Both the position numbers and the translations under genes were made by a program. Shown piece by piece: positions 1 to 64,000 of a DNA stretch of 64,000 nucleotides. The notes beneath the pieces were generated by a model. It made no database searches, was not told the DNA's origin, and saw only the letters and a program-made list of their open reading frames with translations. Numbering within the stretch: position 1 is the first letter of the stretch; every line of letters begins with the position of its first letter. The stretch is taken from NCBI RefSeq assembly GCF_030719295.1, contig NZ_CP120997.1, positions 4,971,501-5,035,500 of the forward strand, in the 5' to 3' direction. Source of the stretch: Streptomyces sp. Mut1. Lineage in GTDB: Bacteria > Actinomycetota > Actinomycetes > Streptomycetales > Streptomycetaceae.

Positions 1-908
1 GTTACGAAGAAGACATCCGCGCGGTACTCGCGCCCCGCCTCGCCTACTTCGAGGCGGTCGCCCGCCACGAGCACGTCACCCGCGCCGCGCACGAACTGGG
101 CGTCCCGCAGTCCACGCTCTCGCGGGCCATGGTCCGGCTGGAACAGGACCTCGGCGTCGCCCTGTTCGCCCGCAAGGGCCGCACGGTCTCGCTCACCCCG
201 GCCGGCCGCACCTTCCTCGGCTCGGCCGAGCGCGCCCTCGCCGAGGTGGAGAAGGCCGCCGACTCGGTACGCGCCGACGCCGACCCCACCGCGGGCAGGG
301 TCGCCTTCGGCTTCCTCCACACGATGGGCTCCGAAACCGTCCCCGCCCTCATCCGCGCCTTCCGCGCCGACCACCCCCGGGTCCGCTTCCAACTCGTCCA
401 GAACTACGGCGAAGCCATGATCGAACGCCTCCGCGCGGGCGGCCTCGACCTCTGCCTCACCTCACCGGTCCCGGACGCCCCCGACCTCGTCACCCGCCGC
501 CTGGACGAACAACGCCTCCGACTGGTCGTCCCCGACGACCACCGCCTGGCCACCCGCCGCCGCATCCGCCTCGCCGAAGCCGCCGACGAAACCTTCGTCA
601 CCCTCGAACCCGGCTACGGCCTCCGCCGCATCACGGACGACCTCTGCACCGAGGCGGGCTTCGTCCCCCGCGTCGCGTTCGAGGGCGAGGAGGCGGAGAC
701 ACTGCGCGGCCTGGTCGCGGCGGGCCTGGGCGTGGCCCTGCTCCCGCCCCCGGCGGTGGCCCGGCCGGGGGTGGTGGAACTGACGGTGACGGCACCACGG
801 GCGGTACGCGAGATCGGGGTGGCCTGGCTGGACGGCCACCCGGACACGGCTCCGGTGGCGGCGTTCAAGAAGTTCCTGCTGGGGCGGCGGGGGAGCTTGT
901 TGGCATAG
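1..908 (+). CDS. LysR-family transcriptional regulator (5' end outside window)
   Basis: The reading frame is open from base 3, so the start codon lies before the window; about 301 residues are visible. The N-terminal winged helix-turn-helix is nearly complete: residues such as YFEAVARHEHVTRAAHELG and PQSTLSRAMVRLEQDLG form the LysR HTH, followed by LFARKGRTVSLTPAG. A periplasmic-binding-protein-like effector domain follows (GRVAFGFLHTMGS, then LDLCLTSPVPDAPDL). The family activates or represses genes in response to a small ligand. The target cannot be told, because the divergent neighbour is outside the window. The gene ends at a TAG about 220 bases before the first CRISPR-like repeat. Confidence 0.9.
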   Translation, partial: YEEDIRAVLAPRLAYFEAVARHEHVTRAAHELGVPQSTLSRAMVRLEQDLGVALFARKGRTVSLTPAGRTFLGSAERALAEVEKAADSVRADADPTAGRVAFGFLHTMGSETVPALIRAFRADHPRVRFQLVQNYGEAMIERLRAGGLDLCLTSPVPDAPDLVTRRLDEQRLRLVVPDDHRLATRRRIRLAEAADETFVTLEPGYGLRRITDDLCTEAGFVPRVAFEGEEAETLRGLVAAGLGVALLPPPAVARPGVVELTVTAPRAVREIGVAWLDGHPDTAPVAAFKKFLLGRRGSLLA

Positions 909-1128
909 GGGCGGGGTCTGTGGCTCCCACCCGCAGAGGTGCGGTGACGCGACAGCACCATACGGCGTTCGAGGCGCGTGGAGTGAAGCGCGATCCCTTC
1001 GCGGCCCGGCCCCTGACCCGAAGGCTTGGGGGCGGGCGGGTCCGGTGCGTGTTGCGGCCTGGGATTCTGCCTTGGTCCGGGTCTGCGCATGGTGCGGAGC
1101 GAATCACCGGAGACGCTGAGGCCCCGAC

Positions 1129-1206
1129 GGAACCATCCCCGCGTGTGCGGGGAGCAGTTGTGCGCGGCAGACTCGTCGGGGCCATCCCCGCTGTCGCGAG
1201 GAGCTT
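1129..1206 (-). repeat. Degenerate CRISPR repeats, detached old end of array 1
   Basis: Bases 1129-1157 match the 29-base array 1 repeat at 27 of 29 positions. Bases 1178-1206 are a poorer copy that keeps the GGG.CCATCCCCG start and the GGAGC near the end. Only 20 bases separate them, shorter than the normal 32-base spacer. They lie on the side away from the leader, where old, decayed repeats are expected. They are separated from the main array by a roughly 420-base insertion that carries a small gene. Confidence 0.75.
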
Positions 1207-1471
1207 ACTTACCTGCTCCGAGTATGCCTTGGATGACGGTCCGGGTGAATCGTGCCCCGTAGCGGCCGCTTGCCGATGCAAGAGTTCCGAGAAGAACGCA
1301 TGCGCCGAGTAACCGGGCTACTTCGTTGACGGATGCCCCTGCCAAGCTGAGGACCGTCCCGAGCGTGGCGATGACGCTCACCGTCACCGCTCGTGCCAGC
1401 GCTGCACACGAGTGTGCAGAGTAGTCGGCCTTTTGTGGTCTTCCCGCGATGGTTCGCTGAGTAATGTCCAT
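1205..1471 (-). CDS. Small membrane protein with a TTA codon, inside the CRISPR array tail
   Basis: An 88-residue ORF; I do not recognise a family. ATG at 1471 is preceded by CAGGA seven bases upstream. Two hydrophobic stretches (residues 24-46, VTVSVIATLGTVLSLAGA, and 52-66, VARLLGACVLLGTLA) suggest a two-helix membrane hairpin, followed by a basic tail. Codon 54 is TTA (bases 1310-1312), which in Streptomyces needs the bldA tRNA. Third-position GC is lower than in the cas genes, with AGA, CGA, GTA and CTT codons present. The TAA stop lies inside a degenerate CRISPR repeat. The gene sits between two fragments of one array and is flanked by a 14-base direct repeat (1165-1178 and 1536-1549). 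Acquisition by transfer is an inference, and translation is not proven. Confidence 0.5.
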   Translation of the reverse strand: MDITQRTIAGRPQKADYSAHSCAALARAVTVSVIATLGTVLSLAGASVNEVARLLGACVLLGTLASASGRYGARFTRTVIQGILGAGK

Positions 1472-1628
1472 CTTGATCCTGCCTGTCTGAGGGGTGCACG
1501 GTGTGCGCCGACGTGAGGCGAGATTAGGGAAGGATCGGCAGACTCGTCGTTCAATCAAGAGATTTCGGAGATTTCTCGCCAGTACATTGGCGTGATTGCT
1601 TGTTACGGAGCTGCTGAATCTGCGGAAG

Positions 1629-3489
1629 GGGGCCATTCCCGCGCGTGCAGGAAGCAGAAGTCGGACCGGTCCATCGAGCGGACGGTGCGTGGAACATCCC
1701 CGCGCGTGCGGGGAGCAGACCGGAACGGCGAAAACCGGTGCCGGCTGGTCGGGACCATCCCCGCGCGTGCGGGGAGCAGGGCCGCCCGGGTGGGGTCCGG
1801 GCGGCCGGCGGGGGACCATCCCCGCGCGTGCGGGGAGCAGCGCCGATCTCGCCCGGTACTTGCAGTGGCATGGGGACCATCCCCGCGCGTGCGGGGAGCA
1901 GAAGAGAACGTCATACACGTCCGCCCCAGGTGTGGGACCATCCCCGCGCGTGCGGGGAGCAGAGCTTCCCGCCGGACATGTCCAGCGCCCCGGCGGGACC
2001 ATCCCCGCGCGTGCGGGGAGCAGGCCTGGCAGGCCAGGAACACGGCGTTCATGATGGGACCATCCCCGCGCGTGCGGGGAGCAGGTCAACGGAACGGTTA
2101 CGCCGCCGGACATGCCGGGACCATCCCCGCGCGTGCGGGGAGCAGAGGTGATCTCCACCGAGTGGCCGCCGGTCTTGGGGACCATCCCCGCGCGTGCGGG
2201 GAGCAGGCAGTAGAGCGCCTGACAGGCGGCGGCATGGCGGGACCATCCCCGCGCGTGCGGGGAGCAGGGCACGATGCAGGATGCCTACCGCCGTACCCAG
2301 GGACCATCCCCGCGCGTGCGGGGAGCAGCTGCGGACGATCTCCGAGACCCGGATCTGCTCCGGGACCATCCCCGCGCGTGCGGGGAGCAGGCGATTCGGG
2401 CCGAGACGATGGACGGCTACCAGGGACCATCCCCGCGCGTGCGGGGAGCAGTGGGTCGGTGAAGACGGGCCGGAGCTGCTGGAGGGACCATCCCCGCGCG
2501 TGCGGGGAGCAGGCCGGCCCATGCTGCGGCACGACGGGAACCCAGGGACCATCCCCGCGCGTGCGGGGAGCAGTCACGAGAGACGAGACCGGCCGACCTA
2601 TCGAAGGGACCATCCCCGCGCGTGCGGGGAGCAGAGACGAATCGGAGCGATTACGTGTCTGGTTTCGGGACCATCCCCGCGCGTGCGGGGAGCAGATCTC
2701 GTTCAGCACGTGGTCCGGGGCCCCGTCGGGACCATCCCCGCGCGTGCGGGGAGCAGTAGACGAGGTGGTGCCAGACGCCGTCGGCCAGGGGACCATCCCC
2801 GCGCGTGCGGGGAGCAGCGCCGGCAACGGTGAGGGGGCGAATCCAGTCGAGGGACCATCCCCGCGCGTGCGGGGAGCAGGGCTGACTTTTACTCCCACAA
2901 CGGCACCGCGGAGGACCATCCCCGCGCGTGCGGGGAGCAGGAGCGGCTCCACCAGGGCAGCACGACTTCCAGGGGACCATCCCCGCGCGTGCGGGGAGCA
3001 GTGGGCGGGGAGGGGGATGAGCCGCAGGGGGCTGGGACCATCCCCGCGCGTGCGGGGAGCAGAGGCGGAGTGGAAGGCCGCGTGGATCGACGGTGGGACC
3101 ATCCCCGCGCGTGCGGGGAGCAGGACGACATCAACGGCGAAGGCCTTTCGGGGGAGGGACCATCCCCGCGCGTGCGGGGAGCAGGTGGTGGGGTCCACGA
3201 CCTGGAGGTCGACGCCGGGACCATCCCCGCGCGTGCGGGGAGCAGACCGAGACCGTAGAGGAGACCGTCTGATGGCCGGGACCATTCCCGCGCGTGCGGG
3301 GAGCAGGAGGACGGCGTCCGACCGGGCCCCCTCCGCCTGGGACCATCCCCGCGCGTGCGGGGAGCAGAGCGCCACCAGCGGCAGCGTCAGGGTCAGCAGG
3401 GGACCATCCCCGCGCGTGCGGGGAGCAGTTGCCCCCCGGTGGCTGTCACGGTTTGCACCGGGGACCATCCCCGCGCGTGCGGGGAGCAG
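1629..3489 (-). CRISPR. Type I-E CRISPR array 1 (31 repeats, 30 spacers), transcribed leftwards
   Basis: Thirty-one 29-base repeats on a 61-base period (32-base spacers, two of 33) start at 1629, 1690, 1751 and so on to 3461. On the + strand each repeat begins GGGACCATCCCC and ends GCGGGGAGCAG. The crRNA strand is therefore the minus strand, starting CTGCTCCCCGC, as expected for I-E repeats with the stem CCCCGC/GCGGGG. Most copies at the right end are identical. The copies at 1629 and 1690 carry two to four changes, and 2912 and 3278 carry one each. Decay is thus at the left, and the leader is at the right next to cas3. The spacer at 1780-1811 contains a 9-bp inverted repeat. Spacer targets need a database search. 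Confidence 0.98.
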
Positions 3490-3717
3490 ACTGCGCGACC
3501 TGCGACTTTACCCGGTGGGGGTGCGGTTTCTGACCACTTTCATGCAATCCGACATAACGCCCCCAAGGTATTTAGGTGGTCCAAGTTGCCCAACCCGGAG
3601 GGGCATTATCCATGTCCCTCGTCCCTCCCGTGCGGCATTCTCGCTAACCACCCTCGAATGTGCGCAACTTTCATCGTATGAACACTCCGCCCCTCCCACT
3701 TCCTATATCCATGACCC
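3490..3717. promoter_or_regulatory. Array 1 leader and cas operon promoter region
   Basis: This 228-base gap is more AT-rich than its surroundings and has no convincing ORF. Read leftwards, its last 53 bases match the last 53 bases before array 2 at 38 positions. The blocks TGAAAGTGGT (minus strand of 3533-3542) and GTAAAG.CGCAGGTC (minus strand of 3497-3511) are shared at identical distances from the first repeat. It should therefore hold the array 1 promoter and adaptation signal, plus the divergent promoter for cas3. I could not place a confident -35/-10 pair for cas3. Confidence 0.7.
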
Positions 3718-6660
3718 ATGACCACCGCAAGGCACGGCGCCGCCCGCCCCGGGCTCCACGCCAGGCTCACCACCACCGCCCGCACCGTGTGGGCCAAGCA
3801 TGATCGGGACTCCGACGGCTGGCTGCCGTTGTGGCGGCACATGGAGGACAGCGCCGCGATCGCGGGGCTGCTGTGGGACACGTGGTTGCCCGTCAACGTC
3901 AAGGGACTCATCAGCTCGGCGCTCCCCGGCGGACAACGCGACGGGAGGCGGCTCGCCGTCTGGCTGGCCGGGGCGCACGACATCGGGAAGGCGACGCCCG
4001 CCTTCGCCTGCCAGGTTGATCAGCTTGCCGATCGCATGCGTGATGCCGGGCTGGAGATGCGCTCGGCCAAAGCCCTCGGCCCGGACCGCAGGATCGCCCC
4101 GCACGGGCTCGCCGGCCAGGCGCTGTTGGGGGAGTGGCTGCGTGAGCGGCACGGCTGGGCGGTGAAGCAGACCGGGCAGTTCACCGTCGTCGTCGGCGGA
4201 CATCACGGCGTGCCGCCGGAGCCGGGTCAGATCGCCGCCCTGCACAAGCACGGGCACCTGCTGCGCAGCCCCGGGGCGAGCCGGGACGTCTGGCGGCGGG
4301 TGCAGGGCGAACTGCTCGACGCGTGTGCGGAGGAGTACCGCGTACAGGACCGGCTGGACGCCTGGCGGGACGTGCGGTTGCCGCAGACCGCGCAGGTGCT
4401 GCTCACCTCGCTTGTCATCGTCGCCGACTGGATCGCCAGCAACGCCGACCTCTTCCCGTACTTTCCGCAGGACGCCGCCCGCAGCGGTGCGGAGCGGGTG
4501 GCCGCCGCCTGGCGGGGTCTCGACCTGCCTGCCCCCTGGTCCCCGGACGAGCCCGTTGAGGACGCCCAGCAGCTCATCGCGTCCCGCTTCGGCCTTCCGG
4601 AGGGTGCGAAGGCCCGGCCTGTGCAGGAGGCCGCCGTCGAACTGGCTCGTTCCATGGGCGAGCCAGGGCTGATGGTGATCGAGGCGCCCATGGGCGAGGG
4701 CAAGACCGAGGCCGCTCTCGCCGTCGCCGAGGTCTTCGCCGCCCGCTCCGGGGCAGGCGGCGCCTTCTTCGCTCTTCCCACCATGGCCACGGGCAACGCC
4801 ATGTTTCCCCGTCTCCTGGACTGGATCGCACGGCTCCCGTCCGCCCGGGGCGCCCAGCAATCCGTACTCCTCGCCCACTCCAAGGCCGCACTGAACGAGG
4901 ACTTCGCTGAGCTGATGCGGGACAGCGGTCAACGGATCGTCGCCGTCGACCTCGACGCTCCGCAGGCGCCGCGCTGGCGTCCCCGTGACACGAAACACGC
5001 GGCTCGCACCGAACTCGTCGCGCACGCCTGGCTGCGGGGACGCAAGAAGGCCATGCTGTCGTCCTTCGTCGCCGGGACCATCGACCAGCTCCTCTTCGCC
5101 GGCCTCAAGAGCCGTCACCTGGCGATGCGTCACCTGGCGGTGGTGGGGAAGGTCGTTGTCATTGACGAGGCGCACGCCTACGACACCTACATGAGTGTGT
5201 ACCTCGATCGCGTGCTGGCCTGGCTCGGCGCGTACCGGGTGCCTGTCGTGATCCTGTCCGCGACCCTTCCCGCCCGCAGACGACGCGAGCTCGTGGAGGC
5301 GTACTCCGGCGCGGAGATCCAAGCGAGCGATGTCCAGCCGGCGTTCGAGGAGGTCGCCGAGGTCACCGCCTATCCCTTGCTGACCGCTGTGGGTCACGGC
5401 CGTCCGCCGGTCGTGCGGAGCCCCGATGCCTCCGGCCGCGGAACGGACGTCGTACTCGAACGGATCGAAGACGACGTCGATGCCCTCGTCGGACGGCTCG
5501 CCCACGAGCTGGAAGGGGGTGGCTGCGCACTCGTCGTACGCAACACCGTCAAGCGAGTGCTGGAGACCGCGAAGGCGCTCAGAAGGATGTTCGGCGACGA
5601 GCACGTCACGGTCGCGCACTCGTGCTTCATCGACGTCGACCGGGCGGCAAAGGACGCGGACCTTCTCAAACGCTTCGGTCCTCCGGGCAAGGCGGACGGA
5701 CGTCCGGCCGGACCGCACATCGTCGTGGCCAGCCAAGTGGCGGAGCAGTCCCTTGATGTCGACTTCGATCTGCTCGTCACCGACCTCTGCCCGGTCGACC
5801 TCCTGCTCCAGCGCATGGGCCGCCTGCACAGGCACATGCGCGGCGCGGGCCAGCAGGACCGCCCCGAGCGGCTGCGTCGCGCGCGCTGCCTGGTCACCGG
5901 CGCCGACTGGGACGCCGACGTGCCCGTACCCGTACGGGGGTCGGTTGCCGTGTACGGGGCGTACACGCTCCTTCGGTCGGCCACCGCCCTTCTGCCGCAC
6001 TTCGAGCAGGGGGAGGCGCGCCCCGTACGGCTGCCCGACGACATCAGCCCTCTCGTTCAGGCCGCGTACGCGGACGACGCCGACTGCCCCGACGGCTGGG
6101 CGGACGCGATGGCCGATGCGCGCGACCGCTACGAGCAGCACCGCGCGGACCAGGCCGAGCGTGCGGCCGTGTTCCGGCTCGGAAAAGTGGGCAAGGCGGG
6201 CAGGCCGCTGTTCGGGTGGGTCGCGGCGGGGGTGGGCGACGCGGACGACAGCCTGGCCGGGCGCGCTCAGGTCCGCGACAGCAGGGAGAGCTTGGAGGTC
6301 GTCGTGGTCCAGCGGCGGGATGACGGGACGCTGGTAACGGTTCCGTGGCTCGCTCCCGACCGGCGCGGCAATCCGCTCGGAGGGCTGGACCTGCCCCTGG
6401 ACCAGGTGCCGACCCGGCAGGCCGCGCGTGCGGCGGCGAGTTGTGGCTTGAGGTTGCCGATCCAGTTCTCGTACGCCGACGTCATGGAGCGGGCAATCGC
6501 CGAGCTGGAGGAACTGTATGTACCCGCTTGGCAGGTGAAGGAAAGCCAGTGGCTCTCCGGCCAGCTGATTCTCGCGCTGGACGAGGATTGTCAGACCCAC
6601 CTGGCAGGCTTTTCCCTGAGCTACAGCGAGAGCGACGGCCTTGAGGTGACCCGTGCCTGA
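3718..6660 (+). CDS. cas3: CRISPR-associated nuclease-helicase Cas3, type I-E
   Basis: 980 residues, normal for a single-chain I-E Cas3. The N-terminal HD nuclease shows AGAHDIGKATPAF with His87-Asp88 and a second metal-site stretch, VVGGHHGVPP, near residue 160. The superfamily 2 helicase follows: Walker A GEGKT near 326-330, DEAH at 483-486 (VVVIDEAHAYD), the SAT motif in VILSATLPARRR, and a C-terminal QRMGRLHRH motif VI. Cas3 is recruited by Cascade after target recognition and unwinds and degrades the DNA. It is the first gene of the operon and overlaps cas8e by 8 bases. ATG 3718 is used; an upstream ATG at 3711 is out of frame. Confidence 0.97.
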   Translation: MTTARHGAARPGLHARLTTTARTVWAKHDRDSDGWLPLWRHMEDSAAIAGLLWDTWLPVNVKGLISSALPGGQRDGRRLAVWLAGAHDIGKATPAFACQVDQLADRMRDAGLEMRSAKALGPDRRIAPHGLAGQALLGEWLRERHGWAVKQTGQFTVVVGGHHGVPPEPGQIAALHKHGHLLRSPGASRDVWRRVQGELLDACAEEYRVQDRLDAWRDVRLPQTAQVLLTSLVIVADWIASNADLFPYFPQDAARSGAERVAAAWRGLDLPAPWSPDEPVEDAQQLIASRFGLPEGAKARPVQEAAVELARSMGEPGLMVIEAPMGEGKTEAALAVAEVFAARSGAGGAFFALPTMATGNAMFPRLLDWIARLPSARGAQQSVLLAHSKAALNEDFAELMRDSGQRIVAVDLDAPQAPRWRPRDTKHAARTELVAHAWLRGRKKAMLSSFVAGTIDQLLFAGLKSRHLAMRHLAVVGKVVVIDEAHAYDTYMSVYLDRVLAWLGAYRVPVVILSATLPARRRRELVEAYSGAEIQASDVQPAFEEVAEVTAYPLLTAVGHGRPPVVRSPDASGRGTDVVLERIEDDVDALVGRLAHELEGGGCALVVRNTVKRVLETAKALRRMFGDEHVTVAHSCFIDVDRAAKDADLLKRFGPPGKADGRPAGPHIVVASQVAEQSLDVDFDLLVTDLCPVDLLLQRMGRLHRHMRGAGQQDRPERLRRARCLVTGADWDADVPVPVRGSVAVYGAYTLLRSATALLPHFEQGEARPVRLPDDISPLVQAAYADDADCPDGWADAMADARDRYEQHRADQAERAAVFRLGKVGKAGRPLFGWVAAGVGDADDSLAGRAQVRDSRESLEVVVVQRRDDGTLVTVPWLAPDRRGNPLGGLDLPLDQVPTRQAARAAASCGLRLPIQFSYADVMERAIAELEELYVPAWQVKESQWLSGQLILALDEDCQTHLAGFSLSYSESDGLEVTRA

Positions 6661-8395
6661 AACTGATGAAAACGCGACCCTTGCGCTGTCGTTCGATCTC
6701 ACTGCGGATCCTTGGATTCTGGTTTTAGGTCAGGGCGGCGAACATGGTGAGCTCTCGCTGCGGCAGGTCTTCGACCAGGCGCATGGCCTGCGCCGGCTCG
6801 TCGGAGACCTGCCCACCCAGGAATTCGCCCTGCTGCGGCTCCTGCTCGCCGTCGCGCACGACGCACTCGGCGGACCACGGGACGTCGAACACTGGGCGGA
6901 ACTGTGGGCCGACGACGACTGTTTCGCGCCGGTCGGGGCCTACCTCGATGAACATCACCGCCGATTCGGCCTCTTCGACGACCGTACGCCGTTCTTCCAG
7001 GTGGCCGGACTGCACACAGCGAAGGGCGAGGTCTCGTCCCTGAACCGGATCGTTGCCGACGTGCCCAACGGGGCACCCTTCTTCAGCTCCCGTATGCCGG
7101 CTGTCGACCGGCTGACGTATGCGGAAGCCGCCCGATGGGTCGTGCACGCGCACGCGTACGACACGTCCGGCATCAAGACCGGTGTTGTGGGCGACAGCCG
7201 GGTCAAGGGCGGCCGGGTCTACCCGCTCGGGGTCGGCTGGGCAGGCAATCTGGGAGGAGTCTTCGCCGAAGGACGCACGCTGCGCGAAACCCTCCTGCTC
7301 AACATGGTGGCGCCCGCGGACACCGTCGGCCTCAGCGACTGGGACGCCGGTGACGACCTTCCCGCCTGGCGACGCGATGCGTGCGGACCCGGCGCGGAGC
7401 CCGTACGCCGCCCCACCGGCGTCCGCGACCTCTACACCTGGCAGAGCCGGCGCCTCCTCCTCCACGCGGACGGCGACGGCGTACACGGCGTGGTGCTCGG
7501 TTACGGTGACCCGCTCACCGCCCGCAACAAGCACGGCTGCGAGCCGATGACCGCGTGGCGGCGCAGCAAGACGCAGGAGAAGAAGCACGGCGAGTCGACT
7601 GCCTACATGCCCCGCGAGCACGATCCGGCCCGCTCGGCGTGGCGAGGGCTCGCTTCCCTGATCGCGAACAGGGGCGCACCGGCACAGGGTGCGGAAGCCG
7701 CGGACTACCTGCCGCCCAGGCTCTTCGAGTGGATCTCCCAGCTCGTGACGAGCGACGAGCTGGATGAGGACTTCCTGGTCAGGGCGCACATCGTCGGAGC
7801 CCGGTTCGGGACGCAGCAGTCGGTGATCGACGAGGTCGTCGACGACCACGTGTCCATGGCGGTGGTCCTGCTCCATGAGCGCAAGAGCGAGTACGCGGAG
7901 CAGGCGATCAGCGCCGTCACCGACGCCGAGGAGGCCGTCACCGCGCTCGGTGACCTCGCGACGAACCTCGCCCGTGCCGCCGGCACCGACAGCGAGGGGC
8001 CCAGGGCCACGGCGCGCGACTCGGGGTTCCACGTGCTGGGCACCCACTACCGGACTTGGCTCGCCGCTCTGGACGGCAGCGCAGACCCGTACGCGGCACG
8101 GGCCGAGTGGCAGCGGCAGGTACACCGAATCGTGGGCGGACTCGGGGACGGCCTCATCGACCGGGCCGGCGATGCCGCTTGGCAGGGCCGGGTCATCACG
8201 GTCAAGTCGCGCACGGAATGGCTGAACGCCGGCCTCGCCGACAACTGGTTCCGCTACCGCCTCGGCACCTGCCTGGGCCATCCCCGGGATTCCGGCCAAC
8301 CGACGGACACAGGCGGCGAATCAGAAGCCACCGTGCCTGCCGCCGCCATGTCCGCTTCGGCCGCTGCCGCACCCGTCACTGAGGGGCACGTATGA
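6653..8395 (+). CDS. casA: Cascade large subunit Cas8e (Cse1/CasA)
   Basis: 580 residues from GTG 6653, which overlaps the cas3 stop. The N-terminal LTADPWILV, the region around RTPFFQVAGLHTAKGEVSS and the AARWVVHAHAYDTSGIKTG block are typical of Cse1. The protein recognises the PAM, opens the target and recruits Cas3. Identification rests on these blocks and on position between cas3 and cse2. Codon 25 is TTA (6725-6727), in a gene otherwise rich in CTG/CTC, so translation should depend on bldA tRNA in Streptomyces. The C-terminus ends in an Ala/Ser-rich tail. The stop overlaps the cse2 ATG by 4 bases (ATGA), suggesting translational coupling. Confidence 0.96.
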   Translation: MPETDENATLALSFDLTADPWILVLGQGGEHGELSLRQVFDQAHGLRRLVGDLPTQEFALLRLLLAVAHDALGGPRDVEHWAELWADDDCFAPVGAYLDEHHRRFGLFDDRTPFFQVAGLHTAKGEVSSLNRIVADVPNGAPFFSSRMPAVDRLTYAEAARWVVHAHAYDTSGIKTGVVGDSRVKGGRVYPLGVGWAGNLGGVFAEGRTLRETLLLNMVAPADTVGLSDWDAGDDLPAWRRDACGPGAEPVRRPTGVRDLYTWQSRRLLLHADGDGVHGVVLGYGDPLTARNKHGCEPMTAWRRSKTQEKKHGESTAYMPREHDPARSAWRGLASLIANRGAPAQGAEAADYLPPRLFEWISQLVTSDELDEDFLVRAHIVGARFGTQQSVIDEVVDDHVSMAVVLLHERKSEYAEQAISAVTDAEEAVTALGDLATNLARAAGTDSEGPRATARDSGFHVLGTHYRTWLAALDGSADPYAARAEWQRQVHRIVGGLGDGLIDRAGDAAWQGRVITVKSRTEWLNAGLADNWFRYRLGTCLGHPRDSGQPTDTGGESEATVPAAAMSASAAAAPVTEGHV

Positions 8396-9078
8396 CGACG
8401 ACCATCATTCCGCTTTCGCCTCGCAAGCGAGTTGAAGAGCTCGCCGCCGAGCGCATCGCCGTGTACCAACGCGGATATCTGGCCGACGAGTCGAGCGCCG
8501 TCGCGGCTCTCGCGAGGTTGCGCAGAGGTGCCGGGCAGAAGCCGGAGCGGTTGCCCGACCTGTGGAACCTTGTCGACACCTCACCCCTGCACGTCCGGCG
8601 CGAGGACGCTCGTGAACTGAGCGAGACCGAGCTCGAACACGCGGAGAACGCCCTCCACACGGCTCTCACCCTATGGGCGTTGCATCAGCAGTCCCGCCGC
8701 GACGCGGGCATGCACCAAAGGGACGGCCGCGGGAAACCACGCGGGGTGGGTGCCGCTGTGCGTCGCATGATGAAGCGGGACGAGATCGACGAGCCGCTCC
8801 GTAAGCGGCTGGTCCGGGCCGGAACCGCGCCGGACCTGCCCACCCTCGGGCAGCGCTTGAGAGACATCGTTCTGCTGCTGCGCCGCGAGCAGTTCTCCCT
8901 CGACTACGCGCTGCTCGCCGGCCAGCTCTACGCGTGGCAGTGGCCGGACGGCCCCGACCATGTGCGCAGGGAATGGGGACGCTCGTTCCACGCCTGGCAG
9001 GGGGAGGAGCCGAGCGACGGCCACGGGCCGGGTGGCGACGAGCCGGCAGGCGGCGAACAAGCCGCCGCCGGGCTGTAG
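8392..9078 (+). CDS. casB: Cascade small subunit Cse2 (CasB)
   Basis: 228 residues, largely helical, starting at ATG 8392 in an ATGA overlap with cas8e. Features in keeping with Cse2 are the RRGAGQKPERLPDLWNLV segment, HALTLWALHQQSR, and the basic KPRGVGAAVRRMMKRD and RRLRDIVLLLRREQ-like helices. Cse2 dimers line the crRNA-target hybrid in Cascade. The C-terminal 30 residues are rich in Gly, Glu and Asp and look like a disordered tail, making the protein longer than the E. coli homologue (about 160 residues). A 146-base gap to cas7e follows, the only real gap in the operon. Confidence 0.93.
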   Translation: MTTTIIPLSPRKRVEELAAERIAVYQRGYLADESSAVAALARLRRGAGQKPERLPDLWNLVDTSPLHVRREDARELSETELEHAENALHTALTLWALHQQSRRDAGMHQRDGRGKPRGVGAAVRRMMKRDEIDEPLRKRLVRAGTAPDLPTLGQRLRDIVLLLRREQFSLDYALLAGQLYAWQWPDGPDHVRREWGRSFHAWQGEEPSDGHGPGGDEPAGGEQAAAGL

Positions 9079-9224
9079 ACCCCCGCTGGGCGCCGGCCGC
9101 CGCTCGTCCGAGCCATCCGCGGAACAGCACCGGCACCGGCATCAGCACCCGCCTCCGAACAACAACCGATGGCCCGCCGGCCTCGGCAGCCTCCACACAC
9201 CAGCCAGTACGACAAGGACGCCTC

Positions 9225-10442
9225 GTGAACCGTTTCTACCTCGATGTGCACGCCCTGCAGACCGTTCCACCGAGCAACCTGAATCGCGACGACACCGGTT
9301 CCCCGAAGTCGTCGGTGTACGGGGGAGCGCCCCGCGCCCGGGTCTCCAGCCAGGCATGGAAGAAGGCCACCCGGGACTACTTCGGGGCGAAGAACCTCCT
9401 CGACCCCAGCGAGCTGGGCGTACGGACCAAGAAGGTCGTAGAGGTGCTCGCCGACCGAATCCGCGAGCACGACGCTTCCGTGACGGAGTCCGACGCCTTG
9501 GAGCTGGCGGCCGAGGTCGTCGCCGCCACAGGGCTCAAGATCGAGGTCCCCAAGCGCAAGAGTTCGAAGAAGGCGGGGGCGGATGATGCTGGAGCCGATG
9601 AGGAGACGCAGGATCGGCCGCCCCAGGCCAAGTACCTGGTCTTCCTCAGCACACGGCAGCTCGACGGACTGGCCCGGTTCGCCGTCGAGGGCGCGGCCGA
9701 CATCGCGAAGTTCCTGAAGGACAAGGACAACAAGGCCCGGGTGAAGCAGATCGCGGACACCCGTCACTCGGTCGACATCGCCCTGTTCGGACGTATGGTC
9801 GCCGACTCGACCGACTTCAACGTGGACGCGGCGGTGCAGGTCGCCCATGCCATCAGCGTCCACCGCGTGGACAACGAGTCCGACTACTACACGGCGGTCG
9901 ACGATCACAACAAGGACTCCGAGCCGGGAGCCGGAATGATCGGCACCGTCGACTTCAACTCGGCGACGCTCTATCGCTACGCAGCCCTCGGTATCCACCA
10001 GCTGGCAGCCAACCTGGGGGAGGGGCTGCGCGAGGACGAGTCGAAGATCACCCCGGTGCGCCGTGCCGCCGAAGCGTTCATCCAGGGCTTCGTGGAGTCC
10101 CTGCCCACCGGAAAGATCAACACGTTCGGCCACCACACGCTGCCCGACGCCGTCGTCGTCAAGCTCCGGACCACCCGCCCCGTCAGCTTCGTCGCGGCGT
10201 TCGAGGAGCCGGTACGCGGAGACCTCGGTGGTCACGTGTCCGAGGCATGCGCGCGCCTCGCGGAGTACATCCCGGACGTCGAGCGGGCGTACGGCGACGA
10301 GGGCTCCACGCTCACGTGGGTGCTTCGCGTCGGCCCGAACACCAGGAAACTCGCGGACATCGGTACGGAGTCCGCGAGCATCGGCGAACTCGTCGCCTCG
10401 GTGGGGCAGGCCGTCGCCGAGCGCCTGGAGAAGCCCGAATGA
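9225..10442 (+). CDS. casC: Cascade backbone subunit Cas7e (Cse4/CasC)
   Basis: 405 residues from GTG 9225, chosen because AAGGACG lies just upstream and the product then begins VNRFYLDVHALQTVPPSNLN, the expected Cas7e N-terminus. Family blocks follow: NRDDTGSPKSSVYGG.PRARVSSQAWKKATRDYF, then VDIALFGRMVADSTDFNVDA and AISVHRVDNESDYYTAVDD. A basic Lys/Asp/Glu-rich insertion lies near residues 108-130. Six copies of Cas7e form the helical backbone that holds the crRNA spacer. The frame stays open far upstream, but that sequence lacks Cas7 similarity. The stop overlaps the cas5e ATG (ATGA). Confidence 0.96.
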   Translation: MNRFYLDVHALQTVPPSNLNRDDTGSPKSSVYGGAPRARVSSQAWKKATRDYFGAKNLLDPSELGVRTKKVVEVLADRIREHDASVTESDALELAAEVVAATGLKIEVPKRKSSKKAGADDAGADEETQDRPPQAKYLVFLSTRQLDGLARFAVEGAADIAKFLKDKDNKARVKQIADTRHSVDIALFGRMVADSTDFNVDAAVQVAHAISVHRVDNESDYYTAVDDHNKDSEPGAGMIGTVDFNSATLYRYAALGIHQLAANLGEGLREDESKITPVRRAAEAFIQGFVESLPTGKINTFGHHTLPDAVVVKLRTTRPVSFVAAFEEPVRGDLGGHVSEACARLAEYIPDVERAYGDEGSTLTWVLRVGPNTRKLADIGTESASIGELVASVGQAVAERLEKPE

Positions 10443-11170
10443 GCGTGCTGGCCCTGAGGCTGGCGGGCCCCATGCAGTCCTGGGGTTCGTCGGCCCGCTT
10501 CGCCCGTCGCACGACGGAATCGGCACCGACGAAGAGCGGAGTGATCGGCCTGCTCGCGGCGGCGGCAGGCATCGAACGAGGTGACGACGAGGCACTGGCT
10601 ACCCTCGCGGACGGTCTGAGGTTCGGCGTTCGGATTGACCAACCCGGCAGCCGCGTACGGGATTTCCAGACAGCACACCACGGTGTCACCGGCGCTTCCA
10701 TGCCCCTGTCCGAGCGCTTCTACCTGGCCGATGCTGTATTTGTAGCGGCGGTTGCGGGCGAGACCGGCCTCCTCACCCGCCTGTTCGGGGCCTTGCGGGC
10801 TCCCGCGTACCCGCCGTTCCTCGGCCGCCGCTCCTGCCCGCCCGCGCAGCCGGTGGAGCTGGGGCTGCGCGACGGCGATTCGCTTCAGCAGGCGCTGACG
10901 GACGAGCCATGGCAGGCCGCTGCCTGGTACCGCCGCAGGCACCAGGATGAGGCAATGGTGTCCCTCACCGTGCTCCGTGAGGCGGACGAGGACGAGCACG
11001 ACGCGGATCACCAGCGCGACCAGCCCCTGAGCTTCGCGGCTGAGCAACGCCGACACGCCCTGCGCACGGTGGTCAGCAGGTCGGTGAACGTTCCCAACCC
11101 GGACGTCGTGCGCCAACAGGCCGGACGGCCTCGGCACGATCCGTTCGACGCCCTGGAGGAGAGCGTCTGA
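10439..11170 (+). CDS. casD: Cascade subunit Cas5e (CasD)
   Basis: 243 residues from ATG 10439, overlapping the cas7e stop. It begins MSVLALRLAGPMQSWGSSAR, the classic Cas5e start with the PMQSWG motif, followed by RRTTESAPTKSGVIGLLAAA. The later segment RAPAYPPFLGRRSCPPAQPV is also typical of Cas5e. The protein is a RAMP fold that caps the crRNA 5' handle and joins Cas7 to Cas8e. The upstream in-frame ATG (10247) lies inside cas7e and was not used. The stop overlaps the start of cas6e by one base (TGATG). Confidence 0.96.
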   Translation: MSVLALRLAGPMQSWGSSARFARRTTESAPTKSGVIGLLAAAAGIERGDDEALATLADGLRFGVRIDQPGSRVRDFQTAHHGVTGASMPLSERFYLADAVFVAAVAGETGLLTRLFGALRAPAYPPFLGRRSCPPAQPVELGLRDGDSLQQALTDEPWQAAAWYRRRHQDEAMVSLTVLREADEDEHDADHQRDQPLSFAAEQRRHALRTVVSRSVNVPNPDVVRQQAGRPRHDPFDALEESV

Positions 11171-11940
11171 TGTTCCTGACCCGCTTCCGTATGAACACGG
11201 CGCGCACGGGCGCGCGCCGTCTGCTGTCCTCGCCGCAGGTGCTGCACGCGGCCGTCATGGCGTCGTTCCCCGGGCTCCTGCCCACGCAGACCGCTGCCGC
11301 TCCCAACGGCCCGCGAGTGCTGTGGCGCATCGACCAGAACGCGCGGGCCGAGGTACTGCTGTACGTGGTGAGCCCGGAGAAGCCCGATCTGACGCACCTG
11401 GTGGAACAGGCGGGCTGGCCCGCGGCCGCCGATCCTGGGAATCCGGGCTGGCAGACCCGGCCGTATGCCCCGTTCCTCGACCGCCTGGCCCAGGGACAGC
11501 GGTGGGCGTTCCGGCTGACGGCCAACCCTGTTCACGACATCCGGCGGAAGCCGGACGAGCCACGTAAACGCACCGCGCACATCACCCCGGTCCACCAGAT
11601 GGGATGGCTTCTCGACCGTCAGGAGCGCTGCGGTTTCCATGTGGTCGAGAAGCCGCAGAGCGAACGCCTGCTGCCGGGTGGGACCACGTATCGCGGTCAC
11701 GAGCACCACGGCGACCGGTATCGACTGACGGTTGGTGACCGCAGGGGGCTCGCCTTCGACAAGGCGCGCGCTGAGGGGAAAAGGGGAAACCGCGTCAGCC
11801 TGGTGACGGTCACGTTCGACGGCCACCTGGAGGTGACGGACCCGGTGGCGATGCGCAGGGCCCTGGCACAGGGGATCGGCAAGGCGAAGGCGTACGGCTG
11901 CGGCCTGCTGACGTTGGCGCCGCTCGACGGAACGGAGTGA
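11170..11940 (+). CDS. casE: crRNA-processing endonuclease Cas6e (Cse3/CasE)
   Basis: 256 residues. It starts MFLTRFRMNTARTGARRLL, and His26 (SSPQVLHAAV) sits where the catalytic His of Cas6e enzymes is expected. The C-terminal GIGKAKAYGCGLLTL is the glycine-rich RAMP loop. The enzyme binds the repeat hairpin, cuts at its 3' base and stays on the crRNA. In both arrays the paired arms are conserved while the loop changes in array 2, which suits an enzyme reading the stem. It is translationally coupled to cas5e and followed by cas1 after 4 bases. Confidence 0.96.
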   Translation: MFLTRFRMNTARTGARRLLSSPQVLHAAVMASFPGLLPTQTAAAPNGPRVLWRIDQNARAEVLLYVVSPEKPDLTHLVEQAGWPAAADPGNPGWQTRPYAPFLDRLAQGQRWAFRLTANPVHDIRRKPDEPRKRTAHITPVHQMGWLLDRQERCGFHVVEKPQSERLLPGGTTYRGHEHHGDRYRLTVGDRRGLAFDKARAEGKRGNRVSLVTVTFDGHLEVTDPVAMRRALAQGIGKAKAYGCGLLTLAPLDGTE

Positions 11941-11944
11941 ACCG

Positions 11945-12919
11945 GTGGCCACGGTCTCCCAGCGCAGCGCGCTCACGCCTCGCCACCTCACCCGTACCGG
12001 TGAGCGGCTGTCCTTCATCTACCTGGAGCGCTGCGTGGTGCACCGGGACGCGAACGCGATCACTGCCGAGGACGCGGAGGGAACCACGCACATTCCCTCC
12101 GCGACCATCGGCACCCTGCTCCTGGGCCCCGGAACCCGGATCACGCATCAGGCGATGAGCGTGCTCGGGGAGACCGGTGCCGCCGTGGCCTGGGTCGGTG
12201 AACGGGGCGTGCGCTACTACGCGGGCGGCCGTGCGCTGACCCGCTCGTCCGCGCTCGCGGAGGCACAGGCGGTCCAATGGGCCAACGCACGCAGCCGCCT
12301 GTCCGTGGCCCGTGCGATGTACCGGCTGCGCTTCCCGGACGAGGACCCCGAGGGGCTCACCCGCAAGGGGCTCCTCGGCCGAGAGGGCCGCCGGGTGAAG
12401 GACTGCTACCGTGCCGAGGCGGCCCGTACGGGCATTCGCTGGCGGGGCCGCAAGTACGTCCCGGGCGACTTCGCCGCCGGCGACGCGGTCAACCAGGCGA
12501 TCACCGCGGCAGCCCAGTGCATGTACGGAGTGGCCCACGCCGTCGTATCGTCCCTCGGCTGCAGCCCGGCCCTGGGCTTCGTGCACTCCGGCCACGAGCT
12601 TTCCTTCGTCCTGGACATAGCCGACCTGTACAAGACGGAGGTCGGCATCCCTCTGGCCTTCGACGTGGCCGCGGAGAGCGAGGAGGACGTTGCTTCCCGC
12701 ACTCGGAGGGCTCTGCGCGACCGCATCAATGAGATGTCCTTGCTGGACCGTTGCGTGGACGACATCAAGCACCTGCTCCTTGCCGGCGGCGCGGACGCGG
12801 CTAGCGCCTCCGTTGACCGAGACGTGGTCACGCTCCAGAGCGATGGCGGAGTCGAGGTCGCCGCAGGCCGAAACCACGGCGGGCCGGATGGCTACGAGGA
12901 CGAGGAGATGCTCTGGTGA
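11945..12919 (+). CDS. cas1: CRISPR integrase Cas1, type I-E
   Basis: 324 residues from GTG 11945, close to the 305 of E. coli Cas1. The metal ligands are visible: Glu158 (KDCYRAEAARTG), His214 (GFVHSGHELSF) and Asp224/Asp227 (VLDIADLYK). The N-terminal RHLTRTGERLSFIYLERC beta-domain is also typical. With Cas2 it inserts new spacers at the leader end. An intact active site implies adaptation could still work, although array 2 shows no fresh identical repeats. It overlaps cas2 by 4 bases (GTGA). Codon use matches the rest of the operon. Confidence 0.97.
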   Translation: MATVSQRSALTPRHLTRTGERLSFIYLERCVVHRDANAITAEDAEGTTHIPSATIGTLLLGPGTRITHQAMSVLGETGAAVAWVGERGVRYYAGGRALTRSSALAEAQAVQWANARSRLSVARAMYRLRFPDEDPEGLTRKGLLGREGRRVKDCYRAEAARTGIRWRGRKYVPGDFAAGDAVNQAITAAAQCMYGVAHAVVSSLGCSPALGFVHSGHELSFVLDIADLYKTEVGIPLAFDVAAESEEDVASRTRRALRDRINEMSLLDRCVDDIKHLLLAGGADAASASVDRDVVTLQSDGGVEVAAGRNHGGPDGYEDEEMLW

Positions 12920-13275
12920 CGGTGATCGTGCTCACCAACTGTCCGGCCGGTCTGCGTGGCTTTCTCACGCGCTGGCTCCTTGAGATCTCCGCAGGCGTCT
13001 TCATCGGCAACCCCTCGGCGAGAGTCCGCGACGTCCTCTGGGCGGAAGTCCAGGAGTACGCGGACCAGGGCCGCGCCCTGCTGGCCCACACGGCCAACAC
13101 CGAGCAGGGCTTCACCTTCCGGACGCACGACCACAAGTGGCACCCGACCGACCACGAGGGCCTGACCCTGATCCGCCGCCCGAGCGAGGGTGCGGCGACC
13201 AGGAAGCAGTCGCCGGAGGGCCCGAAACCGGGCTGGAGCAGAGCGGCCAAGAGGCGGCGGTTCGGGAGGGGGTAG
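12916..13275 (+). CDS. cas2: Cas2, type I-E
   Basis: 119 residues from GTG 12916, overlapping the cas1 stop. It begins VTVIVLTNCPAGLRGFLTRWLLEISAGVF, the characteristic I-E Cas2 N-terminus, followed by GNPSARVRDVLWAEV and QGFTFRTHDHKWHPTDHEGLTLIRRP. Cas2 dimers bridge two Cas1 dimers during spacer integration. The C-terminal 30 residues are basic and variable. This is the last gene of the operon. The leader of array 2 starts within 50 bases of its stop, so array 2 may also receive transcripts reading through from cas2. Confidence 0.95.
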   Translation: MTVIVLTNCPAGLRGFLTRWLLEISAGVFIGNPSARVRDVLWAEVQEYADQGRALLAHTANTEQGFTFRTHDHKWHPTDHEGLTLIRRPSEGAATRKQSPEGPKPGWSRAAKRRRFGRG

Positions 13276-13323
13276 ACGTGCGGTGCGCAGGGGTGTGCAT
13301 TTTGGGTTCTTTGATGGTTTCGG

Positions 13324-13376
13324 TGAAAGTGGTGCGGAACGGTATTCCGGCGGAGTAAAGCCGCAGGTCAGGCAGC
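13324..13376 (+). promoter_or_regulatory. Array 2 leader core
   Basis: This 53-base stretch aligns without gaps to the array 1 leader at 38 positions. It shares the perfect block TGAAAGTGGT (13324-13333) and GTAAAG.CGCAGGTC immediately before the first repeat. The same spacing at both arrays marks it as the signal used by Cas1-Cas2, and probably part of the promoter. Confidence 0.75.
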
Positions 13377-13888
13377 CTGCTCCCTGCGCGTGCGGGGATG
13401 GTCCCCTCACGCTCGACGGTGTGTTGCAGCTGGAGGTCTGCTCCCTGCGCGTGCGGGGATGGTCCCCGTTGCACACGACGGCGAGCGCGGGCCTGCTCCT
13501 GATTCCCCGCGCGTGCGGGGATGGTCCCGTGCCCGCGCCTTGACGGGCAACGACGTGGCCCTGCTCCCCGCGTGCGCGGGAATGACCCCCACAATGTGAA
13601 CGTCTTCGAGAAACCGGCCGACTGCTCCCCGCGCGCGGGGATGGTCCCGCCGGCTGATCGGGCAACGGCCAACGTTGCCACTGCTCCCCGCACCCGCGGG
13701 GATGGCCCCGGCTGGCCCGGTAAGGCGACGTGGGGCGCGCTCTGCTCCCCGCACCCGCGCGGGGATGGTCCCCGGGACCTGTTCACCGCCGAGACGGCCC
13801 GTGACTGCTCCCCGCACCCGCGGGGGTGACCCCAGGACGAGCCGGTCGCCGTCGGTCATCTGCTCCCCGCGCCCGCGGGGACGCCCCC
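13377..13888 (+). CRISPR. Type I-E CRISPR array 2 (9 divergent repeats), transcribed rightwards
   Basis: Nine repeats start at 13377, 13438, 13500, 13561, 13622, 13681, 13742, 13805 and 13860, with spacers of 32-33 bases (the last 26). Read rightwards they begin CTGCTCCC and end GATGGTCCC or close to it. Repeats 1 and 2 share one substitution that turns a stem C-G pair into U-G. Repeats 4-9 keep both 6-base arms (CCCCGC and GCGGGG, with one or two end changes), but the loop varies: GTGC, GC, ACCC, ACCCGC, ACCC, GCCC. Repeat lengths vary from 27 to 31. The last repeat abuts the stop codon of the convergent hydrolase gene. Confidence 0.92.
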
Positions 13889-14649
13889 TACCCCCCCAAC
13901 GACTCCCCGAACCCCGCCGCCAGTGGCATCCGCAGCCCCAGTGGCGGCGGGGCCGCCAGCGCGTCGGTCACCGGCCGGGCGTACGCGTGGCCGAACAGGG
14001 CGCCCCGTACGAAGTCGACGGCCAGCGCCGCGATCTCCGTGCGGTGCTGGCGCAGCGCGTGGCCGTCCGAGTGGACCTCGAAGCGGCACGTGTCGCGGTT
14101 GGACTTCTTGGCGCGTTCGGCGAGGCGGAAGGACAGCTCCGGGTCGCAGTGCGCGTCATTGGTGCCGTGGACGAGGAGGACGGGGCGGCCGACCAGGTGT
14201 TTGACCGGTTCGGGGTCGGCCGAGGGGTCGGCCGGGAGCCAGGGGGCCAGGGCCAGGACCGCGGTGACCGCCGGGTGGCCGCCGGCGCGCAGGGCCGCGC
14301 GGGCGCCCATGCCGTGGCCGGCCAGGCAGACGGGGACGTCGCCGTAGCGGCGTACCGCCTCGTCCACCGCCCACTCGGCGTCCGCCGCGAGGTGGGCCTC
14401 GTCCGCGTTCCAGCCGCGGCAGCGGTAGCGCACCACGTGGGCGGCGAGGCCGTCGGTGCGGCCCGCGCGGGCCAGGGCGCGGGCCAGCGGGAGCCGGCGG
14501 GCGTAGGAGAGGGGGGAGGGGCGGCGGTGGGAGTGGGGCTCGCCGTCCGGGAGCAGCAGGACCACGCCGCCGACCGTTGTTGCTCCGGCCGCCGCTCCGA
14601 CGGCCCGTCCCAGCCTTGCCGCAGGCAGGGGGAGTGCGCGCTGTGCCAT
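13888..14649 (-). CDS. Alpha/beta-hydrolase-fold protein without the usual serine nucleophile
   Basis: 253 residues from ATG 14649. A hydrolase fold is indicated by LLLPDGEP, VVRYRCRGWN, VCLAGHGMGARAALRAGGH, the strand RPVLLVHGTNDAHCDP with its acid residue, and DGHALRQH with a candidate histidine. The nucleophile elbow reads GHGMG, so the position normally held by Ser is Gly. The acid and His are present, but the canonical triad is incomplete. Either the protein is not a conventional hydrolase or another residue acts. The stop codon touches the last repeat of array 2. It is divergent from add, with 102 bases between starts. The exact substrate is unknown. Confidence 0.8.
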   Translation of the reverse strand: MAQRALPLPAARLGRAVGAAAGATTVGGVVLLLPDGEPHSHRRPSPLSYARRLPLARALARAGRTDGLAAHVVRYRCRGWNADEAHLAADAEWAVDEAVRRYGDVPVCLAGHGMGARAALRAGGHPAVTAVLALAPWLPADPSADPEPVKHLVGRPVLLVHGTNDAHCDPELSFRLAERAKKSNRDTCRFEVHSDGHALRQHRTEIAALAVDFVRGALFGHAYARPVTDALAAPPPLGLRMPLAAGFGESLGG

Positions 14650-14723
14650 GACGTAACAGTGTCAGAAGGAAGGGTGTACGCCACCCGTATTCGCGGTCTC
14701 TGTTACGCATCGGCCGGCGCGCT

Positions 14724-14735
14724 CTACGCGCGTAG
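14724..14735. promoter_or_regulatory. Palindromic operator candidate CTACGCGCGTAG upstream of add
   Basis: A perfect 12-bp palindrome lies 16 bases before the add start. The same 12 bases occur upstream of deoC (26087-26098) and of the purine nucleoside phosphorylase gene (29644-29655), and I found no other copy in the window. This suggests one regulator for nucleoside salvage; which protein binds is unknown. Confidence 0.6.
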
Positions 14736-14751
14736 GCGTTAGAGTGCGTGG

Positions 14752-15906
14752 ATGATGAGCCCGACCCTCAATGTGCCCGGCCAGGATCAGATCCGGCGTG
14801 CCCCCAAGGTCCTTCTGCACGACCACCTCGACGGCGGCCTGCGCCCCGGGACGATCGTCGACCTCGCGGCGGCGACCGGTTACGACGCGCTGCCCGAGAG
14901 CGAGCCGGACAAGCTCGGCATCTGGTTCCGGGAGGCCGCCGACTCCGGTTCGCTGGAGCGGTATCTGGAGACGTTCGCCCACACCTGCGCGGTCATGCAG
15001 ACCCGTGACGCGCTGTTCCGGGTCGCCGCCGAGTGCGCGGAGGACCTGGCGGCCGACGGTGTCGTCTACGCCGAGGTGCGGTACGCCCCCGAGCAGCACC
15101 TGGAGGCCGGGCTGACCCTCGAAGAGGTCGTGGAGGCCGTCAACGAGGGCTTCCGTGAGGGTGAGCGGCGGGCCCGGCGGGACGGGAACCGCATCCGGGT
15201 CGGCGCCCTGCTCACCGCGATGCGGCACGCCGCGCGGTCGCTGGAGATCGCCGAGCTCGCCAACAGCTACCGGGACCAGGGCGTCGTCGGCTTCGACATC
15301 GCGGGCGCCGAGGCAGGGTTCCCTCCCACCCGGCACCTGGACGCCTTCGAGTACCTCAAGCGCGAGAACAACCACTTCACCATCCACGCGGGCGAGGCCT
15401 TCGGGCTGCCGTCGATCTGGCAGGCCATCCAGTGGTGCGGCGCCGACCGGCTCGGCCACGGGGTCCGCATCATCGACGACATCGAGGTCGCGGAGGACGG
15501 CGGGGTGAAGCTGGGCCGCCTCGCCTCGTACGTACGGGACAAGCGCATCCCGCTGGAGCTCTGCCCGACGTCCAACCTCCAGACCGGGGCCGCCGCCTCG
15601 TACGCCGAGCACCCCATCGGACTCCTGCGCAAGCTGCACTTCCGGGCCACCGTCAACACGGACAACCGGTTGATGAGCGGTACGAGCATGAGCCAGGAAT
15701 TCGAGAAACTGACCGAGACATTCGGATACACGCTCGACGACATGCAGTGGTTCACCGTCAATGCGATGAAATCAGCATTCATTCCTTTCGATGAACGTCT
15801 GGCGATGATCAATGACGTCATCAAGCCCGGATATGCCGAGCTGAAGTCCGAGTGGCTTTTTGAGCAGACGGCTGCGACCAGCGTTTCTTCCTCGCTCGCG
15901 GGCTGA
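14752..15906 (+). CDS. add: Adenosine deaminase
   Basis: 384 residues. It hydrolyses adenosine or deoxyadenosine to inosine or deoxyinosine for purine salvage. Zinc ligands are seen in HDHLDGG (His23, His25) near the N-terminus and HAGEAFG (His212, Glu215). GHGVRI and PTSNLQTG follow, then [10 protein letters not shown] with Asp304 in the metal/catalytic loop (TDN rather than the commoner TDDP). Length and motifs fit the family throughout. ATG 14752 is followed at once by a second in-frame ATG at 14755. The gene follows the CTACGCGCGTAG palindrome and ends at a strong hairpin. Confidence 0.96.
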
Positions 15907-15916
15907 TGCGCCCGGA

Positions 15917-15956
15917 CGGAAAACGGCCGGGTAAGGGGAAGGGCGGCCGTTTTCCG
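15917..15956 (+). terminator. Hairpin terminator after add
   Basis: A 13-bp perfect inverted repeat (arms 15917-15929 and 15944-15956, loop 14) contains an A/T run near the arm ends and begins 11 bases after the add stop. Confidence 0.75.
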
Positions 15957-16040
15957 GGGTGATCGACGTTTGCGGGGAAGGGGTGCGGCTGACTACGTTG
16001 CGAAGCCGCTCACATCCCCTTCCCCAAGGATGAATGTCAT

Positions 16041-16355
16041 ATGAAGCAGTCTGCTGCCAGGACTCTCGGTGTCGCCGCTCTCGGTGCCGCCTTCGCCGCT
16101 GCCGCCGCCGGTACCGCTTCGGCCTCCGCGCTGCCGCTCGAAGCCGCGAGCAGCGTCCTGCCCGTCGCCGGTGCGGTCGCCGACGCCACGTCGACGCTGC
16201 CGGTCCAGGACACCGCCGACCAGCTGCTCGGCACCAGCCAGACGAAGGTTCTGGGCGACGCCACCACCCCCGTCAGGGGCCTCCTCGGCGGCATGCCGGC
16301 CGGCGGTCTGACCACCAGCGGCCTCTCCGCCAACGGCCTGCCGCTCGGCAGCTGA
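16041..16355 (+). CDS. Small secreted protein
   Basis: 104 residues from ATG 16041 with AAGGATG upstream as ribosome site. Residues 1-29 form a Sec signal peptide: MKQSAAR, a hydrophobic Ala/Gly core, then TASASA as cleavage region. The mature part is small, with LPVAGAVADATSTLP and a repeated L.GG/L..NGLPLG pattern, and no cysteines. I recognise no function. A similar-style secreted protein lies at 22317-22733, on the other side of the afsQ/sigQ cluster. The gene is monocistronic between two hairpins. Extracellular or cell-wall location is inferred. Confidence 0.7.
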   Translation: MKQSAARTLGVAALGAAFAAAAAGTASASALPLEAASSVLPVAGAVADATSTLPVQDTADQLLGTSQTKVLGDATTPVRGLLGGMPAGGLTTSGLSANGLPLGS

Positions 16356-16369
16356 GCCCTCCGCACCAC

Positions 16370-16420
16370 CGCACGCCTGTGGGCGGCCATCCCGACCGGG
16401 TGGCCGCCCACAGGCGTGCG
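16370..16420. terminator. Bidirectional hairpin terminator
   Basis: A 20-bp perfect inverted repeat (16370-16389 and 16401-16420, loop 11) lies between the convergent 16041 gene and the PspC-domain gene. It should stop transcription from both sides. Confidence 0.75.
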
Positions 16421-16436
16421 TACGGGGGCGGTACGG

Positions 16437-16649
16437 CTACCAGGCGCTCGCCGCCGAGGAGGAGCGCCCCTCCTCCTGGGGCAGCAGCACCCACAGCGCC
16501 AGGTAGAGCAGGAACTGCGGTCCCGGCAGCAGGCACGAGACCAGGAAGATGATGCGCATGGTCCTCGCGGACGTACCGAAGCGCCGGGCCAGCGCCGCGC
16601 ACACTCCGCCGAGCATGCGTCCGTCGCGGGGGCGGGCAAGTGCGGCCAT
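16437..16649 (-). CDS. PspC-domain membrane protein
   Basis: 70 residues from ATG 16649, chosen because GAAGGAG lies 8 bases upstream. It carries the PspC signature: LARPRDGRMLGGVCAALARRFG followed by TMRIIFLVSCLLPGPQFLLYLALWVLLPQEE, one hydrophobic helix pair. PspC-type proteins are linked to envelope stress sensing in bacteria; the role of stand-alone actinobacterial versions is less clear. The frame stays open upstream, but only this part matches the family. The C-terminus is a short Ser/Ala tail. It lies downstream of and parallel to the VanZ-family gene. Confidence 0.85.
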   Translation of the reverse strand: MAALARPRDGRMLGGVCAALARRFGTSARTMRIIFLVSCLLPGPQFLLYLALWVLLPQEEGRSSSAASAW

Positions 16650-16744
16650 GATGGGCTCCTTCGCGAACCGTTGCGGTGGGAGCGGTTCGTTGCGCCGCTC
16701 CCTGTATCTCCATGGTCGCGCGACGAACGGGGCAAAGCGTCGCT

Positions 16745-17293
16745 CTACGGGGCCATCCCGACCCTGGAAATCGTCGGGGTCGAACCCTGAGGGGCCTCGT
16801 GACCGCTCCGCGACACCTCCCGTACCCGCCTGGGGCCGCCCCGTCGCAGCCGCGCCCGGCCCACCGGTACGACCAGGACGTGGGCGATCGCGACGCCCGC
16901 CGTGTTCAGGAACATCGAGTCGACGTCGACCACCTGACCGGGCACCCCGGTCTGCCCCAGCTCGATGGCCAGCGAGATCAGCGCACCGGCCGCGACCGTC
17001 CGGGCCAGCGAGGACCACGGGGAGACGTGGAGCCGGCCGCCCGCCATCGGGAGCAGCACGCCCAGCGGCGCCAGCAGCAGAAGCCCCGCGCCGATCCGGC
17101 GGGCCGCGACGGCAGGCCCGAGCGACAGATCGGCCTTGATACCGGCGAACGGTGAGAGGTTGGCGGCGGTCACCCACGGCACGTCCAGGGGGCGCAGACT
17201 GAGCCACCCGACGAGCAGCAGATGCGCGAGGAGCAGCGACACCCCGACCGCGCGGAAGCGGATGACGGCCTGGCCGTCCGTACCTTGACGCAC
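16745..17293 (-). CDS. VanZ-family membrane protein
   Basis: 182 residues from GTG 17293. Four to five hydrophobic segments are visible: AVGVSLLLAHLLLVGWLSLRP, IGAGLLLLAPLGVLLP, LARTVAAGALISLAIELGQ and MFLNTAGVAIAHVLVVPVG. The block ANLSPFAGI, the Glu in SLAIELGQ and VDVDSMFLNTAGV are the conserved VanZ positions. The family includes the teicoplanin-resistance protein VanZ, but most members have no proven role. The cytoplasmic C-terminus is Arg-rich. The start is uncertain, as only a weak AGGG precedes the GTG. Confidence 0.82.
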   Translation of the reverse strand: MRQGTDGQAVIRFRAVGVSLLLAHLLLVGWLSLRPLDVPWVTAANLSPFAGIKADLSLGPAVAARRIGAGLLLLAPLGVLLPMAGGRLHVSPWSSLARTVAAGALISLAIELGQTGVPGQVVDVDSMFLNTAGVAIAHVLVVPVGRARLRRGGPRRVREVSRSGHEAPQGSTPTISRVGMAP

Positions 17294-17400
17294 GAAGCCC
17301 TAGACGCGGGCGGCGGCAGGATCGGTTCCGCACGGGCCGGGGAGACCTGCCTCACTGTGCGGGACCACCGGCCACACGGACGGGCCCGGCGGAGGGGCCC

Positions 17401-18018
17401 TTACGGCAGTCCGACCGAGCCCAGCGTCGGTACCGCCTTCGGGCTGGCCTTCGTCTCCGCCGTGCACAGATAGCCGCGCGCCGGGTACTTCCCCGGGCCG
17501 CCCAGCGTCACCGTCTCCCCGGGCGCCAGCTCCTCGTTCTCGGCGAAGGTGCAGACGATCTGGGCCAGCGCCTCGGCCGGCAGGTCCTCCGGCTGCTGGC
17601 TGAGCCGCAGCGCCTCCTTCGCGTCGCCCGCGCCGGGCCCGTAGACCCGGAGCGCCTTGGGGACGTCGGTGGAGAAGCCCGCCTGCTGCTCGTAGGCGGT
17701 GGGGCGGCGGCGCAGTTCGGTCAGCAGCTCGGTGGCGACCTGAAGACGGTCCGACTTCGCCGCCTCGACCTGCACCGCACGGTCCACCGTCACCAGCTGC
17801 GAGGCGCAGACCAGATAGATCTGTACGGGGGCGCCCCGCTCGGCCTCGGCGGCGACGTCCTCGGCGTGCAGCGCGCACGGCACCCGGGACGGGGCGGCTC
17901 CGGCGTCGACCGGCACCGATGTGGTGCGGATGCCGCAGCCCGCGACCAGTACGGCACAGAGTGCGGCACCGGCCAGGGCGGCGACGGGGCGGTGTCCCCG
18001 GCGTTCGCTGCGCCTCAC
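17401..18018 (-). CDS. Lipoprotein co-transcribed with afsQ1-afsQ2
   Basis: 205 residues from GTG 18018, overlapping the afsQ2 stop by 4 bases (GTGA). The N-terminus has RRSERRGHR, a hydrophobic stretch and the lipobox LVAGC (Cys near residue 28), so it should be anchored on the outer face of the membrane. The mature part holds three further cysteines (PCALHAED, YLVCASQLVTV, IVCTFAENEE) that may pair. Fused translation with a sensor kinase suggests it modulates or reports to AfsQ2, as the CseA lipoprotein does for CseB/CseC. That role is inference by analogy only. Confidence 0.8.
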   Translation of the reverse strand: MRRSERRGHRPVAALAGAALCAVLVAGCGIRTTSVPVDAGAAPSRVPCALHAEDVAAEAERGAPVQIYLVCASQLVTVDRAVQVEAAKSDRLQVATELLTELRRRPTAYEQQAGFSTDVPKALRVYGPGAGDAKEALRLSQQPEDLPAEALAQIVCTFAENEELAPGETVTLGGPGKYPARGYLCTAETKASPKAVPTLGSVGLP

Positions 18019-19556
18019 GTCGGGTCGTCCTCCTGGTGGTCCGGTATCGGTGCGTCGTGGTCCTCGGTGTCACGGCCCAGCGCCTCGGCGTCGCGCGGCA
18101 GGCGCAGCACGAAGATCGCGCCGTCGCCGTCCGGCGAGTTCCGGGCGGTGATGTCGCCGTTGTGGATGTGGGCGTTCTCCATGGCGATGGAGAGCCCGAG
18201 CCCGCTTCCCTCGGAGCGCGGCCGGGAGGCGCTCGCCTTGTAGAAGCGGTCGAAGACGTGCGGCAGGACGTCCTCCGGGATGCCGGGACCGTGGTCGCGG
18301 ACCTCGATGACCAGTTCCTCGCCCTCGATGCGCACCGAGACCCGGACCGGCGAACCGCCGTGCTTCAGCGCGTTTCCGATCAGGTTGGCCAGGATCACGT
18401 CGAGCCGGCGCGGATCGAGGCGGACCATCATGCCGCGCTCGGCGTCCAGGTCCACCGCGTCCAGCCAGGCGCGGGCGTCGATGCAGGCGGTCACCTGGTC
18501 GGCGACGTCCACGTCGTCCAGGACCAGGCGGGCGGTGCCCGCGTCGAAGCGGGTCACCTCCATCAGGTTCTCCACCAGGTCGTTGAGGCGCCGGGTCTCG
18601 CTCACCACCAGGTGCACGGCGGGCGCGATCATCGGGTCCAGGCTGTCGGCCTCCTCCTCCAGCACCTCGGCAACGGCCGTGATCGCGGTGAGCGGCGTGC
18701 GCAGCTCGTGCGACATGTCGGCGACGAAACGGCGGCTGGCCTCCTCGCGCGCGCTCATGTCCGCGACCTTCTTCTCCAGCGAGCCGGCCGTCTTGTTGAA
18801 CGTGCGGGAGAGATCGGCCAGTTCATCGGTGCCGGACACCACGAGCCGGGTGTCGAGCTTGCCCTCGCCGAGCTTGCGGGCCGCGTCCCCGAGCCGCTGC
18901 ACCGGGCGCAGCACGGTCGTCGCGGCGGCCTGGGCGAGCAGGGCCGAGCCGACCAGCGCGAGGGCCGTGGCGATCCCCAGCGACCAGGCCAGGGAACTGA
19001 GATCCTGGCGCTCCTGGTCGAGCGACTTGAGCATGTAGCCGGTCGGCCCGCCGCCGATGATCTTCGTACCGGCGACGAGGTACGGCGTACCGCGGATCGA
19101 GGTCCGCTGCCAGAACAGGTGGTACTCGTACTTGTTGCCCGCCTTGACCGGCTGCTTCTTGCTGACCTGCTTCTGGAGCGACGGCGGTACGTTGCTGCGC
19201 GTGAAGGTGTCCAGGTCGGAGTTGCCGACGATGGGCTTGCCCGGGTCGCGCTCGTCGATCAGGAGCACGCTGTAGCCGGGGCTGCTGCTCGCCATCTGCA
19301 CGGCCGCCGTCTGGAGGTCCTCCTTGGACGGGCGCGGCGGCAGCGAGGCCGCCCGCGTCTGCATCTCCTGACGGAAGTCCCCGAGCGCCGCGTCCTGCGT
19401 ACGCGTCAGTACGGCCTCGCGGTTCAGCCAGTACGCGATCCCGGACGCCGACACCGCGGCGGTCAGCGCGACCAGGGCGAACACGACGACGAGCCGCAGC
19501 CGCAGGCTGGTCCAGCGGAGCCCGGCCAGCAGGCTCCGCCGCACAGCCGTGCTCAC
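18015..19556 (-). CDS. afsQ2: Sensor histidine kinase AfsQ2
   Basis: 513 residues from GTG 19556. It has a transmembrane helix near 21-43, an extracellular sensor of about 145 residues, a second helix near 190-213, and a HAMP region (LRPVQRLGDAARKLGEGKLDTR). The HisKA motif is DMSHELRTPLTAI with His283. The HATPase boxes are LIGNALKHGGSPV, VRDHGPGIPEDVLPHVFDRFYK and EGSGLGLSIAMENAHIHNG. It should phosphorylate AfsQ1 in response to an envelope or nutritional signal; in S. coelicolor this pair links nitrogen status to antibiotic production. It overlaps afsQ1 and the lipoprotein gene by 4 bases each, so the three form one operon. Confidence 0.95.
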   Translation of the reverse strand: MSTAVRRSLLAGLRWTSLRLRLVVVFALVALTAAVSASGIAYWLNREAVLTRTQDAALGDFRQEMQTRAASLPPRPSKEDLQTAAVQMASSSPGYSVLLIDERDPGKPIVGNSDLDTFTRSNVPPSLQKQVSKKQPVKAGNKYEYHLFWQRTSIRGTPYLVAGTKIIGGGPTGYMLKSLDQERQDLSSLAWSLGIATALALVGSALLAQAAATTVLRPVQRLGDAARKLGEGKLDTRLVVSGTDELADLSRTFNKTAGSLEKKVADMSAREEASRRFVADMSHELRTPLTAITAVAEVLEEEADSLDPMIAPAVHLVVSETRRLNDLVENLMEVTRFDAGTARLVLDDVDVADQVTACIDARAWLDAVDLDAERGMMVRLDPRRLDVILANLIGNALKHGGSPVRVSVRIEGEELVIEVRDHGPGIPEDVLPHVFDRFYKASASRPRSEGSGLGLSIAMENAHIHNGDITARNSPDGDGAIFVLRLPRDAEALGRDTEDHDAPIPDHQEDDPT

Positions 19557-20230
19557 TGCGGCGAGTCCAGCCGGTATCCCACGCCCCGCACGGTACGGAT
19601 CAGGGTCGGCGACGACGGTACGTCCTCCACCTTGGCGCGCAGCCGCTGGACACAGGCGTCCACCAGCCGGGAGTCACCGAGGTAGTCGTGCTCCCACACC
19701 AGGCGCAGCAGTTGCTGCCGGGACAGGGCCTGGCCCGGCCGGCGGCTCAGTTCGAGCAGGAGGCGCAGCTCGGTCGGCGTGAGCTGCAGATCCTCGCCGT
19801 TCTTCGTGACGGTCATGGCGGACCGGTCGATCACCACGTTCCCGAACGTCGCGGAGTCGGTGGACTCCCGTTCGCCGCGGCGCAGCACCGCGCGGATACG
19901 GGCGTCGAGCACCCGCCCCTGCACAGGCTTGACCACGTAGTCGTCGGCGCCGGACTCGAGGCCCACCACGACGTCGATGTCGTCGCTGCGCGCGGTCAGC
20001 AGGATGATCGGCAGCTGGTCGGTGCGCCGGATGCGCCGGCACACCTCGAAACCGTCGATCCCGGGCAGCATCACATCCAGCACGACCAGGTCGGGGCGCT
20101 GCTCACGCAGCAGGTTGAGGCCGTCCTCTCCCGTCGCCGCGGTGGCCACACGGTGGCCCTGGCGTGACAGTGAGAGTTCGAGGGCCGTGCGGATGGCGTC
20201 GTCGTCCTCGATCAGCAACAGGAAAGGCAC
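19553..20230 (-). CDS. afsQ1: OmpR-type response regulator AfsQ1
   Basis: 225 residues from GTG 20230. The receiver domain begins at once (PFLLLIEDDD), has phospho-acceptor Asp52 (LVVLDVMLPG), a switch Thr in ILLTARSDD and Lys in DYVVKPVQGR. The DNA-binding winged helix carries LQLTPTELRLLLELSRRPGQ, RQQLLRLVWEHDYLGDSRLVD and RTVRGVGYRLD. The sequence is very close to what I recall of S. coelicolor AfsQ1. ATG 20248 would add six residues and has a slightly better upstream purine run, so the start is uncertain. It is divergent from sigQ and shares with it an exact AfsQ1 box. Confidence 0.95.
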   Translation of the reverse strand: MPFLLLIEDDDAIRTALELSLSRQGHRVATAATGEDGLNLLREQRPDLVVLDVMLPGIDGFEVCRRIRRTDQLPIILLTARSDDIDVVVGLESGADDYVVKPVQGRVLDARIRAVLRRGERESTDSATFGNVVIDRSAMTVTKNGEDLQLTPTELRLLLELSRRPGQALSRQQLLRLVWEHDYLGDSRLVDACVQRLRAKVEDVPSSPTLIRTVRGVGYRLDSPQ

Positions 20231-20343
20231 TTGGTCATTCTGACCCATGGGGCGTTCCAGTTCGACAGTTGGTCCCCCCTGATGCGCGCCCCATACGTCC
20301 CTCATGCAGCAACAAGCCCGATTTCGGGCCCTCACAGGGCCCT

Positions 20344-20359
20344 GTGACAGGCCTGTGAC
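20344..20359. promoter_or_regulatory. AfsQ1-binding box between afsQ1 and sigQ
   Basis: The sequence GTGACAGGCCTGTGAC fits the published AfsQ1 direct-repeat consensus GTnAC-n6-GTnAC exactly. It lies 83 bases before the sigQ start and 114 before the afsQ1 start, in line with direct control of sigQ and autoregulation. Confidence 0.7.
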
Positions 20360-20441
20360 AGTCGGCGGACACCCCCATGAAACTGCCCCGGCAAGCTCAT
20401 TGGCACAAGGACGGACGGACTCCACCGATGGGGGGCGCGAG

Positions 20442-21185
20442 ATGAACGCAACTCACAGCATCAACGCAAGCGCAGTTGTCACGCGTCTCCACGATGTCGG
20501 GCGGAGCACCGAGAAGTCCGGCGCCGCAGTGAACGGACGGGGGTGCGTTCGAGGCGCCGGGCGTCAGCACACGTCATTCATGACGGTGGTTGACGCGGGT
20601 AGCGGGGGAAGCTCGTACGGGGAGGGCTCGGGGGAGCGGCAGGCACCGGCACGGTCCGAGGACGCCGAAGCGGCGTTCACGGCCTACGTCCGGGAGCGCC
20701 GCGCCTCCCTGTACGCCACCGCCTACCACCTGACCGGTGACCGGTTCGAGGCCGAGGACCTGCTCCAGAGCGCCCTGTTCTCGACGTACCGGGCGTGGGA
20801 CCGGATCAGTGACAAGGCCGCGGTGGGCGGTTATCTGCGCCGCACGATGACCAATCTCCACATCAGCGCCTGGCGCAGGCGCAAGCTGAACGAATACCCG
20901 ACCGAGGAACTGCCGGAGACGGCGGGCGACACGGACGCGATGCGCGGCACGGAGCTGCGCGCCGTGCTCTGGCAGGCGCTGGCGCGGCTGCCGGAACTCC
21001 AGCGCACGATGCTGGTCCTTCGGTACTACGAGGGCCGCACGGACCCGGAGATCGCGTCCATCCTCGACATCAGTGTCGGCACGGTGAAGTCGAGCATCTG
21101 GCGGTCGCTCCGCCGGCTGCGCGAGGACGAGGTCCTCAGCTTCGGCCGTGACGAGGAGGAGTCCTTCGGCGAGCTGGTGGCCTGA
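20442..21185 (+). CDS. sigQ: ECF sigma factor SigQ
   Basis: 247 residues from ATG 20442 (G-rich GGGGGCGCGAG upstream). The first 70 residues are low-complexity and may not all be translated: a second ATG at 20580 would give 201 residues. Region 2 runs AYVRERRASLYATAYHLTGDRFEAEDLLQSALF, then YRAWDRISDKAAVGGYLRRTMTN. Region 4 is ALARLPELQRTMLVLRYYEGRTDPEIASILDISVGTVKSSIWRSLRRLRED. It resembles the SigE subfamily. In S. coelicolor SigQ is an AfsQ1 target that opposes AfsQ1-driven antibiotic activation. No anti-sigma gene is adjacent; afsQ1 control may take its place. Confidence 0.9.
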   Translation: MNATHSINASAVVTRLHDVGRSTEKSGAAVNGRGCVRGAGRQHTSFMTVVDAGSGGSSYGEGSGERQAPARSEDAEAAFTAYVRERRASLYATAYHLTGDRFEAEDLLQSALFSTYRAWDRISDKAAVGGYLRRTMTNLHISAWRRRKLNEYPTEELPETAGDTDAMRGTELRAVLWQALARLPELQRTMLVLRYYEGRTDPEIASILDISVGTVKSSIWRSLRRLREDEVLSFGRDEEESFGELVA

Positions 21186-21550
21186 AGGAACGGGGGAGCT
21201 GCCGCTTCGGGGGAGGCGGTGGTGTTACGGGGGAAACGGGGTCGGGGGGCCCGGGGGAACGGGGTACGGGGGATACGGGGGAACGGGGATACGGGGAAGC
21301 TGCGGGGTCGGACGGGCCGGGGGGTCCTGTCCGGCCCCGCGGTGCGTTCGGGGGCTCCGCCCCCGGGCCCCCGCTCCTCAATCGCCGGAGGGGCTGGATG
21401 TGACCGCTGCTCCTCAACCGGCGGAGGGGCTGGATGGTGAGCCCCGCTCCTCAAACGACGACGGACGGGCTGGATGGTGACCCCCGCTCCTCAAACGACG
21501 ACGGACGGGCCGGATGGTGACCCCCGCTCCTCAATCGGCGGAGGGACTTG
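21186..21550. repeat. G-rich tract and tandem copies of a dispersed GCTCCTCAA element
   Basis: Between sigQ and the kinase gene there is no ORF of coding quality. Bases 21190-21320 are a run of GGGGGAAC/GGGGATAC-type motifs with G4-G6 tracts. From 21373 five copies of an element starting GCTCCTCAA follow (21373, 21409, 21446, 21486, 21526). The last three are 40 bases apart and two are almost identical. The fifth copy supplies the stop codon of the minus-strand kinase. Single copies of the same element occur near 28708, 33122 and 37230. Confidence 0.8.
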
Positions 21551-22241
21551 AAGATGCCGCCGCGCGGCGGCGGCCCGCTGCCGCCGCTGCCAGGCGGCCC
21601 AGCGCTTCCCGTTTGTCGCAGGGGTGGGCGCCCAACTCCGTCTGGCGGGCCACGATGCGGCGTTCGCCGCGCATCAGGCGCCAGCCCCGCCGGAGCAGGA
21701 ACGGCACTGACTTGCGGCCCTCGCGCAGGTCGCGCAGGAGGCGGCGGCGGAACGTCGTGGAGGGCCGGCCGCGCAGGCACAGGGCGTCGGCCAGCAGGCC
21801 GAGCGACTGGCAGCGTCCGATGATGTCGGCGGCGAAGATCCCCTCGGCCACGAAGAGCGGGGTGCGCTCCATGTGGAAGGTCTCGTGCCCGGTGCGGGAG
21901 CTGGTGGAGATGTCGTACACCGGTACGTCGGTCCGGCCGGTGCGGCAGAGTTCTGCGATCGCCGCCACCGCGGCCTCGGCGTCCCAGGAGAGAGCGGAGT
22001 CCCAGTCGATGTCTGTACTGCCCTCGACGAGCGGCAGCGTGGGGTCGCCCGCCTCCTTGTAGAAGTCGTCCAGCCGCAGCACCGGGAGGCCGGTGCGGGC
22101 GGCGAGGGAGGACTTGCCGGAGCCGGAGGGGCCGGCCAGCAGGACGACACGGGTCGAAAGCGCTTGGGAACTCACAGGACACGAGTGTGAGGCATTGACC
22201 CGCACAGGGGACCCCTGGGTGGTCTTGTTGGTACCGCGCAT
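21531..22241 (-). CDS. Uridine kinase-like P-loop ATPase
   Basis: 236 residues from ATG 22241 (GAGGTG six bases upstream); GTG 22175 would shorten it by 22 residues. The Walker A motif is LLAGPSGSGKSSLAAR, followed by GLPVLRLDDFYKEAGDPTLP with the LDDFY motif of uridine/phosphoribulokinase-type enzymes, then DWDSALSWD and VAEGIFAADII as Walker B region. RPSTTFRRRLLRDLREGRKS resembles the lid. Phosphorylation of a nucleoside is likely, which would suit the salvage genes nearby, but the substrate is not proven. The extreme C-terminus is Ala/Arg then SSSPSAD, and its stop codon comes from the dispersed repeat. Confidence 0.82.
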   Translation of the reverse strand: MRGTNKTTQGSPVRVNASHSCPVSSQALSTRVVLLAGPSGSGKSSLAARTGLPVLRLDDFYKEAGDPTLPLVEGSTDIDWDSALSWDAEAAVAAIAELCRTGRTDVPVYDISTSSRTGHETFHMERTPLFVAEGIFAADIIGRCQSLGLLADALCLRGRPSTTFRRRLLRDLREGRKSVPFLLRRGWRLMRGERRIVARQTELGAHPCDKREALGRLAAAAAGRRRAAASSSPSAD

Positions 22242-22316
22242 CACACCTCAACTACGCTGTGCACTCGCTCGATTACTCGGCCGATGGTCCGTTCGGCCCG
22301 ATCAGGTGGGAAATCC

Positions 22317-22733
22317 ATGGCACGTCACGCACTTTCCAAGCCCCGGCGCCGCACCCTGCTGCGCGCAGGTCTGACCGTCACCGCGGTGGGTGCCGCGCTC
22401 GGCGCGGGGGGCGCGGCGGCGCAGGCCGCGCCGCTGCCCCTCGTCCAGGCGACCGGGACCGACACCAGCCTCGGGGAGGCCACCGAGGCGGCCGGCGGCG
22501 CGGTGACCGGGGCGCTCGGCCAGTCGCTCGACAACAGCATCGCGCCCGTCACCCACCTGCGGCTCGACCCGCTGGCCGGCACCGGCGTCGACCCGCTGGA
22601 CAACGTGGTGGGCACCCAGATCGCCGACTTCAAGCCGCTGTCCACGGGGCTGGTCACCGACCCGGTGACCAGCGGCGGCGCGCTGAAGGACCTGCCCGTC
22701 GTCGGTCAGGTCGTGGGCGCGCTGCACGGCTGA
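22317..22733 (+). CDS. Small secreted protein
   Basis: 138 residues from ATG 22317. The N-terminus (KPRRRTLLRAGLTVTAVGAALGAGGAAAQA) is a signal peptide with an Arg cluster, cleaved probably after AQA. The mature part repeats small motifs (LGEATEAAGGAVTGALGQSLD, PLAGTGVDPLDNVVG, LPVVGQVVGALHG), with no cysteine and no known domain. It resembles in style the secreted protein at 16041-16355. An in-frame upstream ATG (22284) would put 11 charged residues before the signal and was not chosen. A cell-wall or extracellular place is inferred. Confidence 0.7.
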   Translation: MARHALSKPRRRTLLRAGLTVTAVGAALGAGGAAAQAAPLPLVQATGTDTSLGEATEAAGGAVTGALGQSLDNSIAPVTHLRLDPLAGTGVDPLDNVVGTQIADFKPLSTGLVTDPVTSGGALKDLPVVGQVVGALHG

Positions 22734-22743
22734 CACGGAGCGT

Positions 22744-22779
22744 GGCCCGTGCCCCGGAGAAACTTCCCGGGCACGGGCC
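22744..22779. terminator. Hairpin between convergent genes
   Basis: An 11-bp perfect inverted repeat (22744-22754 and 22769-22779, loop 14) sits 10 bases after the 22317 gene and 15 before the end of the minus-strand aldehyde dehydrogenase. Confidence 0.65.
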
Positions 22780-22794
22780 GCGCCCACGCGTACG

Positions 22795-23685
22795 TCAGTA
22801 CGAGGAGCCCGACACGCCCAGGGCGCCCGTCGGGTGCCAGACCGTCTTGGTCTCCAGGAACGCCGTCAGGCGGTGCGTGCCCGGGTCGGCGGACCAGTCG
22901 TCGCCGTCGTGCGGGCGGGAGACGCGCTTCAGGTTGTCGGCCGCCGCGATCTGGAGTTCCTTCGCCAGATCCGCGTCCGCCCCCGTCAGGTCGATGCCGT
23001 TCACGTCCTGGTGGGCGGCGAGCGGGGCGGCGATCTCCGCGGTCTTCCCCGACAGGATGTTGACCACACCACCCGGCAGGTCCGATGTGGCCAGCACCTC
23101 GCCCAGCGACAGGGCGGGCAGCGGGGACTTCGCGGAGGCCACCACGACCGCCGTGTTACCGGACGCGATCACCGGGGCGATCACCGAGACCAGGCCCAGG
23201 AACGAGGACTCCTGCGGCGCGAGGACGGTCACCACGCCGGACGGCTCGGGCGTCGACAGGTTGAAGAACGGACCCGCGACCGGGTTCGCCCCGCCCACGA
23301 CCTGGGCGATCTTGTCCGTCCAGCCCGCGTACCAGACCCAGCGGTCCACCGCCGCGTCCACGACGGCCGCCGCCTTGGACTTCGACAGCCCCTCGGCCTC
23401 GGCCACCTCGCGTACGAACTGCTCGCGGCGGCCCTCCAGCATCTCCGCGACGCGGTAGAGGATCTGGCCGCGGTTGTACGCGGTCGCGCCCGACCAGCCG
23501 CCGAACGCCTTGCGGGCGGCCACGACCGCGTCGCGCGCGTCCTTGCGGGAGGACTGGGGCGCGTTCGCCAGCCACTTGCCCTTCGAGTCCGTCACCTCGT
23601 ACACCCGGCCGCTCTCGGAGCGGGGGAACTTGCCCCCGACGTACAGCTTGTAGGTCTTGAAGACGCTCAGACGGTTATCGGACAT
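22795..23685 (-). CDS. Aldehyde dehydrogenase-like protein lacking the catalytic half
   Basis: 296 residues from ATG 23685, overlapping the upstream aldehyde dehydrogenase gene by 11 bases. It has the ALDH N-terminal and NAD-binding region: YVGGKFPRSESGR, AVVAARKAFGGW, VVTVLAPQESSFLGL, VIASGNTAVVVAS, DLPGGVVNILSG. It stops before the part that carries the catalytic Cys and the C-terminal oligomer arm; full enzymes have about 480 residues. Also, where ELGG with the general base would follow, only DLTGAD is found. It is intact, not a frameshift, so it may pair with the full-length neighbour as a regulatory or structural subunit. Its own activity is doubtful. Confidence 0.85.
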   Translation of the reverse strand: MSDNRLSVFKTYKLYVGGKFPRSESGRVYEVTDSKGKWLANAPQSSRKDARDAVVAARKAFGGWSGATAYNRGQILYRVAEMLEGRREQFVREVAEAEGLSKSKAAAVVDAAVDRWVWYAGWTDKIAQVVGGANPVAGPFFNLSTPEPSGVVTVLAPQESSFLGLVSVIAPVIASGNTAVVVASAKSPLPALSLGEVLATSDLPGGVVNILSGKTAEIAAPLAAHQDVNGIDLTGADADLAKELQIAAADNLKRVSRPHDGDDWSADPGTHRLTAFLETKTVWHPTGALGVSGSSY

Positions 23686-25114
23686 CGAGGTACGCCTCCA
23701 GGCCGTGGCGGCCGCCTTCGCGGCCGAAGCCCGACTCCTTGTAACCGCCGAACGGCGAGGTCGGGTCGAACTTGTTGAACGTGTTGGCCCAGACGACACC
23801 CGCCCGGAGCTTGTTCGCCACCGCGAGGATGCGGGAGCCCTTCTCCGTCCAGATGCCCGCCGACAGGCCGTACTGGCTGTTGTTGGCCTTGGCGACCGCC
23901 TCGTCGGGGGTGCGGAACGACAGTACGGAGAGCACCGGGCCGAAGATCTCGTCGCGGGCGATCGTGTGCGCCTGGGTGACGTTGGTGAACAGCGTCGGGG
24001 CGAACCAGTAGCCCGCCGAGGGCAGTTCGCAGGGGGCCGACCAGCGGTCCGCGCCCTCCGCCTCGCCGGTCTCCACGAGCGCGCTGATCCGGGCCAGCTG
24101 CTCAGCGGAGTTGATCGCGCCGATGTCGGTGTTCTTGTCCAGCGGGTCGCCGAGGCGCAGCGTGGACAGCCGCCGCTTGAGCGCGTCCAGCAGCTCGTCC
24201 TGGATCGACTCCTGGACCAGCAGCCGGGAGCCCGCGCAGCACACCTGGCCCTGGTTGAAGAAGATGCCCGTGACGATGCCCTCGACGGCCTGGTCGATGG
24301 GGGCGTCGTCGAAGACGATGTTGGCGCCCTTGCCGCCCAGCTCCAGGGTGACCTTCTTGTCGGTCCCCGCGACCTGGCGGGCGATGGCCTTGCCGACGGC
24401 GGTCGAGCCGGTGAAGGCGACCTTGTTCACGTCGCTGTGCGAGACGAGCGCCTCGCCCGCGTCGCCGTACCCCGTCAGGATGTTGACGACACCCCTGGGC
24501 AGGCCCGCCTGGCGGCAGATGTCCGCGAAGAACAGCGCCGACAGGGGCGTCGTCTCGGCGGGCTTCAGCACCACGGTGTTGCCCGTGGCGAGGGCCGGGG
24601 CGATCTTCCAGGCCAGCATCAGGAGCGGGAAGTTCCACGGGATGACCTGGCCGGCCACGCCCAGCGGGCGCGGGTTCGGGCCGTAGCCCGCGTGGTCCAG
24701 CTTGTCGGCCCAGCCCGCGTAGTAGAAGAAGTGCGCGGCGACCAGCGGGAGGTCCGCGTCGCGCGTCTCCTTGATCGGCTTGCCGTTGTCCAGGGTCTCC
24801 AGGACGGCCAGCTCACGGCTGCGCTCCTGGATGATCCGGGCGATCCGGAACAGGTACTTGGCGCGCTCGGAGCCGGGCAGCGCCGACCACTTCTCGAACG
24901 CCCGGCGGGCCGCCTTCACGGCCCGGTCCACGTCGTCGGCGCCGGCCCGCGCGACCTCGGACAGCACCTCCTCGCTGCTCGGCGAGACGGTCTTGAAGAC
25001 CTTGCCGTCGGCCGCGTCGGTGAACTCACCGTCGATGAACAGGCCGTACGAGGGGGCGATGTCGACGACCGACCGCGACTCGGGCGCGGGTGCGTACTCG
25101 AATGCAGATGCCAT
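23675..25114 (-). CDS. NAD(P)-dependent aldehyde dehydrogenase
   Basis: 479 residues from ATG 25114. The full ALDH motifs are VIPWNFPLLMLAWKIAPALATGNT, the cofactor loop FTGSTAVGKAI, general base Glu258 (VTLELGGKGANIVFDD), nucleophile Cys292 (FFNQGQVCCAGSR) and EIFGPVLSVLSF. It oxidises an aldehyde to an acid; the natural substrate cannot be told. It starts 6 bases after the deoC stop and runs into the truncated ALDH, so deoC-aldh-aldh is probably one operon. Because DeoC yields acetaldehyde, this enzyme may convert it onward to acetate; that is inference from gene order. Confidence 0.93.
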   Translation of the reverse strand: MASAFEYAPAPESRSVVDIAPSYGLFIDGEFTDAADGKVFKTVSPSSEEVLSEVARAGADDVDRAVKAARRAFEKWSALPGSERAKYLFRIARIIQERSRELAVLETLDNGKPIKETRDADLPLVAAHFFYYAGWADKLDHAGYGPNPRPLGVAGQVIPWNFPLLMLAWKIAPALATGNTVVLKPAETTPLSALFFADICRQAGLPRGVVNILTGYGDAGEALVSHSDVNKVAFTGSTAVGKAIARQVAGTDKKVTLELGGKGANIVFDDAPIDQAVEGIVTGIFFNQGQVCCAGSRLLVQESIQDELLDALKRRLSTLRLGDPLDKNTDIGAINSAEQLARISALVETGEAEGADRWSAPCELPSAGYWFAPTLFTNVTQAHTIARDEIFGPVLSVLSFRTPDEAVAKANNSQYGLSAGIWTEKGSRILAVANKLRAGVVWANTFNKFDPTSPFGGYKESGFGREGGRHGLEAYLDVR

Positions 25115-25119
25115 GGGTA

Positions 25120-26067
25120 TCAGTCCACCGTCACGTAATCGGGGCCGGAGTAACGGCCGGTGCTGAGCTTCTGGCGCTGCATCAGCAGGTCGTTCAGCAG
25201 GCTGGAGGCGCCGAAACGGAACCAGTGGTTGTCCAGCCAGTCCTCGCCCGCGGTCTCGTTGACCAGGACGAGGAACTTGATCGCGTCCTTGGAGGTACGG
25301 ATGCCGCCGGCCGGCTTCACCCCGATCTGGACACCGGTCTGCGCGCGGAAGTCGCGCACCGCCTCCAGCATCAGCAGGGTGTTCGCGGGCGTGGCGTTCG
25401 TCGCCACCTTGCCGGTCGAGGTCTTGATGAAGTCCGCGCCCGCCAGCATCCCCAGCCAGGAGGCCCGCCGGATGTTGTCGTACGTGGACAGCTCGCCGGT
25501 CTCGAAGATGACCTTCAGGCGGGCGTTCCCGCACTCCGCCTTCACGGCGACGATCTCCTCGTAGACCTTCGAGTAGTGGCCGGCCAGGAAGGCGCCCCGG
25601 TCGATCACCATGTCGATCTCGTCGGCCCCTGCCGCCACGGCGTCCCGGACGTCCGCGAGCTTGACGTCCAGCGCGGCCCGCCCGGCGGGGAAGGCCGTCG
25701 CCACGGACGCCACCTTCACGCCGGAGCCGGCCAGGGCGGCGGACGCGGTGGCCGCCATGTCGGGGTAGACGCAGACCGCGGCGGTGCGCGGGGTCGTGCG
25801 GTCGGTCGGATCCGGGTTGACGGCCTTGGCGGCGAGCGCCCGGACCTTGCCGGGGGTGTCCGCGCCTTCCAGCGTCGTCAGGTCGATCATGGAGATGGCG
25901 AGGTCGATGGCGTAGGCCTTGGCCGTCGTCTTGATCGAACGGGTTCCGAGGGAAGCGGCGCGCGCTTCGAGGCCGACGGCGTCGACGCCGGGCAGCCCGT
26001 GCAGGAAGCGGCGCAGCGCACTGTCGGACGCCGTCGCGTCGGCGAATGCGGGGAGGGTGGTGGGCAT
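25120..26067 (-). CDS. deoC: Deoxyribose-phosphate aldolase
   Basis: 315 residues from ATG 26067, with AGGTGG nine bases upstream (GTG 26076 is an alternative). It cleaves 2-deoxyribose-5-phosphate to glyceraldehyde-3-phosphate and acetaldehyde. Visible family elements are AVCVYPDMAATASAAL, VKVASVATAFPAGR, ADEIDMVIDRGAFL, LKVIFETGEL and the Schiff-base lysine in AGADFIKTSTGKV, followed by VGVKPAGGIRT. The family core is about 220 residues; this longer form has an N-terminal extension of about 90 residues. The CTACGCGCGTAG palindrome lies 20 bases upstream. Confidence 0.95.
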   Translation of the reverse strand: MPTTLPAFADATASDSALRRFLHGLPGVDAVGLEARAASLGTRSIKTTAKAYAIDLAISMIDLTTLEGADTPGKVRALAAKAVNPDPTDRTTPRTAAVCVYPDMAATASAALAGSGVKVASVATAFPAGRAALDVKLADVRDAVAAGADEIDMVIDRGAFLAGHYSKVYEEIVAVKAECGNARLKVIFETGELSTYDNIRRASWLGMLAGADFIKTSTGKVATNATPANTLLMLEAVRDFRAQTGVQIGVKPAGGIRTSKDAIKFLVLVNETAGEDWLDNHWFRFGASSLLNDLLMQRQKLSTGRYSGPDYVTVD

Positions 26068-26086
26068 GGTCACCACCTGAGCATAT

Positions 26087-26098
26087 CTACGCGCGTAG
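26087..26098. promoter_or_regulatory. Palindromic operator candidate CTACGCGCGTAG upstream of deoC
   Basis: Identical to the sites before add and the purine nucleoside phosphorylase gene. Read in the deoC direction it is followed by ATATG and preceded by CTGTAC about 10 bases upstream, so it may overlap the promoter core. Confidence 0.6.
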
Positions 26099-26129
26099 CG
26101 ACCTGTACAGCGGCCCAGGTCGTCCGCTT

Positions 26130-26194
26130 ATCGCGCACCGGCGCGTCCACGGATCGCGCACCGGCGCGTCCACGGATCGCGCACCGGCGCGCGA
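26130..26194. repeat. Tandem 23-bp repeats
   Basis: Two identical 23-bp units (26130-26152 and 26153-26175) and a partial third unit begin ATCGCGCACCGGCGCG. They lie in the gap between divergent deoC and the PH-domain gene. They are GC-rich and partly palindromic (CACCGGCGCG). A role is not apparent. Confidence 0.75.
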
Positions 26195-26248
26195 GCACCG
26201 GGCAGCCGCCCCTCACGCCCCCCGGCCGCGTCAGGCACAATCGGGCTC

Positions 26249-26887
26249 ATGACGAGCCCCACGCCTCCCACCGAGCCCACCTACGCCGACCGGACCTTCC
26301 GGTCGCCCGCCGGGCTGGCCGGGGGTGTCCTGCTGCTCGTGCTCATCTGCTGGATCGGCGGCGACGCCGCGTTCCGGGGCCACGGCCGCGCGCCGTGGAT
26401 GGCGCTCGCCGGGCTGCTGACCGTGGTGCCGCTGATCGTCGCCTTCACACTGCGCCCGGTGGTGTTCGCGAACGACCGGCGCGTCCGGGTCCGCAACCCG
26501 TTCCGCACGATCACGCTGCCCTGGACCGACGTCGCCGATGTACGGGCCGGGTATTCGAGTGAGCTGTTCACCCACGACGGCACGAAGTACCAGCTCTGGG
26601 CCGTGCCGGTGTCGCTGCGACAGCGCAAGAAGGCCGCCCGCCAGCAGTCCCGGCAGGCACTGGACGACCCCTACCGCCGTACTTCCGCGACCGCCGATGT
26701 ACGCGACACCAAGGCCCGTGTCGCCGTGGCGGACCAGGCGGTGGCGGACCTGCGCGAGCTCTCCGAACGCGCCGGCGACAAGCCCGCGCCGGACGCCCCC
26801 GTGAGGTCGGTGCGCTGGGCGTACGAGGTCATCGCTCCGTCGGTCGTGGGCGTGGTGCTGCTGGTGGTGCTGGGGGCACTGGGCTGA
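26249..26887 (+). CDS. PH-domain membrane protein
   Basis: 212 residues from ATG 26249. Two N-terminal hydrophobic helices (LAGGVLLLVLICWIGGDAAF and APWMALAGLLTVVPLIVAF) precede a bacterial PH-like domain (LRPVVFANDRRVRVRNPFRTITLPWTDVADVRAGYSSELFTHDGTKYQLWAVPVSLRQRK). A helical, charged linker (DVRDTKARVAVADQAVADLRELSERA) and a third C-terminal helix (VIAPSVVGVVLLVVLGALG) follow. Such actinobacterial proteins are membrane-bound and of unknown function. It is divergent from the deoC operon and convergent with the phospho-sugar mutase gene. Confidence 0.82.
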   Translation: MTSPTPPTEPTYADRTFRSPAGLAGGVLLLVLICWIGGDAAFRGHGRAPWMALAGLLTVVPLIVAFTLRPVVFANDRRVRVRNPFRTITLPWTDVADVRAGYSSELFTHDGTKYQLWAVPVSLRQRKKAARQQSRQALDDPYRRTSATADVRDTKARVAVADQAVADLRELSERAGDKPAPDAPVRSVRWAYEVIAPSVVGVVLLVVLGALG

Positions 26888-26939
26888 GCCGGAGCGCCGG
26901 ACCGGGGCGCCGCTCGGGCACCCCGGCCGGCCCCGGGCG

Positions 26940-28586
26940 TCAGATACCGGCCGCGGCGGCCAGGTCCCGCTTGATGGCCGTCAGCAGCTCGGTGGCCCGG
27001 GTGCGGGCCGCCGGGAGGCCGTCGGGCGCGGCGACGGGCACCACGACCTCCAGGTAGCACTTCAGCTTGGGCTCGGTGCCGCTCGGGCGGACGATCACCC
27101 GGGCGCCCTCCAGCCCGTAGCGCAGCCCGTCGGTGGGCGGTAGCCGGTCCGTGCCGACGGACAGGTCCTCGGCGCGGGTGACGGGCAGGCCGGCCAGAGC
27201 CGTCGGGGGCTGTTCCCGCAGGCGGCGCATGGCATCCGCGATGACCGAGAGATCCTGCACCCGGACCGAGAGCTGGTCCGTCGCGTGCAGGCCGTGCTCC
27301 AGGGCGAGGTCGTCCAGCAGGTCCAGGAGCGTGCGGCCCTGTTCCTTGAGTACGGAGGCCAGCTCGGCGACGAGCAGCGCGGCCGTGATGCCGTCCTTGT
27401 CGCGGACGCCGTCCGGGTCGACGCAGTAGCCGAGCGCCTCCTCGTACCCGTAGCGCAGCCCCTCGACGCGGGCGATCCACTTGAAGCCCGTCAGCGTCTC
27501 CTCGTAGCCCAGGCCCGCCTTCTCGGCGATCCGGCCGAGCAGCGACGACGAGACGATCGACTCGGCGAACACGCCGGAGGCGCCCCGGCGCACGAGGTGG
27601 GCGGCGAGCAGCGCGCCGACCTCGTCGCCGCGCAGCATCCGCCAGCCGCCGTCCGCCGCCCGATCGGGTACGGCGACGGCGCAGCGGTCGGCGTCCGGGT
27701 CGTTGGCGATAACGATGTCGGGGTCCGAGCGGCGCGCGGTCGCGAACGCGAGATCCATCGCGCCGGGCTCCTCCGGATTGGGGAAGGCCACGGTGGGGAA
27801 CGCGGGGTCCGGCTCGGCCTGCTCCGCGACGAGCACCGGGGCGGGGAAGCCGGCCCGGTCGAAGGCGGCGGTGAGCACGGAGGCGCCGACACCGTGCATC
27901 GCGGTGTACACGACGCGGGCGGTACGCGGCGAAGCGGCGTCGAGTACGGAGTCCGTGCGCGCGAGATACGCGTCCAGCACCTCGTCGCCGAGGGTCTCCC
28001 AGCCGTCGCCGGGGCGGGGGACGGTCTCCAGCGGGCCGACCGCCGCGATGGCGGCCGCGATCTCGCCGTCGGCCGGCGGCACGATCTGCGAGCCGTCGCC
28101 GAGGTAGACCTTGTATCCGTTGTCGCGCGGCGGATTGTGGCTGGCGGTCACCTCGACGCCCGCGACGGCGCCCAGGTGCCTTATGGCGTACGCGAGGACC
28201 GGGGTGGGAAGGGGGCGGGGGAGTACCGCCGCGCGCAGACCGGCGCCCGTCATCACGGCCGCCGTGTCCCGGGCGAAGTCGGCGGACTTGTAGCGGGCGT
28301 CGTAGCCGACGACGACGAGACCGCCGGCCTGGCCCTGGTCCTTGAGGTACGCGGCGAGGCCGGCGGCGGCCCGGATGACCACGGCCCGGTTCATCCGCAT
28401 GGGGCCCGCGCCCAGCTCGCCCCGGAGCCCGGCGGTGCCGAACTGGAGCGTGCCGGCGAAGCGGGCGGCGAGCTCGTCCAGCTCCTGCGCGTCGATGAGC
28501 TTGGCCAGCTCGTCGCGGGTCTCGGGGTCGGGGTCCTCGGCGAGCCAGGTCCTGGCCCGGGTGAGGAGGTCCGGCGTGGTCGTCAC
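26940..28586 (-). CDS. Phospho-sugar mutase (phosphoglucomutase/phosphomannomutase family)
   Basis: 548 residues from GTG 28586. Alpha-D-phosphohexomutase motifs are visible: phosphoserine loop VTASHNPPRDNGYKVY, metal loop IANDPDADRCAVAVPD, sugar-binding loop YGYEEALGYCVDPDGVRDKDG and phosphate-binding loop RPSGTEPKLKCYLEV. It moves phosphate between C1 and C6 of hexose, or C1 and C5 of ribose/deoxyribose. The position beside purine nucleoside phosphorylase and near deoC makes the phosphopentomutase-type reaction plausible, linking nucleoside breakdown to DeoC; this is inference. A GAAAGGCGG sequence upstream may serve as ribosome site. Confidence 0.93.
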   Translation of the reverse strand: MTTTPDLLTRARTWLAEDPDPETRDELAKLIDAQELDELAARFAGTLQFGTAGLRGELGAGPMRMNRAVVIRAAAGLAAYLKDQGQAGGLVVVGYDARYKSADFARDTAAVMTGAGLRAAVLPRPLPTPVLAYAIRHLGAVAGVEVTASHNPPRDNGYKVYLGDGSQIVPPADGEIAAAIAAVGPLETVPRPGDGWETLGDEVLDAYLARTDSVLDAASPRTARVVYTAMHGVGASVLTAAFDRAGFPAPVLVAEQAEPDPAFPTVAFPNPEEPGAMDLAFATARRSDPDIVIANDPDADRCAVAVPDRAADGGWRMLRGDEVGALLAAHLVRRGASGVFAESIVSSSLLGRIAEKAGLGYEETLTGFKWIARVEGLRYGYEEALGYCVDPDGVRDKDGITAALLVAELASVLKEQGRTLLDLLDDLALEHGLHATDQLSVRVQDLSVIADAMRRLREQPPTALAGLPVTRAEDLSVGTDRLPPTDGLRYGLEGARVIVRPSGTEPKLKCYLEVVVPVAAPDGLPAARTRATELLTAIKRDLAAAAGI

Positions 28587-28696
28587 GGTGTCCGCCTTTC
28601 GGGGAGGGGGTGCGGTGGGGTGGGGGCGGTGCGGGGTGGTGCGGGTGCGTTGCGCCTGCGGCGGGCCTGTTCCCCTACCCGCCCCTTCCCGTAACC

Positions 28697-28742
28697 GGGG
28701 CTCCGCCCCGGACCCCGCTCCTCAAGCGCCGGAGGGGCTGGG
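28697..28742. repeat. Dispersed GCTCCTCAA element copy
   Basis: A GGGGCTCCGCCCC hairpin is followed by GGACCCCGCTCCTCAAGCGCC and GGAGGGGCTGG. It lies downstream of the minus-strand nucleoside phosphorylase gene and matches elements at 21353-21402, 33099-33149 and 37208-37257. It may act as a terminator. Confidence 0.7.
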
Positions 28743-28793
28743 TTCTGGGGCTCCGTCCCGGGGGTGTGGGGGCAGCGCCCCCACAGTGGTCCC

Positions 28794-29618
28794 TCAGATT
28801 CGGTCCAGTACCCGGGCCAGCAGGGACCCCATCCGGGTCGCCGAGTCGCGGCCCGCCTGAAGGACCTCCTCGTGGTTCAGCGGCTCGCCGCTGAGCCCCG
28901 CCGCCAGGTTTGTCACCAGGGAGAGGCCGAGGACCTCCGCGCCCGCCTCGCGGGCCGCGATCGCTTCGAGGACCGTGGACATGCCGACGAGGTCGCCGCC
29001 CATGACGCGTACCATGCCGATCTCGGCCGGCGTCTCGTAGTGCGGGCCGGGGAACTGCACGTACACGCCCTCTTCGAGCGTCGCGTCGACCTCCTTGCAC
29101 AGCGCCCGCAGCCGCGGCGAGTACAGGTCGGTCAGGTCGACGAAGTTCGCGCCGACGATCGGCGACGCGGCGGTCAGGTTGATGTGGTCGCTGATCAGGA
29201 CCGGCTGCCCGGGGCGCATCCCCTCGCGCAGACCGCCGCAGCCGTTCGTCAGGATCACGGTCCGGCAGCCCGCGGCGACCGCGGTGCGCACCCCGTGCGC
29301 CACGGCGGCGACGCCGCGGCCCTCGTAGAAGTGCGTACGGCCCAGGAACACCAGGGCGCGCTTGTCACCGATCACGTGCGAGCGGACCGTGCCGCCGTGG
29401 CCCTCGACGGCGGGCGCGGGGAAGCCGGGGAGCGCGGTCACCGGGAACTCGGCCTCCGGGACACCGAGCGCGGCACCGGCGGGCGCCCAGCCGGAGCCCA
29501 TCACGAGGGCGACGTCGTGGGTCTCGGCGCCGGTCAGCTCGCGCAGGCGGGCGGCGGCGTCGTCGGCGGCGGCGTACGGGTCGCCCTGGATGTGGTCCGG
29601 AATAAGTGATGCGTTCAC
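28794..29618 (-). CDS. punA: Purine-nucleoside phosphorylase
   Basis: 274 residues from GTG 29618. It performs phosphorolysis of (deoxy)inosine and (deoxy)guanosine, giving base plus (deoxy)ribose-1-phosphate. Trimeric PNP motifs: [100 protein letters not shown] and [12 protein letters not shown], the last matching the base-binding TN. Length fits the family. The palindrome CTACGCGCGTAG lies 26 bases upstream. With Add it feeds purines and pentose phosphates to the mutase and DeoC. Confidence 0.95.
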
Positions 29619-29643
29619 GCGGATGAGCGTAACCGCTGATTCC

Positions 29644-29655
29644 CTACGCGCGTAG
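29644..29655. promoter_or_regulatory. Palindromic operator candidate CTACGCGCGTAG upstream of punA
   Basis: This is the third identical copy of the 12-bp palindrome. As at deoC, a CTGTAC motif lies upstream (14 bases before the site, read in the gene direction), perhaps part of a shared promoter arrangement. Confidence 0.6.
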
Positions 29656-29783
29656 ATGATCCCGTACAGAGTCTCGCCACGATCGTTCGTGTGTTCCCAT
29701 AGTCGGGCCCCGGCCGACGGCCCCGCCGCTCGCGAAAGGGCAGGTCAGGGCCGCTTCCGCGACGCCCCGGGCCGCCCCCGGGG

Positions 29784-30221
29784 TCAGCAGGGGCGTTTGC
29801 GGAGTTCCATCACATAATCGTGCGGCGCGCCCGCGGAATCGGCCGCGTCGGCGATCTCGCCCAGGTAGCGGGCGGACGGCAGCCCGCCCTCGTAGCCGTT
29901 CAGCACATAGATCCAGGCCGGCTCCTCGCCGTCCAGGGTGTGCACCCGGATCCGCATGCGGCGGTAGATGTCCAGCCCGACGCCCTCCCAGCGGTCCATG
30001 GAGTCCTCGTCCATGGGCGCCAGGTCGTACAGGGCCACGAACACCTGTGAGCGCGGCGCCTCCACCACGGTGGCCAGCGCGCCCTCCCAGCCCATCTGCT
30101 CCCCGCCGAAGGTCAGCCGCCAGCCGTTGAGCCAGCCGGTGCCGCGCAGCGGTGAGTGCGGGGCGCGGCGCGTCATCAGCCGCGCGTCGAGGTTGCCGGC
30201 GTACGCGGCGTAGAGCGACAT
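29784..30221 (-). CDS. Gamma-glutamylcyclotransferase-like protein
   Basis: 145 residues from ATG 30221. It starts MSLYAAYAGNLDARLMTRRAPHSPLRGTGWLNGWRLTF, in which YAAYAGNL is the variant of the YGSN substrate loop seen in this fold. WEGALATVVEAPRSQVFVALYDLAPMDEDSMDRWEGVG follows, with Glu in the DRWEGVG position used for catalysis. YVLNGYEGGLPSARYLGEIADAA completes the fold. The fold releases 5-oxoproline from gamma-glutamyl amines; in mycothiol-making actinobacteria its true substrate is unknown. It is divergent from lpdA. Confidence 0.85.
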   Translation of the reverse strand: MSLYAAYAGNLDARLMTRRAPHSPLRGTGWLNGWRLTFGGEQMGWEGALATVVEAPRSQVFVALYDLAPMDEDSMDRWEGVGLDIYRRMRIRVHTLDGEEPAWIYVLNGYEGGLPSARYLGEIADAADSAGAPHDYVMELRKRPC

Positions 30222-30405
30222 GGAACCGAGGGTACGGGAGGTGGCGCCGGGAGCGGCGGTTCCTGTGAGGAAGGCCCCCCGGGAGAAGGGGAATCAGGGG
30301 AGCTGCCCGAAGGGGCGGATCCCCCGGTCCCGCCGTGCGCCGTGCGCCCCGGCGCACGTATGGAGGGCCCCGGGGCGAAGCACCTTGGCGCGTGCGGGAC
30401 AATGA

Positions 30406-30415
30406 AGTACGTACT
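30406..30415. promoter_or_regulatory. Palindrome AGTACGTACT upstream of lpdA
   Basis: A perfect 10-bp palindrome in the 275-base gap between the divergent cyclotransferase and lpdA genes, 81 bases before the lpdA start. The surrounding sequence is the most AT-rich part of the gap (ACAATGAAGTACGTACTGC). Possibly an operator; nothing else was recognised in the gap. Confidence 0.35.
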
Positions 30416-30496
30416 GCATTCCCCCGGGGCGATCCCCCGGACCCCCGGCCGGGGCAGCAGACGGCCGCGGGACGAGAAACGCGAGGCGGACTTTTC

Positions 30497-31936
30497 GTGA
30501 CCCGGATCGTGATCATCGGCGGCGGACCCGGCGGGTACGAGGCGGCATTGGTGGGCGCCCAGCTCGGCGCGGAGGTGACCGTCGTCGACTGTGACGGCCT
30601 CGGCGGCGCGTCCGTCCTCACCGACTGCGTGCCATCGAAGACCCTGATCGCGACGGCGGAGGTGATGACCACCTTCGACTCCTCGTACGAGGAGCTGGGC
30701 ATCATCGTCGCGGACGACACGCCCCACATGGAGCGGGCCGCGCGTGTGGTCGGTGTCGATCTGGGGAAGGTCAACCGCCGTGTGAAGCGCCTGGCGCTCG
30801 CCCAGTCCCACGACATCACCGCATCCGTCACCCGGGCCGGCGCACGCGTGATGCGCGGGCGCGGCCGGCTGGAGGGCCTCCAGGCCGCCGACGGCTCCCG
30901 CCAGGTCGTCGTCGCGGCGGCCGACGGTACGGAGGAGACGCTCACCGCTGACGCCGTGCTGATCGCGACCGGCGGCCACCCCCGGGAGATCCCCGACGCC
31001 CTCCCCGACGGCGAGCGCATCCTGAACTGGACGCAGGTCTACGACCTCGACGAGCTGCCGCAGGAGCTCATCGTCGTCGGCTCGGGTGTCACGGGCGCCG
31101 AGTTCGCCGGCGCCTACCAGGCGCTCGGCTCACGCGTCACCCTCGTCTCCTCCCGCGACCGGGTCCTGCCCGGCGAGGACCCCGACGCCGCCGCCGTCCT
31201 GGAGGACGTCTTTCGGCGCCGCGGCATGAACGTCATGGCCCGCTCCCGCGCCCAGTCCGCCAAGCGCGTCGGCGACCGGGTCGAGGTGACCCTCGCCGAC
31301 GGCCGGGTCATCTCCGGCTCGCACTGCCTGATGGCGGTCGGCGCCATCCCCAACACCGCCGGCATGGGGCTGGAGGAGGCGGGCGTCCGGCTCAAGGAGT
31401 CCGGCCACATCTGGACCGACAAGGTCTCCCGCACCAGCGCGCCCGGGGTCTACGCGGCCGGTGACGTCACCGGCATCTTCGCGCTCGCCTCCGTCGCCGC
31501 CATGCAGGGCCGGATCGCGATGTACCACTTCCTGGGCGACGCGGTGGCCCCGCTGAACCTGAAGACGGTCTCATCGAACGTCTTCACCGACCCGGAGATC
31601 GCCACCGTCGGCTACAGCCAGGCGGACGTGGACGCGGGCAAGATCGAGGCCCTGGCCGTCAAGCTGCCGCTGCTGCGCAACCCGCGCGCCAAGATGCAGG
31701 GCATCCGGGACGGCTTCGTCAAGATCTTCTGCCGGCCCGGTACCGGCATCGTGGTCGGCGGCTGCGTCGTCGCCCCCCGTGCGAGCGAGCTGATCCACCC
31801 CATCTCGATCGCGGTCGACAACAATCTGACGGTCGAGCAGATCGCAAACGCCTTCACCGTGTACCCGTCCCTGTCGGGTTCGATCGCCGAAGTGGCCCGA
31901 CAGTTGCACAGCCGTAAGCGCACGGGCGAGGCGTAA
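30497..31936 (+). CDS. lpdA: NAD(P)H-quinone dehydrogenase, LpdA type
   Basis: 479 residues from GTG 30497. A flavoprotein disulfide-reductase fold: FAD motif IVIIGGGPGGYEAAL, NAD motif LIVVGSGVTGAEFAGAYQ, GVYAAGDVTG and a C-terminal interface domain with HPISIAVDNNLTVEQIANAFTVYPSLSGS. The redox disulfide is not intact: where CLNVGC is usual it reads SVLTDC, so only Cys44 remains and the first Cys is Ser39. The catalytic His-Glu pair is also altered (VYPSLSGS in place of HAHPTLSE). This matches M. tuberculosis LpdA, which reduces quinones and not lipoamide. Upstream frame extension was not used. Confidence 0.9.
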   Translation: MTRIVIIGGGPGGYEAALVGAQLGAEVTVVDCDGLGGASVLTDCVPSKTLIATAEVMTTFDSSYEELGIIVADDTPHMERAARVVGVDLGKVNRRVKRLALAQSHDITASVTRAGARVMRGRGRLEGLQAADGSRQVVVAAADGTEETLTADAVLIATGGHPREIPDALPDGERILNWTQVYDLDELPQELIVVGSGVTGAEFAGAYQALGSRVTLVSSRDRVLPGEDPDAAAVLEDVFRRRGMNVMARSRAQSAKRVGDRVEVTLADGRVISGSHCLMAVGAIPNTAGMGLEEAGVRLKESGHIWTDKVSRTSAPGVYAAGDVTGIFALASVAAMQGRIAMYHFLGDAVAPLNLKTVSSNVFTDPEIATVGYSQADVDAGKIEALAVKLPLLRNPRAKMQGIRDGFVKIFCRPGTGIVVGGCVVAPRASELIHPISIAVDNNLTVEQIANAFTVYPSLSGSIAEVARQLHSRKRTGEA

Positions 31937-31944
31937 CCGCCGAG

Positions 31945-32019
31945 TCGGGCGGCCGCGCGACCGCCGCCCGATCAGGAGAGGACAACAAGGCGGCCGCCTA
32001 TACCACTTGGTGGCCGCCT
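31945..32019 (+). terminator. Two hairpins between lpdA and the DeoR gene
   Basis: The first hairpin (arms 31945-31953 and 31963-31971, 9 bp) starts 9 bases after the lpdA stop and is a likely terminator. The second (arms 31988-31995 and 32012-32019, 8 bp, loop 16) lies 71 bases before the DeoR-family start. It could be a second terminator stem or an attenuation element. Confidence 0.55.
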
Positions 32020-32089
32020 GGATGTCCAACTTCTTCCATTCGGCGCAAACTGCTGAAAACACTCGGGCGGTCACGTTACTGTCAGTTTC

Positions 32090-33076
32090 GTGTTCGCTGC
32101 AGAACGTCGTCAGTTGATCCTCGAAATGGTGCGCGCCAACGGGGCGGTATCGCTCCGTGAGCTCGCCCGCGTCGTCCAGACCTCCGAAGTGACCGTACGG
32201 CGGGACGTGCGGGCGCTGGAGGCAGAAGGACTCCTCGACCGCCGGCACGGCGGTGCGGTCTTGCCGGGCGGTTTTACGCGGGAGTCCGGCTTTCCGCAGA
32301 AATCCCACCTCGCCACCGCGGAGAAAACGGCCATCGCCGACCTGGCCGCCGGCCTCGTCGAAGAGGGCGAGGCCATTGTGGTCGGTGCCGGTACGACCAC
32401 GCAGGAGCTGGCCCGCCGGCTCGCGCGCGTTCCCGGCCTGACCGTCGTCACCAACTCACTGCTCGTCGCCCAGGCGCTGGCCCATGCCAACCGGGTGGAA
32501 GTCGTGATGACCGGCGGCACCCTGCGCGGCTCCAACTACGCCCTGGTGGGCAGTGGCGCCGAGCAGTCGCTCCAAGGGCTGCGGGTCTCCCGCGCGTTCC
32601 TGTCCGGGAGCGGGCTCACCGCCGAGCGCGGGCTGTCCACGTCCAACATGCTCTCCGCGAGCGTGGACCGGGCGCTGGTGCAGGCCGCGGCGGAGGTGGT
32701 GGTCCTCGCGGACCACACCAAGCTCGGCTCCGACACGATGTTCCAGACCGTGCCGACGGATCTCATCACCCATCTGGTGACGGACGAGCCCGCCGCGCAC
32801 GACGACCGGGCGGCGTCGGAGTTGCAGGCGCTGGCCGACCAGGGCGTGCAGATCGCTGTCGCGGGGGCGGGGGCGGCTGCCGCCGCGTCCGGGGCCGCCT
32901 CGGTGTCCGGTGACGGCGCTTCGGGGGCGGGGCGGGGGGCGCGGCGCGAGATGCCGTTGCCCGGGCAGCGGCGTACGCATGGGCAGGCGTTGCGGGGGGT
33001 GCCGGTGGAGCCGGGGAGTGGGGATCGGGAGCGGGAGCGCGAGCGGGCTCGGGTGGCGGATCTTCGGCGGCGGTAG
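32090..33076 (+). CDS. DeoR-family transcriptional regulator
   Basis: 328 residues from GTG 32090. The N-terminal DeoR helix-turn-helix is intact: FAAERRQLILEMVRANGAVSLRELARVVQTSEVTVRRDVRALEAEGLLDRRHGGAV. The sugar-phosphate sensor domain follows: GEAIVVGAGTTTQELARRL, LTVVTNSLLVAQAL, VMTGGTLRGSNYALVG, SGLTAERGLST and VVVLADHTKLGSDTMFQ. It should bind a phosphorylated sugar. The last 80 residues are Ala/Gly then Arg/Glu-rich and outside the usual family length (about 255), probably disordered. It is the only sugar-phosphate type regulator near the salvage genes and so a candidate for CTACGCGCGTAG, without proof. Confidence 0.92.
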   Translation: MFAAERRQLILEMVRANGAVSLRELARVVQTSEVTVRRDVRALEAEGLLDRRHGGAVLPGGFTRESGFPQKSHLATAEKTAIADLAAGLVEEGEAIVVGAGTTTQELARRLARVPGLTVVTNSLLVAQALAHANRVEVVMTGGTLRGSNYALVGSGAEQSLQGLRVSRAFLSGSGLTAERGLSTSNMLSASVDRALVQAAAEVVVLADHTKLGSDTMFQTVPTDLITHLVTDEPAAHDDRAASELQALADQGVQIAVAGAGAAAAASGAASVSGDGASGAGRGARREMPLPGQRRTHGQALRGVPVEPGSGDRERERERARVADLRRR

Positions 33077-33098
33077 GGCGCGGGCTCGGGTTCGTTGC

Positions 33099-33149
33099 GG
33101 GGGGCGCTGCCCCCGGACCCCCGCTCCTCAATCGCCGGAGGGGCTTGAG
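33099..33149. repeat. Dispersed GCTCCTCAA element copy
   Basis: The GGGGGGCGCTGCCCCC hairpin is followed by GCTCCTCAATCGCCGGAGG and GGCTTGAG. It overlaps the 3' end of the TetR gene, whose TGA stop is the TCA within CTCCTCAA. After it, CGGCGGGGCTTGA occurs twice more inside the TetR coding end, so the TetR C-terminus (SSPADDHSSPAEDRSSPSGD) is made of repeat sequence. Confidence 0.75.
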
Positions 33150-33799
33150 CGGTCCTCGGCGGGGCTTGAATGGTCGTCGGCGGGGCTTGAGATGGGGTGT
33201 CGGCCCTTGCCGGAAGGGGTTGATCGCACGCCTCGTAGGGTCAAGGTCAGGAGTCGGTCCGCCAGTTCCGGGTCGTCCGGGGACTGTTCGGCGGCCAGGG
33301 CGATGGCGTTGGTCAGTTGCATCAGGTCGTCCATGGATACATCCGCCCGGACCGAGCCGCTCTCCTGCGCGCGGGTCAGCAGCGCCGAACCCGCCTCGCG
33401 CAGCGGCGTATTGCACCGGGCCAGGGCCGAACTCTCGTCGCGGCAGGTGGACATGAGCGCCTGCGCCAGGCCGCGATACTCACCCGCATGAGTGACGATC
33501 GCACCCAGCCACTCCACCAGCGCGGCACACGGCCGCTCCGCTTCGGCCAGGTCGCGGGAGCGGGTGATGAGGGACGTCACCGCCTCCTCGAAGACGGCGC
33601 TCATCAGCGCGTGCCGGGTCGGGAAGTGGCGGTACAGCGTGCCGATGCCCACGCCCGCACGCCGCGCCACGTCCTCCAGGGACGCGTCGGTGCCGTGTTC
33701 CGCGAAGGCGCTACGGGCCTCGGCCAGCAGTCGGCCGTAATTGCGGCGCGCGTCAGCACGCATGGGCCGGGCCGGCGTCCCTGCCGTGCTCATCGCCAT
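33128..33799 (-). CDS. TetR-family transcriptional regulator
   Basis: 223 residues from ATG 33799 (GGGAGGAC eight bases upstream). The HTH reads RNYGRLLAEARSAFAEHGTDASLEDVARRAGVGIGTLYRHFPTRHALMSAVFEEAV. The ligand domain is helical and ends in a disordered tail built from three copies of a SSP-x-x-D motif, which come from the dispersed repeat. Targets are unknown. It is convergent with the DeoR gene and lies beside accA2 in the same direction, with 147 bases between accA2's stop and its start; it probably has its own promoter. Confidence 0.9.
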   Translation of the reverse strand: MAMSTAGTPARPMRADARRNYGRLLAEARSAFAEHGTDASLEDVARRAGVGIGTLYRHFPTRHALMSAVFEEAVTSLITRSRDLAEAERPCAALVEWLGAIVTHAGEYRGLAQALMSTCRDESSALARCNTPLREAGSALLTRAQESGSVRADVSMDDLMQLTNAIALAAEQSPDDPELADRLLTLTLRGVRSTPSGKGRHPISSPADDHSSPAEDRSSPSGD

Positions 33800-33946
33800 G
33801 GTGCGGTCCTCCCTGTCTCCCGGTTCCCAGGATGCCATCGCGCGGCCGGCGGTACGGCCCGTACCCGGGTCCCGAATGGCCGGCGCCCCGGTCACGTCCA
33901 ATGACATGACCGGGGCGGCGGTGGGGTGCGGGGACGGGCCCCGGCG

Positions 33947-35701
33947 TCAGTCCTTGATCTCGCAGATGGCCGCGCCCGACGAGATCGAGCTGCCGACCTC
34001 GGCGGACAGGCCCTTGACCGTGCCGGAGCGGTGCGCGTTCAGCGGCTGCTCCATCTTCATGGCCTCCAGGACGACGATCAGGTCGCCCTCCTTGACCTCC
34101 TGGCCCTCCTCCACGGCGATTTTCACGATCGTGCCCTGCATCGGGGAGGCGAGGGTGTCGCCGGAGACGGCGGAACCGGACTTCTTCGCCGCGCGGCGCT
34201 TGGGCTTGGCGCCCGCCGCGAGGCCGGTACGGGCCAGGCTCATGCCGAGCGAGGAGGGCAGCGAGACCTCCAGGCGCTTGCCGCCGACCTCGACGACGAC
34301 CGTCTCGCGGCCGGACTCGTCGTCCGCGTCCGCCTCGGCGGGAGCGGCGAACGGCTTGATCTCGTTGACGAACTCCGTCTCGATCCAGCGGGTGTGGACG
34401 CGGAACGGGTCGGCGGTGAACGCCGGGTCCGTCACGACCGCGCGGTGGAACGGGATGGCGGTGGCCATGCCCTCGACGTGGAACTCGGCCAGTGCGCGGG
34501 CCGCGCGCTGGAGCGCCTGCTCACGCGTCGCACCGGTCACGATGAGCTTCGCCAGCAGCGAGTCCCAGGCGGGGCCGATGACCGAGCCGGACTCGACGCC
34601 CGCGTCGAGCCGGACACCGGGGCCGGTCGGCGGGTCGAAGCGGGTGACGGTGCCCGGGGCCGGCAGGAAGCCGCGGCCCGGGTCCTCGCCGTTGATCCGG
34701 AACTCGATCGAGTGACCGCGGCCGGCGGGGTCGTCGTAACCCAGCTCCTCGCCGTCGGCGATGCGGAACATCTCGCGGACCAGGTCGATGCCGGAGACCT
34801 CCTCGGTCACCGGGTGCTCCACCTGGAGGCGGGTGTTGACCTCCAGGAAGGAGATCGTGCCGTCCATGCCCACGAGGAACTCGACCGTGCCGGCGCCGAC
34901 ATAGCCGGCCTCCTTCAGGATCGCCTTCGACGCCGCGTACAGCTGGGCGTTCTGCTCGTCGGACAGGAAGGGGGCCGGGGCCTCCTCCACGAGCTTCTGG
35001 TGGCGGCGCTGGAGCGAGCAGTCACGCGTCGAGACGACGACCACGTTGCCGTGGGTGTCGGCCAGGCACTGGGTCTCCACGTGGCGCGGCTTGTCGAGGT
35101 AGCGCTCCACGAAGCACTCCCCGCGCCCGAACGCGGCGACGGCCTCACGGACCGCGGAGTCGTACAGCTCCGGGATCTCCTCCAGGGTGCGCGCGACCTT
35201 CAGACCGCGACCGCCACCACCGAAGGCGGCCTTGATCGCGATCGGCAGCCCGTGCTCCTCGGCGAAGGCGACGACCTCGGCGGAACCCTCGACCGGGTCC
35301 GGGGTGCCCGCGACGAGCGGGGCACCCGCGCGCTGCGCGATGTGGCGGGCGGCGACCTTGTCACCGAGGTCCCGGATCGCCTGCGGCGGCGGGCCGATCC
35401 ACGTCAGACCGGCGTCCAGCACGGCCTGGGCGAACTCGGCGTTCTCCGAGAGGAAGCCGTAACCCGGGTGGATCGCGTCCGCCCCGGCGTCCTTGGCAGC
35501 CTGGAGCACCTTGGCGATGTCCAGATAGCTGGCCGCCGGGGTGTCACCGCCCAGAGCGAATGCCTCGTCGGCCGCACGCACGTGCAGAGCGTCGCGGTCC
35601 GGGTCTGCGTAGACGGCCACGCTCCCGATTCCCGCGTCCCGGCAGGCCCGAGCAACACGGACAGCAATTTCGCCACGGTTGGCGATGAGCACCTTGCGCA
35701 C
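33947..35701 (-). CDS. accA2: Acyl-CoA carboxylase alpha subunit (biotin carboxylase plus biotin carrier)
   Basis: 584 residues from GTG 35701, with AAGGAGGGAG upstream. The biotin carboxylase domain begins [21 protein letters not shown] and holds the ATP-grasp loop [13 protein letters not shown] and [24 protein letters not shown]. The C-terminal carrier domain has EAMKM at 546-550, with Lys549 as biotin site. It supplies carboxybiotin to beta subunits such as PccB (37689-39281) for malonyl- and methylmalonyl-CoA. BirA lies 3.7 kb away. The length is that of the streptomycete AccA1/AccA2 proteins. Confidence 0.96.
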
Positions 35702-36073
35702 GATGGCTCCCTCCTTGAAACAAGCTGAGTTTAGGGACAACCGACACGGTCCTACGACCCGTCCCCAATGGTGAGCTTGCCCACACGGAGTGTGATTCGA
35801 GCCATGCTCAAGTCGCGAAATCCCTTGTGACACCACGGTACGCCGGGTTCTGAAACCGCACAGTAGCGATCAGGTGTGGCCCAGGTCTCTATCGGCACGG
35901 GCAGCGACTGGCCGTGATTCTTTGTGGAGTTCCCACTAAGGGGTGGGTAATTCTTTGCCCGACGCACGAAAGCCCGGACGGATAGGGGTCCGCCGGGGTT
36001 CTCCCCGGCTCTTGTCGTGGCCATTACTCGTTAGTAAGGTCCGCGCTATCGCACGTACTGCAGGTAACAGGGG
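35702..36073. other. Intergenic region between accA2 and a membrane protein gene
   Basis: 372 bases with no convincing gene. It holds the divergent promoters and the accA2 ribosome site at its left end. A CCCAC...GTGGG inverted repeat occurs near 35932-35947, and an AT-richer patch lies around 36020-36060. I could not assign a regulator. Confidence 0.5.
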
Positions 36074-36550
36074 GTGAGCGTCGTGGCGCGCAGGCTGGTG
36101 GCTTTCATAGCCGCGCTCGTGCTGGCCGTGGAAGCCGTCGGGATCGTGATCATCAACGTGGTCCTCGGCACGGTCGTCAAGAACCAGGACATGTCCCTGG
36201 CGGGTACGGACCCCGGCGCCATGTCCAAGGGCACCTGGGTGCTCGGCGGCGTGTCCGGTCTCTTCCTGCTCCTGTGCGCCGCGCTCCTCGTCCTCGCGGG
36301 CGCCCGCGACCGGGCCCCCGGCCGCGTCGCGCGCACCGTGCTCATCTGCTGCGCGGTCGTCCACGGGGTGCTCGGGGCGCTGACCGTCGGGCTCGTCGGC
36401 TGGGCGGCGTTCGCCTGGATGATGGTGGTGCTCGGCCTGATCGTGCTGGCGCTGGTGGCGTACGGCCCCGAGGGCGCCGCGCCGGACGCCGGGCGGAAGG
36501 CCGGAACCGGGCCGGAGCCCGAGAAACCGGCCGCGCCCGCCCCCGCCTGA
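36074..36550 (+). CDS. Four-helix integral membrane protein of unknown function
   Basis: 158 residues from GTG 36074 (GGGG upstream). Four hydrophobic helices are evident: ARRLVAFIAALVLAVEAVGI, WVLGGVSGLFLLLCAALLVLAGA, RTVLICCAVVHGVLGALTVGLVG and AAFAWMMVVLGLIVLALVAYG. A short outer loop (KNQDMSLAGTDPGAMSKG) separates the first two helices. The Pro/Ala/Glu-rich C-terminus is probably cytoplasmic. No domain is recognised. It is convergent with maf, 16 bases between stops. Confidence 0.75.
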   Translation: MSVVARRLVAFIAALVLAVEAVGIVIINVVLGTVVKNQDMSLAGTDPGAMSKGTWVLGGVSGLFLLLCAALLVLAGARDRAPGRVARTVLICCAVVHGVLGALTVGLVGWAAFAWMMVVLGLIVLALVAYGPEGAAPDAGRKAGTGPEPEKPAAPAPA

Positions 36551-36566
36551 GCGGAGCCGCCGGGCC

Positions 36567-37166
36567 TCAGGCCCAGAGGTCGGTGACCGAGATTCCCAGC
36601 TCGCCCAGCAGCCGCCGCAGCAGCGGCAGCGAAAGCCCGATGACGTTGCCCGGGTCGCCCTCGATGGAGTCGACGAACGGCGCCGAGCGCCCGTCGAGGG
36701 TGAACGCCCCCGCCACGTACAGCGGTTCGCCCGAGGCCACGTAGGCGGCGATCTCGGCGTCCGACGGCTCACCGAAGCGGACCGTGGTCGACGCCGTCCG
36801 CGACACCGTCCGGCCGGTCGCGGTGTCCGTCAGGCTGTGCCCGGTCCGCAGCACCCCGGCCCGGCCGCGCATCGACTTCCAGCGGGCGGTGGCCTCCTCG
36901 GCGTCGGCCGGCTTGCCGAGCGCCTCGCCGTCGAGTTCGAGCACCGAGTCGCAGCCGATCACCAGAGCGCCGGCGGCCTCCGGGAGCGCCGCCACGACCG
37001 CCGCCTTGGCCTCGGCGAGCACGAGGGCGAGTTCGGCGGGGGTGGGGGCGCTCAGGGCGTCCTCGTCGACGCCGCTGACGATCACCTCCGGTGCGAAGCC
37101 GGCCTGGCGCAGGAGGCCGAGGCGGGCGGGGGAGGCAGAGGCGAGTACGAGGCGCTGGGCGGTCAT
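36567..37166 (-). CDS. maf: Maf-family nucleotide pyrophosphatase
   Basis: 199 residues from ATG 37166 (ATG 37175 is possible). It begins [19 protein letters not shown], the Maf substrate motif. [33 protein letters not shown] and the switch STTVRFG with a following [22 protein letters not shown] are all family positions. Maf proteins hydrolyse non-canonical or modified NTPs such as dTTP/UTP or m7GTP. The active-site Asp (GCDSV) is present. It is the neighbour of acyl-CoA carboxylase genes in many streptomycetes, with no known functional link. Confidence 0.93.
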
Positions 37167-37207
37167 GGCCGCCATCGTACGGAGGCGGGGGCGTGCGGGT
37201 TCGTTGC

Positions 37208-37257
37208 GGGGGCTCCGCCCCCGGGCCCCCGCTCGCCGGTCGCCTGCGGGGCTTGAG
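37208..37257. repeat. Dispersed element copy (variant)
   Basis: A GGGGGCTCCGCCCCCGGGCC hairpin is followed by CCGCTCGCCGGTCGCC and GGGGCTTGAG. The central CTCAA part has diverged. It starts after the maf start and ends just downstream of the minus-strand 42-codon gene, the same placement as the other copies. Confidence 0.6.
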
Positions 37258-37261
37258 TCCT

Positions 37262-37390
37262 TCAGCGCGTGCCCAGGACGAACATCGCCACGACCATCGC
37301 CAGGGCCAGGACCAGGCCCGCGCGGCGCATCATGTTCTCCGCGTCGCGCAGTTCTTTGGGGGGCTTGTTCTCGGGGTCGGACCAGAGCAT
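37262..37390 (-). CDS. 42-residue single-pass membrane protein, MmpB-like
   Basis: ATG 37390 is preceded by GGGAGGA at ideal distance. The product begins [21 protein letters not shown], then a basic RRAG turn, then the helix [17 protein letters not shown]. The pattern matches what I recall of the streptomycete morphogenic membrane protein MmpB ([11 protein letters not shown]...), a very short protein linked to sporulation. The name rests on memory, and homology should be checked. It lies between maf and the epsilon-subunit gene, all on the minus strand. A dispersed hairpin element follows its stop. Confidence 0.7.
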
Positions 37391-37467
37391 GACCTGATCC
37401 TCCCGGGCGGCCCTCGGGCGGCGCCTGAGTACGGGTACTCAACCGCCGCCCCACACGTCACCAGCGG

Positions 37468-37674
37468 TTACGCGGGCCAGTAGGTCCGGGCCCAGGCGCG
37501 CGGGCCCGGCAGGTGGCGGCCGCGCCGGGCCAGGCGGCTCGGGTGGGACCATCCCGCGGGCGGCTCCGGGGTGCCGGACGACACGGCGGACACCGCCGCG
37601 GCACGGGCCTGAACCACCGCCAGGGCGGCGGCCAGCTCCTCCGGGGTCGGGTTGCCCCGTACGACCTTGATCAT
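37468..37674 (-). CDS. Acyl-CoA carboxylase epsilon subunit
   Basis: 68 residues from ATG 37674. MIKVVRGNPTPEELAAALAVVQARAAA is the conserved N-terminus of the small AccE/PccE proteins, and the C-terminus ends WSHPSRLARRGRHLPGPRAWARTYWPA, also typical. Epsilon subunits bind the beta subunit and raise activity of actinobacterial acyl-CoA carboxylases. It starts 14 bases after the pccB stop in the same direction, so the two are one operon and probably one complex with AccA2. Confidence 0.9.
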   Translation of the reverse strand: MIKVVRGNPTPEELAAALAVVQARAAAVSAVSSGTPEPPAGWSHPSRLARRGRHLPGPRAWARTYWPA

Positions 37675-37688
37675 GGCCAGGACCCTTT

Positions 37689-39281
37689 CTAGAGGGGGAT
37701 GTTGCCGTGCTTCTTGGGCGGGAGGGACTCGCGCTTGGTGCGGAGCTGGCGCAGCCCCTTCACCACGTGGGCCCGGGTGTCGGACGGCATGATCACCGCG
37801 TCCACGTACCCGCGCTCGGCCGCCACGTACGGGTTGAGGAGCGCGTCCTCGTAGTCCGTGATCAGCCCGGCCCGGGTCGCCTCCCTCGCGTCGGCGTCCG
37901 TGACGGCGGCGATCGTGCGGCGGTGCAGGATGTTGACCGCGCCCTGGGCGCCCATGACGGCGATCTGGGCGGTCGGCCAGGCGAGGTTGATGTCGGCGCC
38001 CAGGTGCTTGGAGCCCATGACGTCGTACGCGCCGCCGAACGCCTTGCGGGTGATCACCGTGATCAGCGGGACGGTCGCCTCCGCGTACGCGTAGATCAGC
38101 TTGGCGCCGCGCCGGATGATGCCGCCGTACTCCTGGTCGACGCCCGGCAGGAAGCCCGGTACGTCCACGAACGTCAGCACCGGCACGTTGAACGCGTCGC
38201 AGGTGCGGACGAAGCGGGCCGCCTTCTCGCTCGCGTTGATGTCCAGACAGCCGGCGAACTGCATCGGCTGGTTGGCGACGACGCCGACGGGGTAGCCCTC
38301 GACCCGGCCGAAGCCGGTGATGATGTTCGGCGCGAACAGGGCCTGGGTCTCCAGGAATTCGCCGTCGTCCAGCACGTGCTCGATCGCGGTGTGCATGTCG
38401 TACGGCTGGTTCGCCGAGTCCGGGATGAGCGCGTCGAGCTCGCGGTCCTCGTCGGTGGTGGCCAGGTCCGCCTCCTCCGGGAAGGCCGGGGCCTCCGAGA
38501 GGTTGTTCGACGGGAGGTAGGACAGCAGCGACTTGACGTACTCGATGGCGTCCTTCTCGTCGCCCGCCATGTGGTGCGCGACGCCGGAGGTGGTGTTGTG
38601 CGTACGGGCGCCGCCCAGCTCCTCGAAGGCGACGTCCTCACCGGTCACCGTCTTGATGACGTCGGGGCCCGTGATGAACATGTGCGAGGTCTGGTCGACC
38701 ATCACCGTGAAGTCGGTGATCGCGGGGGAGTACACCGCGCCGCCCGCGCACGGGCCGACGATCAGCGAGATCTGCGGAATCACACCCGAGGCGTGCACAT
38801 TGCGCCGGAAGATCTCCGCGAAGAGACCCAGCGCCGCCACGCCCTCCTGGATTCGGGCGCCGCCGCCGTCGTTGATGCCGATGACCGGACAGCCGGTCTT
38901 CAGCGCGAAGTCCATCACCTTGACGATCTTCTCACCGTAGACCTCGCCCAGCGAGCCGCCGAAGATGGTGAAGTCCTGCGAATACACGCACACGGGGCGG
39001 CCGTCGACCGTGCCGTAGCCGGTGACGACACCGTCCCCGTACGGCCGGTTCTTCTCGATGCCGAAGTTCGTCGAGCGGTGCCGGGCGAATTCGTCCAGCT
39101 CCACGAAGGAACCCTCGTCGAGCAGCAGATCCACGCGCTCGCGTGCGGTCAGCTTGCCCTTCGCGTGCTGCTTTTCCACCGCGCGCGCGGACCCCGCGTG
39201 GGTCGCCTCGCCGATGCGGCGCTGCAGGTCCGCGAGCTTGCCCGCGGTGGTGTGGATGTCGATCTCTTCCGGCTCGGACAT
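37689..39281 (-). CDS. pccB: Propionyl-CoA carboxylase beta subunit (carboxyltransferase)
   Basis: 530 residues from ATG 39281. Crotonase-fold carboxyltransferase motifs: [72 protein letters not shown] and [18 protein letters not shown] in the N half. [34 protein letters not shown] and [17 protein letters not shown] lie in the C half. It moves CO2 from biotin on AccA2 to propionyl-CoA, giving methylmalonyl-CoA. An Asp (MQFAGCLDI) sits at the specificity position associated with propionyl-CoA preference. Divergent from birA. Confidence 0.95.
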
Positions 39282-39403
39282 CGGGTGGCGGCTCCCTGCC
39301 TGGTCACGGGGACGACTCTGCTGCTGGTCGGCTACTGAGCCGTAGCGTATCGGCGCGGATACGGTTCGGCAGTGCGTCGTTTGACACACCTAGGGTGGGT
39401 TGC

Positions 39404-40267
39404 ATGACACCTTCGGATGCGCCACAGAGCCGTTGGTCGGACCTCGACCGGCCGCCCCTGAACGTCCCCGCGCTGCGCCGCGGCCTGCTGCGGCCCGGCG
39501 GGCTGTGGACCGCCCTGGACGTGGTGCAGAGCACGGGCTCCACCAACACCGACCTCGCCGCGCGGGCGGCCTCCCTCACCGAGGGCACCGTCCTCGTCGC
39601 CGAGGAGCAGACCGCCGGACGCGGGCGCCTGGAACGCGCCTGGACGGCCCCGGCCCGCTCCGGCCTGTTCTTCTCGGTCTACCTGGCCCCCGGCACCGTC
39701 CCCGCCGAGCGGTGGGGCTGGCTTCCGCTGCTCACCGGGGTCGCGGCGGCGACCGGCCTGGCGCGCAGCGCGGGTGTGGACATGGCCCTGAAGTGGCCCA
39801 ACGACCTGCTGGTCACAGTCGGTGGCCAGGAGCGCAAGACCGGCGGCATCCTCGCCGAGCGTGCCGGGGACGGCGTCGTCATCGGCATCGGCCTCAACGT
39901 GTCCCTGCGCGCCGACGAACTTCCCGCCCCCACCGCGGCCTCGCTCGGCCTGGCCGGAGCCGTCTCCACCGACCGCGAGACGCTGCTGCGGGGCGTCCTG
40001 CGCTCCCTGGAGCACTGGTACGGGCTGTGGCGCGACGCGGACGGCGACGCGGCGGCGAGCGGTCTCCAGGAGGCGTACGCGGCCGGCTGCGCGACCCTCG
40101 GCCGCACCGTACGGGCCCAGCTCCCCGGCGACCGCACGCTCACCGGGGAGGCGGTGGCCGTCGACGGGGACGGGCGGCTGGTCCTGTCCACCGGCGACGG
40201 GCTGCGCGAACCGGTCTCGGCGGGGGACATCGTGCACCTGCGAGGGGCCGGGGGCGGCCTGACCTGA
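39404..40267 (+). CDS. birA: Biotin-[acetyl-CoA-carboxylase] ligase
   Basis: 287 residues from ATG 39404. The ligase core is visible: VVQSTGSTNTDLAAR, the biotin loop VAEEQTAGRGRLERAWTAPARSGLFFSVYLAP, MALKWPNDLLV and GGILAERAGDGVVIGIGLNV. The C-terminal SH3-like domain ends EPVSAGDIVHLRG. There is no N-terminal helix-turn-helix, so unlike E. coli BirA it should not repress transcription. It attaches biotin to AccA2 and similar carriers. It is divergent from pccB, with 122 bases between starts. Confidence 0.95.
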   Translation: MTPSDAPQSRWSDLDRPPLNVPALRRGLLRPGGLWTALDVVQSTGSTNTDLAARAASLTEGTVLVAEEQTAGRGRLERAWTAPARSGLFFSVYLAPGTVPAERWGWLPLLTGVAAATGLARSAGVDMALKWPNDLLVTVGGQERKTGGILAERAGDGVVIGIGLNVSLRADELPAPTAASLGLAGAVSTDRETLLRGVLRSLEHWYGLWRDADGDAAASGLQEAYAAGCATLGRTVRAQLPGDRTLTGEAVAVDGDGRLVLSTGDGLREPVSAGDIVHLRGAGGGLT

Positions 40268-40393
40268 GCGGTCCCGGTCCGGGCGGCCTCGCCCTGAGGA
40301 CGTGAGGTAGGGCACACCTGCCGTATCGTTGAGGTGATCCACCGACGGACAGATCGGCAGGGCAGTGCGCAGGGAACGGGCAGGAGGCGGCTG

Positions 40394-41575
40394 GTGACCG
40401 TCGACGACACGACCTCCGGCGATGGCACGCAGCCTCCGTCGGACCCCTCGGTCCACGCCACACCGCACCACGAAGTCGACCACACGGCGGAGCCGACCGA
40501 CGACCCCCTCGCGATCCGGCTGGAACAGCTGATCCTGGGCGCCGACCGGCGCTACACGCCGTTCCAGGCGGCCCGCACCGCCGGCGTCTCCATGGACCTG
40601 GCCTCCCGCTTCTGGCGGGCCATGGGCTTCGCCGACATCGGCCAGGCCAAGGCGCTCACCGAGGCCGACGTGCTGGCGCTGCGGCGGCTGTCCGGTCTGG
40701 TCGAGGCCGGGCTGCTCAGCGAGCCGATGGCGATCCAGGTGGCCCGGTCGACCGGGCAGACCACCGCCCGGCTGGCGGAATGGCAGATCGACTCGTTCCT
40801 GGAGGGTCTCACCGAGCCGCCCGAGCCGGGCATGACCCGTACCGAGGTCACCTACCCGCTGGTCGAGCTGCTCCTGCCGGAGCTGGAGGAATTCCTGGTG
40901 TACGTGTGGCGGCGCCAGCTCGCCGCCGCCACCGGCCGGGTCGTGCAGGCGGCCGACGACGAGGAGATGGTCGACCGGCGCCTGGCCGTCGGCTTCGCGG
41001 ACCTCGTCGGCTTCACCCGGCTGACCCGCCGTCTGGAGGAGGAGGAGCTCGGCGAACTCGTCGAGTCCTTCGAGACCACCTGCGCCGACCTCGTCGCCGC
41101 GCACGGGGGCCGGCTCATCAAGACCCTCGGCGACGAGGTCCTGTTCGCCGCCGACGACGCGGGCACCGCCGCCGAGATCGCGCTGCGCCTCATAGAGGCG
41201 ATGGCCGCGGACGACACGATGCCGGCGCTGCGGGTCGGCATCGCCTTCGGCACGGTCACCACCCGGATGGGCGATGTCTTCGGCACCACGGTGAACCTCG
41301 CCAGCCGGCTGACCTCGATAGCGCCGAAGGACGCGGTCCTGGTGGACGGGGCGTTCGCCAAGGAGCTGACGCGCACGGGCGACGCCCCGGTCTCGGAGGC
41401 GCGGGCCGCGGAGGAGGCCGCCGCGGCCGCCGAGCGGGCCGAGAAGGAAGGCGCGCACGGGGAGCCCGTCCCCGTGCCCGCGTACCGCTTCGGGCTCCAG
41501 CCGATGTGGCAGCGCCCGGTGCGCGGCCTCGGCGTGGTCGAGCCGTGGCTGCTGGCCCGCCGCGGCACCACCTGA
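40394..41575 (+). CDS. cya: Class III adenylate cyclase
   Basis: 393 residues from GTG 40394, with AGGAGG nine bases upstream. The N-terminal 190 residues hold a MerR-like or helical region (YTPFQAARTAGVSMDLASRFWRAMGFADIGQAKALTEADVLALRRL) that is typical of streptomycete Cya. The cyclase homology domain carries FADLVGFTRL with metal Asp, HGGRLIKTLGDEVLF with the substrate Lys and the second metal Asp, and TTVNLASRLTSIA with the transition-state Asn and Arg. It makes cAMP, which in Streptomyces acts in germination and antibiotic production. There are no membrane helices. The C-terminal part has an Ala/Glu-rich helix. Confidence 0.93.
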   Translation: MTVDDTTSGDGTQPPSDPSVHATPHHEVDHTAEPTDDPLAIRLEQLILGADRRYTPFQAARTAGVSMDLASRFWRAMGFADIGQAKALTEADVLALRRLSGLVEAGLLSEPMAIQVARSTGQTTARLAEWQIDSFLEGLTEPPEPGMTRTEVTYPLVELLLPELEEFLVYVWRRQLAAATGRVVQAADDEEMVDRRLAVGFADLVGFTRLTRRLEEEELGELVESFETTCADLVAAHGGRLIKTLGDEVLFAADDAGTAAEIALRLIEAMAADDTMPALRVGIAFGTVTTRMGDVFGTTVNLASRLTSIAPKDAVLVDGAFAKELTRTGDAPVSEARAAEEAAAAAERAEKEGAHGEPVPVPAYRFGLQPMWQRPVRGLGVVEPWLLARRGTT

Positions 41576-41718
41576 GCCGGTCCGACGCTCCCTCGGCCCG
41601 GTCCGGCGCTCTTTCGGTTCGGGCCGGTACGCCTTCGGCCCGGTCCGGCACTCCCGTTCGCGGGGCGGCTCTGCGATCATCCCTCCGGTAACGCTCGTTA
41701 ACCGACAGGGGTGCAGCC

Positions 41719-42531
41719 ATGACCGTGACGTCCGAGCAGCGGTTCGGGGAGTTCGTCGTCGTACGGGGCCACGAGGGCCTGGAGCACGTCGCCGAGCTGG
41801 TACTCGACCGGCCCAGGGCCATGAACGCGGTGTCCACCGACATGGCCCGCTCGATCGGCGCCGCCTGCGACGCGCTCGCCGCCGACCGTGACGTGCGGGT
41901 CACCGTCCTCACCTCCAGCCACGAGCGGGCCTTCTGCGTGGGCGCCGACCTCAAGGAGCGCAACTCCTTCACCGACGCGGACCTGGTGCGCCAGCGGCCC
42001 ACCGCGCGGGCCGCCTACACGGGGGTGCTGGAGCTGCCGATGCCGACCGTCGCCGCGGTGCACGGCTTCGCGCTCGGCGGGGGCTTCGAGCTGGCCCTGT
42101 CCTGCGACCTGATCGTGGCCGACCCGACCGCCGTGGTGGGGCTGCCCGAGGTCTCCGTCGGCGTCATCCCGGGCGGCGGCGGCACCCAGCTGCTGCCGCG
42201 CCGGGTCGGGGCCGCCCGTGCCGCCGAGCTGATCTTCAGCGCCCGCCGGGTGCCGGCCGCCGAGGCGCGGGAGCTGGGCCTGGTGGACGAGCTGGTGGGG
42301 GAGGGCGAGGACCGGACCGAGGCGCTCGCGCTGGCCGGGCGCATCGCGGCCAACTCGCCGGTCGGGCTGCGGGCGGCCAAGCGGGCGCTGCGGCTCGGGC
42401 ACGGGCTCGACCTGCGGGCGGGCCTGGAAGTCGAGGACTCCGCCTGGCGGTCGGTGGCCTTCTCCGGGGACCGGGCGGAGGGCGTGGCCGCGTTCAACGA
42501 GAAGCGGAAGGCGAACTGGCCCGGGGAGTAA
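41719..42531 (+). CDS. Enoyl-CoA hydratase/isomerase family protein
   Basis: 270 residues from ATG 41719. Crotonase fold: VLDRPRAMNAVSTDMARS, oxyanion loop FCVGADLKERNSF, AAVHGFALGGGFELALSCDLIVADPTAVVGLPEVSVGVIPGGGGTQLLPRRVG. Both catalytic glutamates of hydratases appear to be present (GGGFELALS and LPEVSVG). The usual length is 255-270. The substrate is unknown; it may serve fatty-acid or branched-chain breakdown beside the carboxylase genes. It is transcribed with, but 143 bases after, cya. Confidence 0.9.
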   Translation: MTVTSEQRFGEFVVVRGHEGLEHVAELVLDRPRAMNAVSTDMARSIGAACDALAADRDVRVTVLTSSHERAFCVGADLKERNSFTDADLVRQRPTARAAYTGVLELPMPTVAAVHGFALGGGFELALSCDLIVADPTAVVGLPEVSVGVIPGGGGTQLLPRRVGAARAAELIFSARRVPAAEARELGLVDELVGEGEDRTEALALAGRIAANSPVGLRAAKRALRLGHGLDLRAGLEVEDSAWRSVAFSGDRAEGVAAFNEKRKANWPGE

Positions 42532-42578
42532 CCCTGGGTATCCATATGTGACCCAAATGATCACGCTCCGGAGTCGTT

Positions 42579-42590
42579 AAGTGATCACTT
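42579..42590. promoter_or_regulatory. BldD-like palindrome AAGTGATCACTT
   Basis: A perfect 12-bp palindrome lies 27 bases upstream of the GGDEF gene start. It contains AGTGA and TCACT arms, in line with the BldD inverted-repeat consensus (AGTgA-n-TCACc) with no spacer. BldD with c-di-GMP represses several diguanylate cyclase genes in Streptomyces, so a feedback site is plausible. Confidence 0.55.
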
Positions 42591-42616
42591 GTCTCATATC
42601 GCCCTAAACTGGCGCA

Positions 42617-43801
42617 ATGGGTGGTGACGATGTGCGGCTGCGGGCCGTGGTTTCGCTTGCGCAGACGATGGCCGCGGCGCACACCCCCCGGGGGTGCTGG
42701 CGAGCGGCCGCCCTGGGGGCGTGCGAGGCGCTGGGCGGCAGCTTCGCCGCGCTCTCGGTCTGGGAGCGCGGGCGCGGGCGGCTGAAGGTCCTGGTCAACG
42801 CGGGCGAGCGGGCCGAGGGCGAGGAGGAGTTCCCCGACGAGGAGGTCTATCCGGTCCATCAGTTCCCGGAGATCACCGAGTTCCTGCACGAGCGGTGGGC
42901 CGGCGGCGGCGAGCCGGACGCCTGGGTGGAGACCGCCGAGGGGCCGGTGGACGGGGAGACCGGGCGGGAGGCGGGGGACGGCGGCGCGCACGGGTACGGG
43001 CCCGGCTACTGCCACCAGCGGGTCGCGGCCCTGCGGCGGCGCGGGCGGGGGTGCTGCGTGGTCGCGCCGATCGTCCTGCACGGGCGGGCCTGGGGCGAGC
43101 TGTATGTGGCGCGGCCGGCCGGCGCCCCGGTCTTCGGGCGCGCGGACGCCGACTTCGCCACCGTGCTGGCCGCCGTCGTGGCCGCCGGGCTCGCCCAGAC
43201 CGAGCGCCTGGAGGAGGTGCGCAAGCTCGCCTTCACCGATCCGCTGACCGGCCTCGCCAACCGGCGGGCCGTCGACATGCGGCTGGACGAGGCGGTGGAG
43301 CGGCACCGCGCGGACGATGCCGTGGTCAGCCTGGTGGTCTGCGACCTGAACGGGCTGAAGTGGGTCAACGACACCCATGGCCACGCGGTCGGCGACCGGC
43401 TGCTGGAACGTTTCGGCTCGGTGCTCTCCCGGTGCGGGGCCATGTTGCCCGGCGCGCTGGCCGCCCGGCTCGGCGGGGACGAGTTCTGCCTGCTGGCCGT
43501 GGGGCCGGGGGCGGACGAGGTGGTCGCCGTGGCCACCGAACTCTGCGAGCGGGCGGCCGGGCTGGAATTCGGCAACGGGGTGGCCTGCGGGATCGCCTCC
43601 ACCGGGGACCCGATCGGCCCGGTGGTCTCCGCCCGGCGGCTTTTCCGGCTCGCGGACGCGGCTCAGTACCGGGCGAAGGCGGCCCGCTCGGCGCGCCCGG
43701 TGGTGGCGGGGCGCGACGGCGAGGTCATCCGGCTGGCCGACTCCCCGCCGAAGTCCCCGCACGACCGCCGCAGGCTCCGCGGCAACCGCCCCGAACTGTG
43801 A
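42617..43801 (+). CDS. GAF-GGDEF diguanylate cyclase
   Basis: 394 residues from ATG 42617. Residues 1-200 form a GAF-like sensor (LGACEALGGSFAALSVWERG, then APIVLHGRAWGELYVARPAG). The GGDEF domain follows: LAFTDPLTGLANRRAVDMRLDEAV, VCDLNGLKWVNDTHGHAVGDRLL and the signature LGGDEF with GGDEF at 286-290. It should make c-di-GMP from GTP, the signal sensed by BldD. No I-site (RxxD) is obvious before the signature, so product inhibition may be weak. It probably corresponds to the CdgE type of Streptomyces, from memory of gene order. Soluble; no membrane helix. Confidence 0.92.
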   Translation: MGGDDVRLRAVVSLAQTMAAAHTPRGCWRAAALGACEALGGSFAALSVWERGRGRLKVLVNAGERAEGEEEFPDEEVYPVHQFPEITEFLHERWAGGGEPDAWVETAEGPVDGETGREAGDGGAHGYGPGYCHQRVAALRRRGRGCCVVAPIVLHGRAWGELYVARPAGAPVFGRADADFATVLAAVVAAGLAQTERLEEVRKLAFTDPLTGLANRRAVDMRLDEAVERHRADDAVVSLVVCDLNGLKWVNDTHGHAVGDRLLERFGSVLSRCGAMLPGALAARLGGDEFCLLAVGPGADEVVAVATELCERAAGLEFGNGVACGIASTGDPIGPVVSARRLFRLADAAQYRAKAARSARPVVAGRDGEVIRLADSPPKSPHDRRRLRGNRPEL

Positions 43802-43881
43802 CCGGCGCCCGTGGAAGCCGTAAGGGGTCAACCCGCCGACCGCTGGTGACATGAAGGGTTTCAATCCGTACGCTGCTGAAT

Positions 43882-45432
43882 ATGGATATGCATACAGTCG
43901 TGGTGGGGACGTCCGGTACCACTGCTGAGGACGTCATCGCCGTGGCCCGCGGCAACGCCCGTGTCGAGCTCTCCGCCGCAGCGGTGGCCGCGCTGGCCGC
44001 GGCCCGCGAGATCGTGGACGCGCTCGCCGCCAAGCCCGAGCCGGTCTACGGCGTCTCGACCGGCTTCGGCGCCCTGGCCAGCCGCCACATCAGCCCGGAG
44101 CTCCGCGCGCAGCTCCAGCGCAACATCGTCCGCTCGCATGCCGCCGGAATGGGCCCGCACGTCGAGCGCGAGGTCGTCAGGGCGCTGATGTTCCTGCGGC
44201 TGAAGACGGTCGCCTCCGGCCGTACCGGCGTACGCCCCGAGGTCGCGCAGACCATGGCGGACGTCCTGAACGCGGGCATCACCCCCGTCGTCCACGAGTA
44301 CGGCTCGCTCGGCTGCTCCGGCGACCTGGCGCCCCTGTCGCACTGTGCGCTGACCCTGATGGGCGAGGGCGACGCGGAGGGCCCCGACGGCACCGTCCGC
44401 CCGGCCGGTGAACTCCTCGCCGCGCACGGCATCACCCCGGTCGAGCTGCGCGAGAAGGAGGGCCTGGCCCTCCTCAACGGCACCGACGGCATGCTCGGCA
44501 TGCTGGTCATGGCCCTGGCCGACCTGAAGACCCTCTACACCTCGGCCGACATCACCGCGGCCCTCTCCCTGGAGGCCCTGCTCGGCACCGACAAGGTCCT
44601 CGCCCCCGAGCTGCACGCCATCCGCCCGCACCCCGGCCAGGGCGTCAGCGCGGACAACATGCTGCGGGTGCTCGCCGGGTCCGGCCTCACCGGTCATCAC
44701 CAGGACGACGCGCCGCGCGTCCAGGACGCCTACTCGGTGCGGTGCGCGCCGCAGGTCAATGGGGCCGGCCGGGACACCCTCGCGTACGCCGCGACCGTCG
44801 CCGACCGCGAGCTGGCCTCCTCCGTGGACAACCCGGTCGTCCTGCCCGACGGGCGGGTGGAGTCCAACGGCAACTTCCACGGGGCGCCCGTCGCCTACGT
44901 GCTGGACTTCCTCGCGATCGTCGCCGCCGACCTCGGCTCGATCACCGAGCGCCGCACCGACCGGCTGCTGGACAAGAACCGCTCGCACGGGCTGCCGCCG
45001 TTCCTCGCCGACGACGCGGGCGTCGACTCCGGCCTGATGATCGCCCAGTACACCCAGGCCGCCCTGGTCAGCGAGATGAAGCGGCTCGCCGTGCCGGCCT
45101 CCGCCGACTCCATCCCGTCCTCCGCGATGCAGGAGGACCACGTCTCGATGGGCTGGTCGGCCGCGCGCAAGCTGCGTACCGCCGTCGACAACCTCGCCCG
45201 GATCGTCGCCGTCGAGCTGTACGCGGCGACCCGTGCGATCGAGCTGCGCGCCGCGCAGGGGCTGACCCCGGCGCCCGCCACGCTCGCCGCCGTCGAGGCG
45301 CTGCGGGCTGCGGGCGCCGAGGGCCCCGGACCCGACCGCTTCCTGTCCCCCGACCTGGCCGCCGCCGACGCCTTCGTGCGGGCGGGCGGGCTGGTCTCGG
45401 CCGTGGAGCCGGTCACGGGCCCGCTCGCCTGA
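43882..45432 (+). CDS. hutH: Histidine ammonia-lyase
   Basis: 516 residues from ATG 43882. It converts L-histidine to trans-urocanate and ammonia, the first step of histidine use. Visible motifs are VYGVSTGFGALASRHIS, the MIO-forming triad inside GSLGCSGDLAPLSH, EGLALLNGTDGMLGMLVMAL, QDAYSVRCAPQVNGA, SVDNPVVLPDGRVESNGNFHG and SSAMQEDHVSMGWSAARKL. The triad is Cys145-Ser146-Gly147, not the common Ala-Ser-Gly, as I recall also for S. griseus HutH. No other hut gene is adjacent. The stop is followed by a strong hairpin. Confidence 0.96.
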   Translation: MDMHTVVVGTSGTTAEDVIAVARGNARVELSAAAVAALAAAREIVDALAAKPEPVYGVSTGFGALASRHISPELRAQLQRNIVRSHAAGMGPHVEREVVRALMFLRLKTVASGRTGVRPEVAQTMADVLNAGITPVVHEYGSLGCSGDLAPLSHCALTLMGEGDAEGPDGTVRPAGELLAAHGITPVELREKEGLALLNGTDGMLGMLVMALADLKTLYTSADITAALSLEALLGTDKVLAPELHAIRPHPGQGVSADNMLRVLAGSGLTGHHQDDAPRVQDAYSVRCAPQVNGAGRDTLAYAATVADRELASSVDNPVVLPDGRVESNGNFHGAPVAYVLDFLAIVAADLGSITERRTDRLLDKNRSHGLPPFLADDAGVDSGLMIAQYTQAALVSEMKRLAVPASADSIPSSAMQEDHVSMGWSAARKLRTAVDNLARIVAVELYAATRAIELRAAQGLTPAPATLAAVEALRAAGAEGPGPDRFLSPDLAAADAFVRAGGLVSAVEPVTGPLA

Positions 45433-45450
45433 TCAGGACGCGTACGGCCC

Positions 45451-45500
45451 GTACGCGGGAAGCGGCCACCGGACATCTCCGGTGGCCGCTTCCCGCGTAC
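45451..45500. terminator. Bidirectional hairpin terminator after hutH
   Basis: A 22-bp perfect inverted repeat (45451-45472 and 45479-45500, loop 6) lies between hutH and the convergent small-protein gene. Confidence 0.8.
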
Positions 45501-45508
45501 CGCACGCG

Positions 45509-45799
45509 TCAGACGGCGGGCCTGGGGCTCGTACGGCGGGAGGAATAGGTCACGAAACCCGCCCCGACGCCCAGGAAGGCCACCCCGCCGAGCAGATACG
45601 GCGTGGTGTCGACGCCCGTCCCGGTGTCGGCGAGCGTCGCGGAGTCGGCGTCCGCGCCGGCCACCGACGCGGTGCCGGCCGCCGTGCCGGGCGCGGGCCC
45701 GGTGTCGTCGGTGGCGTTCGCCGAGGGGACGAACCACAGGGCGCACAGCAGGGTTCCCGCAGCGGTGGCGGTCAGGAGCGGGCGGCGGATGACGGTCAC
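45509..45799 (-). CDS. Small secreted protein with LAxTG-type sortase signal
   Basis: 96 residues from GTG 45799. Signal peptide: MTVIRRPLLTATAAGTLLCALWFVPSANA. A short Thr/Ala/Asp-rich middle (about 35 residues) is followed by LADTG, a hydrophobic helix (YLLGGVAFLGVGAGFVTY) and the basic tail SSRRTSPRPAV. This is a cell-wall sorting signal; LAxTG is the motif used by class E sortases in Streptomyces. The mature protein would be a short wall-linked peptide with no known domain. It is convergent with hutH. No sortase gene lies in the window. Confidence 0.75.
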   Translation of the reverse strand: MTVIRRPLLTATAAGTLLCALWFVPSANATDDTGPAPGTAAGTASVAGADADSATLADTGTGVDTTPYLLGGVAFLGVGAGFVTYSSRRTSPRPAV

Positions 45800-45905
45800 G
45801 GAATCGATCCCCTTTACGACAGCCGTGAGGAGGGCTCGGACCGATGCTAATGAACGCAGCGGGTCGCGGGAAAGGGATGGCGGCCAGAGGCTTAATGTCC
45901 GCCCC

Positions 45906-46370
45906 ATGAGCACTTCCGAGTCATCTGGAACATTCGCCTCCGCGCGGTACGTCCGCCTCCGGGTCGACATGGTGGTGGAGATCACCGACCCCGACGCCCT
46001 CAGCGGAACCGCCCTGGAGAGCCTGGCCGCCGAGTACGGGGAGCCCGGCGGCGAGGACGCCGAGGAACGCACGCATGCCGAGGCGGCGGTACGGGAAGAC
46101 GGAGCGGAGGCCCTCGCCTCGCTGATCGACCCGTTCGACCTGGTCGGCGAGGTGCCCGGCGTCGAGCTGACCCAGGCCTCCTGGAGCAGCGAGAGCATCG
46201 ACTACGACCCCGACGACCCGGACGCCTGGGAGGACGACGAGGACGACGAGGACGGCGAGGGGGACAGCGGAAAGGACGTCTGGGAGGACGAGGGCGGCCG
46301 GGGAGCCTTCGGTATCCCGCACAATGGAGAAGAGGCCGGCGGCAACGGCGGCCCGGAGCGGCGGGTCTGA
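45906..46370 (+). CDS. Acidic protein of unknown function
   Basis: 154 residues from ATG 45906. The N half may be folded (SARYVRLRVDMVVEITDPDALSGTALESLAAEYG, then ALASLIDPFDLVGEVPGVELTQASWSSESIDY). The C half is a long acidic stretch rich in Asp/Glu (DPDDPDAWEDDEDDEDGEGD), likely disordered. There is no signal peptide or helix pair, so it should be cytoplasmic. I recognise no family. It is divergent from the LAxTG protein gene with 106 bases between starts. Confidence 0.7.
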   Translation: MSTSESSGTFASARYVRLRVDMVVEITDPDALSGTALESLAAEYGEPGGEDAEERTHAEAAVREDGAEALASLIDPFDLVGEVPGVELTQASWSSESIDYDPDDPDAWEDDEDDEDGEGDSGKDVWEDEGGRGAFGIPHNGEEAGGNGGPERRV

Positions 46371-46601
46371 CCTGTGGGAACACGGCCCCGGCCCGCCCGC
46401 GGCGGCCCGGGGCCGGCCTGTGCCGCGGACACGGGAACCACCGCCCCCGGCACGGCGTCGATGAGTGGTGTTCCCCACATCTTCGGCGGACGTGGAACGG
46501 GAATCCCGTACAGGGGGTTCTTGGAACATTGACGGGGTTTCGTCCGTGGGGGGCCCTGCTCGGGGTTTTCGGGGAATTCGGCAACGATGGAGAAGCGTGT
46601 G

Positions 46602-47852
46602 ATGACGGACAGCAAGCGGCGCAAGGGCCTGATGGCCGCGTCCGCACTGCTCGGCGGCGTACTGGTGCTTTCCGCCTGCGACGACGGCGGCGACAAGGGC
46701 GGTCCCAGCCCCGAGAGCTCGAAGTCCCAGGCGGCCGACGTCGACAAGGCGGCGGCCCAGGAAACCTCCGAGGCACAGATAACGATCTCGCCCAAGAACG
46801 GCGCGACCAACGCGAGCATCAACAACGCCGCCAAGGTCGCCGTCGCCAAGGGCAAGCTGACCGCCGTCACCATGACGACCGCGGCCGGGGACAGCGTCAA
46901 GGGCACCCTCGCCGCCGACGGCACGAGCTGGCAGCCCGACGCCCAGCTGGAGCGCTCCACCACCTACAAGATCAGCGCGACGGCCGAGGACTCCAAGGGC
47001 CGCGAGGCCCACGAGAACTCCTCCTTCACCACCGTCTCGCCGGACAAGAGCTTCATCGGGAACTTCACCCCCGAGGACGGCTCCACCGTCGGCGTCGGCA
47101 TGCCCGTCTCGATCAACTTCAACAAGCCGATCACCGACACCAAGGCCGTCCAGGACGGCATCAAGGTGACGTCCAGCAGCGGCCAGCAGGTCGTCGGCCA
47201 CTGGTTCAACTCGCAGCGCCTGGACCTGCGCCCCGAGGACTACTGGCAGGCCGGGTCGACCGTCACCCTGAAGCTGTCCCTGGACGGCGTCGAGGGCTCG
47301 GACGGCGTCTACGGCGTCCAGCAGAAGACCGTCACCTTCAAGGTCGGCCGCAACCAGGTCTCGACGGTCGACGCCAAGACCCACATGATGACCGTCACCC
47401 GGGACGGCAAGACGGTCAAGACCATCCCGATCTCCGCCGGCTCGCCCGACAACCCGACGTACAACGGACAGATGGTGATCTCCGAGAAGTACAAGGAGAC
47501 CCGGATGGACGGCTCGACGGTCGGCTTCACGGACGACGACGGCAAGGGCGAGTACGACATCAAGGACGTCCCGCACGCCATGCGGCTGTCCACCTCGGGC
47601 ACCTTCATCCACGGCAACTACTGGGGCAAGGGCATCTTCGGCAGCGCCAACACCAGCCACGGCTGCGTCGGCCTCGCCGACGTCAAGGGCGCCGGTGACG
47701 CCGACCAGCCCGCCGCCTGGTTCTACAACAACTCCATGATCGGTGACATCGTCATCGTGAAGAACTCCCCGGACAAGACGATCCAGCCCTCCAACGGCCT
47801 CAACGGCTGGAACATGAGCTGGTCCGAGTGGACGGCGGGCTCCGCCGCCTGA
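46602..47852 (+). CDS. L,D-transpeptidase lipoprotein
   Basis: 416 residues from ATG 46602, chosen because GGAGAAG lies eight bases upstream (ATG 46587 is also in frame). A signal peptide with lipobox LSAC (Cys near residue 26) anchors it to the membrane. Two Ig-like domains follow (about 60-150 and 150-250). The YkuD catalytic domain then shows HAMRLSTSGTFIHGNYW and SANTSHGCVGLADV with the nucleophile Cys and its His. It forms 3-3 cross-links in peptidoglycan. The layout is that of mycobacterial LdtMt2. A 24-bp hairpin terminates the gene. Confidence 0.94.
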   Translation: MTDSKRRKGLMAASALLGGVLVLSACDDGGDKGGPSPESSKSQAADVDKAAAQETSEAQITISPKNGATNASINNAAKVAVAKGKLTAVTMTTAAGDSVKGTLAADGTSWQPDAQLERSTTYKISATAEDSKGREAHENSSFTTVSPDKSFIGNFTPEDGSTVGVGMPVSINFNKPITDTKAVQDGIKVTSSSGQQVVGHWFNSQRLDLRPEDYWQAGSTVTLKLSLDGVEGSDGVYGVQQKTVTFKVGRNQVSTVDAKTHMMTVTRDGKTVKTIPISAGSPDNPTYNGQMVISEKYKETRMDGSTVGFTDDDGKGEYDIKDVPHAMRLSTSGTFIHGNYWGKGIFGSANTSHGCVGLADVKGAGDADQPAAWFYNNSMIGDIVIVKNSPDKTIQPSNGLNGWNMSWSEWTAGSAA

Positions 47853-47881
47853 CCGGCCCGTCCGGCGCTTCTCCCCACCCC

Positions 47882-47943
47882 GTACGCCGAAGGCGGCGGC
47901 ACCGGCCCCCAGCAGGGCTCCGGTGCCGCCGCCTTCGGCGTAC
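47882..47943. terminator. Very long hairpin terminator
   Basis: A 24-bp perfect inverted repeat (47882-47905 and 47920-47943, loop 14) lies 29 bases after the L,D-transpeptidase stop and about 70 bases before the ABC permease start. Confidence 0.8.
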
Positions 47944-48011
47944 CCGGGGTTCTCATCCGGCTCTCATGGTGGCCTTAACCCACCATCACAAGCCGTCCCT
48001 AACCTCGCGCC

Positions 48012-49481
48012 ATGTTCTTCACCTACCTCCGGCGCGAGCTGCGCCGCCGCAGAAAGGCGGCGCTCGTCGTCGCCTCCGGGCTCGCCCTCGGCATCGCGCT
48101 CGTCATCATCGTCAGCTCGGTCTCCTCGGGCATGAGCAAGGCCCAGGACAAGGTCCTGGAATCGCTGTACGGCCTCGGCACGGACATGACCGTCACCAAG
48201 GCCGCCGCGGCACCGGGGTCCGGCAGCGGCGAACGGCCCAAGTTCGAGTTCGACGCCAAGGACAGCGACGACGACGAGACCCAGAGCACCGACCGGGTCA
48301 TGGTCCAGGGCTTCCAGACCCTGGCGTCCTCCACCGTCGACAAGGTCGGCAAGCAGGACGGCGTCGCCGGCGCGGTCGGCGGGCTGAGCCTGTCCGTCAT
48401 GAAGGTGGACGGCCAGTTCAAGCGCGGTGAGTTCAAGCAGGAGGGCGGCACGGGCCAGGGCGGCGGCCGGGGACCCGGCGGCGGGGGCAGCAGCCAGCCG
48501 CAGGGCGAGGTCAGGGGCGGCGGCGCCTCCTTCGACGTCAACTCCTACACGGTGTACGGCACCGACGTCACCCAGCAGGACCTCGGCCCGCTCACCTCGT
48601 CGAAGATCACCTCGGGCCGCACGTTCAGGACGACCGAGACCAACGCCGCGGTGGCCGTGGCCGACTCCGCCTACGCCAAGGAGAAGACCCTCTCCACCGG
48701 CAAGACGGTGACCATCAGCGGCACCGAGTTCACGATCATCGGTGTCTCGACGGCCGACAGCGGCGACGCGGCCGCCAACCTCTACATCCCGCTCCAGCGG
48801 GCGCAGACCCTCTCCGACTCGAAGAACAAGGTCACCACGGTCTACGTCAAGGCCGCGGACTCGCAGAAGATCGACAGCGTCAAGGCCACCATCCAGAAGA
48901 ACATCCCGGGCACCACGGTCACCACGTCCGCCGACCTCGCGGACACCGTGTCCGGCTCCCTCTCCACCGCCTCCGACCTGGCCTCCAGCGTCGGCAAATG
49001 GCTCTCCATCGCCGTCCTGATCGCCGCGTTCCTGGTCGCCGGGCTCCTCACCTCCTCGGCCGTCAGCCGCCGCGTGCGCGAGTTCGGCACGCTCAAGGCG
49101 CTCGGCTGGAAGAGCGGCCGGGTCACCCGCCAGGTCGTCGGCGAGGCCCTCGTCAACGGCCTGATGGGCGGCGTCCTCGGCATCGCCATCGGCCTGGCCG
49201 GGGCATACGCCGTCACCGCCGTCAGCCCCACCCTCACCGCCGAGCTCGGCTCCTCCGGCGGCGGAGGCGGGATGCGCGGCGGCGGCCTGATGGGCGGCGG
49301 CGGGCCCGGCCGGCAGAGCGCCTCCAAGGCCCTCGACATCGCGCTGACCGCCCCCGTCTCCCTCTCCATCATCCTGGTCGCCGTCGTCCTGGCCGTGGCG
49401 GGCGGGCTGATCGCGGGCGCCTTCGGCGGCTGGCGCGCCTCCCGGCTGCGCCCCGCCGACGCGCTGCGCCGCGTCGAGTAG
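48012..49481 (+). CDS. MacB/FtsX-type ABC transporter permease
   Basis: 489 residues from ATG 48012. An N-terminal helix (ALVVASGLALGIALVIIVSSVSSG) is followed by a large extracellular MacB-like core domain of about 280 residues (for example DVTQQDLGPLTSSKITSGR). Three helices follow at the C-terminus, with the FtsX motif REFGTLKALGWKSGRVTRQVVGEALVNGLMGGVLGIAIGLAGA. A Gly/Met-rich loop (GGGGGMRGGGLMGGGGPG) lies between the last helices. It ends GGWRASRLRPADALRRVE, as usual in this family. With the ATPase 31 bases downstream it should export a peptide, lipid or drug. It carries no own nucleotide-binding domain. Confidence 0.93.
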   Translation: MFFTYLRRELRRRRKAALVVASGLALGIALVIIVSSVSSGMSKAQDKVLESLYGLGTDMTVTKAAAAPGSGSGERPKFEFDAKDSDDDETQSTDRVMVQGFQTLASSTVDKVGKQDGVAGAVGGLSLSVMKVDGQFKRGEFKQEGGTGQGGGRGPGGGGSSQPQGEVRGGGASFDVNSYTVYGTDVTQQDLGPLTSSKITSGRTFRTTETNAAVAVADSAYAKEKTLSTGKTVTISGTEFTIIGVSTADSGDAAANLYIPLQRAQTLSDSKNKVTTVYVKAADSQKIDSVKATIQKNIPGTTVTTSADLADTVSGSLSTASDLASSVGKWLSIAVLIAAFLVAGLLTSSAVSRRVREFGTLKALGWKSGRVTRQVVGEALVNGLMGGVLGIAIGLAGAYAVTAVSPTLTAELGSSGGGGGMRGGGLMGGGGPGRQSASKALDIALTAPVSLSIILVAVVLAVAGGLIAGAFGGWRASRLRPADALRRVE

Positions 49482-49512
49482 CCCACCTCCGTACCCCGTC
49501 AGGAGAACCCCC

Positions 49513-50196
49513 ATGTACACGCTTCAAGGCGTCACCAAGCAGTACAAGCGCGGCAAGTCCACCGTGCACGCCCTCGCCGGCGTCGACCTCACCATCGAGG
49601 ACGGCGGCCGCCTGGTCATCCAGGGCCCGACCGGAGGCGGCAAGTCCACGCTGCTCCAGATGCTCGGCGGCCTGGACCGCCCCACGGCGGGCAGCGTCGA
49701 ACTCGACGGCGTGGACCTCGCCGGGCTCAGCGAGGCCAAGCTCACCAAGGTGCGCGCCCAGAACATCGGCTTCGTCTTCCAGAGCTTCAACCTCATCCCC
49801 ACGCTCACCGCCCAGGAGAACGTCGAGACCGCCCTCGTACCGCTGGGCGTCAAGGCGTCCGAGCGGCGCGGAAGAGCCGCCGAGGCGCTGGAATCGGTCG
49901 GCCTCGGCGAGCGTCTCGGGCATGTGCCCAGCGAGATGTCCGGCGGCCAGCAGCAGCGCGTCGCCATCGCGCGGGCCCTGGTCAAGCGGCCCAAGGTGCT
50001 GCTCGCCGACGAGCCCACCGGCAACCTCGACGAGTCCATGCGCGACGAGATCATGGAGGTGCTGGAGACCCTGTGGAAGGAGCACGGGCTCACTTTCATC
50101 ATGGTCACCCACGACAGCTCCATCGCGCGGCGCGCCCCGCGCCTGGCCACCATCCGCAAGGGCAAGGTCACCATCACGGAGAACGCCGCGGCCTGA
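49513..50196 (+). CDS. ABC transporter ATP-binding protein (LolD/MacB type)
   Basis: 227 residues from ATG 49513 with AGGAGAA upstream. Walker A is GPTGGGKST, the Q-loop region is FVFQSFNLIPTLTAQENVE, the signature is MSGGQQQRVAIARALV, Walker B is VLLADEPTGNLDESM and the H-loop is TFIMVTHDSS. It pairs with the MacB-type permease just upstream. The substrate is unknown. No two-component system, which often controls such exporters, is adjacent. Confidence 0.95.
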   Translation: MYTLQGVTKQYKRGKSTVHALAGVDLTIEDGGRLVIQGPTGGGKSTLLQMLGGLDRPTAGSVELDGVDLAGLSEAKLTKVRAQNIGFVFQSFNLIPTLTAQENVETALVPLGVKASERRGRAAEALESVGLGERLGHVPSEMSGGQQQRVAIARALVKRPKVLLADEPTGNLDESMRDEIMEVLETLWKEHGLTFIMVTHDSSIARRAPRLATIRKGKVTITENAAA

Positions 50197-50351
50197 GCCG
50201 CCCGCCTCCACCGCTTCGGCCGCCGCCGGCGGGCCGCCCCGGCCCCCGGCGGCTTCCCGCATGACCTCGCGGGTAATCGACGCGTCCCGGCGCCCCCGGC
50301 AGCATGGTGCCCATCAGCCGACGGACCGCCGCAGAAGACGGAGGGCGAGAC

Positions 50352-50711
50352 ATGACCGCCTACGCGATCGCACACCTGTACCCCGAAGGGCGCCCCAGCG
50401 AGGAGGTCATCGAGTACATCGACCGCATCCAGTCGACGATGGACCCCTTCGGGGGCCGCTTCCTGGTCCACAACACCCCCGTCGAGGTGGTCGAGGGCGA
50501 CTGGCCGGGCGCGGTGGTCGTGCTGGGCTTCCCCGGCATGGACGCGGCACGCGCCTGGTACGCCACCCCGGCCTACCAGGAGCTGATCCCGCTGCGGGCC
50601 CGGAACATGGCGGGCGACCTGGTGCTCGTGGACGGTGTGGGCCCGGACTACGACGCGTCGGCGACGGCCGCCGCGATGCGGACCGCGATCGGCGGCGCCC
50701 CGGGGGTGTAG
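50352..50711 (+). CDS. DUF1330-family protein
   Basis: 119 residues from ATG 50352 (GGAGGGCGAGAC upstream; ATG 50304 is less likely). TAYAIAHLYPEG, GGRFLVHNTPVEVVEGDWPGAVVVLGFPGMDAARAWYATPAYQELIPLR are the conserved DUF1330 blocks, a ferredoxin-like alpha/beta barrel dimer fold. The biochemical role of the family is not settled. It appears to be transcribed alone, 156 bases after the ABC ATPase. Confidence 0.88.
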   Translation: MTAYAIAHLYPEGRPSEEVIEYIDRIQSTMDPFGGRFLVHNTPVEVVEGDWPGAVVVLGFPGMDAARAWYATPAYQELIPLRARNMAGDLVLVDGVGPDYDASATAAAMRTAIGGAPGV

Positions 50712-50827
50712 CGGGCTGCACCCCCTTCCGGGAGGCAGATCCCTCGTGGCGCGACGCGGCGGCGGGAACGATGGAGGCACAGCCGGAACACCGGTCCGGC
50801 CTTCCCGCCACTCTCCGGAGGAAACCC

Positions 50828-50998
50828 ATGAAGCCCCTTCTGTGGACCGTGCTCCTCGCCGCACTCGTGGCCAACGTCTCGCTCAGCTTCGTGGTGGATC
50901 AGAACGGCACGCACATCGCGCTGAGCGTCGTCTCCGGCGTGGCGGTGCTGGCCTCCGGCGCGGGTCTGTGGGCGCTGCGCGGCCCCCGTGAGGACTGA
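50828..50998 (+). CDS. 56-residue membrane protein
   Basis: ATG 50828 has an excellent ribosome site (GGAGGAAA). The product MKPLLWTVLLAALVANVSLS is followed by FVVDQNGTHIALSVVSGVAV and LASGAGLWALRGPRED, giving two hydrophobic helices with a short outer loop. I do not recognise the family. Codon bias fits a real gene. It lies 116 bases after the DUF1330 gene in the same direction. Confidence 0.7.
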   Translation: MKPLLWTVLLAALVANVSLSFVVDQNGTHIALSVVSGVAVLASGAGLWALRGPRED

Positions 50999-52725
<1,727 letters not shown>

Positions 52726-52743
52726 GCCGCTGACGCCGTGATC

Positions 52744-52783
52744 CGCCGAAGGGCCGGGGGAATCCTCCCCCGGCCCTTCGGCG
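52744..52783. terminator. Bidirectional hairpin terminator
   Basis: An 18-bp perfect inverted repeat (52744-52761 and 52766-52783, loop 4) lies between convergent gdhA and msrA. Confidence 0.8.
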
Positions 52784-52794
52784 TACGTCCGTGC

Positions 52795-53460
52795 TCAGCC
52801 CTCCGCCGGGGCCACGCCCACCGGGCAGGAGACGCCCGTGCCGCCGATGCCGCAGTAGCCGGCCGGGTTCTTGTCCAGGTACTGCTGGTGGTCCGGCTCG
52901 GCGGGCCAGAAGGCGCGGCCCTCGGCCGGGAGGATCTCCGTGGTGATCCCGCCGTGGCCGGAGGCCGTCAGGACCTTCTGGTACGCCTCGCGGGAGGCCT
53001 CGGCGGCGGCCGCCTGGGCGGGGGAGTGGGTGTAGAGCGCGGAGCGGTACTGGGTGCCCACGTCGTTGCCCTGGCGGAAGCCCTGGGTGGGGTCGTGCGA
53101 CTCCCAGAACAGCTTCAGCAGCTCGGCGTACGTGACGACACCCGGGTCGTACACGACGCGGACCGCCTCCGTGTGGCCGGTCAGACCCGAGCAGACCTCT
53201 TCGTAGGCGGGGTTCTCGGTGTAGCCGCCCTGGTAGCCGACGAGCGTCGTCCAGACGCCGTCCGTCTGCCAGAACTTGCGCTCGGCACCCCAGAAACAGC
53301 CCAGCGCGAAGTCCGCGGTCTCCAGGCCCTCCGGATACGGGCCGAGCAGGCTGTTGCCCAGGACCGTGTGGCGGGACGGGACGGTGAACTCCGGGGCGGG
53401 ACGGCCGCGCAGGGCTTCCTCCTGGGTGGGGAGCTGGGGGGTGCGGCGGTGCAGGAACAT
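52795..53460 (-). CDS. msrA: Peptide methionine-S-sulfoxide reductase
   Basis: 221 residues from ATG 53460, with GGAGGAG upstream. The catalytic motif [11 protein letters not shown] has Cys55. [33 protein letters not shown] and [26 protein letters not shown] are MsrA blocks. Two further Cys near the end ([15 protein letters not shown]) can serve as resolving residues. It repairs S-methionine sulfoxide in proteins. An N-terminal extension of about 45 residues precedes the domain, as in E. coli MsrA. Confidence 0.95.
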
Positions 53461-53535
53461 GCGGGGGCTCCTCCTGGGTCGGCGTGCTGTCCGTACAACG
53501 CGCCGGGCGCCCCGCGGATTCCTGCGGACCCCCGC

Positions 53536-53658
53536 TCAGCGGCGGGGCGCGTCCTCGCCCCGCTCGGTCGCCTCGACGTAGGCGGCGGCCCGCTTGCGGG
53601 CCTTGAACCAGAAGTAGAGGCCGAGACCGATGAGGGCCAGAGGTATCAGGCGTGCCAC
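53536..53658 (-). CDS. 40-residue single-pass membrane protein
   Basis: GTG 53658 is preceded by AGGACAGG. The product is MARLIPLALIGLGLYFWFK, then ARKRAAAYVEATERGEDAPRR: one helix with a positive, then acidic cytoplasmic tail. It lies between msrA and the 368-residue membrane protein gene, all on the minus strand. I recognise no family. Short length makes the call moderate, but the start context and codon bias are good. Confidence 0.6.
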   Translation of the reverse strand: MARLIPLALIGLGLYFWFKARKRAAAYVEATERGEDAPRR

Positions 53659-53733
53659 GGGTGTACCTGTCCTTGCGGTGGGGAACGACGGGGCCCCTAC
53701 CGTCGCACAGGCGACGCCCCCGCGGGAGGGGCG

Positions 53734-54840
53734 TCAGCGCGGCAGCGTCGCCGGGCTGCCGCCGTTCGCCTCGTAGCCCGCGACCGCCAGCGCCCGGTAC
53801 ACCGTGTACTCGGCGGCCGGGTCCTCGCTCGCCGTCCAGGGCAGCGCGCCCACGTGCCCGTCGATGTGGACCAGCTGGTGCACCGCCTCCGACCAGCGCT
53901 CCATCCGGACCAGGAACAGCACGAGCAGGTGGCGCACATGCGCGAGCATCGGGTCGTCGCGGCGCGCCGCGTGGACCGCGAACATCGCGCCCTCGACCGC
54001 CTTCGTCACCACCTGGCTCTGGTAGAAGCCCCGCACGAGATTGATCTCGGGCAGGTGCTCGTACACCGCGAACAGCGGCAGCGCGGCCAGCAGCGAGCCC
54101 TGCGGGGCGCGGGCGGCCGCGGCGGTCGCGAAGCGGTCGGCCTCCTCGCGCGAACCGTGCCACCGCTCGCTCCAGAAGTGCAGGGCCGCGATGTGCGCCC
54201 CCATGTGCGCGGGCGCCCGGTCGATGATCTTCGCCCAGACCTGGTCGAACTCCTCGCCGGAATACCCCAGTCCACGGGCGACCGCCAGCTCCACGATGTA
54301 CGGAACGGGGTCACCCGGCGCCAGCAGAGCCGCCTCGGCGATCACCGAACGGGCCTCCTCCAGCAGGATCCGGAAGTCGTCCGTACCCGCCGTGGACGAA
54401 CGCCACGCCTGCTGGACCAGGAACTCCGCGTGCACCGCCGCAGCGCCCGCGTCCTTCGGGGCCTGGGACCGCCACTTGCGCAGCCAGGCCCCGCCGACGC
54501 CCGGCCGCTGGAGCAGTTCGAGCGAGGCTGCCCCGGCGAACGCCTGTACCCGCTGCCACCGGACCTCGCTCTCCTTCGGCGTCCCCGCCAGCAGCTGGGA
54601 CGCCGCCCGCCACTCCTGCGTGTGCTGGACGACCTCCAGCACGTCCAGCAGATCCTGGTCGGGGCCGGGCGTGCGGACGTCCAGCTCCTCCTGGCGCACG
54701 AAACCGTAGTCCTGCGGGTCCGCCGCGTCGGGGGAGCCCGGCGCGGCCAGCCGGATACCACCGCCCCGACGGCGCAGCACGAACGGGCCGATGACGGCGG
54801 TCAGCATGCACAGCGCGAGCAGGATCCACAGAATCTCCAT
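53734..54840 (-). CDS. Membrane-anchored helical-repeat protein of unknown function
   Basis: 368 residues from ATG 54840. An N-terminal helix (MEILWILLALCMLTAVIGPFVLRRR) anchors it with a cytoplasmic body. The rest is nearly all helical (for example VLEVVQHTQEWRAASQLLAGTP, FLVQQAWRSSTAG, MGAHIAALHFWSERWHGSREEADRFATAAAA), in the manner of tetratricopeptide-like solenoids, though no exact repeat consensus is seen. No catalytic motif is visible. It is divergent from metB with 68 bases between starts. Confidence 0.75.
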   Translation of the reverse strand: MEILWILLALCMLTAVIGPFVLRRRGGGIRLAAPGSPDAADPQDYGFVRQEELDVRTPGPDQDLLDVLEVVQHTQEWRAASQLLAGTPKESEVRWQRVQAFAGAASLELLQRPGVGGAWLRKWRSQAPKDAGAAAVHAEFLVQQAWRSSTAGTDDFRILLEEARSVIAEAALLAPGDPVPYIVELAVARGLGYSGEEFDQVWAKIIDRAPAHMGAHIAALHFWSERWHGSREEADRFATAAAARAPQGSLLAALPLFAVYEHLPEINLVRGFYQSQVVTKAVEGAMFAVHAARRDDPMLAHVRHLLVLFLVRMERWSEAVHQLVHIDGHVGALPWTASEDPAAEYTVYRALAVAGYEANGGSPATLPR

Positions 54841-54908
54841 GCCCCCATTGTCACCGGACGGCCCCGGTGCTCCATGAGCGCCCTCGCGACGAACTACGCT
54901 CGGGCCCC

Positions 54909-56054
54909 ATGAGCGACCAGCACAGCTTCGAAACTCTCGCGATCCACGCGGGGAACACCGCCGACCCCCTCACCGGCGCGGTGGTTCCGCCCATTTACCA
55001 GGTGTCCACGTACAAGCAGGACGGCGTGGGCGGACTGCGCGGCGGCTACGAGTACAGCCGCAGCGCCAACCCGACCCGCACCGCCCTGGAGGAGAACCTC
55101 GCGGCCCTGGAAGGCGGCCGCACCGGGCTCGCCTTCGCCTCCGGCCTCGCCGCCGAGGACTGCCTGCTCCGTACGCTGCTGACCCCCGGCGACCACGTGG
55201 TCATCCCGGACGACGCCTACGGCGGCACGTTCCGGCTGTTCGCGAAGGTCGCCACGCGCTGGGGCGTGGAGTTCTCCGTGGCCGACACCTCGGACGTGGC
55301 GGCGGTACGGGCGGCGATCACCCCGCGCACCAAGGCGGTCTGGGTGGAGACCCCGTCCAACCCGCTGCTCGGCATCACCGACATCGCGGCCGTCGCCGAG
55401 GTCGCCCGCGCCGCCGGTGCGCGCCTCGTCGTCGACAACACCTTCGCCAGCCCCTACCTCCAGCAGCCCCTCGCGCTCGGCGCCGACGTCGTGGTGCACT
55501 CCACCACCAAGTACATGGGCGGCCACTCGGACGTTGTCGGCGGTGCGCTCGTCGCCAACGACCCCGACCTCGCCGAGGAGCTGACCTTCCACCAGAACGC
55601 GATGGGCGGCGTCGCCGGCCCGTTCGACGCCTGGCTGGTGCTGCGCGGCATCAAGACCCTCGCCGTCCGCATGGACCGGCACAGCGAGAACGCCACCAAG
55701 GTCGCCGACCTGCTGACCCGCCACCCCAAGGTCACCCACGTCCTCTACCCCGGGCTGCCCGACCACCCGGGCCACGAGGTCGCCGCCAAGCAGATGAAGG
55801 CGTTCGGCGGCATGGTGTCCTTCCGCGTCGCGGGCGGCGAGGAGGCGGCGGTCGAGGTCTGCAACCGCGCCAAGCTGTTCACGCTGGGCGAGTCGCTCGG
55901 CGGCGTCGAGTCGCTGCTGGAGCACCCGGGCCGCATGACGCACGCCTCGGCGGCCGGCTCCCCGCTGGAGGTCCCCGGCGACCTGGTCCGCCTCTCCGTC
56001 GGCATCGAGAACGGCGACGACCTGCTCGCCGACCTCGCGCAGGCGCTCGGCTGA
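54909..56054 (+). CDS. metB: Cystathionine gamma-synthase
   Basis: 381 residues from ATG 54909; the in-frame ATG at 54867 is in a GC-poor context for coding. It is a Cys/Met-metabolism PLP enzyme: LAIHAGNTADPLTGAVVPPIYQ, YEYSRSANPTRTALEENLAALEGG, VETPSNPLLGITDI and the PLP lysine Lys201 in STTKYMGGHSDVVGG. It joins cysteine to an activated homoserine to make cystathionine. Cystathionine gamma-lyase is very similar, so direction cannot be fixed from sequence. A 23-bp hairpin follows. Confidence 0.92.
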   Translation: MSDQHSFETLAIHAGNTADPLTGAVVPPIYQVSTYKQDGVGGLRGGYEYSRSANPTRTALEENLAALEGGRTGLAFASGLAAEDCLLRTLLTPGDHVVIPDDAYGGTFRLFAKVATRWGVEFSVADTSDVAAVRAAITPRTKAVWVETPSNPLLGITDIAAVAEVARAAGARLVVDNTFASPYLQQPLALGADVVVHSTTKYMGGHSDVVGGALVANDPDLAEELTFHQNAMGGVAGPFDAWLVLRGIKTLAVRMDRHSENATKVADLLTRHPKVTHVLYPGLPDHPGHEVAAKQMKAFGGMVSFRVAGGEEAAVEVCNRAKLFTLGESLGGVESLLEHPGRMTHASAAGSPLEVPGDLVRLSVGIENGDDLLADLAQALG

Positions 56055-56227
56055 GCGGGCCGGTCGCGTACTGAACGCGGGCCGAACGCGGACCGATCGC
56101 GAACTGATCGCGGATTGAACGCGGTCGCGAACTGATCGCGGGCCGGTCGCGGGCCGGTCGCGGACTGAACGAGGGCGGGGCCGGGAAAACCGGTCGCGCC
56201 CTTGTTCAGTCCGCGACCGATCCGCGT
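56055..56227. terminator. Repeat-rich spacer ending in a long hairpin
   Basis: After metB the sequence repeats GATCGCG/GGTCGCG/GAACGCG motifs (56063-56160). It then forms a near-perfect 23-bp inverted repeat (56155-56177 and 56197-56219, 22 of 23 paired, loop 19). The hairpin lies between convergent metB and the small membrane gene and should terminate both. Confidence 0.7.
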
Positions 56228-56482
56228 TCACCAGCCCTCCAACGGCGGCGTCGTCCCGGCCGGCGGCGCCTGCCACGGCTGCGCCACCACCGCCCACACC
56301 GTGAACACGGCAACCCCCGCGATCAGCGCCAGCAGCCCGAGCCGGCGCAGCGTCCGCCGGCGCCGCAGCAGCCGGCCACCGCGCTCCGCCGCCCGCGCGG
56401 CCAGCCCGGCGGGCACCCGCGGCTGTGGACGGGCCTCCAGCATCCGCCGCACCTCGTCCTGTCTGCGCCCGGTGCCGCTCAC
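56228..56482 (-). CDS. Small membrane protein, possible anti-sigma partner
   Basis: 84 residues from GTG 56482, overlapping the ECF sigma gene stop by 4 bases (GTGA). The N half is cytoplasmic and basic (RRQDEVRRMLEARPQPRVPAGLAARAAERGGRLLRRRR). One helix follows (LGLLALIAGVAVFTVWAVV), then a short outer Pro-rich tail. The coupling and topology fit a membrane-bound modulator of the sigma factor. There is no zinc-binding HxxxCxxC motif, so it is not a standard ZAS anti-sigma factor. The role is inferred only from linkage. Confidence 0.7.
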   Translation of the reverse strand: MSGTGRRQDEVRRMLEARPQPRVPAGLAARAAERGGRLLRRRRTLRRLGLLALIAGVAVFTVWAVVAQPWQAPPAGTTPPLEGW

Positions 56483-56973
56483 GGCCCGGCCCCCAGGAGG
56501 CGGGCGGGGCCCCGGCGCCCGGTCGGGCCGCGGGTGCCGCGCATCGTGGCCACCGCCCGGTTGCAGACCGCGCGCACCTGCTGGCGCCCCAGCCCGAGCA
56601 GCGCCGCCGTCTGCTCCTCGGACACCCCTTCGTACAGCCGCAGTACCAGGACCAGACGCTCCTGCGGGGTCAGCCGGTCCAGCAGCCCGCCGCGCGGGCG
56701 GTGGTGGCGCCAGGACGCGCGGGCGAATCGGGCGGCCAGTTCCTGCCGGGTGCGGTCGTACGGGTCCTCGCCCCGCAGCCGCTCCCAGTCCGCGAATGTC
56801 CGCGCCAGCGAGGCCGTCAGGAGGCGCTGTGCGCGGGGGTTGGCGCCGGGCGGGTCGGCCGGTTCGGCGGTGAGCAGGGTCGCCGTGTGCAGCAGCCGTC
56901 CCGCCGCGCCCGCCACGAAGGCCTCGAACTCCTGGGCGCGGCACCGCTGTCGGCCCGCATGGCGCTCCCGCAC
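56479..56973 (-). CDS. ECF-type RNA polymerase sigma factor
   Basis: 164 residues from GTG 56973; TTG 57009 would add 12 residues. Region 4 is clear: LLDRLTPQERLVLVLRLYEGVSEEQTAALLGLGRQQVRAVCNRAVATMRG. Region 2 is present but weak (AQEFEAFVAGAAGRLLHTATLLT, then ASLARTFADWERLRG), as in the SigE-like actinobacterial group. Residues between are Pro/Ala-rich. It is co-translated with the small membrane protein downstream. The promoter class is unknown. Confidence 0.85.
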   Translation of the reverse strand: MRERHAGRQRCRAQEFEAFVAGAAGRLLHTATLLTAEPADPPGANPRAQRLLTASLARTFADWERLRGEDPYDRTRQELAARFARASWRHHRPRGGLLDRLTPQERLVLVLRLYEGVSEEQTAALLGLGRQQVRAVCNRAVATMRGTRGPTGRRGPARLLGAGP

Positions 56974-57039
56974 ACCGTCAATCCGAGCGCGCCGGGGGCC
57001 GGGGGTCAACCCCTCGGCGGCCGGGGACCGCCCGGGGGG

Positions 57040-57570
57040 TCAGCCCGACTGGGCGGTCTGGTGCGCGGCCTGCCGGGCGGCCAGCGCGGCGTTGAACCGG
57101 GTGAGCAGCGCGCAGAACGTGTCGCGCTCCTCCTCGTTCCACCCGTCGGTGACCTGCGTCATCAACTCCCGCCGTGAGGCACGGACCTCGTCCAGCCGGG
57201 CCTGGCCGCGCGGGGAGAGCTGGAGGACGACCGCGCGGCCGTCCTCGGGATGCGAGGTCCGCTTGACGAGGCCGGTGTCCACCAGCGGCGCGACCTGCCG
57301 GGTCACGGTGGACGAGTCGATCCCCATCCCGGCGGCCAGCGCCTTGACGCCCATCGGCCCTTCCCGGTCCAGCCGGTTCAGCAGCAGGTATGCCGCCCGG
57401 TCCATGGAGTTGCGCACCTGGCCCACCCCGCCGAGGCGGGTCTGCTCGGCGCGGCGGGCGAATACGGCGACCTGGTGCTGAAGTGTGTCGAGAACGTGTT
57501 CGGGACCCGGGTTTTCCGGGGCAGCGCCCCCGGAAGGAGACGAGGCAGTCGTCATGTCCTGAGGGGGCAT
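57040..57570 (-). CDS. MarR-family transcriptional regulator
   Basis: 176 residues from ATG 57570 (ATG 57555 also possible). The winged helix is clear: SMDRAAYLLLNRLDREGPMGVKALAAGMGIDSSTVTRQVAPLVDTGLVKRTSHPEDGRAVVLQLSPRGQARLDEV. The N-terminal 20 residues are a disordered Pro/Ser/Gly stretch. It is divergent from ilvA with about 155 bases between starts, but a functional link is not shown. MarR proteins commonly sense phenolic or oxidant ligands. Confidence 0.92.
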   Translation of the reverse strand: MPPQDMTTASSPSGGAAPENPGPEHVLDTLQHQVAVFARRAEQTRLGGVGQVRNSMDRAAYLLLNRLDREGPMGVKALAAGMGIDSSTVTRQVAPLVDTGLVKRTSHPEDGRAVVLQLSPRGQARLDEVRASRRELMTQVTDGWNEEERDTFCALLTRFNAALAARQAAHQTAQSG

Positions 57571-57725
57571 GGCCGGGGGCTCTCTTCGTGCGGTGTCGGA
57601 TGGGTGGGGGACAGAGTACGCGGCCCCGGGGCAACGCGTACCAGCGCTGCACAAACCTGCGGACACCGGCGCAGGACGGCCCGGTAGCGGCGGCCGGCGC
57701 CCTTCTCAGCTGCAAGACTTACGGT

Positions 57726-58955
57726 ATGAACTTCGCGTCGCCCGGCCGCTTTCCCCCGCTGATCCTCGATGATGTGCGCGGGGCGCAGAAGATGCTCTCC
57801 GGGGTTTCCAAGGTCACCCCGCTGGAGGGCAGCCGCCATCTGAGCGCACTGGTGGGCGCGCCCGTCCTGTTCAAGTGCGAGAACCTCCAGCGGACCGGTT
57901 CGTTCAAACTGCGGGGCGCGTACGTACGCATCTCCGGTCTGACACCGGTCGAACGCGCCGCGGGCGTCGTGGCCGCCAGTGCCGGAAACCATGCGCAGGG
58001 TGTCGCGCTCGCGTCTGCGCTGCTCGGCGTACGCTCCACGGTCTTCATGCCGGTCGGCGCGCCGCTGCCGAAGGTCGCGGCGACCCGTGAGTACGGGGCC
58101 CGGGTGCGGCTGCACGGCACGGTCGTGGACGAGACCCTGGCCGCGGCGCAGGAGTACGCGCGCGAGACCGGCGCGGTCTTCATCCACCCCTTCGACCACG
58201 CCGACATCATCGCGGGGCAGGGCACGGTGGGCCTGGAGATCCTGGAGCAGTGCCCCGAGGTCCGCACGATCGTCGTCGGGGTCGGCGGCGGCGGGCTCGC
58301 GGCCGGGATCGCGGTCGCGGTCAAGGCGGTCAGGCCCGATGTGCGGATCGTCGGCGTGCAGGCGGCCGGCGCCGCCTGCTACCCGCCGTCCCTGGCGGCC
58401 GGTCGTCCCGTCTCGATCGGCTCGCTCCAGACGATGGCCGACGGCATCAAGGTCGGGCGCCCCGGTGACGTGCCGTTCGGCCTGGTCCAGGACCTGGTGG
58501 ACGAGGTGCGTACGGTCTCCGAGGACGAGCTGTCCAGCGCCCTGCTGCTCTGTCTGGAGCGGGCCAAGATGGTGGTCGAGCCGGCCGGGGCGAGCCCGGT
58601 GGCCGCCCTGCTCAGCGACCCGAAGTCGTTCCACGGGCCCGTGGTGGCCCTGCTCTCCGGCGGCAATGTGGACCCGCTCCTGATGCAGCGCATCCTGACC
58701 CACGGCATGGCGGCGGCCGGCCGCTATCTGAGCCTGCGGCTGCGGCTGACGGACCGCCCCGGCGCGCTGGCCACCCTGCTCGGCGTGCTCTCGGTGGCCG
58801 ACGCCAACGTCCTGGACGTGAGCCACGCCCGCACCGACCCCCGGCTCGGCCTCACCGAGGCGGAGGTGGAACTGCACCTGGAGACCAAGGGCCCCGAGCA
58901 CTGCGAGGACGTGAAGGCGGCGCTGCGCGAGGCGGGCTACCGGGTGATGGAGTGA
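57726..58955 (+). CDS. ilvA: Threonine ammonia-lyase
   Basis: 409 residues from ATG 57726. It converts threonine to 2-oxobutanoate and ammonia, the first step to isoleucine. PLP lysine Lys61 in GSFKLRGAYVRI, VAASAGNHAQGVALAS, the phosphate loop VVGVGGGGLAAGIAVAVKA and SGGNVDPLL are present. A single ACT-like domain ends the protein (LRLRLTDRPGALATLLGVLSVADANVLDVSHART). This matches the shorter form that starts about residue 60 of E. coli IlvA and has one ACT domain. There is no obvious ribosome site before the ATG, so it may be leaderless. Confidence 0.93.
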   Translation: MNFASPGRFPPLILDDVRGAQKMLSGVSKVTPLEGSRHLSALVGAPVLFKCENLQRTGSFKLRGAYVRISGLTPVERAAGVVAASAGNHAQGVALASALLGVRSTVFMPVGAPLPKVAATREYGARVRLHGTVVDETLAAAQEYARETGAVFIHPFDHADIIAGQGTVGLEILEQCPEVRTIVVGVGGGGLAAGIAVAVKAVRPDVRIVGVQAAGAACYPPSLAAGRPVSIGSLQTMADGIKVGRPGDVPFGLVQDLVDEVRTVSEDELSSALLLCLERAKMVVEPAGASPVAALLSDPKSFHGPVVALLSGGNVDPLLMQRILTHGMAAAGRYLSLRLRLTDRPGALATLLGVLSVADANVLDVSHARTDPRLGLTEAEVELHLETKGPEHCEDVKAALREAGYRVME

Positions 58956-59125
58956 CGGCCCGCGGCCGCGCGGACCGGACGCTTGTGAGTCGCGATGTAT
59001 CGCGATACTGTGCGTGCGCCCGGTCCGGCGGACCCACGTTCGGCTTGTGTGTTCACCGGGCGCGGTACTACGGGCAAATCTAGGATCTGTGAGGCAGCCA
59101 CCCGAACGCACTGGGGGAATCCCTT

Positions 59126-60151
59126 ATGCCAGGCGCCATCTACGCCGAAGGGCTCGTGAAGACCTTCGGAGACGTACGAGCACTCGGCGGTGTCGACCTG
59201 GACGTGCCCGAAGGCACCGTCCTCGGACTCCTGGGCCCCAACGGGGCCGGCAAGACGACCGCCGTACGCGTCCTGACGACGCTGCTCAAGCCCGACAGCG
59301 GCAGCGCCTTCGTCGCGGGTATCGACGTGCTGAAGAACCCCAACGAGGTACGGCGCTCGATCGGGCTCTCCGGCCAGTTCGCCGCCGTCGACGAATACCT
59401 GACCGGCCGCGAGAACCTCCGCATGGTCGGCCAGCTCTACCAGATGAGCGGGCGCGCGGCGAAGGTCCGGGCGGGGGAGCTGCTGGAGCGGTTCAACCTG
59501 GCCGACGCGGCCGACCGCCCCGCCAAGACGTACTCCGGCGGCATGCGCCGCCGCCTCGACCTCGCCGCCGCCCTCGTCGTCTCCCCGCCGGTCATGTTCA
59601 TGGACGAGCCGACCACCGGCCTCGACCCGCGCAACCGGCAGCAGCTCTGGGACGTCATCCAGGAACTGGTCGCCGGCGGTACGACCCTGCTGCTGACCAC
59701 GCAGTACCTGGAGGAGGCGGACCACCTCGCCCACGACATCTGCGTGATCGACCACGGCAGGGTCATCGCCCGGGGCACATCCGACCAGCTCAAGGCCCGC
59801 ACCGGCGGCGAGCGCGTCGAGGTCGTCGTGCACGAGCCCGACCAGATCGAACCAGCCCGCGCCGTCCTCACCCGGCTCGGCAAGGGCGAGACCGCAGTCC
59901 TCCCGCACATGCGCAAACTGACCGTCCCGGTCGACGGCGGCGCCAAGCTCCTCGCCGAGGTCATCCGGGAACTCGACGGTCTGGGCGTGGAGATCGACGA
60001 CATCGGACTGCGCCGCCCCACCCTCGACGACGTGTTCATCTCCCTCACCGGCCACGCCGCCGAACAGCAGAAGAGCGACGAGAACGCCGGGGACGGCGAG
60101 GGCGGGACGGCCGAGCCGGCCACCGGCGCCCGGACGGAGGCAGAGAAGTGA
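59126..60151 (+). CDS. ABC transporter ATP-binding protein, DrrA type
   Basis: 341 residues from ATG 59126 with GGGGGAA upstream. Walker A is GPNGAGKTTAVRVLTTLL, the Q-loop is GLSGQFAAVDEYLTGRENL, the signature is YSGGMRRRLDLAAALV, Walker B is VMFMDEPTTGLDPRNR and the H-loop region is LLTTQYLEEADHLAHD. The C-terminal DUF4162-like domain follows (RVEVVVHEPDQIEPA), as in daunorubicin-resistance transporters, and ends in a Glu/Ala-rich tail. It pairs with the permease downstream (GTGA overlap). The substrate is unknown; self-resistance or lipid export are both possible. Confidence 0.95.
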   Translation: MPGAIYAEGLVKTFGDVRALGGVDLDVPEGTVLGLLGPNGAGKTTAVRVLTTLLKPDSGSAFVAGIDVLKNPNEVRRSIGLSGQFAAVDEYLTGRENLRMVGQLYQMSGRAAKVRAGELLERFNLADAADRPAKTYSGGMRRRLDLAAALVVSPPVMFMDEPTTGLDPRNRQQLWDVIQELVAGGTTLLLTTQYLEEADHLAHDICVIDHGRVIARGTSDQLKARTGGERVEVVVHEPDQIEPARAVLTRLGKGETAVLPHMRKLTVPVDGGAKLLAEVIRELDGLGVEIDDIGLRRPTLDDVFISLTGHAAEQQKSDENAGDGEGGTAEPATGARTEAEK

Positions 60152-61002
60152 GCGCCCTCACCCAGACGAGCACGGCCCCGGTCGCACGCTCCGGCGGCGG
60201 CATCGGCCAGTCCGTACGCGACTCGCTGGTCATCGCCCGCCGCAACCTGATCCGCATGACCCGGATCCCCGAGATGGTCATCTTCGGGCTCATCCAGCCG
60301 ATCATGTTCGTGGTGCTGTTCACGTACGTCTTCGGCGGGTCCATCAAGGTCGGCGGCACGATCTCGCCGCAGGCCTACCGCGAGTTCCTGATGGCCGGCA
60401 TCTTCGCCCAGACCGTCACCTTCGCCACCGCGGGCGCGGGGGCGGGCATCGCGGACGACATGCACAAGGGGCTGATCGACCGCTTCCGGTCCCTGCCCAT
60501 GACCCGGGGCGCCGTCCTGACCGGACGCACCCTCGCCGACCTCGTGCAGACCGCGCTCACGCTCGTCGTCCTCGCGGGCGTCGCGCTGATCGTCGGCTGG
60601 CGCACCCACGAGAACATCGGCAAGGTGCTGCTGGGCTTCCTCCTGCTGCTCCTGCTCGGCTACGCGTTCTCCTGGATCGGCGCGCTGATCGGCCTCACCG
60701 TCCGCACCCCGGAGGCGGCCACATCCGGCGGGCTGATCTGGCTCTTCCCGCTCACGTTCATCTCGAACGCCTTCGTGGACGCCAACCAGATGCCGACGTT
60801 CCTGCGCTACATCGCCGAGTGGAACCCGTTCAGCGCCACCGTGCAGGCCTGCCGGGTCCTCTTCGGGAACCTGCCGGAGGGCTTCGTCACACCCGACGCC
60901 TGGCCCATGCAGCACCCGATCATCGCCTCGGTCGTGTGGTCCGTGGTGATCCTCGCGGTCTTCCGGACCCTCGCGGTCCGCAAGTACCGCTCGGCGGCCT
61001 AG
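60148..61002 (+). CDS. ABC-2 type transporter permease, DrrB type
   Basis: 284 residues from GTG 60148, with GGAGGCAG upstream, inside the ATPase gene end. Six hydrophobic helices are seen: MVIFGLIQPIMFVVLFTYVFGG, FAQTVTFATAGAGAGIADD, ALTLVVLAGVALIVGW, VLLGFLLLLLLGYAFSWIGALIGL, GGLIWLFPLTFISNAFV and IIASVVWSVVILAVF. The ABC-2 motif MHKGLIDRFRSLPMTRGAVLTGR is typical of DrrB. A half transporter acting with the DrrA-like ATPase. The stop is followed by a 20-bp hairpin. Confidence 0.95.
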   Translation: MSALTQTSTAPVARSGGGIGQSVRDSLVIARRNLIRMTRIPEMVIFGLIQPIMFVVLFTYVFGGSIKVGGTISPQAYREFLMAGIFAQTVTFATAGAGAGIADDMHKGLIDRFRSLPMTRGAVLTGRTLADLVQTALTLVVLAGVALIVGWRTHENIGKVLLGFLLLLLLGYAFSWIGALIGLTVRTPEAATSGGLIWLFPLTFISNAFVDANQMPTFLRYIAEWNPFSATVQACRVLFGNLPEGFVTPDAWPMQHPIIASVVWSVVILAVFRTLAVRKYRSAA

Positions 61003-61016
61003 GAGGTCCCTGCCGC

Positions 61017-61060
61017 ACAGCGGGAAGCCCCGGCCGTCGACGGCCGGGGCTTCCCGCTGT
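61017..61060. terminator. Bidirectional hairpin terminator
   Basis: A 20-bp perfect inverted repeat (61017-61036 and 61041-61060, loop 4) lies between the ABC permease and convergent greA. Confidence 0.8.
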
Positions 61061-61086
61061 CCGCGTCTGCGGTGCGCGGCGGTGGA

Positions 61087-61584
61087 TCAGCCGGTGTACG
61101 GCTTCGCCGACAGGATCTTCACCGTGGCGGTCTTGCCGTTCGGCAGCTCGTATTCGGCGCTCTCGCCCATCTTCTTGCCGTTCACGCCGGTGCCGAGCGG
61201 CGACTGCGGCGAGTACGTCTCGATGTCGCCGCTGGCGTACTCGCGGGAGGCCAGGAGGAAGGTCACCGTGTCGTCGTCATCGCCGTCGAAGGCGATCGTC
61301 ACGACCATGCCGGGCTCGACCACGCCGTCGTCGGCCGGCGGCTCGCCGACCTTCGCGTGCTCGAGGAGCTGGGTCAGCTGGCGCACCCGGAGCTCCATCT
61401 TGCCCTGCTCCTCCTTGGCCGCGTGGTACCCGCCGTTCTCGCGCAGGTCCCCCTCCTCACGGGCCGCCGCGATCTTGACGGCGATCTCCGTGCGCGCGGG
61501 ACCAGACAGGTGCTCCAGCTCGGCCTTGAGCTGGTTGTACGCCTCCTGCGTGAGCCAGGTGACGTTTTCGCTGGTCTGGGTCAC
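61087..61584 (-). CDS. greA: Transcription elongation factor GreA
   Basis: 165 residues from GTG 61584, with GAGGAG upstream; the open frame continues to 61665 but this start gives the standard GreA length. The N-terminal coiled coil reads WLTQEAYNQLKAELEHL, then RTEIAVKIAAAREEGDLRENGGYHAAKEEQGKMELRVRQL, with the acidic tip (EEGDLREN) that enters the polymerase channel. The C-terminal domain ends SPLGTGVNGKKMGESAEYELPNGKTATVKILSAKPY. It helps cleave back-tracked RNA. Confidence 0.95.
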   Translation of the reverse strand: MTQTSENVTWLTQEAYNQLKAELEHLSGPARTEIAVKIAAAREEGDLRENGGYHAAKEEQGKMELRVRQLTQLLEHAKVGEPPADDGVVEPGMVVTIAFDGDDDDTVTFLLASREYASGDIETYSPQSPLGTGVNGKKMGESAEYELPNGKTATVKILSAKPYTG

Positions 61585-61768
61585 AGGGTGCTCCTCGTCG
61601 GTACTGGGAATACAAAGCAACGCCCTACCCGGGAAGCATGCGCTCCTACGGGTGGGCGAAACCACGAGCCTAACAATTCACCGGGAAAAGGGGGAGAAGG
61701 TAAAAGACCCGACCGAGGAAAGCGCAGGTCAGGTCCTGTTAAGTGAGGTTACGACGGGCGTGCTGCGG

Positions 61769-62185
61769 TCAACGCGGTGCCCCGCCGTCGTCCGTGCAGC
61801 CGAGCAGCTCGACGGCGGTCGCCCGGGACGTCGTGCGCAGGGTCAGGACGCGGTCGATCCGGCTGCTGTCGCCGTCGAAACGGAAGTCCTTGCGGGCGAC
61901 CTCCGTACCGTCCTCGCGCTGCGCGCGCACCGTGCAGTACCCCTGGGCGTCCCGGTCCTTGCGCACCTCCAGATGCACCTCGGCCTTGCCGTCCGAGACC
62001 ACCTTGAACTTGATCATCTCGGCACTGAGGCCCTGACCTGCCACGTAGTCGTACCCGATCCAGCCGACCACACCCAGCAGCACGGCGCCGAGCACCCCGC
62101 CGACGACCTTGAGCTTGCGATCCGCGCGCTGGTTCGCGGAGCGGCCGTAGCGGTTCTCGGGAAGCGCCTCGCGCACCGCCGTCAT
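61769..62185 (-). CDS. DUF4307-family membrane protein
   Basis: 138 residues from ATG 62185 with GGGAGGAA upstream. N-terminal REALPENRYGRSANQRADRKLKVVGGVLGAVLLGVVGWIGYDYV gives a cytoplasmic basic stretch and one helix. The outer domain (IKFKVVSDGKAEVHLEVRKDRDAQGYCTVRAQREDGTEVARKDFRFDG) is a beta-sandwich typical of DUF4307, with Cys pairs near 93 and 132. Function unknown. It is divergent from mca, sharing 97 bases of promoter region, an arrangement I recall from other actinobacteria. Confidence 0.88.
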   Translation of the reverse strand: MTAVREALPENRYGRSANQRADRKLKVVGGVLGAVLLGVVGWIGYDYVAGQGLSAEMIKFKVVSDGKAEVHLEVRKDRDAQGYCTVRAQREDGTEVARKDFRFDGDSSRIDRVLTLRTTSRATAVELLGCTDDGGAPR

Positions 62186-62212
62186 GATCGTTCCTCCCGT
62201 ACCGGGGATCGA

Positions 62213-62238
62213 GGAATTTTCCACCCCCCGGTTCGGTC
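62213..62238 (+). promoter_or_regulatory. Candidate SigR-type promoter upstream of mca
   Basis: GGAAT (62213-62217) is followed after 18 bases by GTC (62236-62238), one base off the SigR consensus GGAAT-N18-19-GTT. Mca belongs to the thiol-oxidative SigR regulon in S. coelicolor. A TATAGA motif at 62241 is a competing vegetative -10 candidate. Confidence 0.4.
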
Positions 62239-62282
62239 ACTATAGAAGTTGCACTTCGCGACCAATCACTGAGGATCGAGTC

Positions 62283-63164
62283 TTGACTGAGCAGCTTCGA
62301 CTGATGGCCGTACACGCTCACCCCGACGACGAGTCGAGCAAGGGCGCGGCCACCATGGCCAAGTATGTGTCCGAGGGGGTGGACGTGCTGGTCGTGACCT
62401 GCACGGGAGGCGAGCGCGGCTCCATCCTCAACCCGAAACTCCAGGGCGACGCGTACATCGAGGAGAACATCCACGAGGTGCGCAGGAAGGAGATGGACGA
62501 GGCGCGGGCGATCCTGGGCGTCAAGCAGGAGTGGCTCGGCTTCGTCGACTCCGGGCTGCCCGAGGGCGACCCGCTGCCGCCGCTGCCCGACGGCTGCTTC
62601 GCGCTGGAGGACGAGACCGTCGCCGCGGGCCGCCTCGTCGCGAAGATCCGCGCGTTCCGGCCGCAGGTCATCACCACGTACGACGAGAACGGGGGCTACC
62701 CGCACCCCGACCACATCATGACCCACACCATCTCGATGATCGCCTTCGAGGGCGCCGCCGACACCGAGAAGTTCCCCGAGGCGGAGTTCGGCCCGGCCTG
62801 GACGCCGCGGAAGCTCTACTACAACCAGGGCTTCAACCGTCCCCGCACGGTCGCCCTGCACGAGGCGCTGCTGGCCCGCGGACTGGAGTCCCCGTACGCG
62901 GACTGGCTGGAGCGCTGGAAGGAGTTCGAGCGCGCCGAACGCACGCTGACCACGCACGTTCCGTGCGCGGACTTCTTCGAGATCCGCGACAAGGCGCTGA
63001 TCGCGCACGCCACGCAGATCGACCCGGAGGGCGGCTGGTTCCGCGTCCCGATGGAGATCCAGCAGGAGGTCTGGCCGACGGAGGAGTACGAGCTGGCGAA
63101 GTCTCTGGTCGATACCTCCCTCCCCGAGAGCGACCTCTTCGCGGGCATCCGCGACAATGCCTGA
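62283..63164 (+). CDS. mca: Mycothiol S-conjugate amidase
   Basis: 293 residues from TTG 62283 with AGGATCGAG upstream; this matches the family length, while ATG 62304 would cut the first strand short. The zinc site is MAVHAHPDDESSKGAATMAKY (His13, Asp16) with a further His in GGYPHPDHIMTH. CTGGERGSILNP and DYEN-like TYDENGGY are typical of the MshB/Mca LmbE-like family. It cleaves mycothiol conjugates to release mercapturic acids and GlcN-Ins, a detoxification step. It is followed at once by a small membrane-protein gene. Confidence 0.94.
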   Translation: MTEQLRLMAVHAHPDDESSKGAATMAKYVSEGVDVLVVTCTGGERGSILNPKLQGDAYIEENIHEVRRKEMDEARAILGVKQEWLGFVDSGLPEGDPLPPLPDGCFALEDETVAAGRLVAKIRAFRPQVITTYDENGGYPHPDHIMTHTISMIAFEGAADTEKFPEAEFGPAWTPRKLYYNQGFNRPRTVALHEALLARGLESPYADWLERWKEFERAERTLTTHVPCADFFEIRDKALIAHATQIDPEGGWFRVPMEIQQEVWPTEEYELAKSLVDTSLPESDLFAGIRDNA

Positions 63165-63393
63165 TATGTACGCGACTCAGGCACTGACGCACCTCGTCCC
63201 GCTCGCCGAGGAACTCGACAAGAACAAGGTGACCCCCGGGGTCCTCGGCTTCATCGTCTTCGCGGCGCTCGCCGTGGGCGTGTGGCTGCTGATGAAGTCG
63301 ATGAACCGGCACATGGGGCGGGTGGACTTCGAGGAGACGCCGGAGCCGCCGGAACCGGCCGAGCCGGTGGCCGGGGCCGCGAACCGGAAGTAG
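63157..63393 (+). CDS. Small single-pass membrane protein next to mca
   Basis: 78 residues from ATG 63157, overlapping mca by 8 bases (ATG 63166 gives 75). One helix (VTPGVLGFIVFAALAVGVWLLMKSM) is followed by NRHMGRVDFEETPEPPEPAEP. The KVTPGVLGFIVFAALAV and MKSMNRHM blocks are, as I recall, conserved in a small family found after mca in many actinobacteria. Coupled translation suggests a link with Mca, but no function is known. Confidence 0.75.
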   Translation: MPDMYATQALTHLVPLAEELDKNKVTPGVLGFIVFAALAVGVWLLMKSMNRHMGRVDFEETPEPPEPAEPVAGAANRK

Positions 63394-63398
63394 GGGCG

Positions 63399-63477
63399 GG
63401 CGGCACCGGGTGGTGCCGCCGCGCCCCTCGTGCCGTCCGGTACCGGGTGGTGCCGCCGCGCCCCTCGTGCCGTCCGG
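63399..63477. repeat. Hairpin and tandem 36-bp duplication
   Basis: A 9-bp inverted repeat (63399-63407 and 63412-63420) forms a likely terminator after the small membrane gene. A 36-base unit starting ACCGGGTGGTGCCGCCGCGC is present twice (63405-63440 and 63442-63477), so the right half of the hairpin is duplicated. Confidence 0.7.
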
Positions 63478-63550
63478 CGGGGTGTTCTCCGGCGCCGGAC
63501 GGGCCGGAAACGATGCCCTCGGTCGCCGGGCGGGCCGGGCTCGCCCGGCG

Positions 63551-64000
63551 TCAGGCCGTGTCCGGGACCGGCACACCCATGATTTCCCGGGCCCGGCGCG
63601 ACGGGGTCAGGCCCAGGTGCCAGGCCTGCCAGCCCGTCTCCAGGTCCACGCCCCGGTCCAGGATCACGCGGTACGCCTCCGCGCAGTCGTCCACCTTGCC
63701 GTCACGGGCCGGGTGGCCGGCCGCGACGAGGTCGGCCAGCTCCTGCTGCGCCACCACCGTGCCCACCTCGATGCCGCCGGGTGAGGCGTACGGCAGCAGC
63801 GTGCAGCGCAGGAAGCGGCCCCAGTCGGCGCCCCGCGCGTCGCCGTACGACTCGAACAGCGCGACCGCCTCGCCGCACAGCTCCAGGGCCTGGGGCGCCC
63901 GCTGGTTGCCCGCGTCGATCAGCGCCAGCTCCAGGCAGGCCCACGCCTCCCCGTGGGCGACTCCGATGCGCCGGAAGTCGGCGCGGGCGTCCACCAGCAG
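63551..64000 (-). CDS. Helical-repeat protein, cut by window end
   Basis: The frame is open to base 64000, so the start lies outside; about 149 C-terminal residues are visible. RIGVAHGEAWACLELALIDAGNQRAPQALELCGEAVALFESYGDARGADWGRFLRCTLL shows helical pairs like tetratricopeptide repeats, and ILDRGVDLETGWQAWHLGLTPSRRAREIMG ends it. The family cannot be named from this part; a regulator or ATPase with a C-terminal solenoid is possible. Confidence 0.65.
   Translation of the reverse strand: MLVDARADFRRIGVAHGEAWACLELALIDAGNQRAPQALELCGEAVALFESYGDARGADWGRFLRCTLLPYASPGGIEVGTVVAQQELADLVAAGHPARDGKVDDCAEAYRVILDRGVDLETGWQAWHLGLTPSRRAREIMGVPVPDTA

Follow-up and report, generated by a model that had tools for sequence, protein, structure and literature searches.

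A 12-bp palindrome conserved at nucleoside-salvage promoters of Streptomycetaceae, a putative repressor operator with a candidate DeoR-type binder

Genes and palindromic sites at the locus

Three exact copies of the palindrome CTACGCGCGTAG were located by pattern search in the window (the whole 64-kb stretch of Streptomyces sp. Mut1 DNA that was analyzed), at 14724-14735, 26087-26098 and 29644-29655, in the promoters of add, deoC and punA, respectively. The identities of these genes, as assigned in an earlier sequence-only reading, were confirmed by profile matches above cut-off. The gene add (14752..15906, plus strand) encodes an adenosine deaminase of 384 aa (PF00962 and NF006847), deoC (25120..26076, minus strand) a deoxyribose-phosphate aldolase of 318 aa (TIGR00126) and punA (28794..29618, minus strand) a purine-nucleoside phosphorylase of 274 aa (TIGR01698). 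Sites are also present at deoC and punA in other genomes. The distance of 16-26 bases to the start codon given earlier had to be revised: the gap is 16 nt at add (ATG 14752) and 25 nt at punA (GTG 29618), and the range fails at deoC, where 10 nt separate the palindrome from the first GTG (26076) and 19 nt from an in-frame ATG.

An aldehyde dehydrogenase ORF (23675..25534, minus strand) lies downstream of deoC. Its PF00171 match covers residues 172-618 and its real start is later than that of the ORF; judged from the arrangement of the genes, it is probably carried on the same transcript as deoC. Downstream of punA is the gene for a phosphohexomutase-family protein of 548 aa (26940..28586, minus strand) with GlmM-like matches, all below cut-off, which from its position between deoC and punA could supply the pathway's phosphopentomutase. 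A DeoR-type regulator with PF08220 (HTH_DeoR) and PF00455 (DeoRC) domains, both above cut-off, is encoded at 32090..33076 on the plus strand. Inspection by eye revealed a tandem direct repeat upstream of the deoC site (26130-26191), with about 2.7 copies of the 23-bp unit ATCGCGCACCGGCGCGTCCACGG.

Copies of the palindrome in the genome

The sequence-only reading had placed the identical palindrome at three sites and nowhere else in the 64 kb. This was borne out, and the whole genome (7.99 Mb, 4 contigs) holds no fourth exact copy, all three being at the salvage genes add, deoC and punA and none at unrelated genes. The reversed palindrome, used as a control, has 0 copies in this genome. When one mismatch was allowed, 24 places were found for CTACGCGCGTAG versus 19 for the control. 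In the window, allowing two mismatches added only 44101-44112 (2 mismatches) to the three exact copies, and the resulting four matches represent no excess over the shuffle mean of 3.87. Given three exact copies and 24 versus 19 places, the exact sequence is a special word while words with one mismatch are mostly background.

Of the 21 one-mismatch places in the genome, two belong to the same pathway. One, CTACGCGTGTAG, lies upstream of an ABC-transporter operon approximately 11 kb before the window (L005:8714), for which neighboring genes suggest a nucleoside substrate; the other, CTATGCGCGTAG, lies upstream of deoA, encoding thymidine phosphorylase, approximately 6 kb before the window (L005:13196). 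Nine of the other one-mismatch places were inspected, and none showed a convincing link.

These two promoters were compared in 80 named contigs that a deoA search yielded (the best 80 among 591 confirmed). Among these best 80 of 591, the best match before the transporter ATPase was exact in 47 of 78 loci, CTACGCGTGTAG in 21 and had at least four mismatches in 10. Before deoA, again in the best 80 of 591, it was CTATGCGCGTAG in 28 of 80 loci, CTATGCGTGTAG in three and TTACGCGCGTAG in one, so that a site with up to two mismatches is present in 32/80; since the match in the other 48 had at least four mismatches, deoA possesses its own site in part of the family only.

For the transporter ATPase, encoded shortly before the window (L005:8803, genome position 4960802), the start codon is apparently ATC. 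It is preceded by AAGGAG, and no in-frame ATG, GTG or TTG occurs between the preceding stop and the ATC. Among 77 named loci (from the best 80 of 591), 53 had the ATC with no standard start in the stretch walked, 23 had both and one had neither.

Position of the sites in the predicted promoters

A predicted -10 element follows the palindrome in each of the three promoters. At add it is TAGAGT (14740..14745, plus strand), which starts 4 bp past the palindrome and is followed 6 nt later by the ATG. At deoC it is TATGCT (26080..26085, minus strand), 1 bp past the palindrome, and at punA it is TACGCT (29626..29631, minus strand), 12 bp past the palindrome with the GTG 7 nt further on. Based upon these predictions, add and punA are likely to give leaderless transcripts, that of punA probably starting at the GTG.

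The elements recur in relatives. Of 99 distinct contexts of the add site, many of which were fetched through add itself, 93 have TANNNT at the corresponding position, in 52 cases as TAGAGT. At punA, 38 of the 40 distinct contexts have TACNCT 12-13 bp past the site. For the deoC-proximal site, the element was TATGCT in six of seven genomes, Streptomyces sp. Mut1 among them, and TATGGT in the remaining one.

A CTGTAC motif had been described upstream of the deoC and punA sites. It is indeed present at both in Streptomyces sp. Mut1, but as a signal it did not hold up: of the distinct contexts, 8 for deoC and 40 for punA, it occurs in just the two from this genome, and it is therefore not considered part of the signal.

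Conservation within Streptomycetaceae

Exact copies of CTACGCGCGTAG number two to six in each of 91 genomes of the genus (Streptomyces sp. Mut1 included), amounting to 343 copies versus 53 of the reversed control. At the level of the family, 199 of 200 Streptomycetaceae genomes searched have at least one exact copy. The sole exception, G158, has CTACTCGCGTAG before deoC and a site with two mismatches before punA, and it has the DeoR protein. The site was at add (in one case an add paralogue), punA, deoC or the transporter in 18 of 19 same-genus loci checked, and in the 19th (L036) it was at the contig end. In named loci with an add start (best 80 of 591), the best match before add was exact in 57 of 58 and had at least four mismatches in the remaining one. 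A scan of this and other Streptomyces genomes had been proposed along with the sequence-only reading; it returned salvage-gene sites kept at orthologous promoters across genus and family.

In one genome (G012) deoC, punA and add are far apart on the chromosome, each with a site, and this retention of sites after gene relocation supports the regulon. The relocated deoC of this genome (locus L099) carries two exact operators, at 5965 and 6035, 70 bp from each other.

Beyond the family the picture is different. Among 59 genomes of other families a single copy was found in each of three, none near salvage genes. In 11 genomes from the two other families that have the relatives of the DeoR-type candidate described below there was no exact CTACGCGCGTAG and no copy with one mismatch in the deoA regions, and the genomes had 2-6 places at one mismatch versus 20-35 control places. 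No recurrent shared palindrome stood out in the deoA clusters of 20 genomes outside Streptomycetaceae; these regions (363 kb) had no exact CTACGCGCGTAG and one copy with a single mismatch. Many of these regions (L416-L435), taken from other families of actinobacteria, show a cluster of transporter genes, cdd, deoA and add and lack an exact CTACGCGCGTAG. Thus, in the genomes of other families searched, a regulon with CTACGCGCGTAG was not seen.

Two other readings of the palindrome were weighed. That the three copies are due to chance would agree with near-matches that are no richer in the window than in shuffles and are close in number to the control in the genome; this reading is refuted by the exact site at add in the 57 of 58 named loci, and the surplus over control copies in the genus, at orthologous promoters, leaves it with a negligible probability. 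The other reading takes CTACGCGCGTAG as the operator of an activator, for which the lack of a clear conserved -35 hexamer upstream of these promoters (aligned contexts, by eye) might speak. However, the palindromes are centered at approximately -22 (add), -20 (deoC) and -32 (punA) from the presumed starts and overlap the spacer or the edge of the -10 element, whereas activators usually need a fixed position. An activator is thus considered very unlikely. A repressor fits better because the operator overlaps the predicted core promoter at differing offsets, and the gaps of 4, 1 and 12 bp to the predicted -10 elements of add, deoC and punA suggest one acting by steric hindrance.

Further sites in relatives

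Nineteen regions with exact sites outside the cluster were examined in other same-genus genomes. Eight belong to an add paralogue, one to deoC, one to the transporter operon and one to a secreted hydrolase. The other eight (L089, L090, L092, L094, L096, L097, L098 and L104) had no evident link and were taken as chance occurrences.

The add paralogue, 61.5-63.5% identical to the add studied here, holds the palindrome inside the gene, in codons 3-7, in eight genomes (G007, G026, G033, G049, G061, G063, G067 and G084), which were picked for their extra sites so that the number is no frequency among all such paralogues. These codons specify Ala-Thr-Arg-Val-Asp/Glu, the first four being written GCT ACG CGC GTA. 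In the gene calls of the paralogue loci, GCT makes up 2.5% of the Ala codons and GTA 4.4% of the Val codons.

A site before purN-purH was exact in seven of nine genomes of genus g57, which is probably Kitasatospora, and had one mismatch in the other two. It was exact in the single g58 genome, had one mismatch in the single g54 genome and two in G152. The remaining 18 of the 30 genomes, including all six of the genus of Streptomyces sp. Mut1, had at least three mismatches.

The secreted hydrolase has an exact site shortly upstream of its probable start in six loci from six genomes and three genera (L091, L219, L221, L223, L226 and L228), the proteins being 51-88% identical over aligned segments. 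The exact site occurs twice in L221, and a second imperfect copy lies beside it in L228 and L091. The 120 homologues that were listed are annotated as hypothetical protein, hydrolase or immune inhibitor A, and the predicted structure is of low confidence (mean pLDDT 32.5 alone and 49.9 with 12 sequences). Other genera of the family have further exact sites in L143, L148, L170, L216, L222, L230, L231 and L233, with no evident link at those that were followed up. At L222:4568-4596 (G240) CTACGCGCGTAG and the operator-like palindrome CTACGTGCGTAG, with starts 17 bp apart, are located beside a CopD-like gene.

Candidate binders

The DeoR-type protein at 32090-33076, put forward earlier as one candidate, remains the best one for the binder, at a level of confidence of about one half. 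It is encoded by 90 of 91 genomes of the genus and by 31 of 32 from the family, the miss in both sets being G001, which is 79% complete. Of its first 60 alignment columns 57 are invariant in 51 family genomes, while the neighboring TetR protein varies, and its sole solved relative by sequence is a deoxyribose operon repressor (7l6l). The gene is 2.4 kb from the punA site in Streptomyces sp. Mut1, a closeness that is weak evidence since the punA-DeoR region is syntenic anyway, and in two distant genera (G154 and G157) it lies 7-8 kb from that site. Comparison with NCBIfam equivalogs gave only matches below cut-off, E. coli DeoR included.

Several observations keep the estimate at one half. The candidate's own promoter is free of the palindrome, no CTACGCGCGTAG being present there in 30 loci, and autoregulation through this site was rejected. 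The other parts of the protein, sensor domain included, are nearly as conserved as the DNA-binding domain. Its relatives in other families adjoin an ABC-transporter operon (L107 and L109) or other genes and have no link to nucleoside genes; in their loci (L106-L109) a few matches to the motif with two mismatches were found, none in a promoter. In addition, the palindrome has a central C|G step. The DeoR promoter of the family (31950-32095) contains two other conserved elements, approximately TATACCACTT and TTCGGCGCAAACTGCTGAA, in 30 aligned loci (L057-L086).

With operator and regulon unchanged, the binder could instead be another repressor encoded elsewhere, for example of LacI, GntR or TetR type, sensing a purine or nucleoside; this is given slightly less than an even chance. 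LacI-type operators such as those of CebR and PurR have a central C|G, and the step found here, together with the 12-bp symmetry, resembles them. LacI genes number 30, 15 and 36 in three genomes, and in the partial sets compared (22 of 30, 10 of 15 and 17 of the 25 loci fetched out of 36) the groups L261 and L269, the latter presumably MalR-like, were reciprocal best matches of more than 50% identity in all three. However, unlike DeoR, these proteins have DNA-binding domains that vary from genus to genus, and in Streptomyces sp. Mut1 every LacI gene is over 600 kb away from the sites. A TetR regulator encoded beside deoA was rejected, such a gene being found in 0 of 80 named loci (best 80 of 591; some loci end soon after deoA). 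The sites at purN-purH suggest a purine signal, and in Bacillus thuringiensis the uptake of nucleosides is under a GntR/HutC regulator (PMC9430930). A literature search, with most subscription papers outside its reach, gave no regulator named for these genes.

Model of the regulon

The nucleoside/pentose regulon proposed from the sequence is strongly supported by conservation at orthologous promoters, the lack of such a regulon in the genomes searched outside the family, two added targets in the pathway and sites kept after relocation. It is almost certain that a regulon for nucleoside uptake and salvage operates under CTACGCGCGTAG and is specific to Streptomycetaceae, and a single repressor probably governs its import and breakdown genes jointly. 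From the observed sharing, conservation and promoter position of the sites we infer the following mode of repression, binder and effector. A homodimeric repressor would bind CTACGCGCGTAG within the core promoters of add, deoC (with the aldehyde dehydrogenase gene), punA (with the phosphomutase gene) and the nucleoside ABC-transporter operon, as well as that of deoA in some members of the family, and would block RNA polymerase until nucleosides become available. The repressor would most likely be the DeoR-type protein 32090-33076, whose DeoRC sensor domain may read a pentose phosphate derived from nucleosides (deoxyribose-5-P or ribose-1/5-P). The occurrence of purN-purH under the operator in some genera agrees with a purine signal no less than with a sugar phosphate. 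The model as a whole, with a repressor operator, a salvage regulon and the DeoR-type protein as binder, is judged to have an even chance of being correct. A wider version is doubtful: that one pentose-phosphate-sensing DeoR-type repressor, its DNA-binding domain and operator nearly frozen, gained the sites at purN-purH, at the secreted hydrolase and in the codons of the add paralogue, thereby coupling salvage to other needs.

The results fix a cis-element and a gene list for the control of nucleoside salvage in antibiotic producers and name a testable regulator. They also provide a clear case of a transcription-factor site kept without change throughout a bacterial family even as new genes joined its regulon. 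Nucleoside and purine pools are known to feed (p)ppGpp signaling and antibiotic production (reviewed in PMC6627660), and for this reason the operator switch may matter for strain improvement.

Comparison with known systems

Dedicated control of nucleoside transport has a counterpart in NupR of Bacillus thuringiensis, a regulator of the GntR/HutC family which acts on Bacillus genes through an imperfect site of 20 bp (PMC9430930), in contrast to the 12-bp palindrome found here. The deo regulon of E. coli under DeoR and CytR likewise comprises nucleoside uptake and deo-type salvage genes, which would here also be repressed, and DeoR belongs to the protein family of the candidate. Operators at deo-type salvage genes are in both cases common to unlinked units. 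In E. coli, DeoR occupies its operator and is released by deoxyribose-5-P; of the DeoR-type candidate here, presence and conservation were observed. The E. coli DeoR operator is the 16-bp TGTTAGAA-TTCTAACA and differs from the palindrome; here, moreover, the genes are in separate units, add and the ABC transporter are included, and the binder is a candidate only.

A close likeness exists to a motif known from S. coelicolor. In 2004 (BMC Microbiol 4:14), Studholme, Bentley and Kormanec reportedly described there the motif CTACgcNCGTAG before genes assigned to 'nucleotide conversions', said to be a computational motif from one genome with no regulator attached. With N = G, the palindrome agrees with the reported consensus CTACGCNCGTAG at every letter, and the genes downstream of the sites are of the same class, nucleotide/nucleoside conversion. 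Because of this near-identical motif the palindrome is probably not new, and the term undescribed, applied earlier to the regulon, should probably be narrowed to what goes beyond CTACgcNCGTAG: the family-wide conservation of the regulon, the position of its sites in the predicted promoters, the extra targets and a candidate regulator.
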